64,000 bases of DNA from Grifola frondosa (lineage: Eukaryota > Basidiomycota > Agaricomycetes > Polyporales > Grifolaceae): positions 1,984,001 through 2,048,000 of the forward strand of contig LUGG01000003.1 in assembly GCA_001683735.1 (NCBI GenBank), given 5' to 3'. How positions within the stretch are numbered: position 1 is the stretch's first letter; the number at the start of each line of letters is the position of its first letter. A program made the position numbers and the translations under genes. The notes beneath the pieces were generated by a model, which made no database searches, was not told the DNA's origin, and was given only the letters and a program-made list of their open reading frames with translations. This document shows positions 1 through 64,000 of this stretch, piece after piece.

Positions 1-3000
1 CAGATGCGATGGGTGCAGCGGGCGCGGGAGCAGACATAGCAGGCACGGAGGATGCGGGTGCAGGTTTGGCATGAGGGAGCTGTAGGGCTAGAGAAGTAGA
101 AATAGGCAATGTATTAGTAGCTTCTGCAACTAATGGCAAGGTGCAGCTGATAATGAGACGATGAGGACAAGGACTGCGAGGATGTCGATGGTGGAAGTGT
201 TCGAGAAGCTCATTAGAAGTGACGGGAATGTCGGAAAGAGGAATCCAGGAGTCTTCAGCTTCGGAGAGACCTCTCCAATGCACGAGATATTCGTAATGCT
301 GGCCGAGCTTTCGGCAATCGAGGATGGATGCAATGACGGGCTCAGGACTCTCATCGAGATCAAAAGGTTCGGGAGGTGCATGCAGATGGAACTCGGATGG
401 GTCAAAGTAAGGCTCAAGGAGAGAAACATGAAAAACAGGATGAAGGCGTGAGAGATAAGTGGGGAGGCGAAGCTGGTAGGCAGAGTCGGAGATGACGCGG
501 GCAATGGGAAAGGGACCTAGGTGATGGTGATCGAGCTTGTCAGATGGACGCATCGTCTTGACGTTGCGCCACAGAAGCCAAACGAGCTGATCAGATACAA
601 ATTTCGGTGCAGGGAGAACATGAGCGTTGAAGTAGCGGGCTTGGCGTTCTTGCGCTAACTTCAACTCTGCATGAAGTTCATGATGAAGGTGGTCGAGGCG
701 TGAAGCGAGATCAGTGGCGGCAGGAACAGACGAACACTCTGTGAGATGAGGCTCGAAGTTGGGATGATAGGCAAGGTTAGCAAAGAAGGGGGTTTGATTG
801 GTAGAGGAGTTAACATGGTTATTGAAAGCAAACTCAGCAAGTGGAAGGTAGTCTACCCAATCATCCTGCTGATACGAGCAGTATGCGCGAAGATATGACT
901 CGATCATCTGGTTTGTGCACTCAGTGAGTCCGTCAGTGCAAGGATGGTAGGCAGTAGAGGAGTTAAGAGTGATATGAAGGAGCGTCATGAGTTCTTTCTA
1001 GAACTTGGATATGAAGATTGATCCGCGGTCAGAGATGATGGAGTCGGGAATGTTGTGATGACAGAAGATACAGTCAAGGAACAACCATGCGAGACCGGGT
1101 GTGTCGAGAGTCTCGTTGCACGGCGTGAAGTGTGCGACGCGGGTGAGTCAGTCGCAGACAACCCAGATGGAATCGTAGCCATGGGAAATGGGGAGCTTGA
1201 CGATGAAATCCATGGAGATGGATGTCCAAGGATGAGAGGGAATATCAAGAGGCTGCAGAAGGCCATATGGTTTATGGCGGGGAGCCTTGATGCGTGCACA
1301 GATGTTGCAAGCTTGTACATAGCGGCACATGTACATCTGCAAGCCGGGCCAGGAGTAGTCACACGAGATGAATGCGAGGGTCCGCGCACGACCCGGATGA
1401 CCAGAGATGAGCGAATCATGATGAGAATAAAGGATTTCAGAATGTAGAGAAGCAGGAACGAAAAGGAGTCCATTATGAAAGACAAGGTTACCGTCAAGAA
1501 CAAAACTCGGATCGCCTCGAGCGATCGCATCTCGCCATTCGGAATCATCACAAATTGCTGTCTTGAAGCGTCCGAGCAATTCTGAGTTGTCGATGGCGAG
1601 AGTGGTCAAAGCAGAGATAGAGTGTGAGACAGAGTGAGAATCAGACGAAGCGCTAGAATCCGAATTAGGCCAAAGATGCTCCGTATGAAGAGGAGTGATG
1701 AGAATTTGTTTCTGGAGATGAAGGACATCATCCCCCTCTTGAGGTGCGAAGTTGGGACGTCTGAAGGGCCTGTCGGCAGGATTTTTGAGTCCGGGAGCAA
1801 AATCGAGATGGAAATTAAATTCGGAGAGAAAAATAGACCAGCGAGCTTGTCGCCGATTAAAAATGCATGCGGACATGAAATATTCAAGATTTTTGTGGTC
1901 GGAGATGACAGCGACAGGAGTAGGAGTCGAAATGAGCCAGGCACGCATGTCACGAAATGAGTCAATAATAGCGAGAAGTTCCTTATTGTGAATCTCATAA
2001 TTGATCTCTGCGAGCGACAATTTGCGTGAATAATAAGCAACTGGGTGTAAGAAACCCTGCGGGTCTGGCTGATGGAGAATTCCGGAGAGTGCAAAATCGG
2101 AAGCATCAGTCGAAAGAGTCGAAGGCAATTCTGGGTCAAAATGATGAAGAACAGGCGAAGAAGTAAATGCACGTTTAAGTCACTCAAATGCATTAATAGT
2201 ATCTGAACTGAGCTTAAACGGCAAAGGAGAATTTTTCCGAGTAAGAGAATTCAAAGGAAGAACAATACGAGCATAACCGTCAATGAAACGATGGTAGAAA
2301 TTAGTGAAACCAAGAAACAATTGAATATCTTTGACAGAACGTGGCCAAGGCCAATTGGCAATCGTCTCAAGCTTCCGTGGGTGCATCTTGATGCCATCAG
2401 CACTGAGAAGATAACCCAGGAACTCAACCTCGGACTTGTCAAACTCGCACTTCTTCACATTGGCAAACAAGCCAGTGTTCCGAAGTCGGTCGAGAATGAG
2501 CTTGACATGTCATTCATGGTCATCAGGATTATGAGAAAAGATAAGAATATTGTCAATATAAACCACACATATGACATCAAGAATATCACGAAGGCTGTCT
2601 TGAATGAATGCTTGAAATGTTCCAGGAGCGTTCGTGAGACCAAAGGGCATAACCGTGTACTCGAAGAGACCAAGATGAGTCCGAAATGCAGTCTTCCACT
2701 CGTCGCCAGTCCGGATGCGGACATGGTTGAAGGCATTCTTGAGATCAAGGACCGAGAATACCTTGCAGCCTTGCATGCGGTCGAGAAGATCACTGACGAG
2801 AGGAAGTGAGTACTGGTTCTTCTTCGACATTGAGTTCAAACCACGATAATCGACACAAAGTCTCAAATTGCCGTTCTTCTTCTTGACGAAGAGTACTGGG
2901 GCAGTGGCAGAGGACGTGGATCTACAAATAAATCCTTTTTTGAGGTTAGCTTCCACATAATCAAATAAGATGGTGCACTCTTCTTGAGACAAATGATAGA

Positions 3001-4010
3001 GGGGGCCGAAGGGTGGCATCTTCCCCTCCTCAATGTCAATAGCGCAGTCATAAGGACGATGTGGTGGGAGATCCTTCAAGTCTTGTATGGTGAAGACGGC
3101 CGCCCACTCGTGATACTTCTCAGGAACGTAATTGAGCGGAGAGTCCTCAGACACACAAGACGAAGAAGGAGGAGCATCAGAAGAAGTAGATACTGAAGCA
3201 AGATTGTAACTGGGAGAACCAATAGGATGATACCAAAGACAAGCTGTCTCACCGGTCCAGGCATATTTCCGATAGCGACAAGAGTTCACAAATGCAATAT
3301 TAAGCACAGGCAAGGGAGCTGGAGGTGGCTCGGGGGCAAGCGGTGACATGAGCTTACTCCAAATGAATGAAGACGGTCCAGGATAACCAGAGCCAATACT
3401 GGATGAAGGCGTAGGCGAGAGCGGAGATGAGACAAATGCAGAGAGGTATGAGACCTTCCGAGCCATAGGAGAACATCGCACTCTGTCAGGAGCGAGCGAT
3501 GGAATCTAGGCATGACAGAACGAGAGTAGTGCCGTTAAGACCGAGGCCTAGACCGACTGAAGTAGCAGACATGGAGTGCAAAGACGAAGTAAACGGGGAC
3601 ACTCATGCAAGACCGAAGCCTTTACCAAGTGCCAACACAGGGTACGAGGGATTCGCACTGCAGCAAGAGAATGCTAAGCGGTTACGAGCCCAATCAATAG
3701 CAGGATTATGGCGACGTAGCCAATCGAGACCAAGAATAACAGGGAACGATACTTTTACGACACCGAGAGAGATATTCTCGGAGTGAGACTGAACTGAGAG
3801 AGATGTAATTATGTCATGAGTAACGAGACCAGTAGAAATGGGACGATCATCGACAGCCATAACTGGAACCGGGTCGTCCTTGAGATGACGAGGCAGTGAA
3901 TGACGATTTGCAAAGTCGAGAGAAATACAAGACGCAGTCGCACCCGAGTCGACGAGTGCAAACATCCCAACGGGCCTCTGGCCAGGGAAAAAAGAGAAAC
4001 AGAGACGAAG
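1..4010 (-). pseudogene. pol: Retrotransposon Pol: protease, RT, RNase H, integrase, chromodomain
   Basis: The polyprotein copies element RNA to DNA and inserts it. The protease motif ALVDSGATASCIS lies near 3900-3960. RT runs about 3150-2510 with the YRGLNSMSKKNQYSLP and MPFGLTNAP blocks, but the catalytic box reads VVYIDN (about 2549-2566) where YIDD is expected. RNase H (TDASDFALSGILHQ) lies near 2100. Integrase has its HHCC region near 1500-1400 and DDE-domain sequence from about 1200. In-frame stops at 1148-1150 (TGA where Arg is usual) and 998-1000 (TAG where Trp is usual) both fit transitions. A chromodomain (YEYLVHWRGLSEAEDSWIP) is encoded about 345-190 and would steer insertion toward marked chromatin. 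The last residues run off the window. Confidence 0.9.
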
Positions 4011-5230
4011 AAATGATCTGAATGAGGATTTGCAAAACATGAGAGGAGAGCTGATAAATGGGAGCATCGGCAGGCTTGGGCATCCACACACCATTCGTCG
4101 AACGAATGTGTGTGCCTTCCTCCGAAGTGGGAGCCCAAGTCCCAAATTGCTCCGAAGGTCCGGGGACATGCAACCTCCAGCTAGGCTTTTCCGATGAGGG
4201 ACCAGCCTTGGGAGGAACCTTTTGAGTCTTCTTCGCACGACTCAACATGTTAGGACAGGCACTAATCAAGTGCTTGCCTTGACTGCAATAAAAACACAAG
4301 CCGAGCTTACAGTGTCGCTCTTTCTCCGCTTCGGAGACAGGGCCACATCGAACTGCATCGACTTCCATAGGTACAGCAGTATCATTAGATGAGGAAGACA
4401 TAGTAGCATGATGTACAGGAAGAGGCTTTGAAGCGAGATGAGAATAACTCGAAGAAGGTTTCTCATGCTTTTTCTCAACTTCTCGCTCATGGAAGCGATT
4501 GTCGACTTCGATGACTTGCTTGACAAAGTCCTCAAATGTCTTTGCTGGGACAATGCTAACGAGCAAGTCCTTGACAGCGCTCTTGAGGTTCCAGTGGAAC
4601 ATCATCTTCTTGGTTTCCTCAGAGAGATCAAGATAGACAAGTAATTCTTTGAAGCGAGAGGAGTACATTGCAGCGGAGCCGGTCTGATAGAGGCGCTCGA
4701 GTTTGTCGAGAGAGGTGGCAACGAGATCGGAGTCCTCAAAGTTGCTTCGGAAGTCAGCGAGGAGAGCTTCCCAGTTGTAGAGAAGGTGCTGGCGGTCCTT
4801 TGTGACTTCGATGGCATTGTACCAAGAGGCCGGGGCACCATCTTGAGGTATGTGCGAGGTAGATTGCGCGGTCGTAGTCATCCGGGAGCACCTTGCGCTG
4901 AAGGTAAACAGCATTACGGATTTCCCGAAGGAACGGAATGACCTCCTCGGCCTTGCCGGTAAAGACGTGAGGCTCATGGAAGTGTAGAGAGGATGTCCCA
5001 GTGGGGGCCGCTTGAGCTTGCTGGTGTTCTAGATGCAGCGTGACCGCTTCAATCGCATGCTGATTCTGAGACTGGTATTCAGAGAACTGCATCGCGTGCT
5101 GGCCAAGCGCTACGACAGCCGAGAGTAGGGCACCGTACGCATGACCATCAGGCGGTGGTGCATCATACGTCGAAGAGGAACCTTCGACGGAGGGATCTGC
5201 GGGGAAGAATTCGAAGTCTTCGTGCTCCAT
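4010..5230 (-). pseudogene. gag: Retrotransposon Gag with zinc knuckle
   Basis: The capsid-nucleocapsid polyprotein packages element RNA. Translation starts at 5230 with an acidic N-terminus. The conserved retrotransposon Gag core (FTGKAEEVIPFLREIRNA followed by a YLQRK region) runs to about 4850, where the frame shifts by one base. The core then continues in a second frame through the FEDFVKQVIEVDNRF region. A CX2CX4HX4C knuckle (CFYCSQGKHLISAC) is encoded near 4250-4310, as expected for nucleocapsid. The protease follows without a clear independent start, as in one-ORF Gag-Pol elements, but a further frame change occurs near 4000. The breaks could be decay or base-calling errors. Family assignment is secure. 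Confidence 0.85.
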
Positions 5231-5239
5231 TAGTGGTAA

Positions 5240-6376
5240 GCGTGCAAAATGCGCAAAATGCGGAAATTAATTATAAGAATACCGGTGCATCACTGTGACT
5301 GTACGTCCCTATCCGGTCTAGCGGTTGCCTGACAATACGAGCAACAGAATCGGGCGGTGGTGAGCGAGCGTGTGCTCGACGATGCGAGAAAGGAAGTTAG
5401 GGGTTGGCGGTCGAATCAAACTGTGACGGCGCGAGAGCGAGGAACGGCAAGAGCGCGAGAGATGAATGTATTTTAATGAGACGAGAACGTTGACCGAGGT
5501 TGAGCGAGACGAGGTTCACACGAAAGGTTAAAGAGGTAAGCAGATGGCGGTTACTGGCGTTGATTCGACAAGGACTACAAATAAGCGCGCGTGCAACTAA
5601 GTCACCGAGGAGAAAACCCTATGTTTCCACTGAGAATATTGTGGAAACATGGCAGATTTTGATTGAATAAGTTCAGTGCAATATCAGCAAAAAAATTGTA
5701 ATATATTTAAGATATCCTTGCAATGTGTTCAAAATGTGTTCTGACTATTTCACTCAGACACAAACAAAATTATATCTTCAGATATATTCCAATTGTAGTC
5801 ATTATTCTCATGTTAGAAATATGTTGACCATACTCAGAATGTGACCATCATGTTTCCTGAACAGACACATTGTGAAAACATCTAAAAGTTATCAAGATGT
5901 TATCAAGAATTTGAAAAATATTGTAATATTATTTTCAATGTTTTCATGATGTGCTCATTTGGAAACATAATGAACACATTCTCAATGTGTTTGCAATGTA
6001 ATCAATATATTTACAAGATAAAAATAAAAGCTACAACTAAAATATATCTGAAGGTATTATTTTGCTTGTTTCTAAGTGAAATAGTCAGAACACATTCTGA
6101 ACACACTGTGATAATATCTTAAATAATATTACAAAATTTTCGCTGATATTACACTAAACTTATATTCAATATCCATGTTCCCACAATATTCTCAGTGGAA
6201 ACACGGGGTTTTCTCCTCGGTGAAGTACTACGAACTACTAGAGTGCACGGTCCTGACGACAACACGAGAATACAAACCGCAACGGACGTACGGACTGGGA
6301 GCGAGACTAGGGGAGGCAAAGGCCGTATCAAGTAACCAATGGCCGGAACAGGTAATGTAACGGCGGCGCCGTTACA
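5240..6376 (-). repeat. Upstream LTR plus leader of the gypsy element
   Basis: The outer edge is well placed. The inverted sequence TGTAACGGCGGCGCCGTTACA occupies 6356-6376, and homology to the flanks of kinase copies B and C resumes directly after it. The inner LTR edge and primer-binding site could not be fixed because the other LTR is outside the window; no convincing tRNA-complementary site was found. Without the 620-base insertion at 5603-6222 the LTR plus leader is only about 0.5 kb. Confidence 0.6.
5603..6222. mobile_element. 620-base MITE/foldback element with long terminal inverted repeats
   Basis: The first and last roughly 200 bases are imperfect inverted copies. CACCGAGGAGAAAACCC at 5603 is mirrored by the segment ending at 6222. 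Inner blocks around GTGTTCTGACTATTTCACT and TATATTTTCAGATATA are mirrored too. It is strongly AT-rich compared with its neighbours and has no coding potential. AAGT flanks both sides (5599-5602 and 6223-6226) and may be a 4-base target duplication. It sits within the retrotransposon LTR/leader, so it is the younger insertion. It is non-autonomous, and no matching transposase can be assigned from this window. Confidence 0.8.
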
Positions 6377-6468
6377 CGATCGCGTGGGTCACACGAACTG
6401 CTGTCGTGCACTGCATCCGTTGAACTTCAACTTATAAGTTAGTTTATTTTACTTACAGCTCAATATTT
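6377..6468 (+). promoter_or_regulatory. Residual 5' flank of kinase-like copy A
   Basis: This 92-base stretch aligns with the 5' flanks of copies B (from about 28150) and C (from about 54290): the CGATCGCGT start, the AACTGCTGTC block and the GAACTTCAACTT block are all present. The homology stops exactly at the LTR edge, so copy A's more distal promoter was displaced by the retrotransposon. No specific factor site is claimed. Confidence 0.6.
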
Positions 6469-8060
6469 ATGGACACATCGACGAAGGCGGAATTGCTACC
6501 AGACGTAAGTCTGATATTATCTGCTTTTTATCTCATTACTAAGAATTCACACCCGTCATAGCTTCCCGAACGCGAAACCTTCGAAGCGCAATGGTACTTA
6601 ACCGCGCCACGCCATGCTTTCGAAGCGCAGCGCTTTTGGACGGCATATCGACCATGGCTTTCGGAGCGTGGTTATACGCTTTTTGATCTAGTAATTGAAC
6701 AGCAAGACGGGGTCCCGTTCTGGGTCCCTCCATCAGCCGCAGTCTCTGCGTCTGTACCTTACGCCTTTTATCACCGCGATGAGGATGCACCGCTTGTTCC
6801 ATGGCAAATACTATGGGCGCAGGTATGTATAACGGCTGAAATCCCTAATGTCTTTGATATGACACCTCGATAAATTAGGCTCGTTTTGCTTATGGGCAAG
6901 ACTCCCAGCGTCGAAACATCGCGATCAAAGTTATCAAGTCGGAATCAGAGGAAGAACATATCTAAACCATCTTCTCAGTGTCGCGAGCTTTCCTGCACGG
7001 AGACATTTGCAAACGTACTACCTCCTCTTCATGTACTAAGAATTCCACACCAACTTTCCTTCGTTGTCATGCCCATGTAAGTCATGCTGCTCCATTTATG
7101 GACGATATCGTTAACTGTCTTGCGTAGGTGGGTGACCGATTACTATTAGGGGACATCAGGACGGCCAGAGAGGCGGTGGACTTCATGACAGACTTGTTGC
7201 GAGTGAGCGAATCGATTCTGCTTTGTAAAATATCATTTGACACATCATTTTAGGGTCTCATGTTTCTTCACGAGCAACGGATCGCCACCGTGTGCGTATT
7301 TTGAGGAGAATTTAATGTGACTGGAGACTGATTGCATAGTTGGACATTGCAGGACATTGCGGAAACTAACGTCATGGTGAACTACTTTAGCGCAATACCC
7401 TTCTGCAAAGATGATGGGCTTGGACCTCTTTTGGCGAAACATCGAACGTCGTCCAAAGCTCGATATTGCTTATTTGATTACAACCTCTCGATCCAATATT
7501 CTCTTGGAATGCCCATCGAGAACTATCGCTCGCCTTCAACAGAAGCACTTAGAGGATGGGATGGTTACCATCCTCGTGATGTCTACCAGGGCGAATTTGA
7601 GTACAATCCTTTTGCGTTCGATGTTGGATGTCTAGGAAATCTCTTCATGTTCCGTTTCGCTGTGAGTCCTCCAAGCTATTTTCGCAGCGAGTCTAACTCT
7701 GGACACTGTTATCACAGGATGCAATTCCCACAATCAATATGTTGGCACCGTTGTTCGATCGGATGACGACCCATGTCATATCTCAACGTTTTACAGCTGC
7801 GCAGGCTTACGCCTTCTGGATAGAATTTGTGCGAAGTTTGTCAGACGAAAGTTGAGTGCTGAAGTCACTGTGTCGATCTATGGCGACGACAAGATGACGG
7901 TGGAGGAATGCTGGAATAGAATCCCGCCGCGTTCGCTAAACTGTGGTCGCACTACAGATCCCCCTCTATCCCAAACAGTATCCGATTGCTTCACTGGGTT
8001 TGTTCCTATGAGACTGGTGCACGTTTTGTCCGTTATGTGCGGAAGACATTTCGTATCTAA
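6469..8060 (+). pseudogene. Kinase-like gene, copy A (frameshifted)
   Basis: This is an agaricomycete protein-kinase-like gene with the same exon plan as copies B and C. The start MDTSTKAELLPD is retained, followed by an exon with RFWTAYRPWLSERGYTLFD, then ARFAYGQDSQRRNIAIKVIK with the kinase lysine, then DIAETNVMVNY (catalytic-loop D and N) and YCLFDYNLSIQY. Compared with B and C, single bases are missing after IKSESEEEHI (about 6960), again about 25 bases on, at the codons preceding the split HRD motif (about 7292) and near 7850 (SDES region). Stops follow. The ancestral stop would be at 8058-8060. The gypsy LTR lies 92 bases upstream of the ATG. Several independent lesions make a functional product unlikely. 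Confidence 0.8.
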
Positions 8061-8232
8061 GCGATATTCGTCGTTCTTGCTTTTTCGCATCGTCGTCGAT
8101 TCCGTTCACAGCATTTCTCGAGCTCGACGTCGAACGCTATTCGAGCTCCCTGAACATGTTCTTTCTGATATATAGATTCTGATATATAGATCCATGGGTA
8201 TGAATAACGGGTTCAATCTGACAAGGACTTCA

Positions 8233-9214
8233 CTAGGATTTCTCGCTCTGCTGCCGCTCGCCATGTGCTTCCCTAACCATCTGTACGGAATCGGGTCACA
8301 TCAAGATTGGCCCACCCTATGTATGAGAGTATAGTGGACTTACAACACGGATTACGATAGGAGGCTTGTTCCATGTAGGATTGTCCTCTCCTAGAGTGCA
8401 TGCCGCAGCTACCGAGAAGCCGACGCTCTCGTAGAATTTATACGCGTCAGAAGTGATCAACCATGTCGCACGACCCTCAGCATCAGCCTGCCGAGAAACC
8501 ATTAGATCATACATGTAGCACGAAGCGAAAGTCAAATACCCGTGCAGTCACTGTGTTACAAGTGCACTACCATAACCACGTCCTTGCTTCGCAGGGGAAG
8601 TAGCCAGACTATGTATCTCAATCATGTCTGCCACTCTGTCACCAAGTGCAGATCGAACGAGAGCAGATACTTTCATGCTGAACTCCTGCCTCCGCTATGT
8701 ATCAAAGGGGTCAGGTGGTAGACATCACTGTAAGGACTAAAGTGTGTACCTTCCTCTGTTCATCCGTAGTAAAAACTCGCAAACACCGTACAATGTAGTC
8801 CACTATCTTATCAATGACGTCTGGACTTTCCTTGGCTGGTCCACTTGAAAATAACGTCAATTGATGAGAGAATACAGGTTATTCCTGTGCTTACAAGTCG
8901 CAATTTGCTTCACCTCTATCAACAGTGAGGGCCTGGTGCCTACGTATAGCATTGCCATAGTTGAGAGATAGAATAATCTTCTGCCTCCGTTCGCGAAAAC
9001 TCGGGCTACCGGCATTCTGCGGATAGAATTCAAGTTGATGATGGCTGAACACCATTATGAGACGTAGTAACAGGCAGACCGGAACATCTTCAAAATAATG
9101 GTTGAGATCGACATCTCTGATCGCGTTGCAAGAGCTACGAGCAGCCTTTGGAATATCAGCTATTTGAGCGCAAGTACGGAAAACGGGAATTAACACGGAT
9201 TTCACGCGGTGCAA
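8233..9214 (-). pseudogene. GNAT-family acetyltransferase, copy 1
   Basis: GNAT enzymes move an acetyl group from acetyl-CoA to an amine. Exons read from 9214 downward. The N-terminal IADIPKAARSS / DLNHYFEDVP region is followed after a probable intron by RERRQKIILSL and ALTVDRGEAN. Next come KVSALVRSALGDRVADM and then the acetyl-CoA loop KQGRGYGSALV near 8570-8600. The ADAEGRATWLITSDAYKFYE block and the NPTWNKPPIVIRVV block follow, with a short last exon MVREAHGERQQSEKS ending at 8233. One base is missing after GSALV relative to copy 2, which breaks the frame. It is divergent from the GPI-protein gene at 9913, and the pair recurs inverted at 22681-25038. Substrate unknown. Confidence 0.7.
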
Positions 9215-9912
9215 CTACCGTTACAAGACGAGCGTACCATATCTCATTGGCTTGACCTCCACCGCCGCCGTCAATCGCACGTTCTTGGGCTGGAGTAAGC
9301 CGGTCTCCAAGTCATTGGGTATAGCCACCATGGCCGTCGTTTTCCAGTGCGATATGTCGAAGTTTAGGGAATGGAATAAAGCGCAGAGGCTAGCTGCAGA
9401 AGTTTATATGGCTGCGAGCTATCAGCTGCGGATAACACGTAGTCACCATAGTCGCCTAAGATCCGCATGGGACATGTGCATGATGTCCCGCACAAGGATA
9501 TCAGAAACCGGAGAAATTCAGCTGCGCACTGCTAGACTGTCCGGATTGGGGCATGAGCACGACTATCCGGGGATATATGTGACCATGCAGCTTTTTCATG
9601 CGCGGCGTCCATATGTGCCTGCAATTTGTTTTCATGAATGTTGAGGTTAACGGGATCTGGGCCGCCGCCATCGTCGGACGGGCGGCTGACAGTAGCTGGT
9701 CGCTTGTCAGCCTCTATATGCGGTTCCTCTGTATGGGTGGCTGACAGTTGCTCTTGCCTGTGAGCCGCTGCTAGAACCTTTAAATGTTGCACAATCACCA
9801 CCATGTTCTCTACCTCAACTCTTCCCTCATCTCCTCTTTTCTACCAACTTCAATTTCCACCTCCCTTCAACCACCCAAACACTCGCTCCTTCTCAAATAA
9901 TAATTGTCGACG
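9215..9912. other. Conserved intergenic segment of the GNAT/GPI divergent pair, copy 1
   Basis: This 0.7-kb segment separates the two divergent starts and is retained in the other copy (23403-24052), including a block near 9250-9560 that stays open over about 125 codons in both copies. That open block overlaps the 5' end of the acetyltransferase on the opposite strand, starts within it, and has no recognisable domain. It is more likely a shared bidirectional promoter region or untranslated sequence than a gene. Confidence 0.4.
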
Positions 9913-10378
9913 ATGCGTTCTGTTGCCGCCCTCCTCACTTTCGCCGTCTCTGCTTTTGCTTACTCGGTCACTGAACCCAGCAACCCCACTGTCTGGACCA
10001 ATGGCGATTCGACGGAAGTGGTCTCTTGGACGAAAGTGGTCACCGACCCTGCCAACTTTACCATTGTCCTCGTCAACCAGGTTTGTTTTTCCACACGCCC
10101 GCGGTCCATTTTAATATATTCTTACACGTCTCCCCCGACAGCATGTAGACCCTCCCACCCAGCAAGTGCTCGCTACTCTTGTGGATGGCAGTATGGGTTC
10201 CGTCGCTGTGATCGCGCCGCGCGCCGTGGCTGGTCAGAGGTACCAAGTCAACCTCGTACAAGACGCCCAGCACCTTGACAGCATCCTCGCTCAGTCCGGC
10301 GAGTTCACGTGAGCACCTTTTTTCGGCTGAAGCTGAAGATGATTGACTGATCATGTTTTTCTTAGTATCACGAACTAG
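9913..10378 (+). pseudogene. Kre9/Knh1-like secreted GPI-protein gene, copy 1 (tail lost)
   Basis: Three exons: 9913-10080, 10142-about 10309 and 10366-10378. The protein starts with a signal peptide (MRSVAALLTFAVSAFAYSV) and continues with the Ser-Thr-rich GPI-anchored family N-terminal domain (YSVTEPSNPTVW, then SWTKVVTDPANFTIVLVNQ, then a QRYQVNLVQD strand and ILAQSGEF). Copy 2 continues with a long Ser/Thr linker and a hydrophobic anchor signal, but here a stop follows FTITN directly after the third splice. The product would be a secreted domain without anchor, about 110 residues. It may be a truncated but expressed form; pseudogenisation is the simpler reading. Codon use resembles its neighbours. 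Confidence 0.7.
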
Positions 10379-10589
10379 AACCGCGACTCCCCCGACCGTA
10401 TGCGCCACTGGTTCGTTTGAGAGAGACATACCCATAGGAGTTACAATTATAGTGATTGGTATGCTGAATGTGTACGGGCGTGATTTATTTGTATCGATAT
10501 GGAAATATAATCTAAAGCCTACAAGCTATACTTCTTGAAAGCTGCCGTCGAGTGTTGCATTAGATAAAACCAAAATTTGTCGAAAGACT

Positions 10590-10730
10590 TAGATATAAAC
10601 GAACTTCCCTTCTGTTCAGTTGCTATGTCAAAAAGTGTATGACCATGGTCTGAAAGCCATGGCCAATAGGCGTGGTGAAGTACCATTAATGTGCTTCGAA
10701 GGTTTGTGACCGCGATCAAGACGCGTCTGT
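10590..10730 (-). pseudogene. Relic of a fourth kinase-like gene (copy D)
   Basis: On the minus strand the words NLRSTLMVLHHAYWPWLSDH and GHTLFDIATEQKG align with the second exon of copies A-C (the AQWYL, YRPWL, GYTLFD positions). Only about 45 codons remain, without start, later exons or kinase motifs. It is a decayed fragment lying 5' of sec10. Confidence 0.6.
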
Positions 10731-10885
10731 CACATCCGTTGTCAGCGCTCTAGCAGCCTCACTTGCTCAATCGCGTATCCTCTAAGTCCTTCCATGTTGT
10801 ATACGCCCGACTTGGAACGATACTAGGTGCCATTCCGGCGAAATTTCAGAACCCAGGCAGCCCTAGTTCAGTTCAGGAAATTCCC

Positions 10886-13800
10886 ATGTTACCAGCTCGC
10901 TCGCTGGAACCTTCGGTGCAGCCACATCTACGTCTAGAGTCCTTTGAGGTTACTGTCATCGTATCACTGAGGCCCATCCTGTCACTGACATGGAAAATAT
11001 AGGGCAAGTTTGATGTGAAAGAATTCGTGGGAAGCATCTCCGAGAAACTTATCGCGCAGTCCAAAGCAGACTCCGGACGTACGTCTGCTCCTGTCGTTGG
11101 CCGAATTTGATTCTGACAACCGTGGTCATCTAGCTTTCGACCCGAAGCCATTCATACGCACGTTTGAAGCGGCTGTAGACAAGCTCATTGCTGTTCGGAA
11201 GGATGTCCAAGCGAAGACGGAACAGATGGAGAAAAGTGTGAGGATAGCGGAACGAGATTATTCTAAGAAAATGGCAGAGCTGAACAGAGGCTTCGAGGTA
11301 GGACATACGGAAATAAATTATCATGTGGTTAACATCTCTCTTCAGGCAGTCGGCCAATCCTTTTCCGGCATGGAGACCAAGATGAACGAGGTCGGACGCA
11401 CGGCCATCAGGATCGGTGAGACTGGCTACATCGGCTGAGCTACATTCTCTAACGCCTGGTTCAACAGGTGAGCAGATGGAGTCGGTGCACCAGCAACGTC
11501 AAAGAGCGCAAGCAGCGTACGATCTCATCGACTTCTATAACCAATTCTCGCGCGACGACACTTCGCGATTGGATACTCTCAAGAAAGAAGGTAAAGAGGG
11601 CAGACGAAAAGTTGCCGTGCTGTTGAGGCGTCTCAGCACTGTTGCCAAAGAAGTTGATTTACCTCATGCCGACAAGGTTAGTTAGTTTCATATTAACCGC
11701 CTCGCGTCTTACCGTTGGCATAGACCAGGGAAAACATAGACAGGTACTGCGAGAAATTCGAGAAAGATATGCTCCATCTGTTCGACCGTGCCTATCGTAG
11801 AGGTGATCCCAAGATGATGCATGTAAGTTCACCCCATGCATTTTTTAATGGTGAGTATATGCTGATTCTTCATCCAGCATTGTGCGCAGACGTTGCTCGA
11901 TTTCAATGGAGGCGCATCTTGCGTTCAGGTCTATGTTAATCAACATGATTTCTTTATAAATCGGGTGCGGGAGAACACCAATATTGATGATCGGCTGTCT
12001 GTATATTCCTCATGTTTCAACTTTGGCGAGTGTTGACGCCATGCAGATGGGGAATTCTTCCAGATCCCGATGCGACACCACCAACGACGGAGGCTGGATT
12101 ACAAGAATTGTTTCAAGAGATTCGTACCACCGTCGGCCAGGAAGCGAAATCGTTCAAGCCGTCTTCCCCAACCCAGCCTTTGTTATGCAAGTATTTTTGC
12201 AGCGAGTGTTTGCGCAGTCTGTAAGCCAATTATATTCGCGACTTCTGAAGCGATTTTGACTGTTGGTCCAGATTCAACAGCACCTCGAACAGCTAGTGAC
12301 CAAGACATCCACGTTGCCTGATCTAGCATCCATTCGCATTTTGCAGTTAGTCCATCAACAAACATCCATCCTTGTCGAAGACTTGAAAGCCTATGAGCTG
12401 CCTTCGATAATTCCCCGTTCTCCGACAGACACGACAGAATTCAATCGTACCATGAAGGAAGTCCAGGGCTCGTCTGTCCCGGCTGCAGCAACTGCTGCCA
12501 CTGTGAGCACCATGCTCGAGACAGCGATGGAGGAATTATTCGTTCCCTACACCGAGGGGCAGCGGTATCTCGAGAAAGAGAGCCGGAGCTTGGGCGAGCT
12601 GTATGCCGGATACCTTGCTAACTTCACACGCTATCATGTGAGTGGCGAGTAATTCTAAAACACATCGTCCTTATTATCGTGTAGGAGAGGACGTACAAGG
12701 GGAAGTCATCCATGTTCGACCGCATGGTGAACCAACTCAGTGCTGCAGCCGCCACAACATCGACGTCAGGCACATCGACTACGTCTGCACAAGCTGCAGC
12801 CGCCATTATGCGCTTTGGAGGACTGGGCTCGAATGCGGACAAAAGTCAAGAGAAGACTGGAGAGGAACCGCCGCGTGAGGAGGACGGACTGCTCAGCGTC
12901 GGAGTAGCGGAGAAAATGCTGAAGTGGCATGCCGAGGCGATTGGTCGCTGTGTGGAGTTGAGTTCAGCAAACGACGTGTAAGTCATTTCAATCGCCTTTT
13001 CACCGAGACTGTAATTAATGAATAAACAGGCCTAAGCATACATTCGCATTACTGCGAGTCTTAGCGGCTGCAATCGGCAACTCCTATATCGAGACAGCGA
13101 TAGAGACGTAAGTCGCGCAAGTCCTGACCTGGCGTATATTGCTTACATATCTATAGTATCCAAACCCGTCTTGAAGCTGTAGATTCCAAGTCCGAACCCA
13201 ATTTGCAACCGCTAAGTGTACTGCATGAAGTCGACCTGATCTGCCACTTGTGGCAACGCTATGTGACCATGGCACTCCTGCCCCTTGCCAGCAGCTCGGT
13301 GACCGTGCGCCGTGAAATGGTCGTGTTCAACAACCAAACCGTCAGTAGAATTGAGGGTGCGGCTAACCAAGTCATGCAGCGTTTGACGGATGGTAAGTAA
13401 TATTTCGTCAATTTGGCTATCAGGCAAAGAGGCTTATTCTTATCTCGCAGCAATCATCAGCTGGCTCTCTGTACAGTTAGCGAAGCAGAAGAGAAGCGAT
13501 TTTAAGCCGCGTAATGACGACATCTCCTTCGCAAGGGTTAATACGGAACCCTGTGTGGCATGTTGCGAGACTCTTGAGAAGGTGCGAGATGCCGCCAAAG
13601 AAAACCTGAGCGGCAAGAACTTGGAGGTCTTCTTGACTGAAGTCGGTGTTGCATTCCATGGGTAAGCACAAGGTCATTGGCTATCTGAGATGTAGCAAAA
13701 CTCATCAGCTATTCACAGCTTGCTGCTTGATCATCTGCGCAAATTCCCAGTGAGCGCGACAGGAGGACTGATGCTCGCTAAGTAAATCTGTCTTTTCATT

Positions 13801-14292
13801 GATACTTCACCAGCGCTGACAACTATCTAATCCAGGGATCTCAAATCATATCAAGACACGATCAGCACCTTCTCCATCCCCTCATTACACGAACGTTTCG
13901 AGTTCATACGACAGCTCGGCAACGTCTTCCTTGTTCGCCCCGACATTCTCAAGTCGTACATCACAGAAGGATATCTTGGCCGAATCGACTCGACGCTCCT
14001 CCGGCCGTACCTTGCACAGAGGAGCGACTGGGGCCAGGCTGAGAAGGGATTCAACGACAGCTCAGAGGATGGGGCTGCAGCGGATGGCAAGGGTCTTCGG
14101 GACAGGTTTGGTATGGGCCGCTTGAGTATGATCATGAAGGATCTCGAGCCACTCAGAGAGCAGATCACCATGCCGAGTATGCCTACCATGCCAAACATGT
14201 CCACCATGTCCGTGCCTATGAGCAACATCGCCGGTAATATTGCGTCGTCTCTGGCAAGCGCAAGGCCGTCCAGATTCAGCGGTGCTTCATGA
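10886..14292 (+). CDS. sec10: Exocyst complex component Sec10
   Basis: Sec10 is a subunit of the octameric exocyst that tethers secretory vesicles to the plasma membrane at growth sites. Fifteen exons can be laid out: 10886-10948, 11003-11078, 11134-11297, 11346-11415, 11468-11676, 11724-11822, 11878-11996, 12047-12220, 12272-12637, 12685-12977, 13030-13107, 13157-13392, 13451-13661, 13719-13781 and 13836-14292. Family signatures are the N-terminal coiled coil (MEKSVRIAERDYSKKMAELN), the YDLIDFYNQFSRDD block, YCEKFEKDMLHLFDRAYRRGD, PNPAFVMQVFLQRVFAQS and the C-terminal RQLGNVFLVRPDILKSYITE. One frame break lies at 12141-12150: the codons after VGQEA lack one base before IVQAVFPNP. Start choice follows splice phase; an upstream in-frame ATG at 10763 is possible. 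A chimeric copy at 31775-32440 shares the frame break. Confidence 0.9.
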
Positions 14293-14379
14293 CTTGCTGT
14301 TGACTTTTTGCGCTCTTAAATTATTCTCTTATGTTTGTTACATTATAATGATATCACGGACCCAGGAGATAGTATATAC

Positions 14380-15588
14380 TCATTCCCCCTTGAACACCGG
14401 TGATCGTTTTTCTTTAAATGCTTGCAGAGCCTCCAGACGGTCCTTGGTGTGAAGTAGCGGCTCATACGAAGCACGCTCGAAGTCTAGACCTGTGGCATAT
14501 ATCGACAATCATTAGGCGATAAGACGGCATCGCTGTCAAAATTCGAAGACTGGCCTGATTCGATTCCCAATTCCGGTACGCGTGAAATCGCCTGCTTCGC
14601 AGCTCTAAGCGCCAATGGAGCTGGAAGAGCCGTTCATTATGCCGATCACCATGGAAGATTGGACCAAAAACTCTCACCGTTCGCGCTAATCGCTTGTGCG
14701 AGTTCCAACGCCCTGTCGACCGCAGATGCGTCGGGTGCAGAGATGTAGTCGACAAGACCTGAAACATATGCGACAGCTTTATAGCATATCCGTGTGGATG
14801 CGAGAATACACAATACACACCTATCTCATGAGCATCGACGGCGGACAGGACCCGCGCGGTGAAGATGAGATCTTTCGCCTTTGACAAGCCCAGCAGACGT
14901 GTTAGGCGCTGCGTCCCGCCAGCACCGGGGATGATCCCCAGACGCGTCTCCGTCAGCCCGATCTTCGTGACCGAATGGCCTAGGGTACACGCGTCAGCCA
15001 GTTGCTCGTCCGAAACCGCACGCCGCTCTCACCTGCAACGCGCAGGTCGCACGCGAGTCCGAGCTCGAGGCCGCCTCCGAGCGCAGGACCGTCGATCGCG
15101 GCGATTGTGGGCATGGGGAGGTTCTCAAGCGTCCCGAGCGCGCGACGGAGGTCAAGCAGGAACTTGTCCACCTGACTCTTATCCATCGTGAGCCGCTCGA
15201 CGAGGTCCGCGCCTGCACAGAACGAGCCGATGGTCGAGGATTGGACGATGAGGACGCGCGTGCTAGGCCAGGGCGTCAAGAAGGCAGACGCGGGAGGCCT
15301 GCGAATCGCACCTCTTGTCGAACTGCACTTTGTCCAAGCATTCTTGGAGCTCCTGCGGTGCACACGGCTAAGACATCCCGTGTTTCAAGCTGATGGGGTG
15401 CAATGTACCTTCAACAGCCTAGTAGAAATAGCATTCTTAGCCTTCGGGCGGTTGAGAAGTAGCGAAGTCACCCCAGGGTGAGACTTGGAGGCCTCCAGAT
15501 AGGCTTCTGCGTGAGTTGCTGCGGTCTGGATGAATCGCTTCGACGACAGCCTCCGCAGAGAGACACGCGAAACAGTCACCAACATCAT
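14380..15588 (-). CDS. Enoyl-CoA hydratase/isomerase family protein, probably mitochondrial
   Basis: Crotonase-fold enzymes hydrate or isomerise acyl-CoA double bonds; the closest look is to the methylglutaconyl-CoA hydratase (AUH)-like group of leucine breakdown. Exons: 15588-15409, 15352-15312, 15262-15033, 14979-14821, 14758-14678, then the terminal region to 14380, which contains one likely non-canonical GC-AG intron. The N-terminus ([19 protein letters not shown]) looks like a mitochondrial presequence. Crotonase motifs: [17 protein letters not shown] for the CoA pocket, [20 protein letters not shown] for the oxyanion hole and [12 protein letters not shown]. The remaining conserved helices ([25 protein letters not shown]) are present, so the protein appears intact. 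It is convergent with sec10, 87 bases apart. Exact substrate is inferred. Confidence 0.85.
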
Positions 15589-15906
15589 ACTTAGAGGAGC
15601 AGGGAATATGAGAGCAAGCGCTCTGTGAATTCGTATTACATCCTCTGCACGTGATCCTACCACCATACGGTACAGAATCTACAGATACTACAAACATTGT
15701 CATCGAACAATCAAGGTCCAAGACGAACGCAAACCCAGAGGAAACATATCCGTTCCCTAAGAGACGCGCGCATACACACACAGAAAATGAAACGGGCAAG
15801 AAATTGGGTATCTGTCACTCCGTGCGATCAGCCAACGACACCATGCTATAGGCGAATTGCACTTCACAAAATAGACAATTAATACTTGAACAGTATGCGC
15901 GTTGTT

Positions 15907-17201
15907 TACTGGGACATGCCCTCAGATGGTCCGTAATGGGCACCAGTAGCGTACTGATGAATAAGTGGGGCACCTCCGGGCCGTTGAATGTTGTCCGGGT
16001 CTGCGAACGGATGTGGGGAGAAGGAGAAGCCCGTGCCTGATACTGGTAATCTTGTGGGTATCCAGTGGCATAGCCGCCAGTCTGACCATTGTACTGATAC
16101 GGACCAGATTGGGTCGCCGCTGCCGCATACGCGGTCCCAGGTGGGTACGCTATGCCATAGTCCTGCGGGTTGGTATACTCGACTGGGGCGGGAGCACCGA
16201 AATGCATGGCACGATCGGGGTAAGCATCTGGGGCCGCATGGGTGGCAATGTTGACAGCGCTCTGGTTTGTATCACCAAAGCTCATGTCAGCCGTATCTCC
16301 AGATGTGTCCGGTCCACGTTGGTACTTTTCGAAGTACGCGAACTCCTCTTCGTCCTTGAGGCGGTTGTGACGGCGTTTTGCATACACAATCGCCGCAATC
16401 ACCCCGCCTACGACGACGACGCCACGACAGTGAAAGTGCCTGCTACGGCACCCTTATTCTCGAGGAAGCTAGGCCGGGCTCGTTATTGGAGAACAAACAG
16501 TGTGAAAGGAGCATACCTATTTGAGGAGGGCGAAGATCCTGCTGCAGAAGCCCCGTCACGTCGCATTCGATGACGAAAAGGTGTAGGACGGGTGGAGGGG
16601 GGCAGTGAGGTGCGACTCGGCGTCCCCACAGTAGCTACCGCCTGTGACGGCTTGGGGATGTAGACAAAGAAGACGAGCTATGAGCGGGGAAGGTCAGACA
16701 CAAGGTAGACTGCAGCAAGAAATCACGAACGAAGATGAAGACAAGGTTGAGGTCGAAGTAGTTGAAATTGCAGTTGACGTCGCAGAAGTCGTGGTTGTAT
16801 CGGTCGGCAAGGATGAGCTAGCGAGGACGGAGATGAGGACAACGAAGACGACGGCGTTGATGAAGAAGACGCAGTTGGATCCGTAGCTGAAGACAAAGAC
16901 GAGGATGTCGGGGAAGTAGAAGTCTCCGAGAAACTCTTAGTGACTTGAGAGGATGAAGATGTGGTCACAGAAGTCGCAGCAGTGTCCGACGTGGAGATTG
17001 TCTGCGAAGTTGTGGGGAATTACCGGACGAGGTGATTGAACTTCCAATGGCACTGCCGGAATCTGAGGCAGATAAGGAGGTAGATGTCGAGGCAGTACCG
17101 GCATCAGGCGATGCGTAGGCGAGAGTCAAAGAGTGTGACGAAATGAGTGCAAGTAAAAAGAGTGAAAGAGCGCGTGCTGCAGACGCCGAGCAGCAACGCA
17201 T
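15907..17201 (-). CDS. Single-pass membrane protein with Ser/Thr-rich ectodomain
   Basis: From 17201 the protein has a signal peptide (RALSLFLLALISSHSLTLAY), then about 200 residues dominated by Ser and Thr, then an intron. The basidiomycete juxtamembrane block NKGAVAGTFTVV leads into a Val/Ile-rich transmembrane segment, a KRRHNRLKDEEEFAYF stop-transfer, and a Tyr/Gln/Pro-rich cytoplasmic tail (QYNGQTGGYATGYPQDYQYQ) ending near 15907. The layout resembles cell-wall stress sensors, but no WSC or other named ectodomain is seen, so function is unassigned. Three one-base frame breaks (near 17020, 16420 and 16020) interrupt the reading. Each is a missing base, the last two in C or G runs, and downstream protein remains plausible; base-calling error is the favoured explanation. 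Confidence 0.6.
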
Positions 17202-17539
17202 AGCTGGTATTTGGGTGGGGAGAAGAGGACGGGCGTCGTCGAGGAGAGACTCAAAGTCGGTGGTGGTCCGCTGGGAAGATGTTGAAAGGTTCCAGCCGCG
17301 ACGTCCATACTACTCCTTCGGCATTTCCCGACTCACCCATTCGTTCCCAGCCACTTCCGCATGCCCGTCCGCGGATATGGCGTTCGATCCTTCTTTTCAT
17401 TCACGCCGAGTCCTTCTGAAACACTTGATTTCTTCTAGTATCCCTGGATGTATCATTCAAATATCTGATCATCACCGTTTATCTCGAACAATGGATACCC
17501 CCATTGGAAGCCGGAACTGTCAGCCTCTCAATCACTCAC

Positions 17540-18425
17540 TCGGCTCTAGCCCCTCAGCTTGCAGTCCCTTCTCCTTGCAAATGCGAGTGAATTGTCCTCA
17601 TGTCCCTGGCTATCGAGTTCGATGCAAAACTGTTCGATCTCCCCCTTCTCGATGAGGTCCGCAATCGCGCTGCTATCGAGCGGCGAGTTCCATCTCTCTT
17701 TCAGCTCCTCAGTGAGCCTTCCCCTCCCCTGTATCCGAAATCGCGGGATGCATCAGCACTGATAGATCCAATTGCTCGCTTACCTTTTCACCCATCTGTG
17801 GCCAGATTGCTCCAACTTTGTGCACTTCCACGAATGCAGGCCGAGATACCACCACGCACCTTCGATTGTTGTACCTGGGATTGATTGATGACCGTTCAAC
17901 TTCAACATCTCTTCGACGACAGTAACGTACCTCTATTACAGGATGCAGGAACACATGAAATTTAGACTTTTCAGCCCCTCCTTGTGTGACGTACTTTTCG
18001 ATATCCTCGTTGACCGTCTTCTTGCTCCAGCTGATAAGGTACGTCGTTGTCGGGTATTCCAGAATTATCGGCTTGTATAAGAAAGCCACAGCATCCTGAA
18101 GATGAACGCGCCAGCAAGGATCTTCCATGCATTCCAAACTGCGACGGATGTTTCAATGTCGCTCATGACCAACTCAAGCTAGTCATACCTTGCAACGTAA
18201 ACCATCGCGATTCATAGTCAGTTTCAAAAAAAAAAATGCTAATTATTCGCAATACTTCCGTGTCCTCGTAACCCCAGTTGCACAGACAGATAAGCGAGCG
18301 TAAACGCGCCTTCACAGATTTCGGCTGTTGCTGGCGGCTTCTTGTACTCGATATACCATTTCGTTTGGGTGCTCGATGCTTGCATGTCGTTCCAAAAGCT
18401 AGACGACGGTGAGGCTATGGCCACT
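17540..18425 (-). CDS. Hypothetical protein, exon structure uncertain
   Basis: I do not recognise this gene. Protein-like stretches occur in series on the minus strand. FWNDMQASSTQTKWYIEYKK and FTLAYLSVQLGLRGHG lie near 18240-18420. HLQDAVAFLYKPIILEYPTT and SKFHVFLHPVIE lie near 17950-18120. EGAWWYLGLHSWKCTKLEQ lies near 17800-17870, and LKERWNSPLDSSAIADLIEK near 17640-17700. GT and AG pairs exist between them, but one junction needs an unusually short intron and another breaks frame. The Trp-rich stretch and charged end suggest a soluble globular protein. Either a real gene with an indel or a decaying one; no function is proposed. Confidence 0.35.
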
Positions 18426-18532
18426 GATTGGCCTGTCGTCGAGCTCGCCTGCGTGCTGATAGAAGTGGTCGCGAGATGACAGGCTGTCGAACCACCGTCG
18501 CTACACGTTCGGCCGTGGGATCGCTTGTTCGC

Positions 18533-19197
18533 TCATGCTCCCTTGTTGAGACGGCGAGGGTCTCTTCGGATGCGGCTCTTGAAATGGTCCTGGAATGTAA
18601 ACTTCCTGCAGCCCTTCGGTCGAACCGTCTCTTCATCGTCAGATGGGCACCAGACTGAACGCTCCTCCGTGGAGTCACCCTCACCCGACAGATCTGATCC
18701 GTCTTCAGAATCTTCCGATCCTTCGTCCTCAATTCCGTCGTCCGAGCCTGAGATCATCTGCACGGCATAGATTGCTATAAGTCCCACTCATCACTGGTGG
18801 TCATCAATCTCACCTTTCCCTCATTGACCAGATCCCGTATGACCCTTCTCGCATGCGCCAACTTTCGCAGTGCTGCATTGCGTGCATCAATGACCTTGGA
18901 GAGCTCCGGTCTCTTGGACTCCATTATTCGCAGCAGCTCGACGTTGCGAGCTTGGATCGACCTCATCTCGGAAGCCTGTGCGAGTTTCTCGGATTCCAGT
19001 TCGTCCACCCTTGCTTGCAGATGCCGCGTCCGGTCCTCCGCCTGCAGCGCAGTCTGCAGGAACTGCTCCTGAATGCGCGCGACGACTGCGGCCATTGCTG
19101 CAAGCTACCGCACGATGAATGCCTCGATCAAGGCGCGAGGGTGATGCGTGCTCACCTCGTCCTGCATCCGTCGAAAGTCGGAATCAACAACAGCCAT
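18533..19197 (-). CDS. Small coiled-coil protein with acidic and basic tail
   Basis: Three exons join in frame: 19197-19156, 19104-18814 and 18757-18533. The N-terminal half is a long amphipathic helix (AEDRTRHLQARVDELESEKL and RSIQARNVELLRIMESKRPE) typical of a coiled coil. The last exon is first acidic (GIEDEGSEDSEDGSD) and then basic (DHFKSRIRRDPRRLNKG). The predicted length is about 185 residues. No named domain is recognised; the composition would suit an oligomerising nuclear or scaffold protein, but this is inference. Start and splice sites are clean and there is no frame break. Confidence 0.55.
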
Positions 19198-19722
19198 GGC
19201 GATGAGAGGCGGTGGAGACTGTACAAAGAGTGTGAACAAGGCTGACAGTGCGATGGCAGCTGGCAGGCGACCCGATAAAGTTGTGTTCCTTTGAGTGCCT
19301 CCGAGACGTGCGTCTCCAACACGATAATTACCTCAGAAGGGATCTGTGGTACAACATCGCGGGTTTTCCGAAGTCCATGCCGTCTGACCACTGTGGCCAA
19401 AATGAAGTTCTCGTGTGGCCCATGCTTTGTATTGAAGGGGATCTCCTATCAGATGCCTGTGTGGTATACTGGGTGCAGAATCCAAGGCGTGTGTCTGAAC
19501 TTCGGTTCTGTGGTCATGTCACCGCTCTCACGTGGTCGTGCCAGCGAGCGTCAATGTCGCGGGAGTATCGAGGCTTCTCAGCCTTCGGCGACCACCTAGG
19601 ACCACCTAGGACCACCTTCACTGAGCCTCCTCTGAGTTTCCTGTACCTCGTGTCTTTCGCCGCGACACTCACAGCCAGAGTTCGTTCTCCCTCGGTTCCT
19701 GTCTCGTGAAATCACGGCGGTG
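19198..19722. other. Intergenic region without convincing gene
   Basis: The open stretches here show no family resemblance. A short tandem array of CCTAGGACCA-like units occurs near 19595-19615. The segment separates two divergent genes and probably holds both promoters. Confidence 0.4.
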
Positions 19723-21039
19723 ATGGCGTCTCAGAGACTACTGGTCGACATCCACACCCATGTCTACCTCCCGCGCTACGCCGGTTTCTGCGTGGGCGCA
19801 GCGTTGTTCCACGCATCTTCACGCGAACCACCGTCGAGGGCAAGCCGGAGGAGCGTCTCTTGATCCTGGGTGATGAACCGAGTGGTGGACGCCCCATCGG
19901 TGCTCAGGTACTCGGCGCCTCGCCTGATATGCTGCGACGTGATTTCTGAACCATCAGTCAGTATTGGGACAGAGATGAGAAACTCAAGTTCATGGATAAA
20001 CACGCGATCGATGTCTCCATCGTTAGGTCAGTATATCGCTGCTTGTACGATACGACTTTTTCAACATCTGCAATGCAGCTCCGCAAATCCTGGCTGGACT
20101 TTGTGCCTGCGTCCACGGCGCATACACTCGAAATGAGCTCAATGACGACCTCGAAAAGTATTGCTCAACAGGTCCATCGCTCGTCGGGGCGCGATGAAGC
20201 GTCTGTATGGCTTCGGGCTACTCCCACTCGTTCCGGAGATCACGATATCGTCTCTCTTACAGACCATCGAGCAAATATCTGCGCTGCCACATCTCAAGGG
20301 CATCATCATGGGCACGCGCGCGTTGGGAAGGGGCTGGACGATGACGCGCTTGACCCCGTTTGGTCCGCAATAGAGAAGGCGGGGCTCGTCGTGTTCCTCC
20401 ATCCGCATTATGGCGTGGACGAGAAGGCGTGGGGCGACAGAGAACGGCCACGTCCTCCCGCTCGCGCTGGGCTTTCCATTCGAGACCACCGTCGTGCGTG
20501 TATCACAAGCATTATCGTCTGCTTTCGCTTATCGCCTTGCAGGCCACTACGCGGATGATCCTTTCGGGCGTATTAGACCGACATCCTGACCTCCGACTAC
20601 TGCTCGCCCACTCGGGTGGTGCACTTCCCCAGATATCCTCTCGTCTGGCGTCTTGTATCGAACACGACCCTGCTGTTGCGTCGCGGCTGAAACACGATGC
20701 CCGCTACTACCTCGGTAAGCTCTATTTCGACGCAGTCGCCTACGGCTCCGAAGAGCTTGGCTTCGTGAGCGACGTTATTGGTCGCGCGGAGAAGTACGAG
20801 AAGAGTGGGTCGTCGGCGGCTGTGTCGAAGGGGCAAGTATCACTCAACGGAAATTGGGGAGCAGCAGGATGATGTTTGGGACAGACCACCCATTCTTTCC
20901 CCCGCTCAATGACACGGGTAAATGGAAAAGCGTAGTGGAGAATCTGGAGGCAATTGATGGAGTGCATGGGTGGGATGAGGCAGAGAAACAGGGCGTGAGG
21001 GGCGGGAATGCAGTGGCGTTATTCGGTCTGGGACAATGA
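19723..21039 (+). pseudogene. ACMSD-like metal-dependent amidohydrolase, frame-broken
   Basis: The family contains 2-amino-3-carboxymuconate-6-semialdehyde decarboxylase and relatives (amidohydrolase_2 fold). The N-terminal metal motif is VDIHTHVYLP (HxH). Further motifs are KAGLVVFLHPHYG, ATTRMILSGVLDRHPDLRLL, LLLAHSGGALPQ and the C-terminal MMFGTDHPFFPP, all in family order. Introns lie after 19910 and near 20035-20080. About six one-base losses relative to the family frame occur (near 19787, 20095, 20133, 20195, 20332 and 20447), and the frame near 20860 is unclear. This is more than in neighbours, so it may be a decaying gene, although missing bases often lie in short runs. It converges on the quinolinate phosphoribosyltransferase gene 105 bases away. 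Substrate is inferred. Confidence 0.65.
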
Positions 21040-21144
21040 GTCTCGCTTGCATCGTGTATATAGGTATCGATACATCTTGTGTACTGACTGGCTGACAGTG
21101 CTATACGTGCTATACAAACCACAGGGCGTTAGTTTCTGCATATC

Positions 21145-22264
<1,120 letters not shown>

Positions 22265-22680
22265 CTTGTTCAGGTTTAAGATCGAGAAATACAGCTGGCG
22301 GATCTGTACGTGCACAATGTACAAGTACTTGTACTTAGGCCTTAGGAGTCGCCCGTAACCAGCACATACCACGATCGATTCAGACTATAAGTCACTTAAG
22401 TTGGGTGTATTACGAAACATGCATACACAGATGTAAAGTAGAACGCCTTTCGGTGAACACTTCACAAACCCAAATATATGGAACAACAAGAAAGTCCGAC
22501 GTAGCCGACTGTCTAACGTACTCGAGTGATGCAGCACTTAAGTAGGGACCGTGGTGACTCTACGGAGTAGTCCTTAATCGACAAACCACAAAAAGGAACT
22601 GTTCGACTATGAAACAAGAAACCAGAGACGGATGCCAGCACAAATACTGCCCAATACAATCATGCCAGGACTACCATGCC
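22265..22680. other. Intergenic between the BNA6 start and the GPI-protein 3' end
   Basis: It contains the upstream region of the phosphoribosyltransferase gene and the 3' flank of the GPI-protein gene. No repeat, RNA gene or coding signal was found. Confidence 0.4.
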
Positions 22681-23402
22681 TCAAGCGAGAACAGCGCCGA
22701 ACAGCGCAAGGACTGCGAAAAGGCCGGTTTGCATACCCATGGCAGGAGTAGCAGCGTTGCTAGTAGTGGGAGAGGTCGAAATGTCAGAAGTGCTGGGGCT
22801 GACAGTACCACTGGTAGAGCCAGCAGTAGAGCCAGCGTTCGTGGTGGTACTATATGAAAATATGTTCAGTCAACCATCTGCAGCAAAAAAAAAAAAAAAA
22901 AAAAGCTCACGTGGCTGCCGCAGTGTTGGTGTTGGTGTTCGAAATGGACAGCGTAGAGGAACCCGTAGAAGAGGAGAAGGTGCTAGAGCTGCTGACGGCG
23001 ATAGTGAACTGGCCAGACTGAGCCAGAATAGTGTTAAGGTCCAAGGTGTCTTTGACGAGGTTGACTTGGTACCCCGAGCCAGCCTTCCAGCCTTCGCTGG
23101 GCGGGTTTACAACCACGGAACCGAGACTGCCATCAACGAGGGCATCAAGAACCTGCTGGACAGCAGGGTTCACTTGCTGTCGGGGGAGTACACGTAAGAA
23201 CATCTTTACATGAACAAGGGCGTTTGGAAAAACAAACCTGATTGACAAGGACAATGGTAAAGTTGGCAGGGTCGGTGTCCACTTTCGTCCAAGAGACCTT
23301 GTTCGGACCGCTAGTAGTCCAACCAGTGCTATTGTTGGGTTCAGAGACCGAGTAAGCAAGAGCTGAGGCGGCGAAAGTGAGGAGGGCGGCAACAGAGCGC
23401 AT
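22681..23402 (-). CDS. Ser/Thr-rich GPI-anchored Kre9/Knh1-like protein, copy 2 (complete)
   Basis: Three exons: 23402-23238, 23176-22911 and 22849-22681. A signal peptide (MRSVAALLTFAASALAYSV) precedes the Kre9/Knh1-like N-terminal domain (WTKVDTDPANFTIVLVNQ; GSGYQVNLVKDTLDLNTILA). A Ser/Thr/Asn linker follows (FSSSTGSSTLSISNTNTNTA), then a short spacer and a hydrophobic C-terminus (MGMQTGLFAVLALFGAVLA) that fits a GPI attachment signal. It is predicted to reach the cell surface or wall. The second intron begins next to a run of about 19 A (22886-22904). Unlike copy 1 at 9913, the reading frame is complete. It is divergent from the acetyltransferase at 24053. Confidence 0.8.
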
Positions 23403-24052
23403 CGTGGAACTGTTATTATTTGAGAAGAAGCTACTGTTTGGATGTGAGGGAGGTGGAAGTTGGTGGAAAAGGGGGAGACGAGGGGAAAGAAGTAGAGAAC
23501 GTGGTGGTTATGCACAAGTCACTTGAAGTAGTGCACCAGCAACGAACGGGCGAGAGCAACTGCTGGCAGCCGCCGTCCGGCAACGGCCCAGATTCTCCTA
23601 AACGGCCACAACTCCCCGTTGACCTCGCTGTCTTCAACGTTCATCAAAAATCAGAGGTGGACGTCGAGCATGAAGCTGCATGCTCAGTGCAGTCACATAC
23701 CCTGAACCATCATGCCCCAATTCGGACAGTCTCGCAGTGCGCAGCTGAATTCTCCCCGGTTCCTGATATCCTTGTGCGGGACATCATGCACATGTCCCAT
23801 GCAGATCTTAGGCGACTATGGTGACTGCGTGTTATCCGCAGCTGATAGCTCGCAGCCATATAAACTTCTGCAGCTAGTCTCTGCGCTTTATTCCATTCCC
23901 TAAACTTCGACATATCGCACTGGAAAACGACGGCCATGGTGGCTATACCCAATGACTTGGAGACCGGCTTACTCCAGTCCAAGAAAGTGCGATTGACGGC
24001 GGCGATGGAGGTCAAGCCAATGAGATATGGTGCGCTCGTCTTGTAACGGTAG
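23403..24052. other. Conserved intergenic segment of the GPI/GNAT pair, copy 2
   Basis: It is the inverted counterpart of 9215-9912. The part next to the acetyltransferase (about 23710-24050) is the most conserved, while the part next to the GPI gene differs more. It probably contains the shared divergent promoter. Confidence 0.4.
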
Positions 24053-25038
24053 TTGCACCGCGTGAAATCCGTGTTAATTCCCGTTTTCCACACTTGCGCT
24101 CAAATAGCTGATATTCCAAAGGCTGCTCGTAGCTCTTACAACGCGCTTAGAGATGTCGATCTCTCCCATTATTTTGAAGATGTTCCGGTCTGTCTGTCAA
24201 TATGTCTCATAATGGTGTTCAGCCATTATCAACTTGAATTCTATCGCAGAATGCCGGTAGCCCGATTTTTCGCGAACGGAGACAGAAGATTGGTCTATCT
24301 CTCACATACGGCAGTGCTATACGTAGACACCACGCCCTCACTGTTAATGGAGGTGAAGCAAATTGCCACTTGTAAGCACCGGAATACCCTGTAATTTCTT
24401 ATCAGTTGACGTTATTTTCAAGTGGACCAGCCAAGGGAAGTCCAGACATCATTGATAAGATAGTGGACTACATTGTACGGTTTTTGCGACTTTTTGCTGC
24501 GGATGAACAGAAGAAGGTATACTTCAGTCCTTACAGAGATGTCTACCACCTGACCCCTTTGGCACTTAGCGGCAGCAGGAGTTCAGCATGAAAGTATCTG
24601 CTCTCGTTCGATCTGCACTTGGTGACAGAGTGGCAGAGATGGTTGAGATACGTAGTCTGGCTACTTCCCCTGCCAAACAAGGATGTGGTTATGGGAGTGC
24701 ACTTGTAAACACAGTGACTGCACGGGTATTTCGTATTTCACTTTCACTTCGTGCTACATCTATGATCTAATGATTTGCCGGCAGGCTGATGCTGAGGGTC
24801 GTGCGACATGGTTGATCACGTCTGACGCGTATAAATTCTACGAGACCGTCGGGTTTTCTGTGGTTGCGGTATGCATGCTTGGGGAAGACAACCTACATGG
24901 AACAAGCCTCCTATCGTAGTCCGTGTTGTAAGTGCATTGTAGTCTTATACATAGAGCGGGCCAATCTTGATGTGACCCCATTTTATACAGATGGTCAGGG
25001 AAGCAAATGGCGAGCGGCAGCAGAGCAAGAAATCCTAG
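24053..25038 (+). pseudogene. GNAT-family acetyltransferase, copy 2
   Basis: The exon series is as in copy 1: TCAQIADIPKAARSS and LRDVDLSHYFEDVP, then SSGPAKGSPDIIDKIVDYIV with RFLRLFAADEQKK. Next come KVSALVRSALGDRVAEMVEI, the acetyl-CoA loop KQGCGYGSALVNTVTAR and the ADAEGRATWLITSDAYKFYE block. The last exon MVREANGERQQSKKS ends at 25038. The loop splice is intact here, unlike copy 1. However, one base is missing in the NPTWNKPP block (about 24893), and the ALTVNGGEAN region is out of frame (about 24300). Lesions differ between the two copies, so they decayed, or were misread, independently. Substrate unknown. Confidence 0.7.
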
Positions 25039-25960
25039 TGAGATCGTTGTTGGACCGAAGCCCCGACGGATCTATGTATCAAAGAAATCTGTTGAGGGAG
25101 ATTGAATAGTATTCGATGTTGAGCTTGAGAAACGCCGTCTGATCAGAACCGATGACTGCCCTGCGGACAGATGCTGCGTTGCAACAACATATGCACTGGC
25201 ACAATCGTGCTTCAACGACTGTGACCCCATCGGAGCTAACAGTTCTGTCAAAACTGTGAATAGGTACGATACCCACCACCGCATGCGCATGTGCCATCAC
25301 TAGCTTCTGCTTCCAATATATCTCTCTGTCCCTCTATACTCGGTGCTATCGTCAGGAATTATTCAGCGGTTATATAACCAAGTGAAAAGTGCTATGTCGG
25401 CAGAAATGATTATCCTTCTGTAGTATGTTGCCGAGGGATAATATGCCATAGCTGCTTGGTAAAGGAAACACTGCCTACTGACCATTTGATTCCATGTTAG
25501 TGACAGTTGTACCAGAACCAATAGATGCACTCGCAGAACGGATTTTGACTCTGTGGGGCCTTCAGGAGGCAACAAGGTGCGTGCATGGAAGGCCTCTGTC
25601 TAGATACAACATGCCTCATTGTCGTTGTTCTAGGACTATCTCTACGAGCACGGCAGTCAGGAAGTTTTCACCTAAGTCGCCTACATGCCTTAGAGGTACT
25701 ATAATTGGAGTCATAGCTAGAGTCCGATTGATTATTTAGACGAGATTGATAGAGAATTTGACAGCAAGAGAGGGGGTAATAATACAGTTGAGCTGTAATT
25801 GTAGTCTTCCACAGTACTGCAAACCATAGATACGAGCTACCGATACAACACAAGATCGGATATCGACTTTACTAGCGTTTAGTCCAAGACCAAACTCGAT
25901 GGAATAGTACAGTCTTACATCCAATGTCCATCGCAGCGCCAAGAACAGAGGTTCAGATGT
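25039..25960. other. Intergenic region, no gene seen
   Basis: Short open stretches on both strands lack domain signals and do not chain across splice sites. No tandem repeats or RNA genes were seen. Confidence 0.4.
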
Positions 25961-27910
25961 TCAAGAGTCCTCGTAATCATCGCGCTGTGCACCGAGCTGT
26001 GGTATCTGGTAGTACCTTCCGTTACCATCGTTGTTGTAGTCATATGAAGACGCCGTTGACGTTGACAGCGCGGTGATAGTGACTGCTGAAAGCGATGGGG
26101 ATGGAGGGAGGAGAGGCCCTACACGGCGGCGTTTGATGGGACGAGCGTCGGCAACGCCGCTCACCTCTGCCTGCCAGTCCGGGATAAGGGATAGTCGCCG
26201 CTTCAAATTCAACGATGCGCGCGTGTATCACCAGTTGCGGAATGGGACTTCGTGTGTGAAATTGTCTTCGGACACGACGCCTGACCCGTCGACAGAGCGA
26301 GCTGCCGCGAAGTTCCACGTCAGTCGAACAAAGCATGAGGAACCAGTGCTGCTCACTGTCGCTTTTCGCATCCCAGTCCGATTCCGAGGGAGCGATTTGC
26401 AGTCTATCGGTAGATTTGGGTATTGAGTCGGGCAGCGCGGGATCAGAAATCAACTCTGACACCTACATTGGCAAACGAAAGCGGTGAGAGAGGTTCAACG
26501 CTGTCATGAAAGCATAGCAAGAGCAAGCAGTGCTTCTCGTTCGTCCCCAGGCATTCGATGCCGGAACAGGTCGTAGAAGGTGCATGGTTGTATAGTAGTG
26601 CCGAACGGGGACTCGCCACTAACCTCAGGAATTGTCCAGCCGCCCGGCACTTCCGAGGCTGACGCGAACCAGTAGAACAGACATTCTAGCACCGTCGGAC
26701 AGGTCGAATCATAGCTAATGATATCAGAAACGAATGCCTTCGTCCATTCTATTGACGACATTGATCAGCCGTGCCACAGGTCACTATAGAGCACTCATAC
26801 GCACCACGCGAAAAAGCGCCAAATACCCAACCGAAATATGTTGTGAGAACAAACCACTGAGACCTCTTGCACACACACGTATCCCAGATCTAAGAGGTCA
26901 GATGAGAGCGTGACGTGAAAATAGAAAATCAGTGACGTACCTTTCCCCATACTCGCTCGTGACTTTCATAATCTTTGTCGTGAGCGGAAGACTGGTTGGT
27001 TGCGAGCTGTTGGAATATATAAGAATTGGCGGACTAAACTATTCCTCATACACATACCACAGAGCACGACACGAAGAGTTCCAGCTCTTTCCGCGAAAGA
27101 ATCCAAGGTGGCTGTATGATGACCGTCAAGGATGACCTCCATGTATCCTCGACAGACTGGATAAGGGTGGTTTTGAAACGCCATGTCACATGCCGAAGCA
27201 GTTCCTCATCGACATCATCCTTCTTATCAAGGTCAAAGCTCCAGCGCCTTGTTTCGGGTAAGACGAGATGTAGGATGCACTCTATCGTCTCTAAAGCAAA
27301 GTATGTTACCCATTTACACACCCTATGACGGATCGATGTTCATGAGAGGCACCAATAATGTAGGCTAATAAAGGCACAAAACTGACTGAAAAACATCCTC
27401 AGGAAGCGGGGGTTCTCGTAATGGTATGTCAAACGAGGGTGCCGGTATGTTGATATACTCTCCATGCGCAAGACTCTCTTCGTACGGGGTCGAACTGACA
27501 TGATCATCGATAACTATTCAAGATTTCAGCATGGGTTGAAGACTGGTCCACGGTTTGTGCCACTTACATTTCAACCCATATTCGGATAAAACGGGGTATC
27601 TCAGACGGTGCATGGTATCGAGAGTTCTGTAACTCTCCGGTTTGACCGCGAGCGTGTTCAAATGAGTCTTGTGCCCTTCCATAGGCAAAGGTGGGGCAGC
27701 AGGACCTAAGCGCATGGATGGAAGTGTAGCAGATGCTAGATAGCGTCTTACATTTGAAGTAACGGAAGATGGAGCCGTATGAATAGATGGAGCAAGCGCA
27801 ACGAGAGACTTAGTGAGTGCAAGAAGCTCACTGGGTCCTAGGGGGGTATGGGGAAATTTAGACTGGAGCTGGGTGAGAAGTGCATTCAAGACGTCTGAAT
27901 TCTCGGACAT
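25961..27910 (-). CDS. Unknown multi-exon protein, possibly nuclear
   Basis: I do not recognise the family. The start at 27910 gives MSENSDVLNALLTQLQSKFP, then LGPSELLALTKSLVALAPS. An intron near 27520-27570 joins in frame to a segment with SSTPYEESLAHGEYINIPAP. Later exons include ALETIECILHLVLPETRRWS with EELLRHVTWRFKTTLIQSVE (27050-27310), and SSIEWTKAFVSDIISYDSTC with FYDLFRHRMPGDEREALLAL (26510-26760). Near the end come SELISDPALPDSIPKSTDRL and a basic cluster RPIKRRRVG close to the stop at 25961, which would serve as a nuclear localisation signal. The overall size is about 450 residues. Internal splice sites between 26760 and 27050 and near 26250 are uncertain. Confidence 0.5.
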
Positions 27911-28263
27911 GGTGGGTGGAATTACGATGCAGGAACTTCGCATGAAGGAGGGGGGATGATAAGCATTCTGGATCCATCGCAACAACAAGAGCGTTGATGG
28001 AAATCAAACAGTTATTGATGTGGCCTTGGCTGGCCTTGTGTTCATAGTGCATAGCGACGGGAAAACAAACATGGCGGAACATAGTGTTAACGGAAAGAAC
28101 AAAGAAAGGGCCTGAACAAGCACTGTAACCCAGATCGGCAAGGCTAGTCACTCGATCGCGTCGTGTAAGTCACACCAACTGCTGTCACACTACACGCGTC
28201 GAAGTCGAACTTCAACTTGATTTGAACTTGCAGTTAATTTATTCCAGTCACAGCTCAAGAATC
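27911..28263. promoter_or_regulatory. Divergent upstream region; start of the B duplication unit
   Basis: It lies between the unknown gene's start and kinase-like gene B. From about 28130 the sequence matches the upstream flank of copy C (about 54270 onward), including the CACTCGATCGCGTCG and AACTGCTGTCACACT blocks, so the duplicated unit begins here. Nothing else was recognised. Confidence 0.45.
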
Positions 28264-29869
28264 ATGGACACATCGACGAAGGAAATCTCGACAGACTTAC
28301 TACCAGACGTAAGTCTGATGGCACCTACTTTTTGTTCCGTCAGTAACAATTCGCGCACCATCATAGCTTCCGAATCGCAAAGACTTCGACGCGCAATGGT
28401 ACTTGACCGAGACGCGCCACGCTTTCGATGCACAACGCTTCTGGATGGCTTATCGACCATGGCTCATGAAGTGTGGCTACACTCTCTTTGATCTAGGATC
28501 TGTGTGGGAGAACGGGACCCCGTTCTGGATCCCACCATCAACTGCAGTCTCCGCATCTGTCCCTTATGCATTATACCATCGCGAAGAGGATGCGCCGCCT
28601 GCTACATGGCATATTATGTCAGTACAGGTACGTATAAAATCCATTTTTTTCGGTCGATATGCCACCTGTTAACTTGAAATCAGGCTCGCTTTGCTTATGG
28701 GCAAGACTCACGAGGTCGAAATATTGCGATCAAAGTTATCAAGTCGGAATCAGAGGAGGAACATATCTATAACAATCTTCTCAAATGCCCAGAGCTTTTG
28801 TGCACGAAGACATTCCCCAATGTGCTTCCTCCTCTTCGTGTACTAAGAATTTCCCATCAACTTTCCTTCGTTGTCATGCCTATGTAAGTTATGCTGCTCT
28901 AATTATGGACGATCTCGTTGAATGTCTTGTGTAGGTGGGGCGACCGATTACTATTAGGGGACATCAAAACGGTTAAGGAGGTAATGGACTTCATAACGGA
29001 CTTGTTGCAAGTGAGTGAATCAATTCTGCTGGCGTGTTACCATTGGACGTATAATATCTAGGGTCTCATGTTTCTTCACAAGCAACGGATCGCACACCGT
29101 GTACGTGGGTTGAGATCATGGAGTAGGTTCACAAACTGATCCAATTTTCGAATGTCGCAGGATATTGCGGAGTGCAACGTCATGGTGAACTACGTTAGTG
29201 CGATACCGTTCAGGAACGATGATGCCCTCGGACCTCTCTTGGAGAGACATCGAAGCTCTTCCCAAGCTCGATATTGCCTATTCGATTATAATCTCTCTAT
29301 TCAATTCCCTCTCGGAATGCCTATCGAGAACTATCGCTCGCCTTCAACAGAAGCATTTAGGGGATGGGACTGTTACCATCCTCGCGATGTCTACCAAGGC
29401 GAATTTGAGTACAATCCATTTGCGTTCGACGTTGGGTGTCTAGGAAATCTCTTCATGATCCGTTTTGCAGTGAGTCCTTCGAGCCATCGTCATAGTGAGT
29501 CTTACTCTGGATCTTCTGTTATCACAGGACGCAATACCTACTATTAACATGCTGGCACCGTTGTTTGATCGAATGACGACCCATGTCATATCTCAACGCT
29601 TTACTGCTGCGCAAGCTTATGAGTTTTGCACAGAGATTGTGCGAGGTTTTTCAGATGAGGAATTGGGCGCCGCTTTATTTTATCGACCGATGGCGAGTTC
29701 GTGACAACGCAGGAATGCTGGGGCAGAGTCCCTCCGGCATTCGCTAAATCGTGGTCTCACTGCAGATCCCCACCTATTGGGAGTGGTCTCAGGTTACTGC
29801 ATTGGATTTGTTCTCATGAGCCTGCTGCACGTCTTGTCCGTTATGTTCGGGAAACACTTCGTCTCTAGG
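28264..29869 (+). CDS. Kinase-like protein, copy B (least damaged)
   Basis: Protein-kinase-like fold of an agaricomycete type. Exons carry MDTSTKEISTDLLPD, then RHAFDAQRFWMAYRPWLMK, then RFAYGQDSRGRNIAIKVIKS with the ATP-binding lysine. GLMFLHKQRIAHR is followed after an intron (29101-29160) by DIAECNVMVNY, so the catalytic HRD is split between R and D. YCLFDYNLSIQFP stands where DFG is expected. The C-lobe has GEFEYNPFAFDVGCLGNLF. The frame is open to a stop at 29702-29704. Comparison with copy C shows a 4-base net loss near 29675, and the ancestral C-terminus (RVPPAF; VRYVRETLRL) is still readable to 29869. Activity is uncertain because the Mg-binding DFG is replaced. Confidence 0.75.
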
Positions 29870-30474
29870 CTGTATTCTGCTACAATGGTGTCACTTGCTA
29901 TACCCCGTGCTTTCGGATGCTATTGTGGACTGGATTTCGGATAATGTACTCAAGGTTTATATTTGGTGATGTCCGATATCTGATGTTTGACAATTGTTCC
30001 AGTTTGCCTTATGCAGCGAATGTCTTCTTGTGATTCATGTGGTACACAAACTATTGACTTATTCCAGAAGGCATACTATGACTCTCGATAGCCTCATGCC
30101 AGTCACCCGCGTGCGGAATGTCTCCGTTGATTTGTCTTATTGGACATCTGTCTTCGGACAATAGACGGGGTGCTTTTCATGTGAGTGAAATGCCTAAATT
30201 GACTAAAATGACTCGGTGTGGACTGCGACGTCTGATGCTGCAGTATATGGAAACGGCCGCGAGGTGATCTACGGACTCAATACCGCTTTTCAACATCCTA
30301 ATGTCCCTTCTTGGATTGTTCCTAGCGTTGGATCGTGTTTTCATAATTGGATTTTTTCTTATCAGGGTTATGACGAGGTTTTCCGGACTGCATATAAGGT
30401 GCTCACCCTCCACTGGATGATCCATCGCATTTGTCTTGCCAACTTCGCTCCTCCACGTTCAGTTTCTAAGTCAG
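29870..30474. other. Spacer between kinase-like B and its partner gene
   Basis: About 600 bases separate the two genes. The corresponding spacer in unit C (56013-56572) is similar in length but has little recognisable similarity beyond short blocks just before the partner start. No other feature seen. Confidence 0.4.
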
Positions 30475-31398
30475 ATGGCTGGCCTAACTGCTGATGAAGA
30501 GGCTCGAGTAGCTGCAGCGAGGGCTCGAGCTGCTGCTATTGAACGAATCTACAATGTAAGCATTATTACCAAGGTTTTTAGTGATCTTATGCTCACTCCA
30601 TCGAACCTTCGCTGTTTATCACTTTCAATAACGACAGACGCAGCCGCCCGACGGCAAATATGCGAAGCTCACTGCGGATGAAGATATCCGTCAAGGTTTC
30701 AAGGAGGGTACATTAGTTATTCTATACGGCCAGAGGTTGAATCCCATATCTCCACGTGTATGTATTTCCCCATCCTCCATGTGGCGTTCAACTACTCATA
30801 TATAAAATAGCCCAGTGAGTTACACCCAGAGGCCTGGATGTACAAAATCAAACGATGCTATATTGCTGGGCCCAAGTATCAGGAAATTCTTTCGCCAGAG
30901 TCGGGTAACAAGGTGATCACTGCTGGGAGTCTCACCACAACCCGTGGTCGGCCTACAGTGCCACAACCCGGAAGTCTTGTTGCGGGTAAAAAGGCATGTC
31001 ACATTTTAGGATGTAGTCCACCCACTGAACTGAGCTACTCGCAGGTGTTTCTATTGAAGCAGGTGTCGTGGCGCCAAGGCGAACATGAAATCACGATCCC
31101 TCAAGGAACACCCGGTAGAATCAAGTCGCGTGTATCGAGGGTGAGTTTATACCCTTTGTCGCTGACCCCTCAAACTTACAGACCGTAGGTCGGAAGTGGA
31201 CAGCCAGCGCGCAATGTCTTTCAGGTGGTGTTCTGGTGGAAGTATTACGAACTTGATTTCATCGAGTATGATACCTATGTCCGGTGGTCGTCTTTGAGGC
31301 CGTTGGAGCAAGGCGAGCGACCTATGATTCCCACCGTTCCCAATGCGGGCTGGGCTACGGAGTTTCCGACAGACTCAGGATCAGTAATGACAGCCTGA
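30475..31398 (+). CDS. Conserved hypothetical partner protein, copy B
   Basis: I do not recognise the family. Exon 1 encodes MAGLTADEEARVAAARARAA, an Ala/Arg-rich helix. Later exons encode TADEDIRQGFKEGTLVILYG, HPEAWMYKIKRCYIAGPKYQ, VFLLKQVSWRQGEHEITIPQ and the C-terminal ARNVFQVVFWWKYYELDFIE with WSSLRPLEQGERP, ending at 31396-31398. Copy C at 56573 has the same exon order and strongly similar exons, which supports a real gene. Exon edges are GT-AG except one junction near 30990 that is unclear. It always sits about 600 bases downstream of the kinase-like gene in the same direction, so the two may be linked in function or merely duplicated together. No membrane or signal segment. Confidence 0.6.
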
Positions 31399-31774
31399 CC
31401 TATCACGCAGAGGCGAATTTATTGAGGCTGCTCCATAGGTGCCACTGTCCAGAGTCTGAGGTCCATATTGTGTCCATTGTTGGTACGAGGCTCATATTCA
31501 GATGTATATCATACGTAGGGAGATGGTTAACGCAAGAACTATCAGATAGCTCCAGGTTCGGAGGGAAAAAAATGCAATCATTATTCAGCGGGGCTTTGTC
31601 GTTCAGCCGTTTTAGCTACATCTTCAAATGTATCTCGTGTGTTGACTCTTCAAAAAAATTTTCTTCAACCTACGCCCGTCAGCACCAGCACGGATATTGT
31701 GCAAGCGCAGACATGCCTAACCGGTGGAGCTACCTCCCTCGAAGTTCCTGGTGTGCTGCTTGTAGTCCTCTGCC
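31399..31774. other. Intergenic, nothing recognised
   Basis: This stretch between the partner gene and the chimeric fragment has no coding signal or repeat that I could identify. Confidence 0.4.
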
Positions 31775-32440
31775 GTCGGCTGGTTCTGCGCAGGCGCGAA
31801 CCTAGTTGAGCAGCTCACGATGGACAAGAGCCAAGTGGACAGGTTCCTGCTCGGCCTCCTTCGATCAAGAACCCCCCATGCCCACAACCGCCACAATCAG
31901 GTCCTGCACTCGGCGGCGGCCTCGAGCTCGGGCTCACATGCGACCGGCGCGTTGCAGGTGAGAGCGGCGCGCGATTTTGGTCGAGCAACTGGCTGAGCGC
32001 GTACCCTAGGCCATTCAGTCACGAAGATCAGGCTGATGGAGACGCGTCTTGGGATCATCCCCGCTGCTGGTAGGACGCAGCGCCAAACGCGTCTGCTGGG
32101 CTTGTCAAAGGCGAAGGATCTCACTGCGCGGGTGCTATTGAATCTGGACAAATAGTTGAAATTGTTTGAAAAGTCATGAATATAATTTGCTTGCAGACTG
32201 CGCAAATACTCGCAGCAAAATACTTGTATAGCAAAGGCTGGGGTGGGAAAGACAGCATGAACGATTGCGCTTCCTGGCCGACGGTGGTACGAATCTCTTG
32301 GAACATTTCTTGTAATCCAACCTCCGGAATTGGTGGTGTCGCATCGTATCTGGAAGAATTCCCATTTGCATGGGGTCAACACCAAGGTTGAACGATGAAG
32401 AATATACGGACAGCCGTGTTCTCGCACCCAGTGCATCTGG
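31775..32440. pseudogene. Chimeric inverted fragment of enoyl-CoA hydratase and sec10
   Basis: 31775-32140 matches the hydratase gene in sense on plus: [15 protein letters not shown], the CoA-pocket exon, the intron and the [17 protein letters not shown] exon. From about 32135 it switches without a gap to sec10 sequence on minus (its exons 7-9 and the introns between), ending about 32440. In the intact locus these segments lie about 2.6 kb apart and converge, so the fragment is an inverted copy with an internal deletion from within sec10 exon 9 to within hydratase exon 4. Introns are kept, so it arose from DNA, not by retroposition. It is non-functional. Confidence 0.85.
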
Positions 32441-32592
32441 AAAATGCGCAAGCCCGACATAGTACTCTGTAGACGCCGTAGCGCAGCGAGTCCAGCGAGC
32501 AAGGTGCCGTTTTACATAGCACCTCATCGAACCACTGTGGCTACCGTATCCTACAGTAGATAGCTGTAGTCCCATAGTCCCGTAGTCCCCCC

Positions 32593-32616
32593 GTGCTACA
32601 TAGCACTATGTAGCAC
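32593..32616. repeat. Perfect 11-base inverted repeat (palindrome)
   Basis: GTGCTACATAG at 32593-32603 and its exact complement at 32606-32616 are separated by CA. It lies just outside the DUF6532 gene, near short reiterated TAGTCCC units (32565-32590), and may mark a transposon end or a hairpin. No function is demonstrated. Confidence 0.6.
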
Positions 32617-32741
32617 ACTCCAGATTTGTTCGCTGCTCAATTGATTTGATTATTTCAATTGATTTGATTATTTGCAAAAAAAAACAGTAATAATAATTGA
32701 ATTCACAATAAACAGTAGCTAGTATGTACGAGTACGACGCC

Positions 32742-35032
32742 TCAAAGCTCGTTCGCCGCAAAGTCTTCATCAGTGAAAGTGGGCTCCCCTGCCATTTGAA
32801 TAGCAATAACGGCGACACCAGCATTGGCCCTACAAAGGTTGCATGAGATGAGACCACGAAAAGAACAGGTGACAAGAACATACCTCAAAGTCTGCAAAAG
32901 ATCCTCTTGTAGGCGACGGCATGCCTGCGATCGTGTTGCCGAGTAAGTCTCCCACCCAGTAAGCATCTTGAGGTGGTTTTCGTAGTATTTCTTGTAAGGC
33001 TTCATGCGCATTTCCACGAGAGACCGAGTTCCTTCCTTCCACTCGTGAATCGCACATTCGACCTGCCGAAAACAATATCAGTCATTGTGATATGATAGGA
33101 ACAAATGGCTGACCACATACCGCAGTAAGAACGAAAGCAAGCATTGGGAGAGGGATCACCAGATCAAAGTATTCGGGATACCGGACACCATCACTGCCTT
33201 CATCGGTAAACCAGACCTTCGTGAGAACCTTCTCGATGATTGGATTGCGGCAAAGCGTCGTGCGGTCCTGAGGGTCCTGAGCAGCAATATTAGAAAGTAT
33301 ATAGAACAAGAATGCTTGAAGACTCACCATGTGGGCAAAGGCTGTCTTCTCCGTAAGCAATGCAACAAGCGCACGATTTTGCGCCTGAATGTCATCTGAA
33401 TTGCCGCTCTTGAACCCGTATTGATCCTGGACAAAGTCGCGCGCTGCCGTCTTGAACGTGCTTCGGATTTGTGATGCACGTTGCCGAATCTGGCAGGTCC
33501 GCCCACAAAGATGAGTGTATATAATTAAAAAAAAACATGATACATACGACATTACAATCTTCCGGCTGTGGCAATAATTCCACACCCTTCTCCTCGCAAG
33601 CCACAGCAAACGCATCCATGATAAGAGTGTCTAGGTCCTGCGCACTCGCCCACGGATTAGTAGTACATAATAGAAGCTTGAAGTGTGGGTATGCTGCGAC
33701 GACAACGGCGGCACGTTGCGCCTCAAGCGTCCGAGCGCTGCGACTCTTTTTCGGTTTCTTGCGTGCGGGAATAGGCTCCGCGTCGTTGTCGCACTCGAAT
33801 TCTTCATGGACATCATCAACGTCATCATTAATGATGACGGGCGGGATGTTCTCTTGCCCGGGCAACGACGGCGAGGAGAAGAAATGAAGTGCAGATGATG
33901 TTGATGTATTGGAGGTTTGAAGATCCGAGATCTGCAAAGGACCGGTCGGTGTCGGAGTTTTGGGGATCCCAACATGTTGACTAGCGGATCGCAGTATTCC
34001 TGCATGGCGTATGAGTGGACCGCGTGCGGCAGTGCTACGGGTGCTGGGTGTCCGTGGAGTAGATGGCACTCGATGAACGAGGCCATTTTTGGTGCGCTTC
34101 AGGATAGGAGGGATCTCAACGGGCGTTGAGATGATCTGTGTGCGCCATCACTGGACAGTTTGACCCGCAAAAACAGGAACATACCATATCACTGCTTGAG
34201 GGCAATTTCTGGTTGCTCAATTGCATGTCCCGGACAGTATTCACTAAAAGCACCTTTGAGATCGGCAGAAAGTGTCAATATGAAGATACTCACTATCAGA
34301 AACCATCTCAACGGGAGGACCATGGACAACAGATGATGTCCGCAGGGCAAGCGCTGCGCTGTCTTCATCATCCAGAACAGAGTGATCTGGCATCAGAGGC
34401 ATAGCCTGCTGGGGTGGTAACGTATGCATAGGTAGTCCCAATGTTGGATGAACAGGGAATGATGGTTGGATTTGCACTGGAAAGGACTGTATTGCTGTAG
34501 TCAGGCTCTGCGGAAATTGCCATCCATCACTGGGCATGAAATACGGCCAGCTGCCATGAAAATTCGGAGAGATTGCCGCTGTCGTCGAAGCATTGGAAGC
34601 CACGCCCGCTGTGTGGTCCTGAGACATCACGGAAGGAGCGGGAGGATCCACTGGTTCAGACGATGGCATCAAGGCAATATCTTGAGCACGGGCTTGTTTT
34701 TTAGCTTGTTGACGCTCACGGCGAGCTTGTGACTTTAACACTGCCGCGCCTGAGAAAATCAAAGTCGGACAGGGCTATTGATACAATTACAAGTACTCAC
34801 GGTGCGTTTCAATGCGAGACGTTGGACACACGTCACGCAAACCACGCCCAGAAGGTGCAGGGGGTTCCTGTGCAGCAAAATCGTCAATAACTGATTCAAC
34901 CTGTTGCAGCATGTCAGAGCGACAAGAGACAAAGTGAAAACTTTCAAAAAGGCAACACAATTACAAACACATGACGAAATTGGCGGCGGCGCGGCGGCTG
35001 GACTCCGAGGCGCAAAAATCTTCTAAGTCCAT
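32742..35032 (-). CDS. DUF6532-domain protein
   Basis: The gene starts at 35032 (MDLEDFCASESSRRAAANF) and can be spliced in frame through AAQEPPAPSGRGLRDV, a basic stretch KSQARRERQQAKKQARAQD and a low-complexity Pro/Ser/Thr region. It continues via STPVEIPPILKRTKNGLVHR, an acidic patch followed by the NLS-like RKKPKKSRSARTL, and into the C-terminal domain: QIRSTFKTAARDFVQDQYGF, NPIIEKVLTKVWFTDEGSDG with VRYPEYFDLVIPLPMLAFVL, and VECAIHEWKEGTRS. It ends at 32742. This C-terminal block is the basidiomycete DUF6532 pattern; its biochemical role is unknown. Its ATG lies only about 15-37 bases from the divergent Plavaka start, implying a shared promoter and perhaps carriage as an accessory gene of that element. 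Confidence 0.75.
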
Positions 35033-35046
35033 CCGATTCAACACCT

Positions 35047-37420
35047 GTGGTGACAGCGCCGACGACTATGGCCATCTGTCAATTTTGTCTTGCTTCCTTC
35101 CGCAGTGAACTTGCTGTTCGACACCATCAGGCTCAGTCCAAGGTGACCGGATGCCGGCAAAAACGCGATGAATGGCTCACTCACCTCTTCGCGCAACGTA
35201 AAGCCCGGCGTCGGGCCAATGAATTCGAGCTCAAGACCAGTGAAACCTCTGATCCTATCCCAGTAGATGATCAGCCATCCCCTTCCACAAGTTTCATGGA
35301 ACTGGACATACCCATAGAAGAACCAGACATCCTTGATCAAGATGCCGCACTGCCACGGAGGGTTCGAGTTGAAGAAGTGAGAGATGAGGAATATCCCGAG
35401 GCCCGATATTCACAGTGCCCTCCAATAGACCACCAAGGTGGTGCAGCCTATGGGAAAGCGGCGACTCAGTTCGAGGAAATCCATGACAACCAAGTGTTGA
35501 ATAGATGCGACATTTATGGACCATTTCAGGATGAAGATGAGTGGCAACTTGCAAAGTGGTTGATTAAAAATGTGGGACATGGGCAGGCGGAGGAGTTTCT
35601 GAAACTACCAATAGTACGTCAGATGTGAAAATTGACTGGGGATGTACGTACTCAATGAGCGGCAGATCCAAAAGCGGGTGAACCCATCCTTCCGCAATAA
35701 GGACGCACTTCTAAATGCGGTTGACGGACTTCCCTGTGGAGTTGACTGGCAGTGCCGCGACGTACAATTGACGGGGGACATACCAGACCAGGACGGCAAA
35801 GTTCTCACCGAAAACCTTGAGCTGTGGTTTCGTGATCCTGTCGAGTGTATTCGCGAACTGTTCAATAACCCTGCATTCCGTGACGTTCTCACGTACACTC
35901 CAGAACGGTGCTTTGTCAACGCAGAGGGCGAGAATCGGGTTATTAATGAGATGTGGACGGCTGACTGGTGGAATGACCTACAAGTGAGTAGAATCAGTTA
36001 GATATAGTGATAACCTCTTATCAAAGTCCTGAAGCTTCGGGTGCCATCAGGTGCAACAATCGCACCTATCATCCTATCATCAGACAAAACCCGACTGTCT
36101 CAGTTCCGTGGCGACAAGAGTGCATGGCCAGTTTATCTCACCATTGGCAACATCGCAAAAGCCACCCGCCGACAAGTATCAGCACATGCAACAGTGCTCA
36201 TCGGATATCTTCCCGTGGGTAAGCTCTCTTGCTTCAGCGAAAAACACGTTCAGCGGCCCAATATCGTCTCTTCCACCACTGCATGAAAACGATATTGGCC
36301 TCCGTGGCTCACGCGGGGATGTCGGGGACCATGATGGCCTGCGCGGATGGGCTGATTCGTTCTATCTGGCCGATTGTTGCGGCTTATGTTGCGGATTATC
36401 CTGAGCAATGTTTGGTGGCTTGCTGCATGGAAAATCGATGTCCTATGTGCCAGACATCACCCGACGCTCGAGGGAATCCTCACACTCACCCAAAGCGTGA
36501 TATACAGGAAACTCTAGACCTCCTGGCCAAGCAAGATGCCACCGCTCATGACAGTGCTTCTAAAGACAGATATAAGTCCCTCGGGCTCCGCCCCATACAT
36601 CCTCCTTTCTGGAAAGACTTGCCGTTCTCTGATGTCTTTCAGTGGTTTACGCCGGACCTCCTACACCAGCTCCATAAGGGCGTCTTCAAGGACCACCTCG
36701 TGAAATGGTGCACCGAGGTGATTGGCGAAGTCGAACTGGATGCCCGATTCCGCGCCATGAGTCAAGCTGTCAGCCTACGTCACTTCAAACACGGGATCTC
36801 GTCAGTTTCTCAGTGGACCGGACACGAGCATAAAGAGATGGAGAAGGTGTTTTTAGGGCTGATGATGGGCGGGCAGATGAACGTGTGATCAAAGCCACTC
36901 GCGGTGTGATGGATTTCATCTTCTACGCATCCCTTCAGTCCCACACCTCTGACACTCTCGCTGCCTTACAAGAAGCCCTGGACGAATTCCACGCACATAA
37001 AGACGTCTTCATCGAGCTCGGCACACGAAATCAAGATCATTTCAATATTCCGAAGATTCACTCCATGCAACATTACGTGGAAATGATCCGCCTATTTGGG
37101 ACCGCAGATGGATTTAACACGGAGTCGCCCGAACGTTTACACATCGACTATGCCAAAGACGCCTACCGAGCCAGCAACAGGAAGGATTACCTTGCTCAAA
37201 TGGTGATCTGGTTGCACCGGCAAGAGGCTGTGGATCGCTTCTCTCTGTACATCGACTGGCGTCAGCACGGTTTGCGCAGCAAGTCTGAACCCCCCACTGA
37301 CGACTGTCCTGACATTGCTGAACTTGAAGTTTGCAATGTAGCCTCTCCCGGAGCTCCGCTACTTTCTGCGTCACACTCAGATCCACTCGTCACTCCCGCT
37401 CTCTTGCTCCCTCGTAGAGA
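35047..37420 (+). pseudogene. Plavaka-type transposase, 5' part (gene interrupted at 37421)
   Basis: The N-terminus begins with a Cys/His cluster (ICQFCLASFRSELAVRHHQ). Later exons carry the Plavaka signatures: [53 protein letters not shown] with [55 protein letters not shown] and DGFNTESPERLHIDYAKDAY. Introns fall near 35613-35665, 35983-36030 and 36215-36275. One base is missing near 36873. Reading continues to YIDWRQHGLRSK and then ends at the inverted repeat that opens the inserted element. The conserved C-terminal region is found separately at 53030-53828. With the insertion removed the two parts would form one transposase gene. Confidence 0.8.
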
Positions 37421-37438
37421 TTCAGTTAGCCAGATACA
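37421..37438 (+). repeat. Left terminal inverted repeat of the 15.6-kb element
   Basis: TTCAGTTAGCCAGATACA. It differs at two positions from the complement of 53012-53029. Confidence 0.65.
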
Positions 37439-37600
37439 TCCGGTACATCACCTTCACCTGTGCCGGATACACCCGGGAGGTGGGCTCACCTCCTGCTTTT
37501 GCCCTTGCATTGGGTCAGATACATCTCGCCAATTCGGATACAACCGAGATTGCGAGATGCATCGGACTCCACGCTTCAATTATGGCAAAATAGATGCATT

Positions 37601-37667
37601 TGGCCCGGATCGAACCCGCAACTTTGGAAAGCAAAGCACATACCTGATACAACTGCGCCATGAAGGC
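37601..37667 (-). tRNA. tRNA-like sequence (degenerate tRNA or SINE head)
   Basis: On the minus strand an A-box-like TGGCGCAGTTG and a B-box-like GGTTCGATCC are spaced as in a tRNA, with TTTCC in the anticodon-loop position (a TCC or TTC anticodon is possible). The acceptor ends do not pair well and the T-arm lacks a base relative to GGTTCGANNCC, so a functional tRNA is unlikely. A tRNA-derived SINE or a decayed gene fits better. It lies in the left subterminal region of the 15.6-kb element. Confidence 0.4.
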
Positions 37668-37725
37668 TTTACAAATCTATATGGAGCTATTCTAATATCC
37701 ACTCATTTTGGCGTGGTGCTCGATA

Positions 37726-37815
37726 TATCCATCCCGCCGCCCATATACATCCCGCCGCCCATATACATCCTGCCTCCCATATACATCCAGCTGTCCATAT
37801 CCATCCCACCTCCCT
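37726..37815. repeat. Left subterminal tandem array, 18-base unit
   Basis: About four to five copies of a unit close to ATACATCCCGCCGCCCAT, degrading to the right. Confidence 0.75.
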
Positions 37816-38509
37816 TCCTCATTCATGCAGGTCGGATATTCATACATACCAAGATCATTTCATCTTATAACTACATGCTCACATGTATACATAAAGTAGT
37901 ACACTCTTACATGTATAGTAATAATCCAGCATTCCTTTCCCCTCCGTTATAGTGGACAACTGTCCAAACAGAGCTCTGTGCCGGCTTGCGCACGCGGGTA
38001 ATGTCCCAAGCTCAAATACGAAGCGCGCCAAAACCGTGCGCACGGATCTCTTCGAAATTGTGTGCGCGCATCTCTTCATTGAAGTGTATGCAAATTCAAT
38101 CATTTACCTAATTGCGCATGCACTTTCTGTGTGTCCTCTCAGCACAAAATACAATGCACACCAGCATCATGCACATAGATTTCTTCAAAGTTATGCATGC
38201 AGCGTGCAGACCTCTTCAAAAAAACACCGTGCATCATAATCGTGCGCGAGTCTCTCTTCAACGCAAATTGAACTGTTTGCTTAATTGCGCGGGTACATTT
38301 TGTGCATCTCGCAAGCTCGTGCATACATGCGCTTCCGTCGCGCTTCTAATAATACGAAAACACCGAAATCCATTACAGTACTCAATGCCACCATCCTACA
38401 TACTAATCCACATCCGTAATGCTTACCCTAAGGTCCAGCACTGTAACCGCATTCTACCAAACACGTTAGTGTAGTGCTAACTGCATTTGTTCAATACTTA
38501 CCGTCTCTA
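37816..38509. other. Non-coding left arm of the 15.6-kb element
   Basis: It holds reiterated words such as GTGCGCGCATCTCTTC and TTCAAAGTTATGCATGC, each followed by related near-copies, between 38030 and 38330. No gene is seen. It may be subterminal transposase-binding sequence. Confidence 0.4.
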
Positions 38510-41500
38510 TCCTATTTGCGAACGAAATCCGCCCCAACGACAACAACCGCGAATAACGACATGCTTGCCTAGATTATAATGAGTACGGCACCACCTACGC
38601 GAATATCTGACTCACTTTCGCGCATATGCGGCTGCCCCATGGTCTCCGCCCTTATCCAACTCCTCCGCTTTCCTCAGCCAGTCGCGCTCGAAGTATAAGA
38701 AAAATCGCAATGTCCGCCGCATTTCCTCCTCGACCAGCAACACTTCCTCGTGCCAACGCGCCTTGAGGGCATTTGATCTGAACCAGTGAACGCGCAGTGC
38801 TTTCCCGATGCACGTCAGTCCTAAATCCTCTGTGGAATATTCGTGTACATACCGTCCTCGAAAAACTCCTCATATCCCCCCGCAGCTTGACCTTCCACAA
38901 AAGAAAAGTTCTCCCAGATCCACGAAGGTGCTTCCTTGCTTTGCCCGATTTGTTGTTGCGCCGAATACATTGTGAACTTGCGGACATCTTCACGCTTCAG
39001 TTCCCTGTATGTAGGATCGTTAGCATTCATACCCAGCATTACCATAATCCGTCGCGCGCGGCGATATTCGTCGGCCGCTCTGTTGATGGCTAGTTGCTTC
39101 TGCCGGATTTGGTTTGTTGCCCGAGTATTCGCCCTTTGGCCCGAAACATTATGTTTCGCGATCTTGAAAGCCTCGTTAGTGATGATGTGAGTGCGCACAT
39201 CGTCCAGGGCATCGTTCGCTTGAGATTGTCGCAATTTCTGTTCTACCTCGATTGCACCGGCCATAATGTTGTGGTTGCGCACGGCCGGATCGTACGACGA
39301 TGGCACATCTATCTGGATTGCATCGACCTCGAACCACGCCGTACTTTTTGTACGCTGCGCGTCATCCTCCGGCTCCGGGTCACGCTTGCGCTTCCCTTTG
39401 GCCTTGCTGGTGGAATCGGTGACGGAGTCTTCGTTCTTGTCGTCTACTGCAGGCGCGGCCAAAGGAAATGATCTGGAGAAAGGACCGGGTGATTCCTCTT
39501 CTACGGTCTTCGCCGCCTCGTCGACCAACGGGGACAGATATCGATCCGATATATCTCTCCATTCCTTCCACTTCGCTGCGAACTGCTTGCGCTTATCGTC
39601 CAGCTCAGAGTGCGCACTATCCGTGCCATAATCATCTTGAATTGCAGCGAGAAGTGATAATCTAGCCAGTGTATGTCAGCAGTGCTGCTCGAAAGCAGAG
39701 GTCCTACGCACTTTTGAGTCTGGAGAGAGATGCCTTGCTCAATAGCCTCCACTAGACCCGGTGTCGCCGAATGATTGGGATCCGTTCGTGTGTTGAGATG
39801 CGCCAACATTTGTTTTTGTGTCAGGGCTGCGGCGCTTCGTCAGAACGGCAAAAGTCATCTGAACATTTACTCACCTGCCTCCCTGCGAGGCTCATACACA
39901 TTCTCTAGGTCCTTGTGTTTCCCCATATCGACCACTTTCCGCAGCCACTCATCCTCCTGCTGCTTCCAGTTTGCTAATTTCTCCGTGCTCACGTTTTCCT
40001 CCACACTGACCAGATGATCAGTTGCCACCTTCAGCTGCTTGACCGCACGTTCGTGTTTGCTTGATAACGATCGACCTGTGCAATGTACATCAGTAGTATA
40101 CGTCAAATTCAGCAATGAAGACCACACTTAAGCTGTGAACGCGGCGGATGTTCATGTCGGAGTGATGATCGTTGATCACGTCGTGGCGGTGACCCGACGT
40201 CATTTCTCGAGTCCGCGAAGCTAAGGCGTTGAGGGTAGCCCAAATCCTCTCAGGAGCTTCACCATCAGTCATCCCCACCCCTGGCAACCAATAGTAAGAG
40301 AACTTGAACCGACATTGCGCGATGTGAGCCGGCAAATGGAATTTGCCAACCGCTGCCAACGTCTGAGGCAAGCGGTAAGACTGTATCGAGGGGAGGTCTA
40401 TCGCACGTTGTGCAATCCAATGTAGGCGTGCGGCCAAATGAATTCGGTATTGACAATTGATATCGTAACCGGAAACGTGTAATCGAAGTCCCATCCATGG
40501 CTGTAACGCGGAAAGCATTGCAAAATCAACATTCGCGAATCTGCACCATCGGTTAGATCATAAGTGTGCGAGCATACCGTGGTGCATACCTTTCGCCTTT
40601 CTGCAGGTCCACGCCACCACACGGAAGCACGAACATGTGGCGAGCGCACGACAACCCAACGGTTCCTGATATTCGCCCGCCGTACCGCCCGTAGCCCAAC
40701 GCCCCGAACTTGTGGCATGTAGTAGGCTGATAAATTGTTAGCGTTCATGTCTGACGAAACAGAAAATCGCTCACCTCTTTTTGAATGGCCCAAGCCGCTT
40801 TTGATACAAGTCGAACTCTCGCTCATTCGCGTAGTACGCTGCCCCAAGGGTCAGCGGTAGATCGTTCGGGTCCATGGGTTTCTCGCGTTGATTTTGATGG
40901 AAGTTGCCATCCACGGTATGAAAAAGAGCGTCCAGAAAACTAGATATCAATGTATTAAGCACAATCCATTATAATGGATTAGGTATCGCGCTCACCGTTG
41001 CCCTTCCGGTCTCGTTCGCCAGTGCGGATCCATGTTGATGCCCGGCTGTGGGCATGCTGGACACAACACTGCGAGACTGCCCCTTGGCAAATGAATTTGC
41101 GGCTGTGTGCCTGCTCGTTTGACCGATCGTAAAAATGTAAATTCACGAGCAGCCGTCAAAAGCTCTCGATAGCGGTCCTGTACACCCGTCACGTCAGCGT
41201 GCAATCCGCCTCACAACCAGATCCACTTACCGGAACACTGTCGGGAGCCACGTTGTCCGTAGTCCGCCGCAGAAAAGTGAAGTAGTCGTGCGCATTCATC
41301 TGCGACTGCACAGATAGCAAATGGAAGTCGCGGAGCATATTGATCGCGAAAGCCGTCATCGGACGTTCCCAGGATGCAGGAAACAACCCAAATTGGATCA
41401 GCTGAAGGGGGTCTGCTAGTGGCGGACGACCGTCGGACAGACGACAAGCGCAAAAATGCACACACATGGAATGCACGCCATGGGCATGAACTACCGTCAT

Positions 41501-42142
41501 GCGGCGAGGTTCTGATAACGAATTAGGGCATATGGAACCTTCATGACCCAATCGGATAACGAGACCGAGCTCTCCAAGAGCACGTCGACGCCAAAAACCT
41601 CGTGGCATCCCACTCTTCTACTCGGTGGAAAGGGGTGTTGAAATGGTCGGCGATGATGCATTTGCGACACAAGGAGGATGAGTGATAACAGTCGAAGCAA
41701 CGGTACATTGGGTCCTCTGTACCGCATGCAGACTTGCACTTCGCGCACGAGCATGTCCTCCGCCGGTTCCAGACGTTGGACCTTGTTCTCGTTGCAAAAT
41801 CCCTGCCAAGGCTTGCGTCGCCCAATCTTTGAGAAATTGGGCCATGCGCACGGAAGGTGGCTATGAGTAGAATTAGTAAATCATCAGAGTCGCCACCGTG
41901 CTACGCACAATTGTATTGTTGACCGTAGCATTGCCACTTTGCACCTTCGACGGCTGTGACTCCTTCGCATATGGTGCGGGTAAAGCCCCAGGTTGATCCC
42001 CAACTCCAACCTTTCGAGCCGCCCAAGGATCAGGGGACACTGACGTCGAGGAAGATGAAGCCGCAGATTGGAATATATTTGATAGCCCAAACAGCCCGCT
42101 TTGCTTCGCGCGGACTTTGCTCGCCTTAGGTTTGGACGCCAT
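38510..42142 (-). CDS. KDZ (Kyakuja-Dileera-Zisupton) transposase with CxC2-like cysteine cluster
   Basis: Predicted DDE-type DNA transposase. The start at 42142 gives MASKPKASKVRAKQSGLFGL. After an intron a cysteine cluster appears (CSCAKCKSACG, then CFDCYHSSSLCRKCIIADH near 41640-41770). Family blocks follow: HGVHSMCVHFCAC, LIQFGLFPASWERPMTAFAI, VLCPACPQPGINMDPHW, LFHTVDGNFHQNQRE, VSGYDINCQYRIHLAARL, VGKFHLPAHIAQCRFKFSYY with LPGVGMTDGEAPERIWATLN, and SGHRHDVINDHHSDMN. The C-terminal part is helical and charged (DEYRRARRIMVMLGMNAND). A frame break of about one base lies near 41605, and several introns are inferred. The last exon probably ends near 38510 after a further intron. It is oriented opposite to the cargo genes. 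Confidence 0.85.
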
Positions 42143-42527
42143 AGGTCATGTCGTCGAACTGAAGGTAGAAACGAAGTCAAAATCCTTCATGAAAAAGCAC
42201 GTGACCCGCACATTTGCCAGGCAGCCGCATTCCATATCAACACCCGCGTTCACCGACAATCGCTCGTTTTCAATGCGAGGGACGGTACTACGTCCAGCGG
42301 GGGCCAGTATTGGTTACTTTCGCAGATACACGCCGTACAACACGGAATACATATTACAAAGCTCAGGCAGGCCGCTTCTTTCCCCCTCCCTACATATTCT
42401 CCTGAAATGCGGACGACAGGGTACCTTAATTGTCTTCACCATGGGCCTCCGGCTCCGTATACGAATGCAGGAAGATCCAATACTGCAATCCTGACATCAG
42501 TCGAGAAAGCAATGTATAAAAAGTGAA

Positions 42528-43182
42528 TTATCGTACCGTGGTAGGTGAGCGGCGTGCCCAACGATCGATTTCTAAAAGACGCGCTTCGATCGGACGAGCA
42601 GGTTCCTTCGCAGCATCTTCAATCTTCCGGATGAACATCTCCCAACCTTCTACATAATCCTCCCGGTCCTCACAAAAGAATATGTAAATCCTAGCGAGGT
42701 CGTGCACGATAGCGCGCCCATACTCCGGCACCACGCGCACTACGTCAGGGCTTCCGAGACGCGCGATCCATTGTTCGAACTGTGCTGAGGGGAACAGTTG
42801 TTCAGCGTGATGGGGAGATTGAACTGCACAACGCGTAAATTCTCTGTTAAAATCCGGACATACACATCACTCACGCGGTTATCGACCTCCAACGGCAATC
42901 CCTCCATCTGAATATAACACACTGGGGTGACGGTTAACGCCCAGTGGATGGAAAGGCCACAATCCCGGCGCGGGGACACAACGACATTCGACGTCGCTGC
43001 GGCACGTTGGGCAATGAGAGTTGTACGTGCACGGAGACCGCATTTGTGCCTTGATCCCGATGCACAGATACTGCTGTGGGAGATGCAGTAGCGGGAGACG
43101 AATAGCGGGACGGAGTAGCTGCATGGGCAAGAGAGTGCGACTGGCGCAGTCTTGAGCGGAATTCAGCCCGACGGCGTGCCAT
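42528..43182 (-). CDS. Small hypothetical protein upstream of the KDZ transposase
   Basis: I do not recognise this family. Translation from 43182 gives MARRRAEFRSRLRQSHSLAH, a basic N-terminus, then a Ser/Thr/Ala linker. Near 42970 a one-base shift is needed to continue into CGLSIHWALTVTPVCYIQME and LPLEVDNRVSDVYVRILTEN. The C-terminal part reads RVVPEYGRAIVHDLARIYIF with EDREDYVEGWEMFIRKIEDA, an alpha/beta-like composition. It is read in the same direction as the transposase, about 0.4 kb upstream, and may be a second element-encoded protein. Confidence 0.5.
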
Positions 43183-43579
43183 GTAACGTACGGCTCTCAG
43201 GAGACCGGTGAGTGCGTGGCATCGAAAAAGAAACTAGCGGGGAGGTAGAGCAATCAGTCTTTAAGTCCGAAGTACAAGAGACCCTCGTACCAAGGGAAGA
43301 CACGCAGATCAGATACACCTAAAAAGCCTGAAATGACAAGATTATTCGCATGATTAGGGTGAAAAATGGAGCATGCACCGGAAGAGATCCCGCAATCTAA
43401 ACCGGACTGTGAGAGCCGTGGCACTGCATCCAGAGGGTCCAGAGGGCAAATGTTCACCCGAAGAAAGGGTTTCGTGGCCAGGCCGTCATGGGACGCTCAA
43501 CAGCAGGTAGTACCTGCCGGAGTATGTCCCGGTCGCTCAACAGACGGTTGTGCTCTGGAGCTCGGTCGCGACGTGCTAG

Positions 43580-43790
43580 AGAGCGGGGAAGAGACAGCGG
43601 CAGGAAGAGACAGCGGCGGGAAGAGACAGCGGCGGGAGAGACAGCGGCGGGAAGAGACAGCGGCGGGAAGAGACAGCGGGGCAGAGACAGCAGCGGGCAG
43701 AGACAGCAGCGGGGAAGAGAGCGGCGGGGAAGAGAGCGGCGGGGAAGAGACAGCGGCCGGAGACAGCAGTGGGGAGAGAGGCTTGGGAGG
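43580..43790. repeat. GC-rich minisatellite, about 15-17-base unit
   Basis: At least twelve imperfect copies of a unit close to GGCGGGAAGAGACAGC. Both strands stay open through it, which is a side effect of composition, not evidence of a protein. It separates the minus-strand transposase module from the plus-strand cargo. Confidence 0.85.
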
Positions 43791-43889
43791 AGAGGCGTAG
43801 GGGAGCCATCGGGGGGAGAGAGTGTAGTAGGCGGAGAGGTGCCAGCTCGAAGGCTGAACTAAACTCCGACGGCCCGTGCTGGGAGTTGA

Positions 43890-44250
43890 TGCCGAATTCG
43901 GCACTCAGGTGACTGGGCGCCGAGTTGTGACCACTTTGGCGCTCAGGTGACTGGGCGCTGAGTTGCCACTTTGGCGCGGAGCTTGAACACCTTCTCACGC
44001 ACGGGCCATCCAGGCGCTCATTCCTCTGACTTCCGCCTCTGCCTTCTTCCTCATTCCCCTTCCCCAATCTGGCTCTCTCCTCACCGCTTTTTGCTCGCTG
44101 CTCGCTGTTCGCGTTCTCCATTCTGCGCGTGCCCGCCCCGACGTCACGTTATCGACTGCCTTCCCATTCCTTCCCCTCTTGCTTCTCACTACTTTCTGCT
44201 TGCTGCTCGCTGTTCGCCTCGATTCTTCGCGCGCACGCCCCGGCGTCAAC
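43890..44250. repeat. Two sets of imperfect direct repeats before cargo gene 1
   Basis: A unit containing CTCAGGTGACTGGGCGC and GAGTTG occurs twice at about 43900-43980. A second, roughly 60-base unit containing GCTGCTCGCTGTTCGC occurs near 44089-44149 and again near 44191-44250. They may be promoter-proximal repeats of the element. Confidence 0.6.
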
Positions 44251-44783
44251 ATACTTGGTAAGTTTCCATTCACGTCGCGCCTACGTTGACTGATACGCGT
44301 GGTCAACAGCGCGACTTCTTCTTTCACAGGTCTTCGACGCGGCGCTGAAGGGCTGGTCCATACCAACCCTCCACTGCCGTATACACCTTGGGCCCAGTAG
44401 ACACCGTCTGCTGTGTGCCTGGTCGTTGTCGCTCGTACATTGTACGTCCCATCCGCTTCGTGGTGCCGATTCTTGCCTCCCTCAGCTTCGTGGTCTCTGG
44501 TGGTTCCCCCTCCCCCTCGCCTCCCCTGTGTATCCTCGGTTCCCTCCCATTCTCAAGGCTCCGTAGGCGTGCGCGTTGATTCGGCTTGTTCCTTCAGGTA
44601 TGATTCAATTCTTCTTTCTAGGAGTTTCTGTGCGCTAATCGTGTGTGCTTGGTGATCGGTCTCGATTGTAGCTACATCACTTGTTGTAGTAGTGTTCGGT
44701 CATCCAATATACCTTTTTTGTTCTGTGTAGGTCTTAGAACGTAGTACATGTGTTTCTTCGGGCGCTGACAATAAGAAAAGAAT

Positions 44784-46994
44784 CATGTCGCGCCATCTTC
44801 AGGAGATTTCTCCTGAGCCAAGGCCTCTCCCACCAATGAACCCTCGATCGTGAGGGTCCATGATGTAGCATTGAAGCGCACCCACAAATTGCGTGCGTTT
44901 CTTTGTCATTTCTTTTTTGCGAACGATCTTCAATTTTCAAATTTTGAATTAGGTTCCGGGCAAAAGGTCCACGCTTTCGATGCACTTGTGGCCGCCGAGA
45001 GTCTCAGCGATACGTGTCTGTGGACCACGCCCAATATGACGTGGGTGCCGAAGTTCCCTCTCGCTCGCCATGGTCTCCTAGAGATCATGCATGACGGCCG
45101 CTTCGGCCTCCATGAATACTCTCGCTGGCCACAATATTATTCTCAAAACATCATTCACTGCGCTTGCATCCCCAGCACTGCTTCCCCTGAGTTCGCGCCG
45201 GCCGTTCTCTTCCGACACATTCGCGAAGAGGATTTCGAACGCGATAAGGAATGCGGGATCCAGGGCGTTGGATTCCTGCGGCCGCAGCTTATGTCCGAGC
45301 TGTTTCAAGGAGCCGAGCAAATCATCCAACGCTGGGACCGTTCAGCCATGAACCACAAGGCACGCCGTGCGCCTGGAGACAGGATGAAGCTGGCGCTTCA
45401 CAACTCGATGGATCGTCTGCGTCGGCTGCCTTCTGGATGGGAGACCGTACTTGTGATAGCTGCTCACGTCCAGCGGCTCTCCCTCGAGCTAGCAGGTTTC
45501 ATTACCTGGAACGAAGTTGTTGCTGCGCGGTGGGAAGATCCGTCGTTCGCCACGCGCGATGTGCTCCCCGTCCTCGGCGCGTTCACGAACTCTCCCACCA
45601 CGGCCATGATGTTCCACCGCGTCGGCTTACCTGTGTGGCTGATCCAGCAGCACAGCGCTCGCTCGTCATCTACGACATCGTGGAACCAGTCGGCCTGCCA
45701 TTCGACATGGACAATAACCCTACCCGTCCGTCATTGGTCAACATTTTCGACAACGGCCAAGGCATTGTGGCAGCGCCGGGCTACTGGACCGAGCTTATCC
45801 AGCATGCCTTGATGAAGAACATCGGCGACCGTCGTCTTGGATCTCTCCTCCCCCCTGCTCGTGAACAAGTCGTCAAGCGTCAGAAGCTCGACGAAGGCGC
45901 TGCTCAGCGGCGCTCCAAGTCAACTCATCGAGGCCCGAGGCGATCGCGCAGGAAGGCCGCTGCCGCAGGCAAGGAGAATCGCAGCGATGAGTCCGCTTCG
46001 GGCGAGCCCATCAGTCCGCCGCCTACCGTCGTCACCAATCTCACCCATCCGGCCGTGATGCATTATCCTCCCGTTCCCCTCGTCGGCATGTCTTCGCCGT
46101 GGATGCGTGCATTGCAGAGCATCTCTCCTGTCCCCCCTTCGGAGGACGCACATAGGTTTTTCTATCCGCCTCCTTTTCTCTTGTCCTCCATGCCGGGGGT
46201 TAACCCAGCTGACGAGGACGAGGTGCTGAAGATCACGCGGTACATCCACAGTTTGGCACGCATTCGCTCGTTCTGTCGCTCCCGCATAATGGAGCCCACC
46301 CTTTCTGGCGACCCCCTCACGCTCACGCAATGGCGTGATGCCCTTTGGGGCGAATATCTGTACGATCCGCATGCCGTCCCCCCTCTAAAGGTCTCTCCGG
46401 CCGTTGAGAGGCGCCACAACTCGAAGGTGGACGCTCGCCGACTTTTTGGGAAAGTTGGCCGCATCCCGACCTACTTCTCTGACGATGAGCCCATTGTCAG
46501 TGGCATCACGGTCTCGACAACGGTGGCTCGCGATGACCGCCGCCTTCGTGGGCTACTCCTCTGGGAGTGCCACGAAATCAACTTCAGGGGAGAGTTGTTG
46601 GCTGTGGATGAGGTGCTCCTCGGATCCGCTACGTGGTCGCCGTTGGCTAGGTGGGCTCGGGAGAAGGAGGTTGCGAAGGTCTGGACAGCAGCTGGGGGTA
46701 CAGCGGTGAGCGTGGTGCCATTGGACTTCGAGACGGCGCGAGAGAGCTATCGATGGCGTTGTACCGTCCCCAGGCAGCACGCGCAGCAGGGATACCGTCG
46801 TCGCATTCGTCTCGGTCCTTGCGTCCTGGCCATCGCTCCCGCGTGAGCTTGCTGTGCAGCCTGCTTGGCTTCAGACATGTTCGAGCGAGGAGCTTGTGCG
46901 CGCTCAGGACAATGCAGTATTGTTTTACACGCAGTCCTTCGGAAGAGTGTTCCATCGTTTGCCGACGCCGCCCGTGTTCATGAACTTGGATTAG
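44784..46994 (+). CDS. Cargo gene 1: large protein of unknown function
   Basis: No family is recognised. A start at 44784 gives MSRHLQEISPEPRPLPPMNP. One base later in frame (about 44850) the protein continues through LGSGQKVHAFDALVAAESLS, RHGLLEIMHDGRFGLHEYSR, HSMDRLRR-type helices (SMDRLRRLPSGWETVLVIAA), AHVQRLSLELAGFITWNEVV and PTTAMMFHRVGLPVWLIQQ. After a further shift near 45660 it reads SLVIYDIVEPVGLPFDMDNN, a basic NLS-like stretch (VVKRQKLDEGAAQRRSKS; RGPRRSRRKAAAAGKE), DALWGEYLYDPHAVPPLKVS and DARRLFGKVGRIPTYFSDDE. It ends in RELAVQPAWLQTCSSEELVR to the stop at 46992. Estimated 720 residues, probably nuclear. First of three genes read in one direction inside the element. Confidence 0.6.
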
Positions 46995-47450
46995 TGTAGT
47001 GCGGACGTCATAGTTTTTGTTTGCTATGCTCATTGTATGCCTTGCTGTTAGCGTATGCTGCTCTCATTTCGTCTTTGCTTTCGCGCTGCCTGTGGATCGA
47101 CGCTTCGCTCCTCAGGCACTTCCATTTGGTCCTTCGTCGTGATCGTGCTGGATCTGGACTTTTCGGGCGCTCTTGCTTGCCGCTTTCCTGGGTGGATCGA
47201 GTTTTTCTTGCGGCTGGATGTATTATTCTGCAGTTATCGGAATTGATCGTTGTTTCTTTCTTTCACCGTCTCCTCGGAGACCGTCGGGCTTGTTTTGAGA
47301 TTGGCTACCGGGTAAGGCGGATTTCCGACACTGAACAATGCCTTCCAGGATCTCTTGCTCTCTGGCACAGTAGCTTTCTGCGGCGGGAACCTTTGGTGAG
47401 ACATTGTCCCTGCGTTGAACTCATGTACTGATGATTACGCCGTAGAAAAG

Positions 47451-49434
47451 ATGGGGAAGACAAAATGGCGCCCTGAAGAACTGGCCTTCTTGCTGGAGGC
47501 TCGCAATTCACAGGAGGTAATTGACTTACTCAACGGGGGAGAGACTGGTAGCCAGCGAGCGGCTGCGACTTGCATCACTCAGCGATACCGCGACCACTTT
47601 GGCGACACTCCCTTTCAGGCTGAGAGCCCAAGAATTCAGGTACGATTGGCAGGTGCGAAGCGCAAGAATCGGTCACGAATGGTTCGTCTTGAGGAGGAGT
47701 CCGTTGAAGAAGCAGAGGCTCGTCTGGAGGGTATTGCCAAGGTACGAGGTGCCTGGCATTGAACGATCAATACTAATGCCTTACTTAGCGCATCTACAAC
47801 TGGGTGAAGAATGCCAGCGAGAAGCGCAAGCGCACGAAGGCTACTGTGGTGCCGCCTGTGCCAATGGCCGGTACGCCAGCCCGCAAGCCCAGCGCGCTGG
47901 ACATCTACAAGAAACAGCATCCGGATCGCCCTCAAGCTGAAGTCAGCAGGGAACCGACGGACGCGCTAGAGCCAACATTGGTAAATGGGCCTCCGAAGCC
48001 AAAGCCCGATTCGACCAGCTGAGCCCGGAGAGAAAGCTGCCTTCGCGCAGGAAGCGGAGACTCAAGGGAAGGCACTCGAAGCTGAACTCGCAGCTCTTGG
48101 CCCTGAAGGCATTCGCGCGCGGTAAGTCAATTAGATTTCTGTGCGGGATAATTCTTACGGCGTGCACAGGAAAGCTTCCTCGATGCCAGACTGGTTGGAA
48201 GCTTGTGCACGAGGATGGTATGATCAAACTGGTTGGGTAGGGTTCTACATCGCGGGCGGCGTTGATGCCAATGGGAATCTACAAGCATATGCGTGAGTCC
48301 GTTTAAACTCGTTACTGGTTGATTCGGCTGACGTCACATGTAGAACAAGCATTGGCAAGGATGCAGCGGGCTGTGACTTCGAAACGCGGCTGTGCGCTCT
48401 TGCAGGTTGGCCTTCCGACCGTATTCGCGGCAAATTCACAGAGTTTTTATCCGACTTATTCAAACGTGAGTATCAGTCGTGTTCAATCGGGCATTCTCCT
48501 CAATTGATCCTATACTACAGCACCGCCGCCTTCCCGCCGTCGCACACACGAGCGTCGTGCTCCACCTTGCCCGAGCAAGGTGACGAGCTCTCTGGCGCAT
48601 TGGCTGCGTCCCAGCCATCGCCTTCTCCCCCACGAGACACCTCGCCGGAGCTCTACCAACCGGAATCACCCCAACCATCCGTCCCATCGCCTGCTCGCAC
48701 GCGTGAGAACTCACAGGAGGTTTCGCGACCAGCATCTCCTCAACCATCCGTCCCTCGCCTACTTGTGTGCGACAGATCCCGCAGGATGTTTCTCAACCGG
48801 CATCCCCTCAACCTTCGTTATCACAGGCAGTCGTGGCGGAGATCGTGCACAAGGGTGCGTATTCCTCGTGATCGATCATTCAGGATTAGCTAACACATGA
48901 ACTTTGACTCACAGCGATCCAAGGTAAGCTTGCAATAATGTTGATGAGGCAATCATACTAACGAGCGCAATGTAGAAACCTTGACTGACGGAAACCAGCC
49001 GACGCGCAAGAAGTCGAGGAAGTCCAAGTCAAAGAAATCCAAATCAAAGAAATCAAAGTCTGTTGATAACGGTACGTAGTTGACCACATTCTTCATACAT
49101 TCTCATCTACAACATAATATTACAGACCCCGCTTCAGCCGCCAAATCTTCTGGCACCGCGCGCGTTGCAAAGCCAGTACGAACGGTCCAGCCTGTGGACA
49201 CTTCATTGATTATTCGAGCTCCACGGGAGCGGAAACCTTCAGGTCGCCTTCTTGGCGAAGATCCGTAAGTGAAATATTCTGTCAATCAACAGACTAGAAA
49301 GAACTCACTTACGGTGCAGGGTGCAGACTACTGTCGCTCTGCAAAAGCGGAAGGCGCGCAGAGCCTCGAGTCGCTTGAACCGAAGTCGACGAAGCGTCGC
49401 CGCGGGTGAACTTCACGCAGCTACCTTCCACTAA
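47451..49434 (+). CDS. Cargo gene 2: HMG-box-like protein with basic C-terminal tail
   Basis: The N-terminal domain MGKTKWRPEELAFLLEARNS with EVIDLLNGGETGSQRAAATC and ITQRYRDHFG looks like a helical DNA-binding fold. After an intron comes an HMG-box-like segment: RKPSALDIYKKQHPD, then WASEAKARFDQLSPERK with FAQEAETQGKALEAE. Next a Trp-rich domain (SSMPDWLEACARGWYDQTGW, VGFYIAGGVDANGNLQAYAT, FETRLCALAGWPSDRIRGKF) is followed by a Pro/Ser/Gln linker. A lysine-serine tail of KSKKSK repeats (49010-49070) precedes further basic residues to the stop at 49432-49434. Two missing bases near 47980 and 48033 break the frame. DNA binding is inferred from composition and the HMG-like stretch; partners are unknown. 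Confidence 0.6.
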
Positions 49435-49850
49435 ATTCCGTAGCTACGTTATCGTATTCTTGTCGTAGTTACTTGGTTCCCGACTGTGACAAGAGTGATA
49501 CAGCTCGACAGGCAGCCGGTGTCCGTGGGATAAGATCTGCTGTCCCGGGCGTTGGTGGATAAATGAGTGATCTTGATATTTCCGGTATGTTTTGAAATTA
49601 ATCTTGAGGTGATCGATCTTCACGGGCACTTAGAAACACGGCAGGGAAGTTTCGTCGTTCCGTGCCCTGAAAGTGTGGTCGAGCTCAGCGTTATCGCGTA
49701 TTTGCTTCCTCCAACGCATCGGCCGATGCGCTCTTCCGCCTTCTGGAGAAATTTGACATGGCGCGATCCAGGCTGCGTATGTTATAATCTATCTGACTTC
49801 TGTGTTTCTCTTCTCGTGCACGTCCATCCCTCACTATTCTCACATTTCCC

Positions 49851-52302
49851 ATGCCTTCTAAATACTCTAACGCTCTCAGGACTCTCTGCGAGGAGGGTTC
49901 GAAAGAATATCGCCCTAAAGACAGCCCGAAAGTTTGCCCTACTTGCGGCAACGGCGGCAAGATCATCTGTAAGTTGGCGTTCGCCAGCGAGCATGCGGGC
50001 GAATGGTTCTTTAAGGTATGTTTCTACTTACTTAGACGCACTGCGGGGCTCATTTGCTGTCCATCAGTGCACGTACAAAAATTTCGAGAAGAACAAGTAC
50101 TGCGATTGGTTCTCCTGGACCGGGGCAGCTCCCTCTCCATCGAAGATTGCCGCCATTCAGGCACTCATTGCCGATGAAGAACGTATTCCCTGGAGGCCGA
50201 TGCGAATCGTCTGGGAGCGACGGCGGAACGCGCCCGGGTTGCTGAAGAGAAGGCGGGTGCCGCGAGGAGGTGGCTAAGGTGCGGCACGAGAGGGCGGTGG
50301 TGACGGCGCGAGCGGCACAAGAACGAGCAGACCGTGCTTTGGCGACGAAACTGCAAAGTGATTTGGATAACGAGGTAAGCGAGAGATCAATATGCGGTAA
50401 TTCCACACTAACCTAGTGAATCTTAGGGATGTTTGGGGAAGCGTCGCGCTTCGATGGACCTCACAGAGGGCATCCCTGAGAAAAAAAGGCTGGTTGAAGA
50501 GGGTGCTAGCCCCCAGGTAAGTGATAACCTACCCTCAAATGAACTCCTGCTGACTGCTACTGCATAGACGACAGGTTCGTCGAGCGGTGTGACTCCATCC
50601 GGGCTTGGATGGTCCAGCTCGCAGGTGAGCCTCAATCCTTGTGTTACGTGTTACAGAACTAATCATACATTGATCAAGCCCACGGCTTCTACTCCTGGCA
50701 CGTCAGCTACGAGCCCTACCGACTCCTTGAAGGGTAAAGGCAAAGGCAAGGCGTTGTCGTCTCGCAAGACACCCGCCATCAATGCCATCGTCCGCGTGCC
50801 CACTATGACTCGAATTCCTAAGCCGGTGACGTTCCCCCTCCTCAGCCAGACGTTTAACGAGAGGGTCGCGACCTCGGGTACCGCGCCATCTGCTGGTGAT
50901 CACTCTTCTGGATCGGCGTCTCTCCCGCGCAGTTTTTTCGTCCCTTCCACGCCCTCGGATGGACCATCTCCTCCTATCAAGGCGGCTCGCATCGTACGCA
51001 TCACGACTGGCACTAGGCCGGTCACCCAGCCTCTCACCCAGAAGTCCAACGACGTGTTTGGCCCTTCCACGTCCTCGGATGGACCGTCTTCTCCTACCAA
51101 GGCAGCTCGCATCGTACGCATAACGACTGGCACTAAACCGGTCACTCAGCCCCTCTTCACTCAGAAGTCCAGCGAGAAGACGGCGACTGGGGCATCGGCT
51201 GGCAGCGCTCCTCCTGACTCCGCGTCTCGCTCTAAGAGCACGTTTTTTGTCCCTTCCACGCCCTCGGATGGACCATCTTCTGCCAGCAAGAGAGCTCGCA
51301 TCGTACGCACCTCGACCCTCTCGCGCCTCCCAATCCCCATTACACGGATGCCAGTCACGCCAAAGGCGTCCGTCGTTCATACCACTGGCCCAAGCTATGC
51401 CCGCTCTCCCTCTCCCCTCGTAGCGTCATCTCTATCTCTTCCGATTCGGATGCTGAGCCGACGTTGGATATTGGCGCGGCGGTCGATGCAGCAATCTCGG
51501 ACACCTTTCCCACTCAAAAAGTGTGGATGACGGCAGCACGCAAGGTGTATACCTCCCTCGCATGCGAATTCCTGAAGCAACAGACATCGAAGGAGCACAG
51601 CCCTTCAAGCGGGAACGACAGCGGCAAGGAGAATCGCCACCCCCGCTGCTCGCAGCGGAGGAGGCGATCGGGCCCGATGACAACGATGCATTACCCCGTT
51701 CATCGCAGGTCAACTCCAGCCCGGAGTTGGTGGCTGGTCTTCGAACTGACAAGGACCCCTTCGCCTCCCTCTTTACAGAAGAGATGTCAGGTGGGCATGC
51801 TTCGGACCTCTACACTTCCGACGAGGATCCCCTCGACAAGTTGACATGGGATGAGTCGGACGAGGAGTTTGAGCCGGAAAGGGGCGGCATGAGGTCCTCA
51901 TCTTCTGAGCCGGAATGGGCAGTGTCGACGGAGCAGGACTGGTTCGCGCTCGAAATTTACGTGTGGAACCAGGTATGTCCGGTTGCTAATTCTCTCGAGC
52001 GCGAACTCACATTCACGTTAGTCGGGCAAGCGACCACGGCCGTTCTATATCACTGTCCCTCGTGAAGGGAAAATCAGCATCGCGCGACTTCCAATCGTTT
52101 TAAAGTGCTTTACCGATGCTAATGTTGTGCATTTCCAGCGTTGGAACCCGGTGATGCGGATATGGGAGGCGAATAAACTTACGGACGTTTCTGGGTCCAC
52201 TGCGAGCTGCGGCGAACACTCATCCTACGTTTTCCTGGGGTGGATCCGTGCACCGGGATGGAGGACTTCCTTCACAAGTTGGACAGGGAGTCCATGTTGT
52301 AG
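49851..52302 (+). CDS. Cargo gene 3: GRF-type zinc-finger protein with SUMO-interaction-like motif
   Basis: The first exons give SPKVCPTCGNGGKIICKLAF, then ASEHAGEWFFKCTYKN and KYCDWFSW: the spaced Cys, Trp and Phe residues fit a GRF zinc finger, a fold that binds single-stranded DNA or RNA in other proteins. A coiled coil follows (RAAQERADRALATKLQSDLD). Then comes a long Ser/Thr/Pro region with three copies of a roughly 40-residue repeat built on FVPSTPSDGPS and ARIVRITTGT (50930-51310). A motif VISISSDSDAE (about 51430-51455), in another frame than the repeats, resembles a SUMO-interacting motif. The C-terminal domain has PFYITVPREGKISIARLPIV and HCELRRTLILRFPGVD and stops at 52300-52302. 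Frame breaks occur near 50270, 51410 and 52190. Confidence 0.6.
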
Positions 52303-52474
52303 GAAGGTATGTTGTTTATATTCAATGCCTGTGCTGCACACTAACCGTTGACAATGCAGAAGTCTACTTAAAATAGAATACAGAATGTGATGTTGATATT
52401 TTGTCTGATGTTCAAACCGCGTGCAAGTGTGAGAGGTATAGGTGAGTCATTCTCAGTCATGGCGTAGCTACGGG

Positions 52475-52925
52475 TGGGGATGCGAGCGTCGTCGTCGGAT
52501 ACATGTTGTGGCGTCGGATACATGTTGCGCCGTCACGGCACTTACTGTATGATGGCCACGGGCGAGGATAGGTGCATCGTCGTCGGATACATGTTGCCGT
52601 GTCGGATACATGTTGCCATGTTGGATACATATGGCGGCGTTGGGGCACTTGGTGTATGATGGGTCCGGCATGGCTACGAGCGAGGATGGAGCGTCGTTGT
52701 CGGATACATGTTGCCGTGACGGATACATATGGTGGTGTCGGGGCACTTGGTGTATGGTGGCCACGGGCAAGGATGCGAGCGTCGTCGAGGATACATGTTG
52801 CCGTGACGGATACATATGGCGGTGTCGGGGCACTTGGTGTATGGTGGCCACGGGCAAGGATGCGAGCGTCGTCGAGGATACATGTTGCGGCATCGGATAC
52901 ATCTTACGGTGTCAGGCAACGATAC
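52475..52925. repeat. Right subterminal tandem array, 87-base unit
   Basis: Units start at 52702, 52789 and 52876 (exactly 87 bases apart) with GGATACATGTTGCCGTGACG, and more diverged units lie upstream to about 52475. Each unit repeats GGATACAT twice. The array sits just inside the right end of the 15.6-kb element and would suit transposase binding or heterochromatin seeding. Long open frames through it are artefacts of the repeat. Confidence 0.85.
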
Positions 52926-53011
52926 ATATGGTATGTACAATCTATATTGTATGTACGATCTATATACACCTCGGAATATGTATCTATTTTTGTTCTACTC
53001 CATCTACTTTC

Positions 53012-53029
53012 TGTATCCGGCCAACTGAA
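53012..53029 (-). repeat. Right terminal inverted repeat of the 15.6-kb element
   Basis: The complement reads TTCAGTTGGCCGGATACA, matching the left terminus at 16 of 18 positions. Plavaka coding sequence resumes immediately after. Confidence 0.65.
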
Positions 53030-53828
53030 GTCCCTCCTCCCTCAGTCATCGGTGCTCCTATCAGGCAAGCAGTACAAGGTCGCGAAGAGTCACCCACCTC
53101 ATCTGCGTGGAGTACTCGCAAGTACGCTGATGACGGATCATCATGCACCTTGCTTTCTAGATGGTCTGTCAACCTATCTACGCAACAACGGCTCCTTGTA
53201 CATACCCCATGCCTTCGACAGCTTTGACATATACTCTCGTTTATCACTCCAACTGCCTCCGATTCCCGCTGCTGGTGCCCGTCATTCAAAGGACGTTGTG
53301 CGTGCCACACCACCTATAGCAGCACATGGTCGGCGCAGCGCGCAACCTGCACACTTGGATTTTGCATTTATAAGGACGGGTGAGAGGAACACTGTGACAG
53401 ATGGGACACCTCTACAAGGTATGTGCAAATGCTTCATTTCGACATCTTGCCGGTGCTCACTCCAGCGCTGCTTAGGTCTTCGCATTGCCCACGTTCGTAT
53501 CATCTTCAAACTGCCGCATCACTATCCTGTCCACTCTCCACACCCTCTCGCCTACATCGAGTGGTTCACACCACTTCATCGTTTTGACGAAGATGCCGGA
53601 CTGTTCACGGTGACGCGCTCGACACGTATGCAACAGCCTTATGGCGAAATCATTACTGTCGACCGTATTGTTCGGAGCTGCCATCTGATTCCGAAGTTCG
53701 GGAGGGAGATTGATTCTCGTTGGAAGGCGGATAATGTGACGGAGCTCTGTAAGTCATACTATGTAAATCCTTACTTCGACACCCATACATTTTGTATGCT
53801 TCGTGCACAACAACCAGGATGTATATAA
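53030..53828 (+). pseudogene. Plavaka-type transposase, C-terminal part
   Basis: The frame opens immediately after the inverted terminus (KSLLPQSSVLLSGKQYKVAK) and continues through the typical Plavaka C-terminal region: GVLASTLMTDHHAPCFLDGL, PHAFDSFDIYSRLSLQLPPI, then after an intron (53420-53475) LRIAHVRIIFKLPHHYP, HPLAYIEWFTPLHRFD, ITVDRIVRSCHLIPKFGRE and VTELCKSYYVNPYFDTHTF. It stops at about 53828. There is no start of its own. It is the 3' half of the gene begun at 35047, on the same strand and in the right order, displaced by the 15.6-kb insertion. Confidence 0.8.
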
Positions 53829-54404
53829 TTAATATTCACTTAGCATCTCATTCTTGGTACCTACTTGAAGCTGTCAGTGGCGCGTCATCCGCTCGTCCGA
53901 CATATGGGATGCTGATTAGTTTAGCCACGGGTATTGAATTACAATCAAGTAGGCAACGAGCCGAAACACTCGATGCTCTACATCGGGAGACCAAATCCTA
54001 CATGGTACTACAGGGTACTATGGAGCGAAGGCAGTGCGAGGTAGTGCCACGTAGAAAGGGCATTCCTACAGTAAGAAAATGCACTTTCCAGATGTGATTT
54101 ATAAAGAAATCATGTTGATTGACATAGACCTGGACGTAAGATGTGCTTCCATTGAGATCGAGCAAGGCATGCGGACAGTGGGATGAAGGATCAGCATATA
54201 CTCACCATTCAAATCCGTTGAAATCACTCTGCGATAGACACGGTCGAATTCATGAAGCATGAACAAGGATAGCCCAGATTGGCAGGAGTCACTCGATCGC
54301 GTCGCGTAAGTCACACCAACTGCTGTCACACTGCACGCGTCGAAGTCGAACTTCAACTTGAATTGAACTTGCAGTTAATTTGTTCCACTCATAGCTCAAG
54401 AGTC
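53829..54404. other. Right flank of the Plavaka element and 5' flank of kinase-like copy C
   Basis: No gene is seen in 53829-54270. CTACATGGTACTACAGG at 53998-54014 is roughly the complement of CTGTAGTCCCATAG near 32553-32566 and may be the outer inverted ends of the Plavaka element. From about 54270 the sequence matches the upstream flank of copy B. Confidence 0.35.
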
Positions 54405-56012
54405 ATGGACACATCGACGAAGGAAATATCGACGGACTTGCTACCAGACGTAAGTCTGATGGTACCTGCTTTTTGTCCAATCAGTAACATTTCGCGCTCC
54501 GTCATACTAGCTTCCGAATCGCAAAGACTTCGACGCGCAATGGTACTTGACTGACGCGCACCACGCTTTCGATGCACAGCGCTTCTGGACGGCTTATCGA
54601 CCATGGCTCATGAAGTGTGGCTATACACTCTTTGATCTAGGATCTGTGTGGGAGAACGGGGCCCCGTTCTGGATCCCACCATCAACTGCAGTCTCCGCAT
54701 CTGTCCCTTATGCATTGTACCATCGCGATGAGGATGCGCCGCCTGCTACGTGGCATATCATGTCGGTACAGGTATATAGTATATATAAAGCCGACTTTTT
54801 TTGTTTAACTTTGTTAACTTGAAATCAGGCTCGCTTTGCTTATGGGCAAGACTCACAAGGTCGAAATATTGCGATCAAAGTCATCAAATCGGAATCAGAG
54901 GAAGAACATATCTATAACCACCTTCTCAAATGTCCAGAGCTTTTCTGCACGGAGACATTTCCTAATGTGCTACCTCCTCTTCATGTACTAAGAATTTCCC
55001 ATCAACTCTCCTTCGTTATCATGCCTATGTAAGTCACACTGCTCCATATATGAACAGACTTGTTGAACGTTTGCCGCAGGTGGGGTGACCGAATGCTATT
55101 AGGAGATATCAAGACGGCCAGAGATAGTAGACTTCATAACAGACTTGTTGCGAGTGAGTGATTTGATTTTGCTTAGTAAATTATCATTTGACATCATTCT
55201 AGGGTCTCATGTTTCTGCATGAGCAACGGATCGCCCATCGTGTACGTTGTCTGAGGTCAATGACGAGGTTCACCTGCTGATCCAATTTTCGAATATTGCA
55301 GGACATTGCAGATTGTAATATCATGGTGAACTACGTTAGTGCGATACCGTTCAAGAAGTATGATGCGCTCGGGCCTCTCTTGAAGAGACACCGCAGCTCT
55401 TCCCAAGCCCGATATTGCCTATTTGATTACAACCTCTCCATCCAATTTCCTCTCGGAATGCCTATCGAAACTATCGCTCGCCTTCAATAGAAGCGCTTAA
55501 AGGATGGGACTGTTACCATCCTCGCGATGTCTACCAAGGCGAATTTGAATACAATCCATTTGCATTCGACGTTGGGTGTCTTGGAAATCTTCTTATGTTC
55601 AATTTCGCTGTGAGTCCTCCAAGCCATCGTCGTAGCGAGTCTAACTCCGGACATTGCGTTATCACAGGATGCGATACCTGCAATCAACATGCTGGTGCCG
55701 TTGATCGACCGTATGACAACCCACGTCATATCTCAACGTTTTACTGCTGCACAGGCATACACCTTCTGGACAGAATTTGTGCGAGGTTTGTCAGACGAAG
55801 AGTTAAGCGCTGAAGTCACTGTCCCGATCTATGGCGACGACAAGATGACAGTGGAGGAATGCTGGAATAGAGTCCCGCCCGCGTTCGCCAAATTGTGGTC
55901 CCACTACAGATCCCCCTCTATCCCAAACAGTATCCGATTGCTTCACTGGGTTTGTTCTTACGAGACCGGTGCACATTTTGTCCGCTATGTGCGGAAGACA
56001 CTTCGTATCTAG
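54405..56012 (+). pseudogene. Kinase-like gene, copy C (two frame breaks, intact C-terminus)
   Basis: It has the same exon plan as copy B: MDTSTKEISTDLLPD, RFWTAYRPWLMKCGYTLFD, ARFAYGQDSQGRNIAIKVIK, the split HR/D motif with DIADCNIMVNY, and YCLFDYNLSIQFP. The full C-terminus is retained, with EVTVPIYGDDKMTVEECWNR and HWVCSYETGAHFVRYVRKTL, ending TAG at about 56010. Two bases are missing near 55125, just before the RLLHN-shifted segment where B has VMDFITDLL. One base is missing near 55470 (MPIE then a shift). Together with A and B this shows what the full family protein looks like. DFG is again replaced by FDYN. Confidence 0.75.
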
Positions 56013-56572
56013 GCGACTTCGATATTCGTCATCCTTGTTTTCTGTTATGTTCCTGAATTCTATTGTGGGCTGGATTCAACCTCAAATATTGTGATCGATG
56101 TGTCTCTGGTTGCTCATTCGCTGGTTTGGTATCTGATGCTGAACTTCTTTTTGTGTTTCCATAATAGTCTCCATAATATGACTAGAAGACCAGCCTCGTG
56201 TCATCAATCACTTCCAATACCTCTCCGTTGATGGTTCTCACGGAGAATTACCATCTTCGGCTGTGAAGAATGGGTTGGTTCATGCGACTGAAAGGACGAA
56301 ATCGTATGCGATGACTCGGTGTGGGCTACAGCGCTAGACACCACAGCACAGAAAATCAACGCGAGGTGATGAGCGGATGCAATACCGCCTTTTTGCATAC
56401 TAATATCCCATTTTAGACCATACCAACGTTCGGCGGCACAAAAGATCTCGCACTTGTGAGTGGTCTTGTTTACGTCGCAGAGCAACCAGACCACATATAA
56501 ACTGCACGGTCTCAACCCAACCAACCATTCTTCCCCGTTAGTGACATCTTCTTTGCTCTTCACTCCAGTTCC
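56013..56572. other. Spacer between kinase-like C and its partner gene
   Basis: No gene seen. It corresponds in position and length to 29870-30474. Confidence 0.4.
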
Positions 56573-57493
56573 ATGGCTGGCTTGACTGTCGAAGAGCAAG
56601 CTCGAGCGGCCGCAGCTAAGGCTCGTGCTGCAGCTATTGAACGTATCTACAATGTGGGTGGCGTTACGTTTGTAATGATTCGACATGCTCACCATTCCAT
56701 CACTGTCGTTGGACTTCAAATACGTTAACTGTAGACACAGCCGCCCGAAAACAAGTACGTGAAGCTCACGATGGATGAAGATCTACATCGCGGATTCAAA
56801 GAGGGTACTATTGTTTTATTATACGGTCAAGTCGTGAATCCTGCGTCTCCACGCGTAAGTGTTCCCAAGTTACCATAATTTCGGGCTCATCTCCCCGTCA
56901 CATAGATCCAAGAGCCTCACCCCGAAGCTTGGATGTATAAGATCGGGCGCTATGCAATTTCCGGCCCTAAGTATCGGGAAGTTCTCTCCCCTGCATCGGG
57001 AAACCAGGTAATCGCGGTGTCGAATCTCACCATGTCCCGGGATTTTAATGCGGGACCGGTGCGAAACACCATTGCTGCAGGTAGTAATGTACGTTGAGTT
57101 CAATACTTGTTGTGCATAACCTGAGCTATATGTAGGTATTTCTACTGAGGGAAGGACGTTGGGGCCAAGGCCGGAATGAAGTCCGGGTCCCTCAGGGAAC
57201 ACCCTGTCAAATCAGGTCGCATGTGTCTCGCGTATGTTTATCATCCATCTCTCATCAACCCTTTCGTAATGATCCCGAATTGCCATTTTTGTCAATGATA
57301 GGTTGGGAGTGGACAGCCAACGCGCAATTTCTTCCAAGTTATGTTCTGGGTGAAATATTATGAACTCGACCTCATCAAGAATCAAATCTGCGTCCGCTGC
57401 TCGTCCTTGAGGCCGTTGGCACCAGGGGAGCAACCCATTATTCCTAAATTGCCGAAGCCAGACTGGTCTAAGGAATTCCCGCCCGACTCCTGA
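56573..57493 (+). CDS. Conserved hypothetical partner protein, copy C
   Basis: Paralogue of the gene at 30475, with the same exon order. Exon 1 gives MAGLTVEEQARAAAAKARAA. Later exons carry TMDEDLHRGFKEGTIVLLYG, HPEAWMYKIGRYAISGPKYR, VFLLREGRWGQGRNEVRVPQ and RNFFQVMFWVKYYELDLIKN, stopping at 57491-57493. No frame break was seen, so this copy appears intact while its kinase-like neighbour is damaged. Substitutions between B and C concentrate at variable surface-like positions and spare the FKEGT, HPEAWMYKI and YYELD words, which indicates purifying selection on the protein. No known domain. Confidence 0.65.
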
Positions 57494-57815
57494 GTCGTTT
57501 TGTTGACCTGATTAATGGCATCGAAGCAGAGGCAGCCGCATTGTCAGCCATGGTTTTAGCTTTCATGTCATCTTGAGTCTCGTTTTCGGATGTAGGTCCC
57601 AGGCACGTCTATCTGTACAGAGGAAGTCCATGTAGTAGCATAGAATTCAGCGGTGATATTCTGGCTTCTGTACATGTGATATTTACAAGTCGTTGAACTG
57701 ACTTGTGGGTGTGATTTGCGGCCCGATTCCGAGGGCGTCGTCTGGAATCTATCAGTACTCATATGTTTGACGCATATCCATCCATGGTATAAGTATTTGA
57801 CATAGCAAGCGAAAG
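57494..57815. other. Intergenic between convergent genes
   Basis: Nothing recognised; it contains the 3' ends of the partner gene and the Fic gene. Confidence 0.4.
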
Positions 57816-58358
57816 CTACTCGAGACATTCATCGCCACCGATTCTTGCTTCTAACCCCTCGACATTCAACCTCCCAGCCGCCGTGTCGATAAACAAGTCG
57901 GCCAGGTTGATGAGGTCGTCGTGACCCACGCCAACCTTCCCTACACCCGCAAGACCTGGCATCCCCTGCGCACGCAAGTACTCATTGGCCAAGAAAAATG
58001 CTAGCGCAAAGAAATTGTCAGCGCATAAGCCATTTTCCATCGACTACATACATACCTGTCCGCTTATTTCCATCCATGAAAGGATGACCTGTAACGTGAA
58101 CCATGAACTTTTTCGCCCATGATAGACATGAGCTGTGTGGACCTCACCTTTAATGATACCATATGACAGAGTGGCTGCAAGATATACCGCCCGCCGATGC
58201 GGTTCATACACGGATACGTGCAGCGGTCGAGCTAAGGCGGATTCCAGCTCATTTGGCTTCACCACGTGAGATATGCTTGGATAGACTATCTGAGCATTAA
58301 TACGAGAAGCGTACGCTGGCGTAAACAGATGTGCGAGACGTGCGGCGTGTGTGGCCAT
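57816..58358 (-). CDS. Fic/Doc-family protein
   Basis: Fic-fold enzymes transfer AMP, phosphate or related groups to proteins. Three exons join cleanly: 58358-58148, 58088-58056 and 58000-57816. The protein is about 142 residues. The catalytic motif is encoded across the short second exon as HPFMDGNKRT, with histidine, acidic residue and NKR in the Doc-type arrangement and not the Fic-type GNGR ending. The upstream helix SYGIIKG and downstream AFFLANEYLRAQG fit the same fold. There is no N-terminal inhibitory helix, signal peptide or membrane segment, and no antitoxin-like neighbour. The two introns show it is at home in a fungal genome, although the family is best known from bacteria, so ancient transfer is possible. 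Target unknown. Confidence 0.85.
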
Positions 58359-58787
58359 GTCGTTGAGATTAACGAAAGTATCGGTTAATTCGCAGTTCGA
58401 TTCATATCTCGGCGGAAGCTTCAGCAGATCTTCTGCAAGATCCTTTGATCTTAGGATCCCGCGCTCTGCGTTGCGTAATTTGTATATTTATACTCATCCG
58501 CTTGCCCGTTGAACGTTGAGCACTGACTGTTGAATATTGAAGACATGTTTTTCGACGGAGACCAAGATAAGTAAATAACACCATTGAATCCGAGGCCCGT
58601 ACTGCTTCACATCATACAGCAGTCACAAGATGAGCAATTCGCATGAATCTAAGGTTTTCAACAAAGTCAGCGACTCTGAGTCGTACTCCATCGACCTTTC
58701 GTTCACCTTATATCTACAACAGCTCCTGTAAACCTGCATGCGTATAACAATATGGATCTTACAGTAATTTCGCACGAACCCGAAGAT
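58359..58787. other. Intergenic, nothing recognised
   Basis: Holds the Fic gene upstream region and the 3' end of the next gene. Confidence 0.4.
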
Positions 58788-59187
58788 TCATTTATCTTTA
58801 AGATACTCCAGCACTTGCTGTACTTTGGGATTGCGGCTGCTCTCCACCGTTCCGCGCGCAAGCAAGTCTGACGAACCGATCAACAACTTCAGTGATCGAA
58901 CGCCACATTGTAGACGCGTTTGACTGCGTACCGCTGTCCGACCCCGTCCGAGCGATGGCAAAGTAATGTGGCGCCCACCCACTGAGGGTCAACTGGACGC
59001 CTTCTACGCCTTGGTCCGGCTTCCATCCGAGAGCTTCGGCGAGCCCTTGGTCGACATACAGCGTCTCGTGGTCCAAGAACACTTTGAACTCTCTCACAGT
59101 CGGACTCTGGGAGTTGAATGTTCCGCGAGTCGAGCTGAATTGGCGGCACGAGACCCTGCGAGAGGCGTTGGCAGTAAGGCGGAACAT
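58788..59187 (-). CDS. Small protein with mitochondrial-type N-terminus
   Basis: The start at 59187 gives MFRLTANASRRVSCRQFSST, an Arg/Ser-rich amphipathic presequence with a likely cleavage site. It is followed by REFKVFLDHETLYVDQGLAE with ALGWKPDQGVEGVQLTLSGW and HYFAIARTGSDS. Two one-base frame breaks follow (near 58945 and 58892), beyond which YAVKRVYNVAFDH and then LKLLIGSSDLLARGTVESSR with VQQVLEYLKDK continue to the stop at 58788. The sense of the whole, about 130 residues, suggests a mitochondrial matrix or ribosome-associated protein, but the family is not recognised. The breaks look like base losses. Confidence 0.5.
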
Positions 59188-59755
59188 AGTCGTATTTGAG
59201 CTGTAGTGGAAGAGCGCTGAGCCTCCGAGCTGGAAAGTCACTGGCAGGCGCTGAGATATACCGTACAGTCACTTGTCAAGAAGCGGAGAATACAAGCGCC
59301 CATATTTATCGGCCTATTCGCGCTCGTGCAGAACGCCCAATACTTCAGAATGCGCAACCGCACACTACAGATGTCATTAAACTTTCGAGAGCACGAAACA
59401 CAATTTCCTTCAACGCCGCGAACGAACGAGCAAGCAACGTTAGTCTATTCCATGCCAACCAACATTCAAACATGCAAAAAGACATAAAAGGTCGTTAATG
59501 AATAAATAGAATGTACACAACGGAAAACGTGTGCGAACGAGAGCTATCAAATACACTGTCGGAGCGGGGGTTTCAGATGGCCGCGGCGGGGATGCGATGA
59601 TGAATTAGAACAGTGTAAGTGAAACAACAACAACAACAATAGGTGCAATAAGATGTACGGAGATACTATGAACGTGATGAGCAGAATATATGCAGTGGCG
59701 CCTGCGCGGCCTTGTGATGCTGTCGACGACGAGTGGGCAAGCGAGCTATCTACTT
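59188..59755. other. Intergenic, no gene seen
   Basis: It contains a short CAA/ACA simple repeat near 59622-59637. It separates the Ytp1-like gene's stop from the next gene's start, so it holds a promoter and a terminator region. Confidence 0.4.
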
Positions 59756-61874
59756 TTACGCGGAGCTGTGGAAGTTGACCGCAGCGTGCGTGTGGCTCTT
59801 CAGCCAGCCCTTGAACGCGACGAGGCCGAGCGCCCAGCAGAACGCAAAGCACGTCATCGCGACGCCGACACACACGAACATCATGACGTCGTCGTGCCCC
59901 TGCCGCATCGCCGCGATCGTGAGCTCCTCCGTCGAGAACATGAACTCGAGGCCGCCGCACGCGAGGAAGAACGACGCGAGCGCTTCCGTGGGCGGGCGCG
60001 AGGGGAGGATCGAGCGCGGCGGGCCGAGCCACAAGAAGAAGTACGTGAGGCAGCGGAAGACGGCGAACGCGGCGAGGAACGTGCCCCAGACGACGTGGAT
60101 CTGCACTTGGAAAATGTACGTCTGGAAATGCGCGCTCATCGCTGAGCCGGTGACCCCGATGACGAGCGCGGGGAAGGGGTTGAAGCTCGCGACGTAGCTC
60201 GGGGGCTCAGCGACAGCCTCTTGAGAGCGACGAGACTTGGGCACCGCGGCGGTTGAACCGGACGCGAGCCAGCGCCTGACGCGCTTCGACTCGATGCCCA
60301 TGCCGACGAGGCCAGCGAACCAGAACATAACAGCTATGCTGATGTGTTGCACTTGCTTGGTGGTATACGGGTCTCCGGGATGCGCACCGAAGCGCTCCAT
60401 CCAGGTGTTGGTGATCCCGTAGACGAAGATAACGAGGGATTCGACGAATTCAGCCGAAGGGTATTGCTTGAAGGGGGCACGGTTCCATGCCCAGCCAAGT
60501 TCTGAGAAAGAACCAAGGTATCGAGCAAAAGTGACAAGTCCATAACACCAGAAAATAGCGCCCTCTACGAGCATACAGTCCATCAGATTGGACTGGGTAA
60601 AGAATTCCGTAAGAAAACGTACTGATAAGATGCGCCAAGCATCCGTTGATGTAGTTGCCGCGGCAGCCACCGGTGTAGATCACGACGCCGGAGATCACTT
60701 GCCAAAGTCCGGCAAACACGAGCGACCTTTCAGCGGTGGCGAAGACACCTCGTCCGATGCGTCGGAGTAGTGAACGCTTGTCCGTGATACTCCACGAGCT
60801 GTAGGTCACAGGGAACTCGTGCAGAGAATCATCGTTGGAGTGACGAGGGAATGGGGACCGAAGAGCGTCCGTTCAGATGCAGCAGACTGAGGATACGATG
60901 GTTGACGATGATGATGAACATCGTTCGCCCAGCTCTCCGTCTCGTCGTTATCTTGTTCAGATGGCTCGAATTGAGTCTGAATGGGCTCAACGATACGCGC
61001 TCGCCTTGGGGAGGTCTGTTCGGACACATCAACTTCCTTGACCTTCAACTCCGCATCATCCAGATCCTCAGGATCCTCGACGACGAGATTAGTGTACTCC
61101 GCGCCAGAGCCAGAGAGGTGCTCGTCACGACCAAGGATAACATAATTCCAGAACGCCTTGAGCGCGAACTTGTCTTCACCCTTGCGAATGGAGTTGACAT
61201 AGGCAATGAAACGAAGGACGAAGGCAAATACGTCGAACGCAGAAATGAGGACGGCGAAGAACAAGAACCAGTAACCCTGTACACCATGCTTACTGCCCTC
61301 GTACCTGTGACGACATCGATATTGGCGACATGTCACGAGACCGTCTAGTCAAATGAGATCACTTACATGTTAGGAGTCAGTTTCTGGTAGAGCGCGCTGG
61401 TCGACAAGCCGAGAACAACAAAGCCATAGAATGCGAACACAGTGACGCCGTGCCATGCGTGCTTAACAGAGCGCAGCGCGATACCTAAATAATTATATTA
61501 TAGATACCGCAGGAATGTAGCCGAATGCACGCAAATCTCACCGATTGGCAATGCGCCGAAGAAGGCAAGACCCATGAACAGAGCGTGAAGTCCCATCAGG
61601 CCGGGATAACGTTTCTCACCGGGATGCGCGTCGACAAGATCAATCGTCCAGTAAGAAGGTGGGGTGGGAGCATGATAGAGGGTGACTTCGGTTTCATTGA
61701 GTTCCATTACAGGCTCAACATGGTGGTGGCCGTGCGCATGGTCGTCTCTCCGCAAGAGGACCCCTCTGGCACAGCGGAGATAAGGTGAGACCCATCAGGT
61801 TGCGGGGCAGCAGCTGCGAGCGCGACGGCGAGGGCTGGGATAAGGAAAGCGAGTATGCGGAGAGGGGATCGCAT
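59756..61874 (-). CDS. Ytp1-family multi-pass membrane protein
   Basis: The order of a signal peptide, an N-terminal DUF2427-like region and a Ytp1-like C-terminal domain is characteristic of fungal Ytp1-type proteins, whose molecular function is not settled. The signal segment is RILAFLIPALAVALAAAA. A His-rich loop HAHGHHHVEP precedes the first membrane helix LHALFMGLAFFGALPIG. Further helices are HGVTVFAFYGFVVLGLSTSA and WFLFFAVLISAFDVFAFVLR, followed by an acidic cytoplasmic linker. The Ytp1 half carries SLVFAGLWQVISGVVIYTGG, GAIFWCYGLVTFARYLGSFS, GLVGMGIESKRVRRW and CFAFCWALGLVAFKGWLKS. It has four exons. One-base losses near 61770 (a G run) and 60850 break the frame; both are compatible with base-calling error. 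It ends at 59756. Confidence 0.8.
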
Positions 61875-64000
61875 GTCGGCCAGAGGGAAGGTCGTGAAAG
61901 GAGGTAAAGAATCGTGTTTGTTATAAGGGAAAAGGTAGTTGTTGGGAGCGGCACTATGCGGCAGGAATCGGACGGCAGAAAGCTCTCGAACATGACAAGA
62001 TGGGTTGTACTCGGACTCGGAATTTGGGCCATCCACGAAAACCAGTTGGCGCGCTCCGCTCACCGTCATGACTAACCCTCCATCAATAAGCTTATCCTTT
62101 ATTTTCGCCAGCTAACTTCTCGCTCCCACCTCCTGTCTTCCTCCTTTCCATCTCACACACAGACTTCTTCTAGCTCTTCTCCGGACTCCTCCCTCGTTCC
62201 ACTCGCTCCATTTGTTCCAGTTTCAGACACAAAATATTTCCAGAATTGTGCATCGGACGTCGACGATAGACCTCGGCCGACCACGCGAGACTTGCAGATC
62301 TAGTCTTGGCAAAGTTTAAACCCCGCGGTTATCGCCGTAGATATACGTCACCGATCTCTTATTCGTTACCAATTTCCGAATATCGCACTTTGCCGACCTT
62401 GCCGACTCATAATTATTGTTTTTTTTTCCATCTGATAATCGTACCTGACATTTTCTCGACGTCCCGCTGGTGTCTTTGTTTGCCTAACCCGACAGAAGTC
62501 CGAGTATTCCGCACTCATTCCGCTGTGGTATATATGTTTCTGCTTTGCTGTTGAGATGCCGCCGCACAAAATCGACTTTCCGTGTCTCCATGACCTGACG
62601 AGACTCCCCCAAATTGACCCCAGTTCGGTGCCAATCTACCACATGAACTCTTTTGCGCGTCTCTGATGTTCTTTCGGTGCGTTGGTGTCGCGGTTCTTAG
62701 ACAGCTCTATTGTGGACAGGCCGCCTGGTGCTCTCTAACCAGGATTCTGCATCAACCGCTCCCACACGTTCTAGGCTCTCGACCCCTACATCAACTGCAT
62801 TACTCTCGTCTGCCTAGGTCTTCGGCCGCGTATTCCAGCCCTACTACGTCTTGTTCTAGTAGCCCATCTATCATAGCTGGTCACCTCTGGTCGCCTATCC
62901 AAAAGAAGAAAGCTTTCGCGAGAAAGCGAAGACACTAAGGCATGTCATGTGAACCTACACGCCATCTGCGCACGGCTGCATAGAGGGTCTAATACTGGTT
63001 CTAACCCTCATCACGGGCCTGCGCCTTCCCATCCGCTGTCGCGCACGATGCGATGCGGTGCTTGCGGCATCGGTGAGGCTGATTACGTGACAGCGATACG
63101 CTGATGGCTATGTAACGGCATGGCGGTCCGCACCCCAAATTCGGTAGATTAGCATTCACTCCGGGGACGCTTTCCTGGACAGAGGCTCCCGAAGTCATGA
63201 TACGGAGGTCTCGACATCGGTAAAAACGCACAGATGACCAACCGCGGCGGCGTCCGGCCGCCACTTGTCGCACTGTATTATGACATGCGATGAAGGTGAG
63301 TCATCTGGGGGTGCTCGCCATTTGTTCGTGCAAACGACGAGCGCGGCTTCGCGCTCAATTTGCGAACTTATCGGAACTTCGGAGTGAATTGGCGCCTCTT
63401 GTGTTCATTCCGAGATTCGCCTCCGCGCTGCGTACTGTGCATATGCACACATCATGGTCCGTTGAACTTTAATACACGCGCAGTGTACGTGCAATATATA
63501 TCCCATTGACATCGAAGACCTCGCGTTATCAGATATCAGGGATGTGATTGGGATTGGTAACAGAGTCCCGTTTGTCGATATGAGCTCCTGAAGTCGAGAA
63601 GGGTCGGACCCACTTATGAATACATTCGGCAAGATCATAATTGAGGATACACGCGGTTGTAAGCGGTCCGGGTTGATCCGTTCACTTAGGCACCTGTTGT
63701 ATTGTTAAAGTCCTTCCGGTCTCTCGGGGTTGCGGTGGGTGCAATGAAAAATGGAAGATCAGCATACCGCGAAACATCGCTAGTTGTGGGTACCTCACAT
63801 GAATTGCCATTCGGGTGGCAGTGAGTGCGGCTAGGAAAGACGCCCGCAGTACCCGAACTCCTCGCATGTGGTGGTATATACACATATCTTTTGCGCTGGT
63901 AACCCCCTTATATCGCCAATAAGTAGCCGAGGAGGAACGCGACGCGGGATCGATCATAAACGTTGATCGGGAAGTTGACGTCGTTGCTGTGCAGCGCAGG
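61875..64000. other. No convincing gene in the right-hand 2.1 kb
   Basis: 61875-62300 is the Ytp1 upstream region with pyrimidine-rich tracts. Around 62553-62940 a weak protein-like stretch (MPPHKIDFPCLHDLTRLPQI, later Ser/Thr/Pro-rich, ending in the basic KKKAFARKRRH) is interrupted by several stops; it could be a short or decayed gene but I cannot support it. 62940-64000 shows no feature. Confidence 0.35.

Follow-up and report, generated by a model that had tools for sequence, protein, structure and literature searches.

A 15.6-kb KDZ element nested within a Plavaka transposase gene of Grifola frondosa

KDZ elements and the Grifola frondosa locus

The founding description of the KDZ superfamily is reportedly that of Iyer and others, published in 2014. 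In PMC12730594, the Kyakuja elements of Laccaria bicolor (Kyakuja-1_LB and Kyakuja-2_LB) are characterized by 7-bp target duplications, a TET/JBP gene and CA..TG ends devoid of inverted repeats, and 8-bp target duplications are given for two other KDZ groups, Zisupton and Dileera. The Cryptococcus elements KDZ1, KDZ2 and KDZ3, as covered in sections of PMC12810828, are 9.2-11 kb long, have inverted repeats of 139-241 bp, generate duplications of 8 bp (KDZ1) or 4-8 bp (KDZ2 and KDZ3) and have been seen to move. In Pleurotus ostreatus, intact KDZ elements contain a CxC2 cluster before the KDZ domain (excerpts of PMC7641404, in which neither termini nor additional genes are covered), and an extract of PMC8290104 refers to the KDZ elements of mushrooms as understudied. 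Elements of this superfamily that generate 7-8 bp duplications and contain a further gene are already known (PMC12730594), as is KDZ movement (PMC12810828).

Here we analyze a 64,000-nucleotide stretch of contig LUGG01000003.1 of Grifola frondosa (maitake), hereafter the window, to which all coordinates refer unless a contig copy is named. The window contains a 15.6-kb KDZ element nested within a Plavaka transposase gene. The features characteristic of the KDZ superfamily were all found at this locus, namely the KDZ domain (PF18758), a CxC cluster (identified via a sister copy, C13) and a target duplication within the range of about 7-8 bp. The element resembles Kyakuja in its KDZ transposase, its Agaricomycotina host, the 7-bp duplications and the presence of a further gene inside; unlike Kyakuja, it has GT..TC ends and 18-bp inverted repeats located 7 bp in from the ends, and lacks TET/JBP, carrying instead a small gene and three genes that we denote A, B and C. 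Zisupton and Dileera share the KDZ transposase, and Zisupton also has inverted repeats. The window's family possesses CxC2, in contrast to the CxC1 of the Cryptococcus elements (sections of PMC12810828), and in having CxC2 alongside KDZ it is similar to the P. ostreatus elements (excerpts of PMC7641404). Plavaka, a member of the CMCT clade, belongs to another superfamily and represents here merely the insertion site. It appears very likely that the segment 37414-53036 is a recent copy of a KDZ-superfamily DNA transposon that encodes its own transposase along with four element genes, with A and B as proposed helpers, and that is perhaps to be placed on the Kyakuja side given the 7-bp target duplications.

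Boundaries, interrupted target and copies of the element

The limits of the element were delineated by a search for repeat edges in the G. frondosa genome that did not assume an inverted repeat. The left-edge query is unique before 37412-37414 and repeated beyond, with the same edge in all 12 other left ends, and of the 11 other matches of the right-edge query, 8 end at 53036, two extend one base further and one extends 16 bases further. Separately, a 14th match of the left-edge query is a Plavaka relative. The resulting span is 37414-53036, or 15,623 bp, and the same edges, at 37412-37414 and mostly at 53036, indicate that the Plavaka gene stops at 37413 and resumes past a target duplication. 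The initial annotation had correctly identified the imperfect inverted pair, TTCAGTTAGCCAGATACA at 37421-37438 on the plus strand and, in reverse complement, TTCAGTTGGCCGGATACA at 53012-53029 on the minus strand (18 bp each, 16 of 18 positions matching), but had taken this pair for the element limits and placed the breaks of the Plavaka gene at 37420 and 53030; the repeats actually lie 7 bp inside each end, and the element is longer by that much on each side. Outside the repeats are the terminal 7-mers GTAGAGA (37414-37420, identical in 13 of 13 left ends) and GTCCCTC (53030-53036, identical in 12 of 12 right ends), so that the element termini are GT..TC. Comparison of the flanks revealed a 7-bp target duplication, CTCCCTC, at 37407-37413 and 53037-53043, which had been missed in the initial annotation although it was proposed there as a check.

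A search of 39 Mb recovers the terminal 18-mer TTCAGTTNGCCNGATACA 25 times and its reversed-sequence control not once, which argues that the inverted pair is not due to chance. All 25 occurrences are ends of the window's KDZ family (13 left and 12 right), and both N positions are occupied by A in all 13 left ends and by G in all 12 right ends; the two mismatches between the repeats are therefore a fixed feature of the family rather than a product of decay. Repeat listing and motif counts further delineate subterminal repeats on the plus strand, ATATACATCC in tandem on the left (37725-37814) and GGATACAT on the right (52478-52914). The GATACAT motif is present 15 times in the element: 14 copies, all in the forward orientation, are confined to the outer 800 and 620 bases, the remaining one is reversed and located at the right end, and there is none between the two end zones. 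The KDZ/CxC2 protein could bind the GATACA repeats clustered at either end and then bring the two ends together, whereupon they would be inserted at target cuts staggered by 7 bp.

The 5' part of the interrupted gene extends on the plus strand from the first ATG of its frame at 35068, rather than from 35047 as originally annotated, to 37413, where the frame reaches the target duplication, and contains the Plavaka domain (PF18759, E 1.1e-59, in the frame at 36223-36885; Pfam scan). The 3' part (53044-53828, plus strand, including a probable intron) yields no Pfam match on its own and was recognized by the in-frame join and by own-genome matches; there are 52 of the latter, two of which are the window's own, and the loci also bear the 5' part. 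When the flanks are joined with one copy of CTCCCTC, a single open frame of 454 aa, including the probable intron, runs across both parts. Uninterrupted relatives, with both parts within 1.2-1.3 kb, are found at several loci of the same genome (C6:1946825-1948023; C7:1398345-1399574; C3:1237302-1238538; C16:343649-344968). The transposon-in-transposon nesting proposed in the initial annotation is thus borne out by the target duplication, the in-frame join and the repeat edges, and its suggested searches for an empty site, for uninterrupted Plavaka genes and for additional copies sharing termini and gene set (25 ends, 11 pairs and nine copies read, as detailed below) all yielded what was sought. 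The alternative that two unrelated Plavaka remnants simply flank ordinary host genes is contradicted by the 11 end pairs, the target duplication, the in-frame join and the uninterrupted relatives, and with nothing found in its favor, its probability is negligible.

Joining of the flanks at ten empty sites yields frames of 255-454 aa across the junction in five cases, as a raw, background-uncorrected count: 454 aa in the window (Plavaka), 255 in C6, 391 in C13, 279 in C20 and 339 in C19a; the longest frame at each of the other five is at most 123 aa. In Pfam scans, the left half of the C19a target matches RVT_2 (3.7e-10) and that of C13 matches DUF4100 (8.1e-9); the C20 target, in which neither half has a Pfam match, is copia-like by eye, and the C6 target gives only a kinase match below the threshold. 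The Plavaka, RVT_2 and DUF4100 targets imply that at least some of the insertions reside within other mobile elements.

The TTCAGTTNGCCNGATACA ends form 11 complete pairs and three single ends (C25, C28 and C40). The target duplication is identical at 7 of 7 positions in nine of the 11 pairs and at 6 of 7 in the other two (C19a and C8), the chance of a 7/7 duplication being 6e-5 per site. The left end on C28 and the right end on C25, both unpaired, share the flank AGCGCAG and might derive from a single element that was broken up through rearrangement or misassembly. Nine copies including that in the window were read, eight of them whole and C6 partially, and two further copies are known by their ends and gene matches. 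The same core is present in all nine (in C6 in part), and in the four larger fetched copies, of 19.2-34.6 kb, the extra length consists of nested insertions, which by eye contain retroelement-like frames in three copies and inverted ends in one. The element moves as a whole unit.

Two types of copies can be distinguished. The six type A copies show about 96-99.8% alignment identity outside the right-end repeats, with about 0.37 kb missing from one of them (C19b). Within the left 5.5 kb, the three type B copies (C22, C13 and C6) match the window copy at about 98% identity, and C22 has a diverged stretch at about 42.9-44.5 kb; in the right 8.5 kb, identity drops to about 92% in C22 and C13, and in the right part of C6 it is 88% over the 2.0 kb covered. 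Across 14,158 invariant columns of the six type A copies, we counted 119 private substitutions, only 5 of which are in the window copy, and this copy was very likely inserted recently. C>T or G>A changes account for 73 of the 119, and 58 of the 73 are at CpG, which suggests methylation. Private 1-bp deletions (156, of which 94 are at C/G steps) outnumber the substitutions, and we infer that many are assembly errors. The frames of the window copy contain small indels, and this copy may be dead unless these, too, are assembly errors.

Genes of the element and their recurrence in diverged KDZ elements

The KDZ/CxC2 transposase and the small gene are encoded on the minus strand, and genes A, B and C on the plus strand. 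The initial annotation had already recognized a small minus-strand gene and three plus-strand genes, and had also identified both transposases. The KDZ gene (38821-42142) consists of several exons with approximate ends and contains the KDZ domain PF18758 in the frame at 40090-40557 (E 2.9e-32, 112.6 bits against a cut-off of 26.6). The CxC2 domain PF18803 (E 4.6e-32) was detected in a frame of sister copy C13 rather than by a scan of the window's own stretch, to which the corresponding region is approximately 41246-41575; cysteine motifs of the window gene are at 41682-41753. The motifs VDGNF (40900-40914), SGYDINCQY (40447-40473) and TDGEAPERIWA (40237-40269), all on the minus strand, presumably supply the D, D and E of the catalytic triad. 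The small gene (42528-43182, minus strand) encodes 217 aa where it is open, in copy C2, and is broken by small indels in the window. Gene A (44785-46994, approximate limits) encodes a mostly helical protein of about 660-700 aa; gene B (47451-48900, approximate 3' limit) consists of several exons, the exons having been read in a diverged element, C15; and gene C (49851-52351, approximate limits) encodes, by eye, a Cys-rich N-terminal part, a coiled coil and a low-complexity middle. The scanned pieces of these four genes match no Pfam family above the cut-off. A 48%-identical relative of the gene A product has a confident predicted fold (pLDDT 84.9) with no clear match among solved folds, and the one homologue of gene B found is from G. 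frondosa. Homologues of gene A are present on contigs of Ganoderma, Trametes and Lentinus. The conserved A/B pair is not described in the portions consulted of PMC12730594, PMC12810828, PMC7473861, PMC8290104 and PMC7641404, nor is the gene set described for KDZ elements in titles and abstracts covered by term searches.

Between subfamilies, the dN/dS ratio is 0.12-0.13 for gene A (six comparisons, 401-411 codons) and 0.07 for a short, 63-codon piece of gene B, against 1.82 and 2.48 in wrong-frame controls; both sequences are evolving under purifying selection. For gene C, with ratios of 0.56 and 0.95, and for the small gene, at 0.84, there is no clear sign of such selection, and pieces of the KDZ gene are too similar for this analysis, one 251-codon piece containing 0 synonymous and 3 other changes.

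Single-sequence searches for loci in the same genome outside the window's family revealed an association of these genes with KDZ transposases, for which the chance expectation within 15 kb is about 6%. All 13 other gene B loci are near KDZ, at 6.2-9.3 kb and on the opposite strand; 15 of the 28 other gene A loci are within 15 kb of KDZ, 14 of these 15 on the opposite strand, the remaining 13 having no detected KDZ nearby; and six of the seven other small gene loci lie 2.1-2.6 kb upstream of KDZ on the same strand. The linkage of A and B with KDZ persists at about 26-59% protein identity. Direct reading of the diverged C15 element shows KDZ, the small gene, A and B, followed, where C would stand, by a gene with a stretch resembling a coiled coil; gene C itself has a single weak match outside the window's family (62% over 39 residues, E 1.1e-4). 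In all likelihood, the small gene, A, B and C belong to the element. The initial annotation viewed the plus-strand genes as cargo of a transposable unit: the genes do move together, as evidenced by the 11 end pairs and the shared core, but they are not captured passengers, given that strongly diverged KDZ elements also contain A and B, arranged in the same order.

The selection and linkage data bear on the reading in which nothing but the transposase and the ends is of importance, with A-C and the small gene as hitch-hiking relics that persist because of the youth of the copies. The copies are indeed young, with 5 private substitutions over about 14 kb in the window copy, and the small gene and gene C have dN/dS of 0.56-0.95; the low ratios of A and B between subfamilies and the linkage retained despite extensive divergence contradict this reading for A and B, and we deem it unlikely overall. 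Starships are large multi-gene fungal elements of Pezizomycotina that possess a tyrosine recombinase and variable cargo. The element resembles them in being large and fungal and in having several genes, and a comparable mobilizer, a transposase with picked-up host genes and variable passengers, would fit its size, its several non-transposase genes and the copies of up to 34.6 kb. However, this element has a KDZ transposase, and Pfam detected no tyrosine recombinase in the scanned pieces (part of the frames); all nine copies read share a constant core, and the nested insertions that lengthen four of them resemble mobile elements; and diverged KDZ elements contain A and B as well, so that a Starship-like nature is highly improbable. 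We favor instead a KDZ transposon in which A and B would be element-encoded helpers, acting in the assembly of the end complex or in protection from silencing.

TET/JBP genes and the A/B pair as possible alternative companions of KDZ

The TET/JBP domain PF12851 has 22 matches genome-wide, 17 of which precede a KDZ on the same strand by 1.1-2.4 kb, approximately the position of the small gene in the window's family. In the 5 kb upstream of KDZ, PF12851 has no match at any of the 13 loci of the window's family, nor at 17 other loci with A or B. Among 78 hand-merged KDZ loci, 17 are associated with TET, 30 with A/B (the 17 other loci and the 13 of the window's family), none with both and 31 with neither; the hypergeometric probability of this non-overlap is 7e-5, with the copies non-independent. 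At one TET-associated locus, a gene A profile gave no match in the 4 kb beyond the TET gene. This split is the most interesting lead of the analysis and also the least secure. We tentatively suggest, as a possibility short of an even chance, that one mushroom genome harbors two alternative kinds of KDZ elements, one with TET/JBP, which undoes DNA methylation, and the other with the conserved A and B pair and the small gene as a second, unrecognized way of moving or escaping silencing.

A more specific proposal is that A, B and the small gene form a TET-independent counter-defense that replaces the TET/JBP of other KDZ elements. The matching positions of the TET/JBP and small genes, the disjoint sets of loci and the CpG-biased substitutions suggestive of methylation are all compatible with it. 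Conversely, no link of A or B to chromatin was found, the family decays at CpG despite bearing these genes, TET-associated elements may hold diverged A/B genes missed by single-sequence searches, and 31 of the 78 KDZ loci have neither; the proposal is accordingly doubtful, even if far from negligible.

This young family, for which the target duplication is known at 11 insertion sites, resides in a cultivated mushroom. If A and B are standard in a lineage of KDZ elements, many Polyporales genes annotated as "hypothetical proteins" encode transposon proteins and should be labeled accordingly. The split between A/B and TET/JBP within a single genome would make it possible to test directly whether transposons possess more than one answer to DNA methylation.

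Probable recombination between subfamilies

The 15,623-bp KDZ element (37414-53036), when compared with the type B copy on contig C22, is only about 68-83% alike across 42.9-44.5 kb, being nearly identical to the left of this segment and mostly 88-99% alike to its right. Because the likeness of the two copies shifts across this segment, recombination between subfamilies around 42.9-44.5 kb of the window is likely.

Variation and single ends among element copies

In the core alignment of the six type A copies, 1-bp deletions found in one copy only outnumber private substitutions (156 against 119) and fall mostly at C/G steps, which suggests assembly consensus errors. The same flank, AGCGCAG, adjoins a left end on one contig (C28:44401) and a right end on another (C25:267303), which may represent one element split via rearrangement or misassembly.

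Close to the left end of the element, a tRNA-like stretch (~37593-37665, minus strand) includes words that we take to resemble A and B boxes; it has no ARAGORN or Rfam match, and the region holding it is 94-100% identical across the 12 other left ends.

Related sequences outside the element

Equal-scoring copies resembling gene A, a plus-strand gene of the element, are located at C1:841000-843800 (locus L054), C1:1039717, C1:2301169, C3:302123 and C3:812003, with no KDZ detected near any of them; these copies belong either to another element type or to KDZ elements in which the transposase has disappeared or escaped detection.

By eye, gag-, reverse transcriptase- and integrase-like reading frames at 1148-5028 (minus strand) have the look of a gypsy-type retroelement. 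The repeat pairs D5 and D9 (30176-31376 versus 56279-57489, ~75% alike) share a spacing of 26.10-26.11 kb, and both stretches fall outside the Plavaka parts; they may represent a duplicated neighbour.
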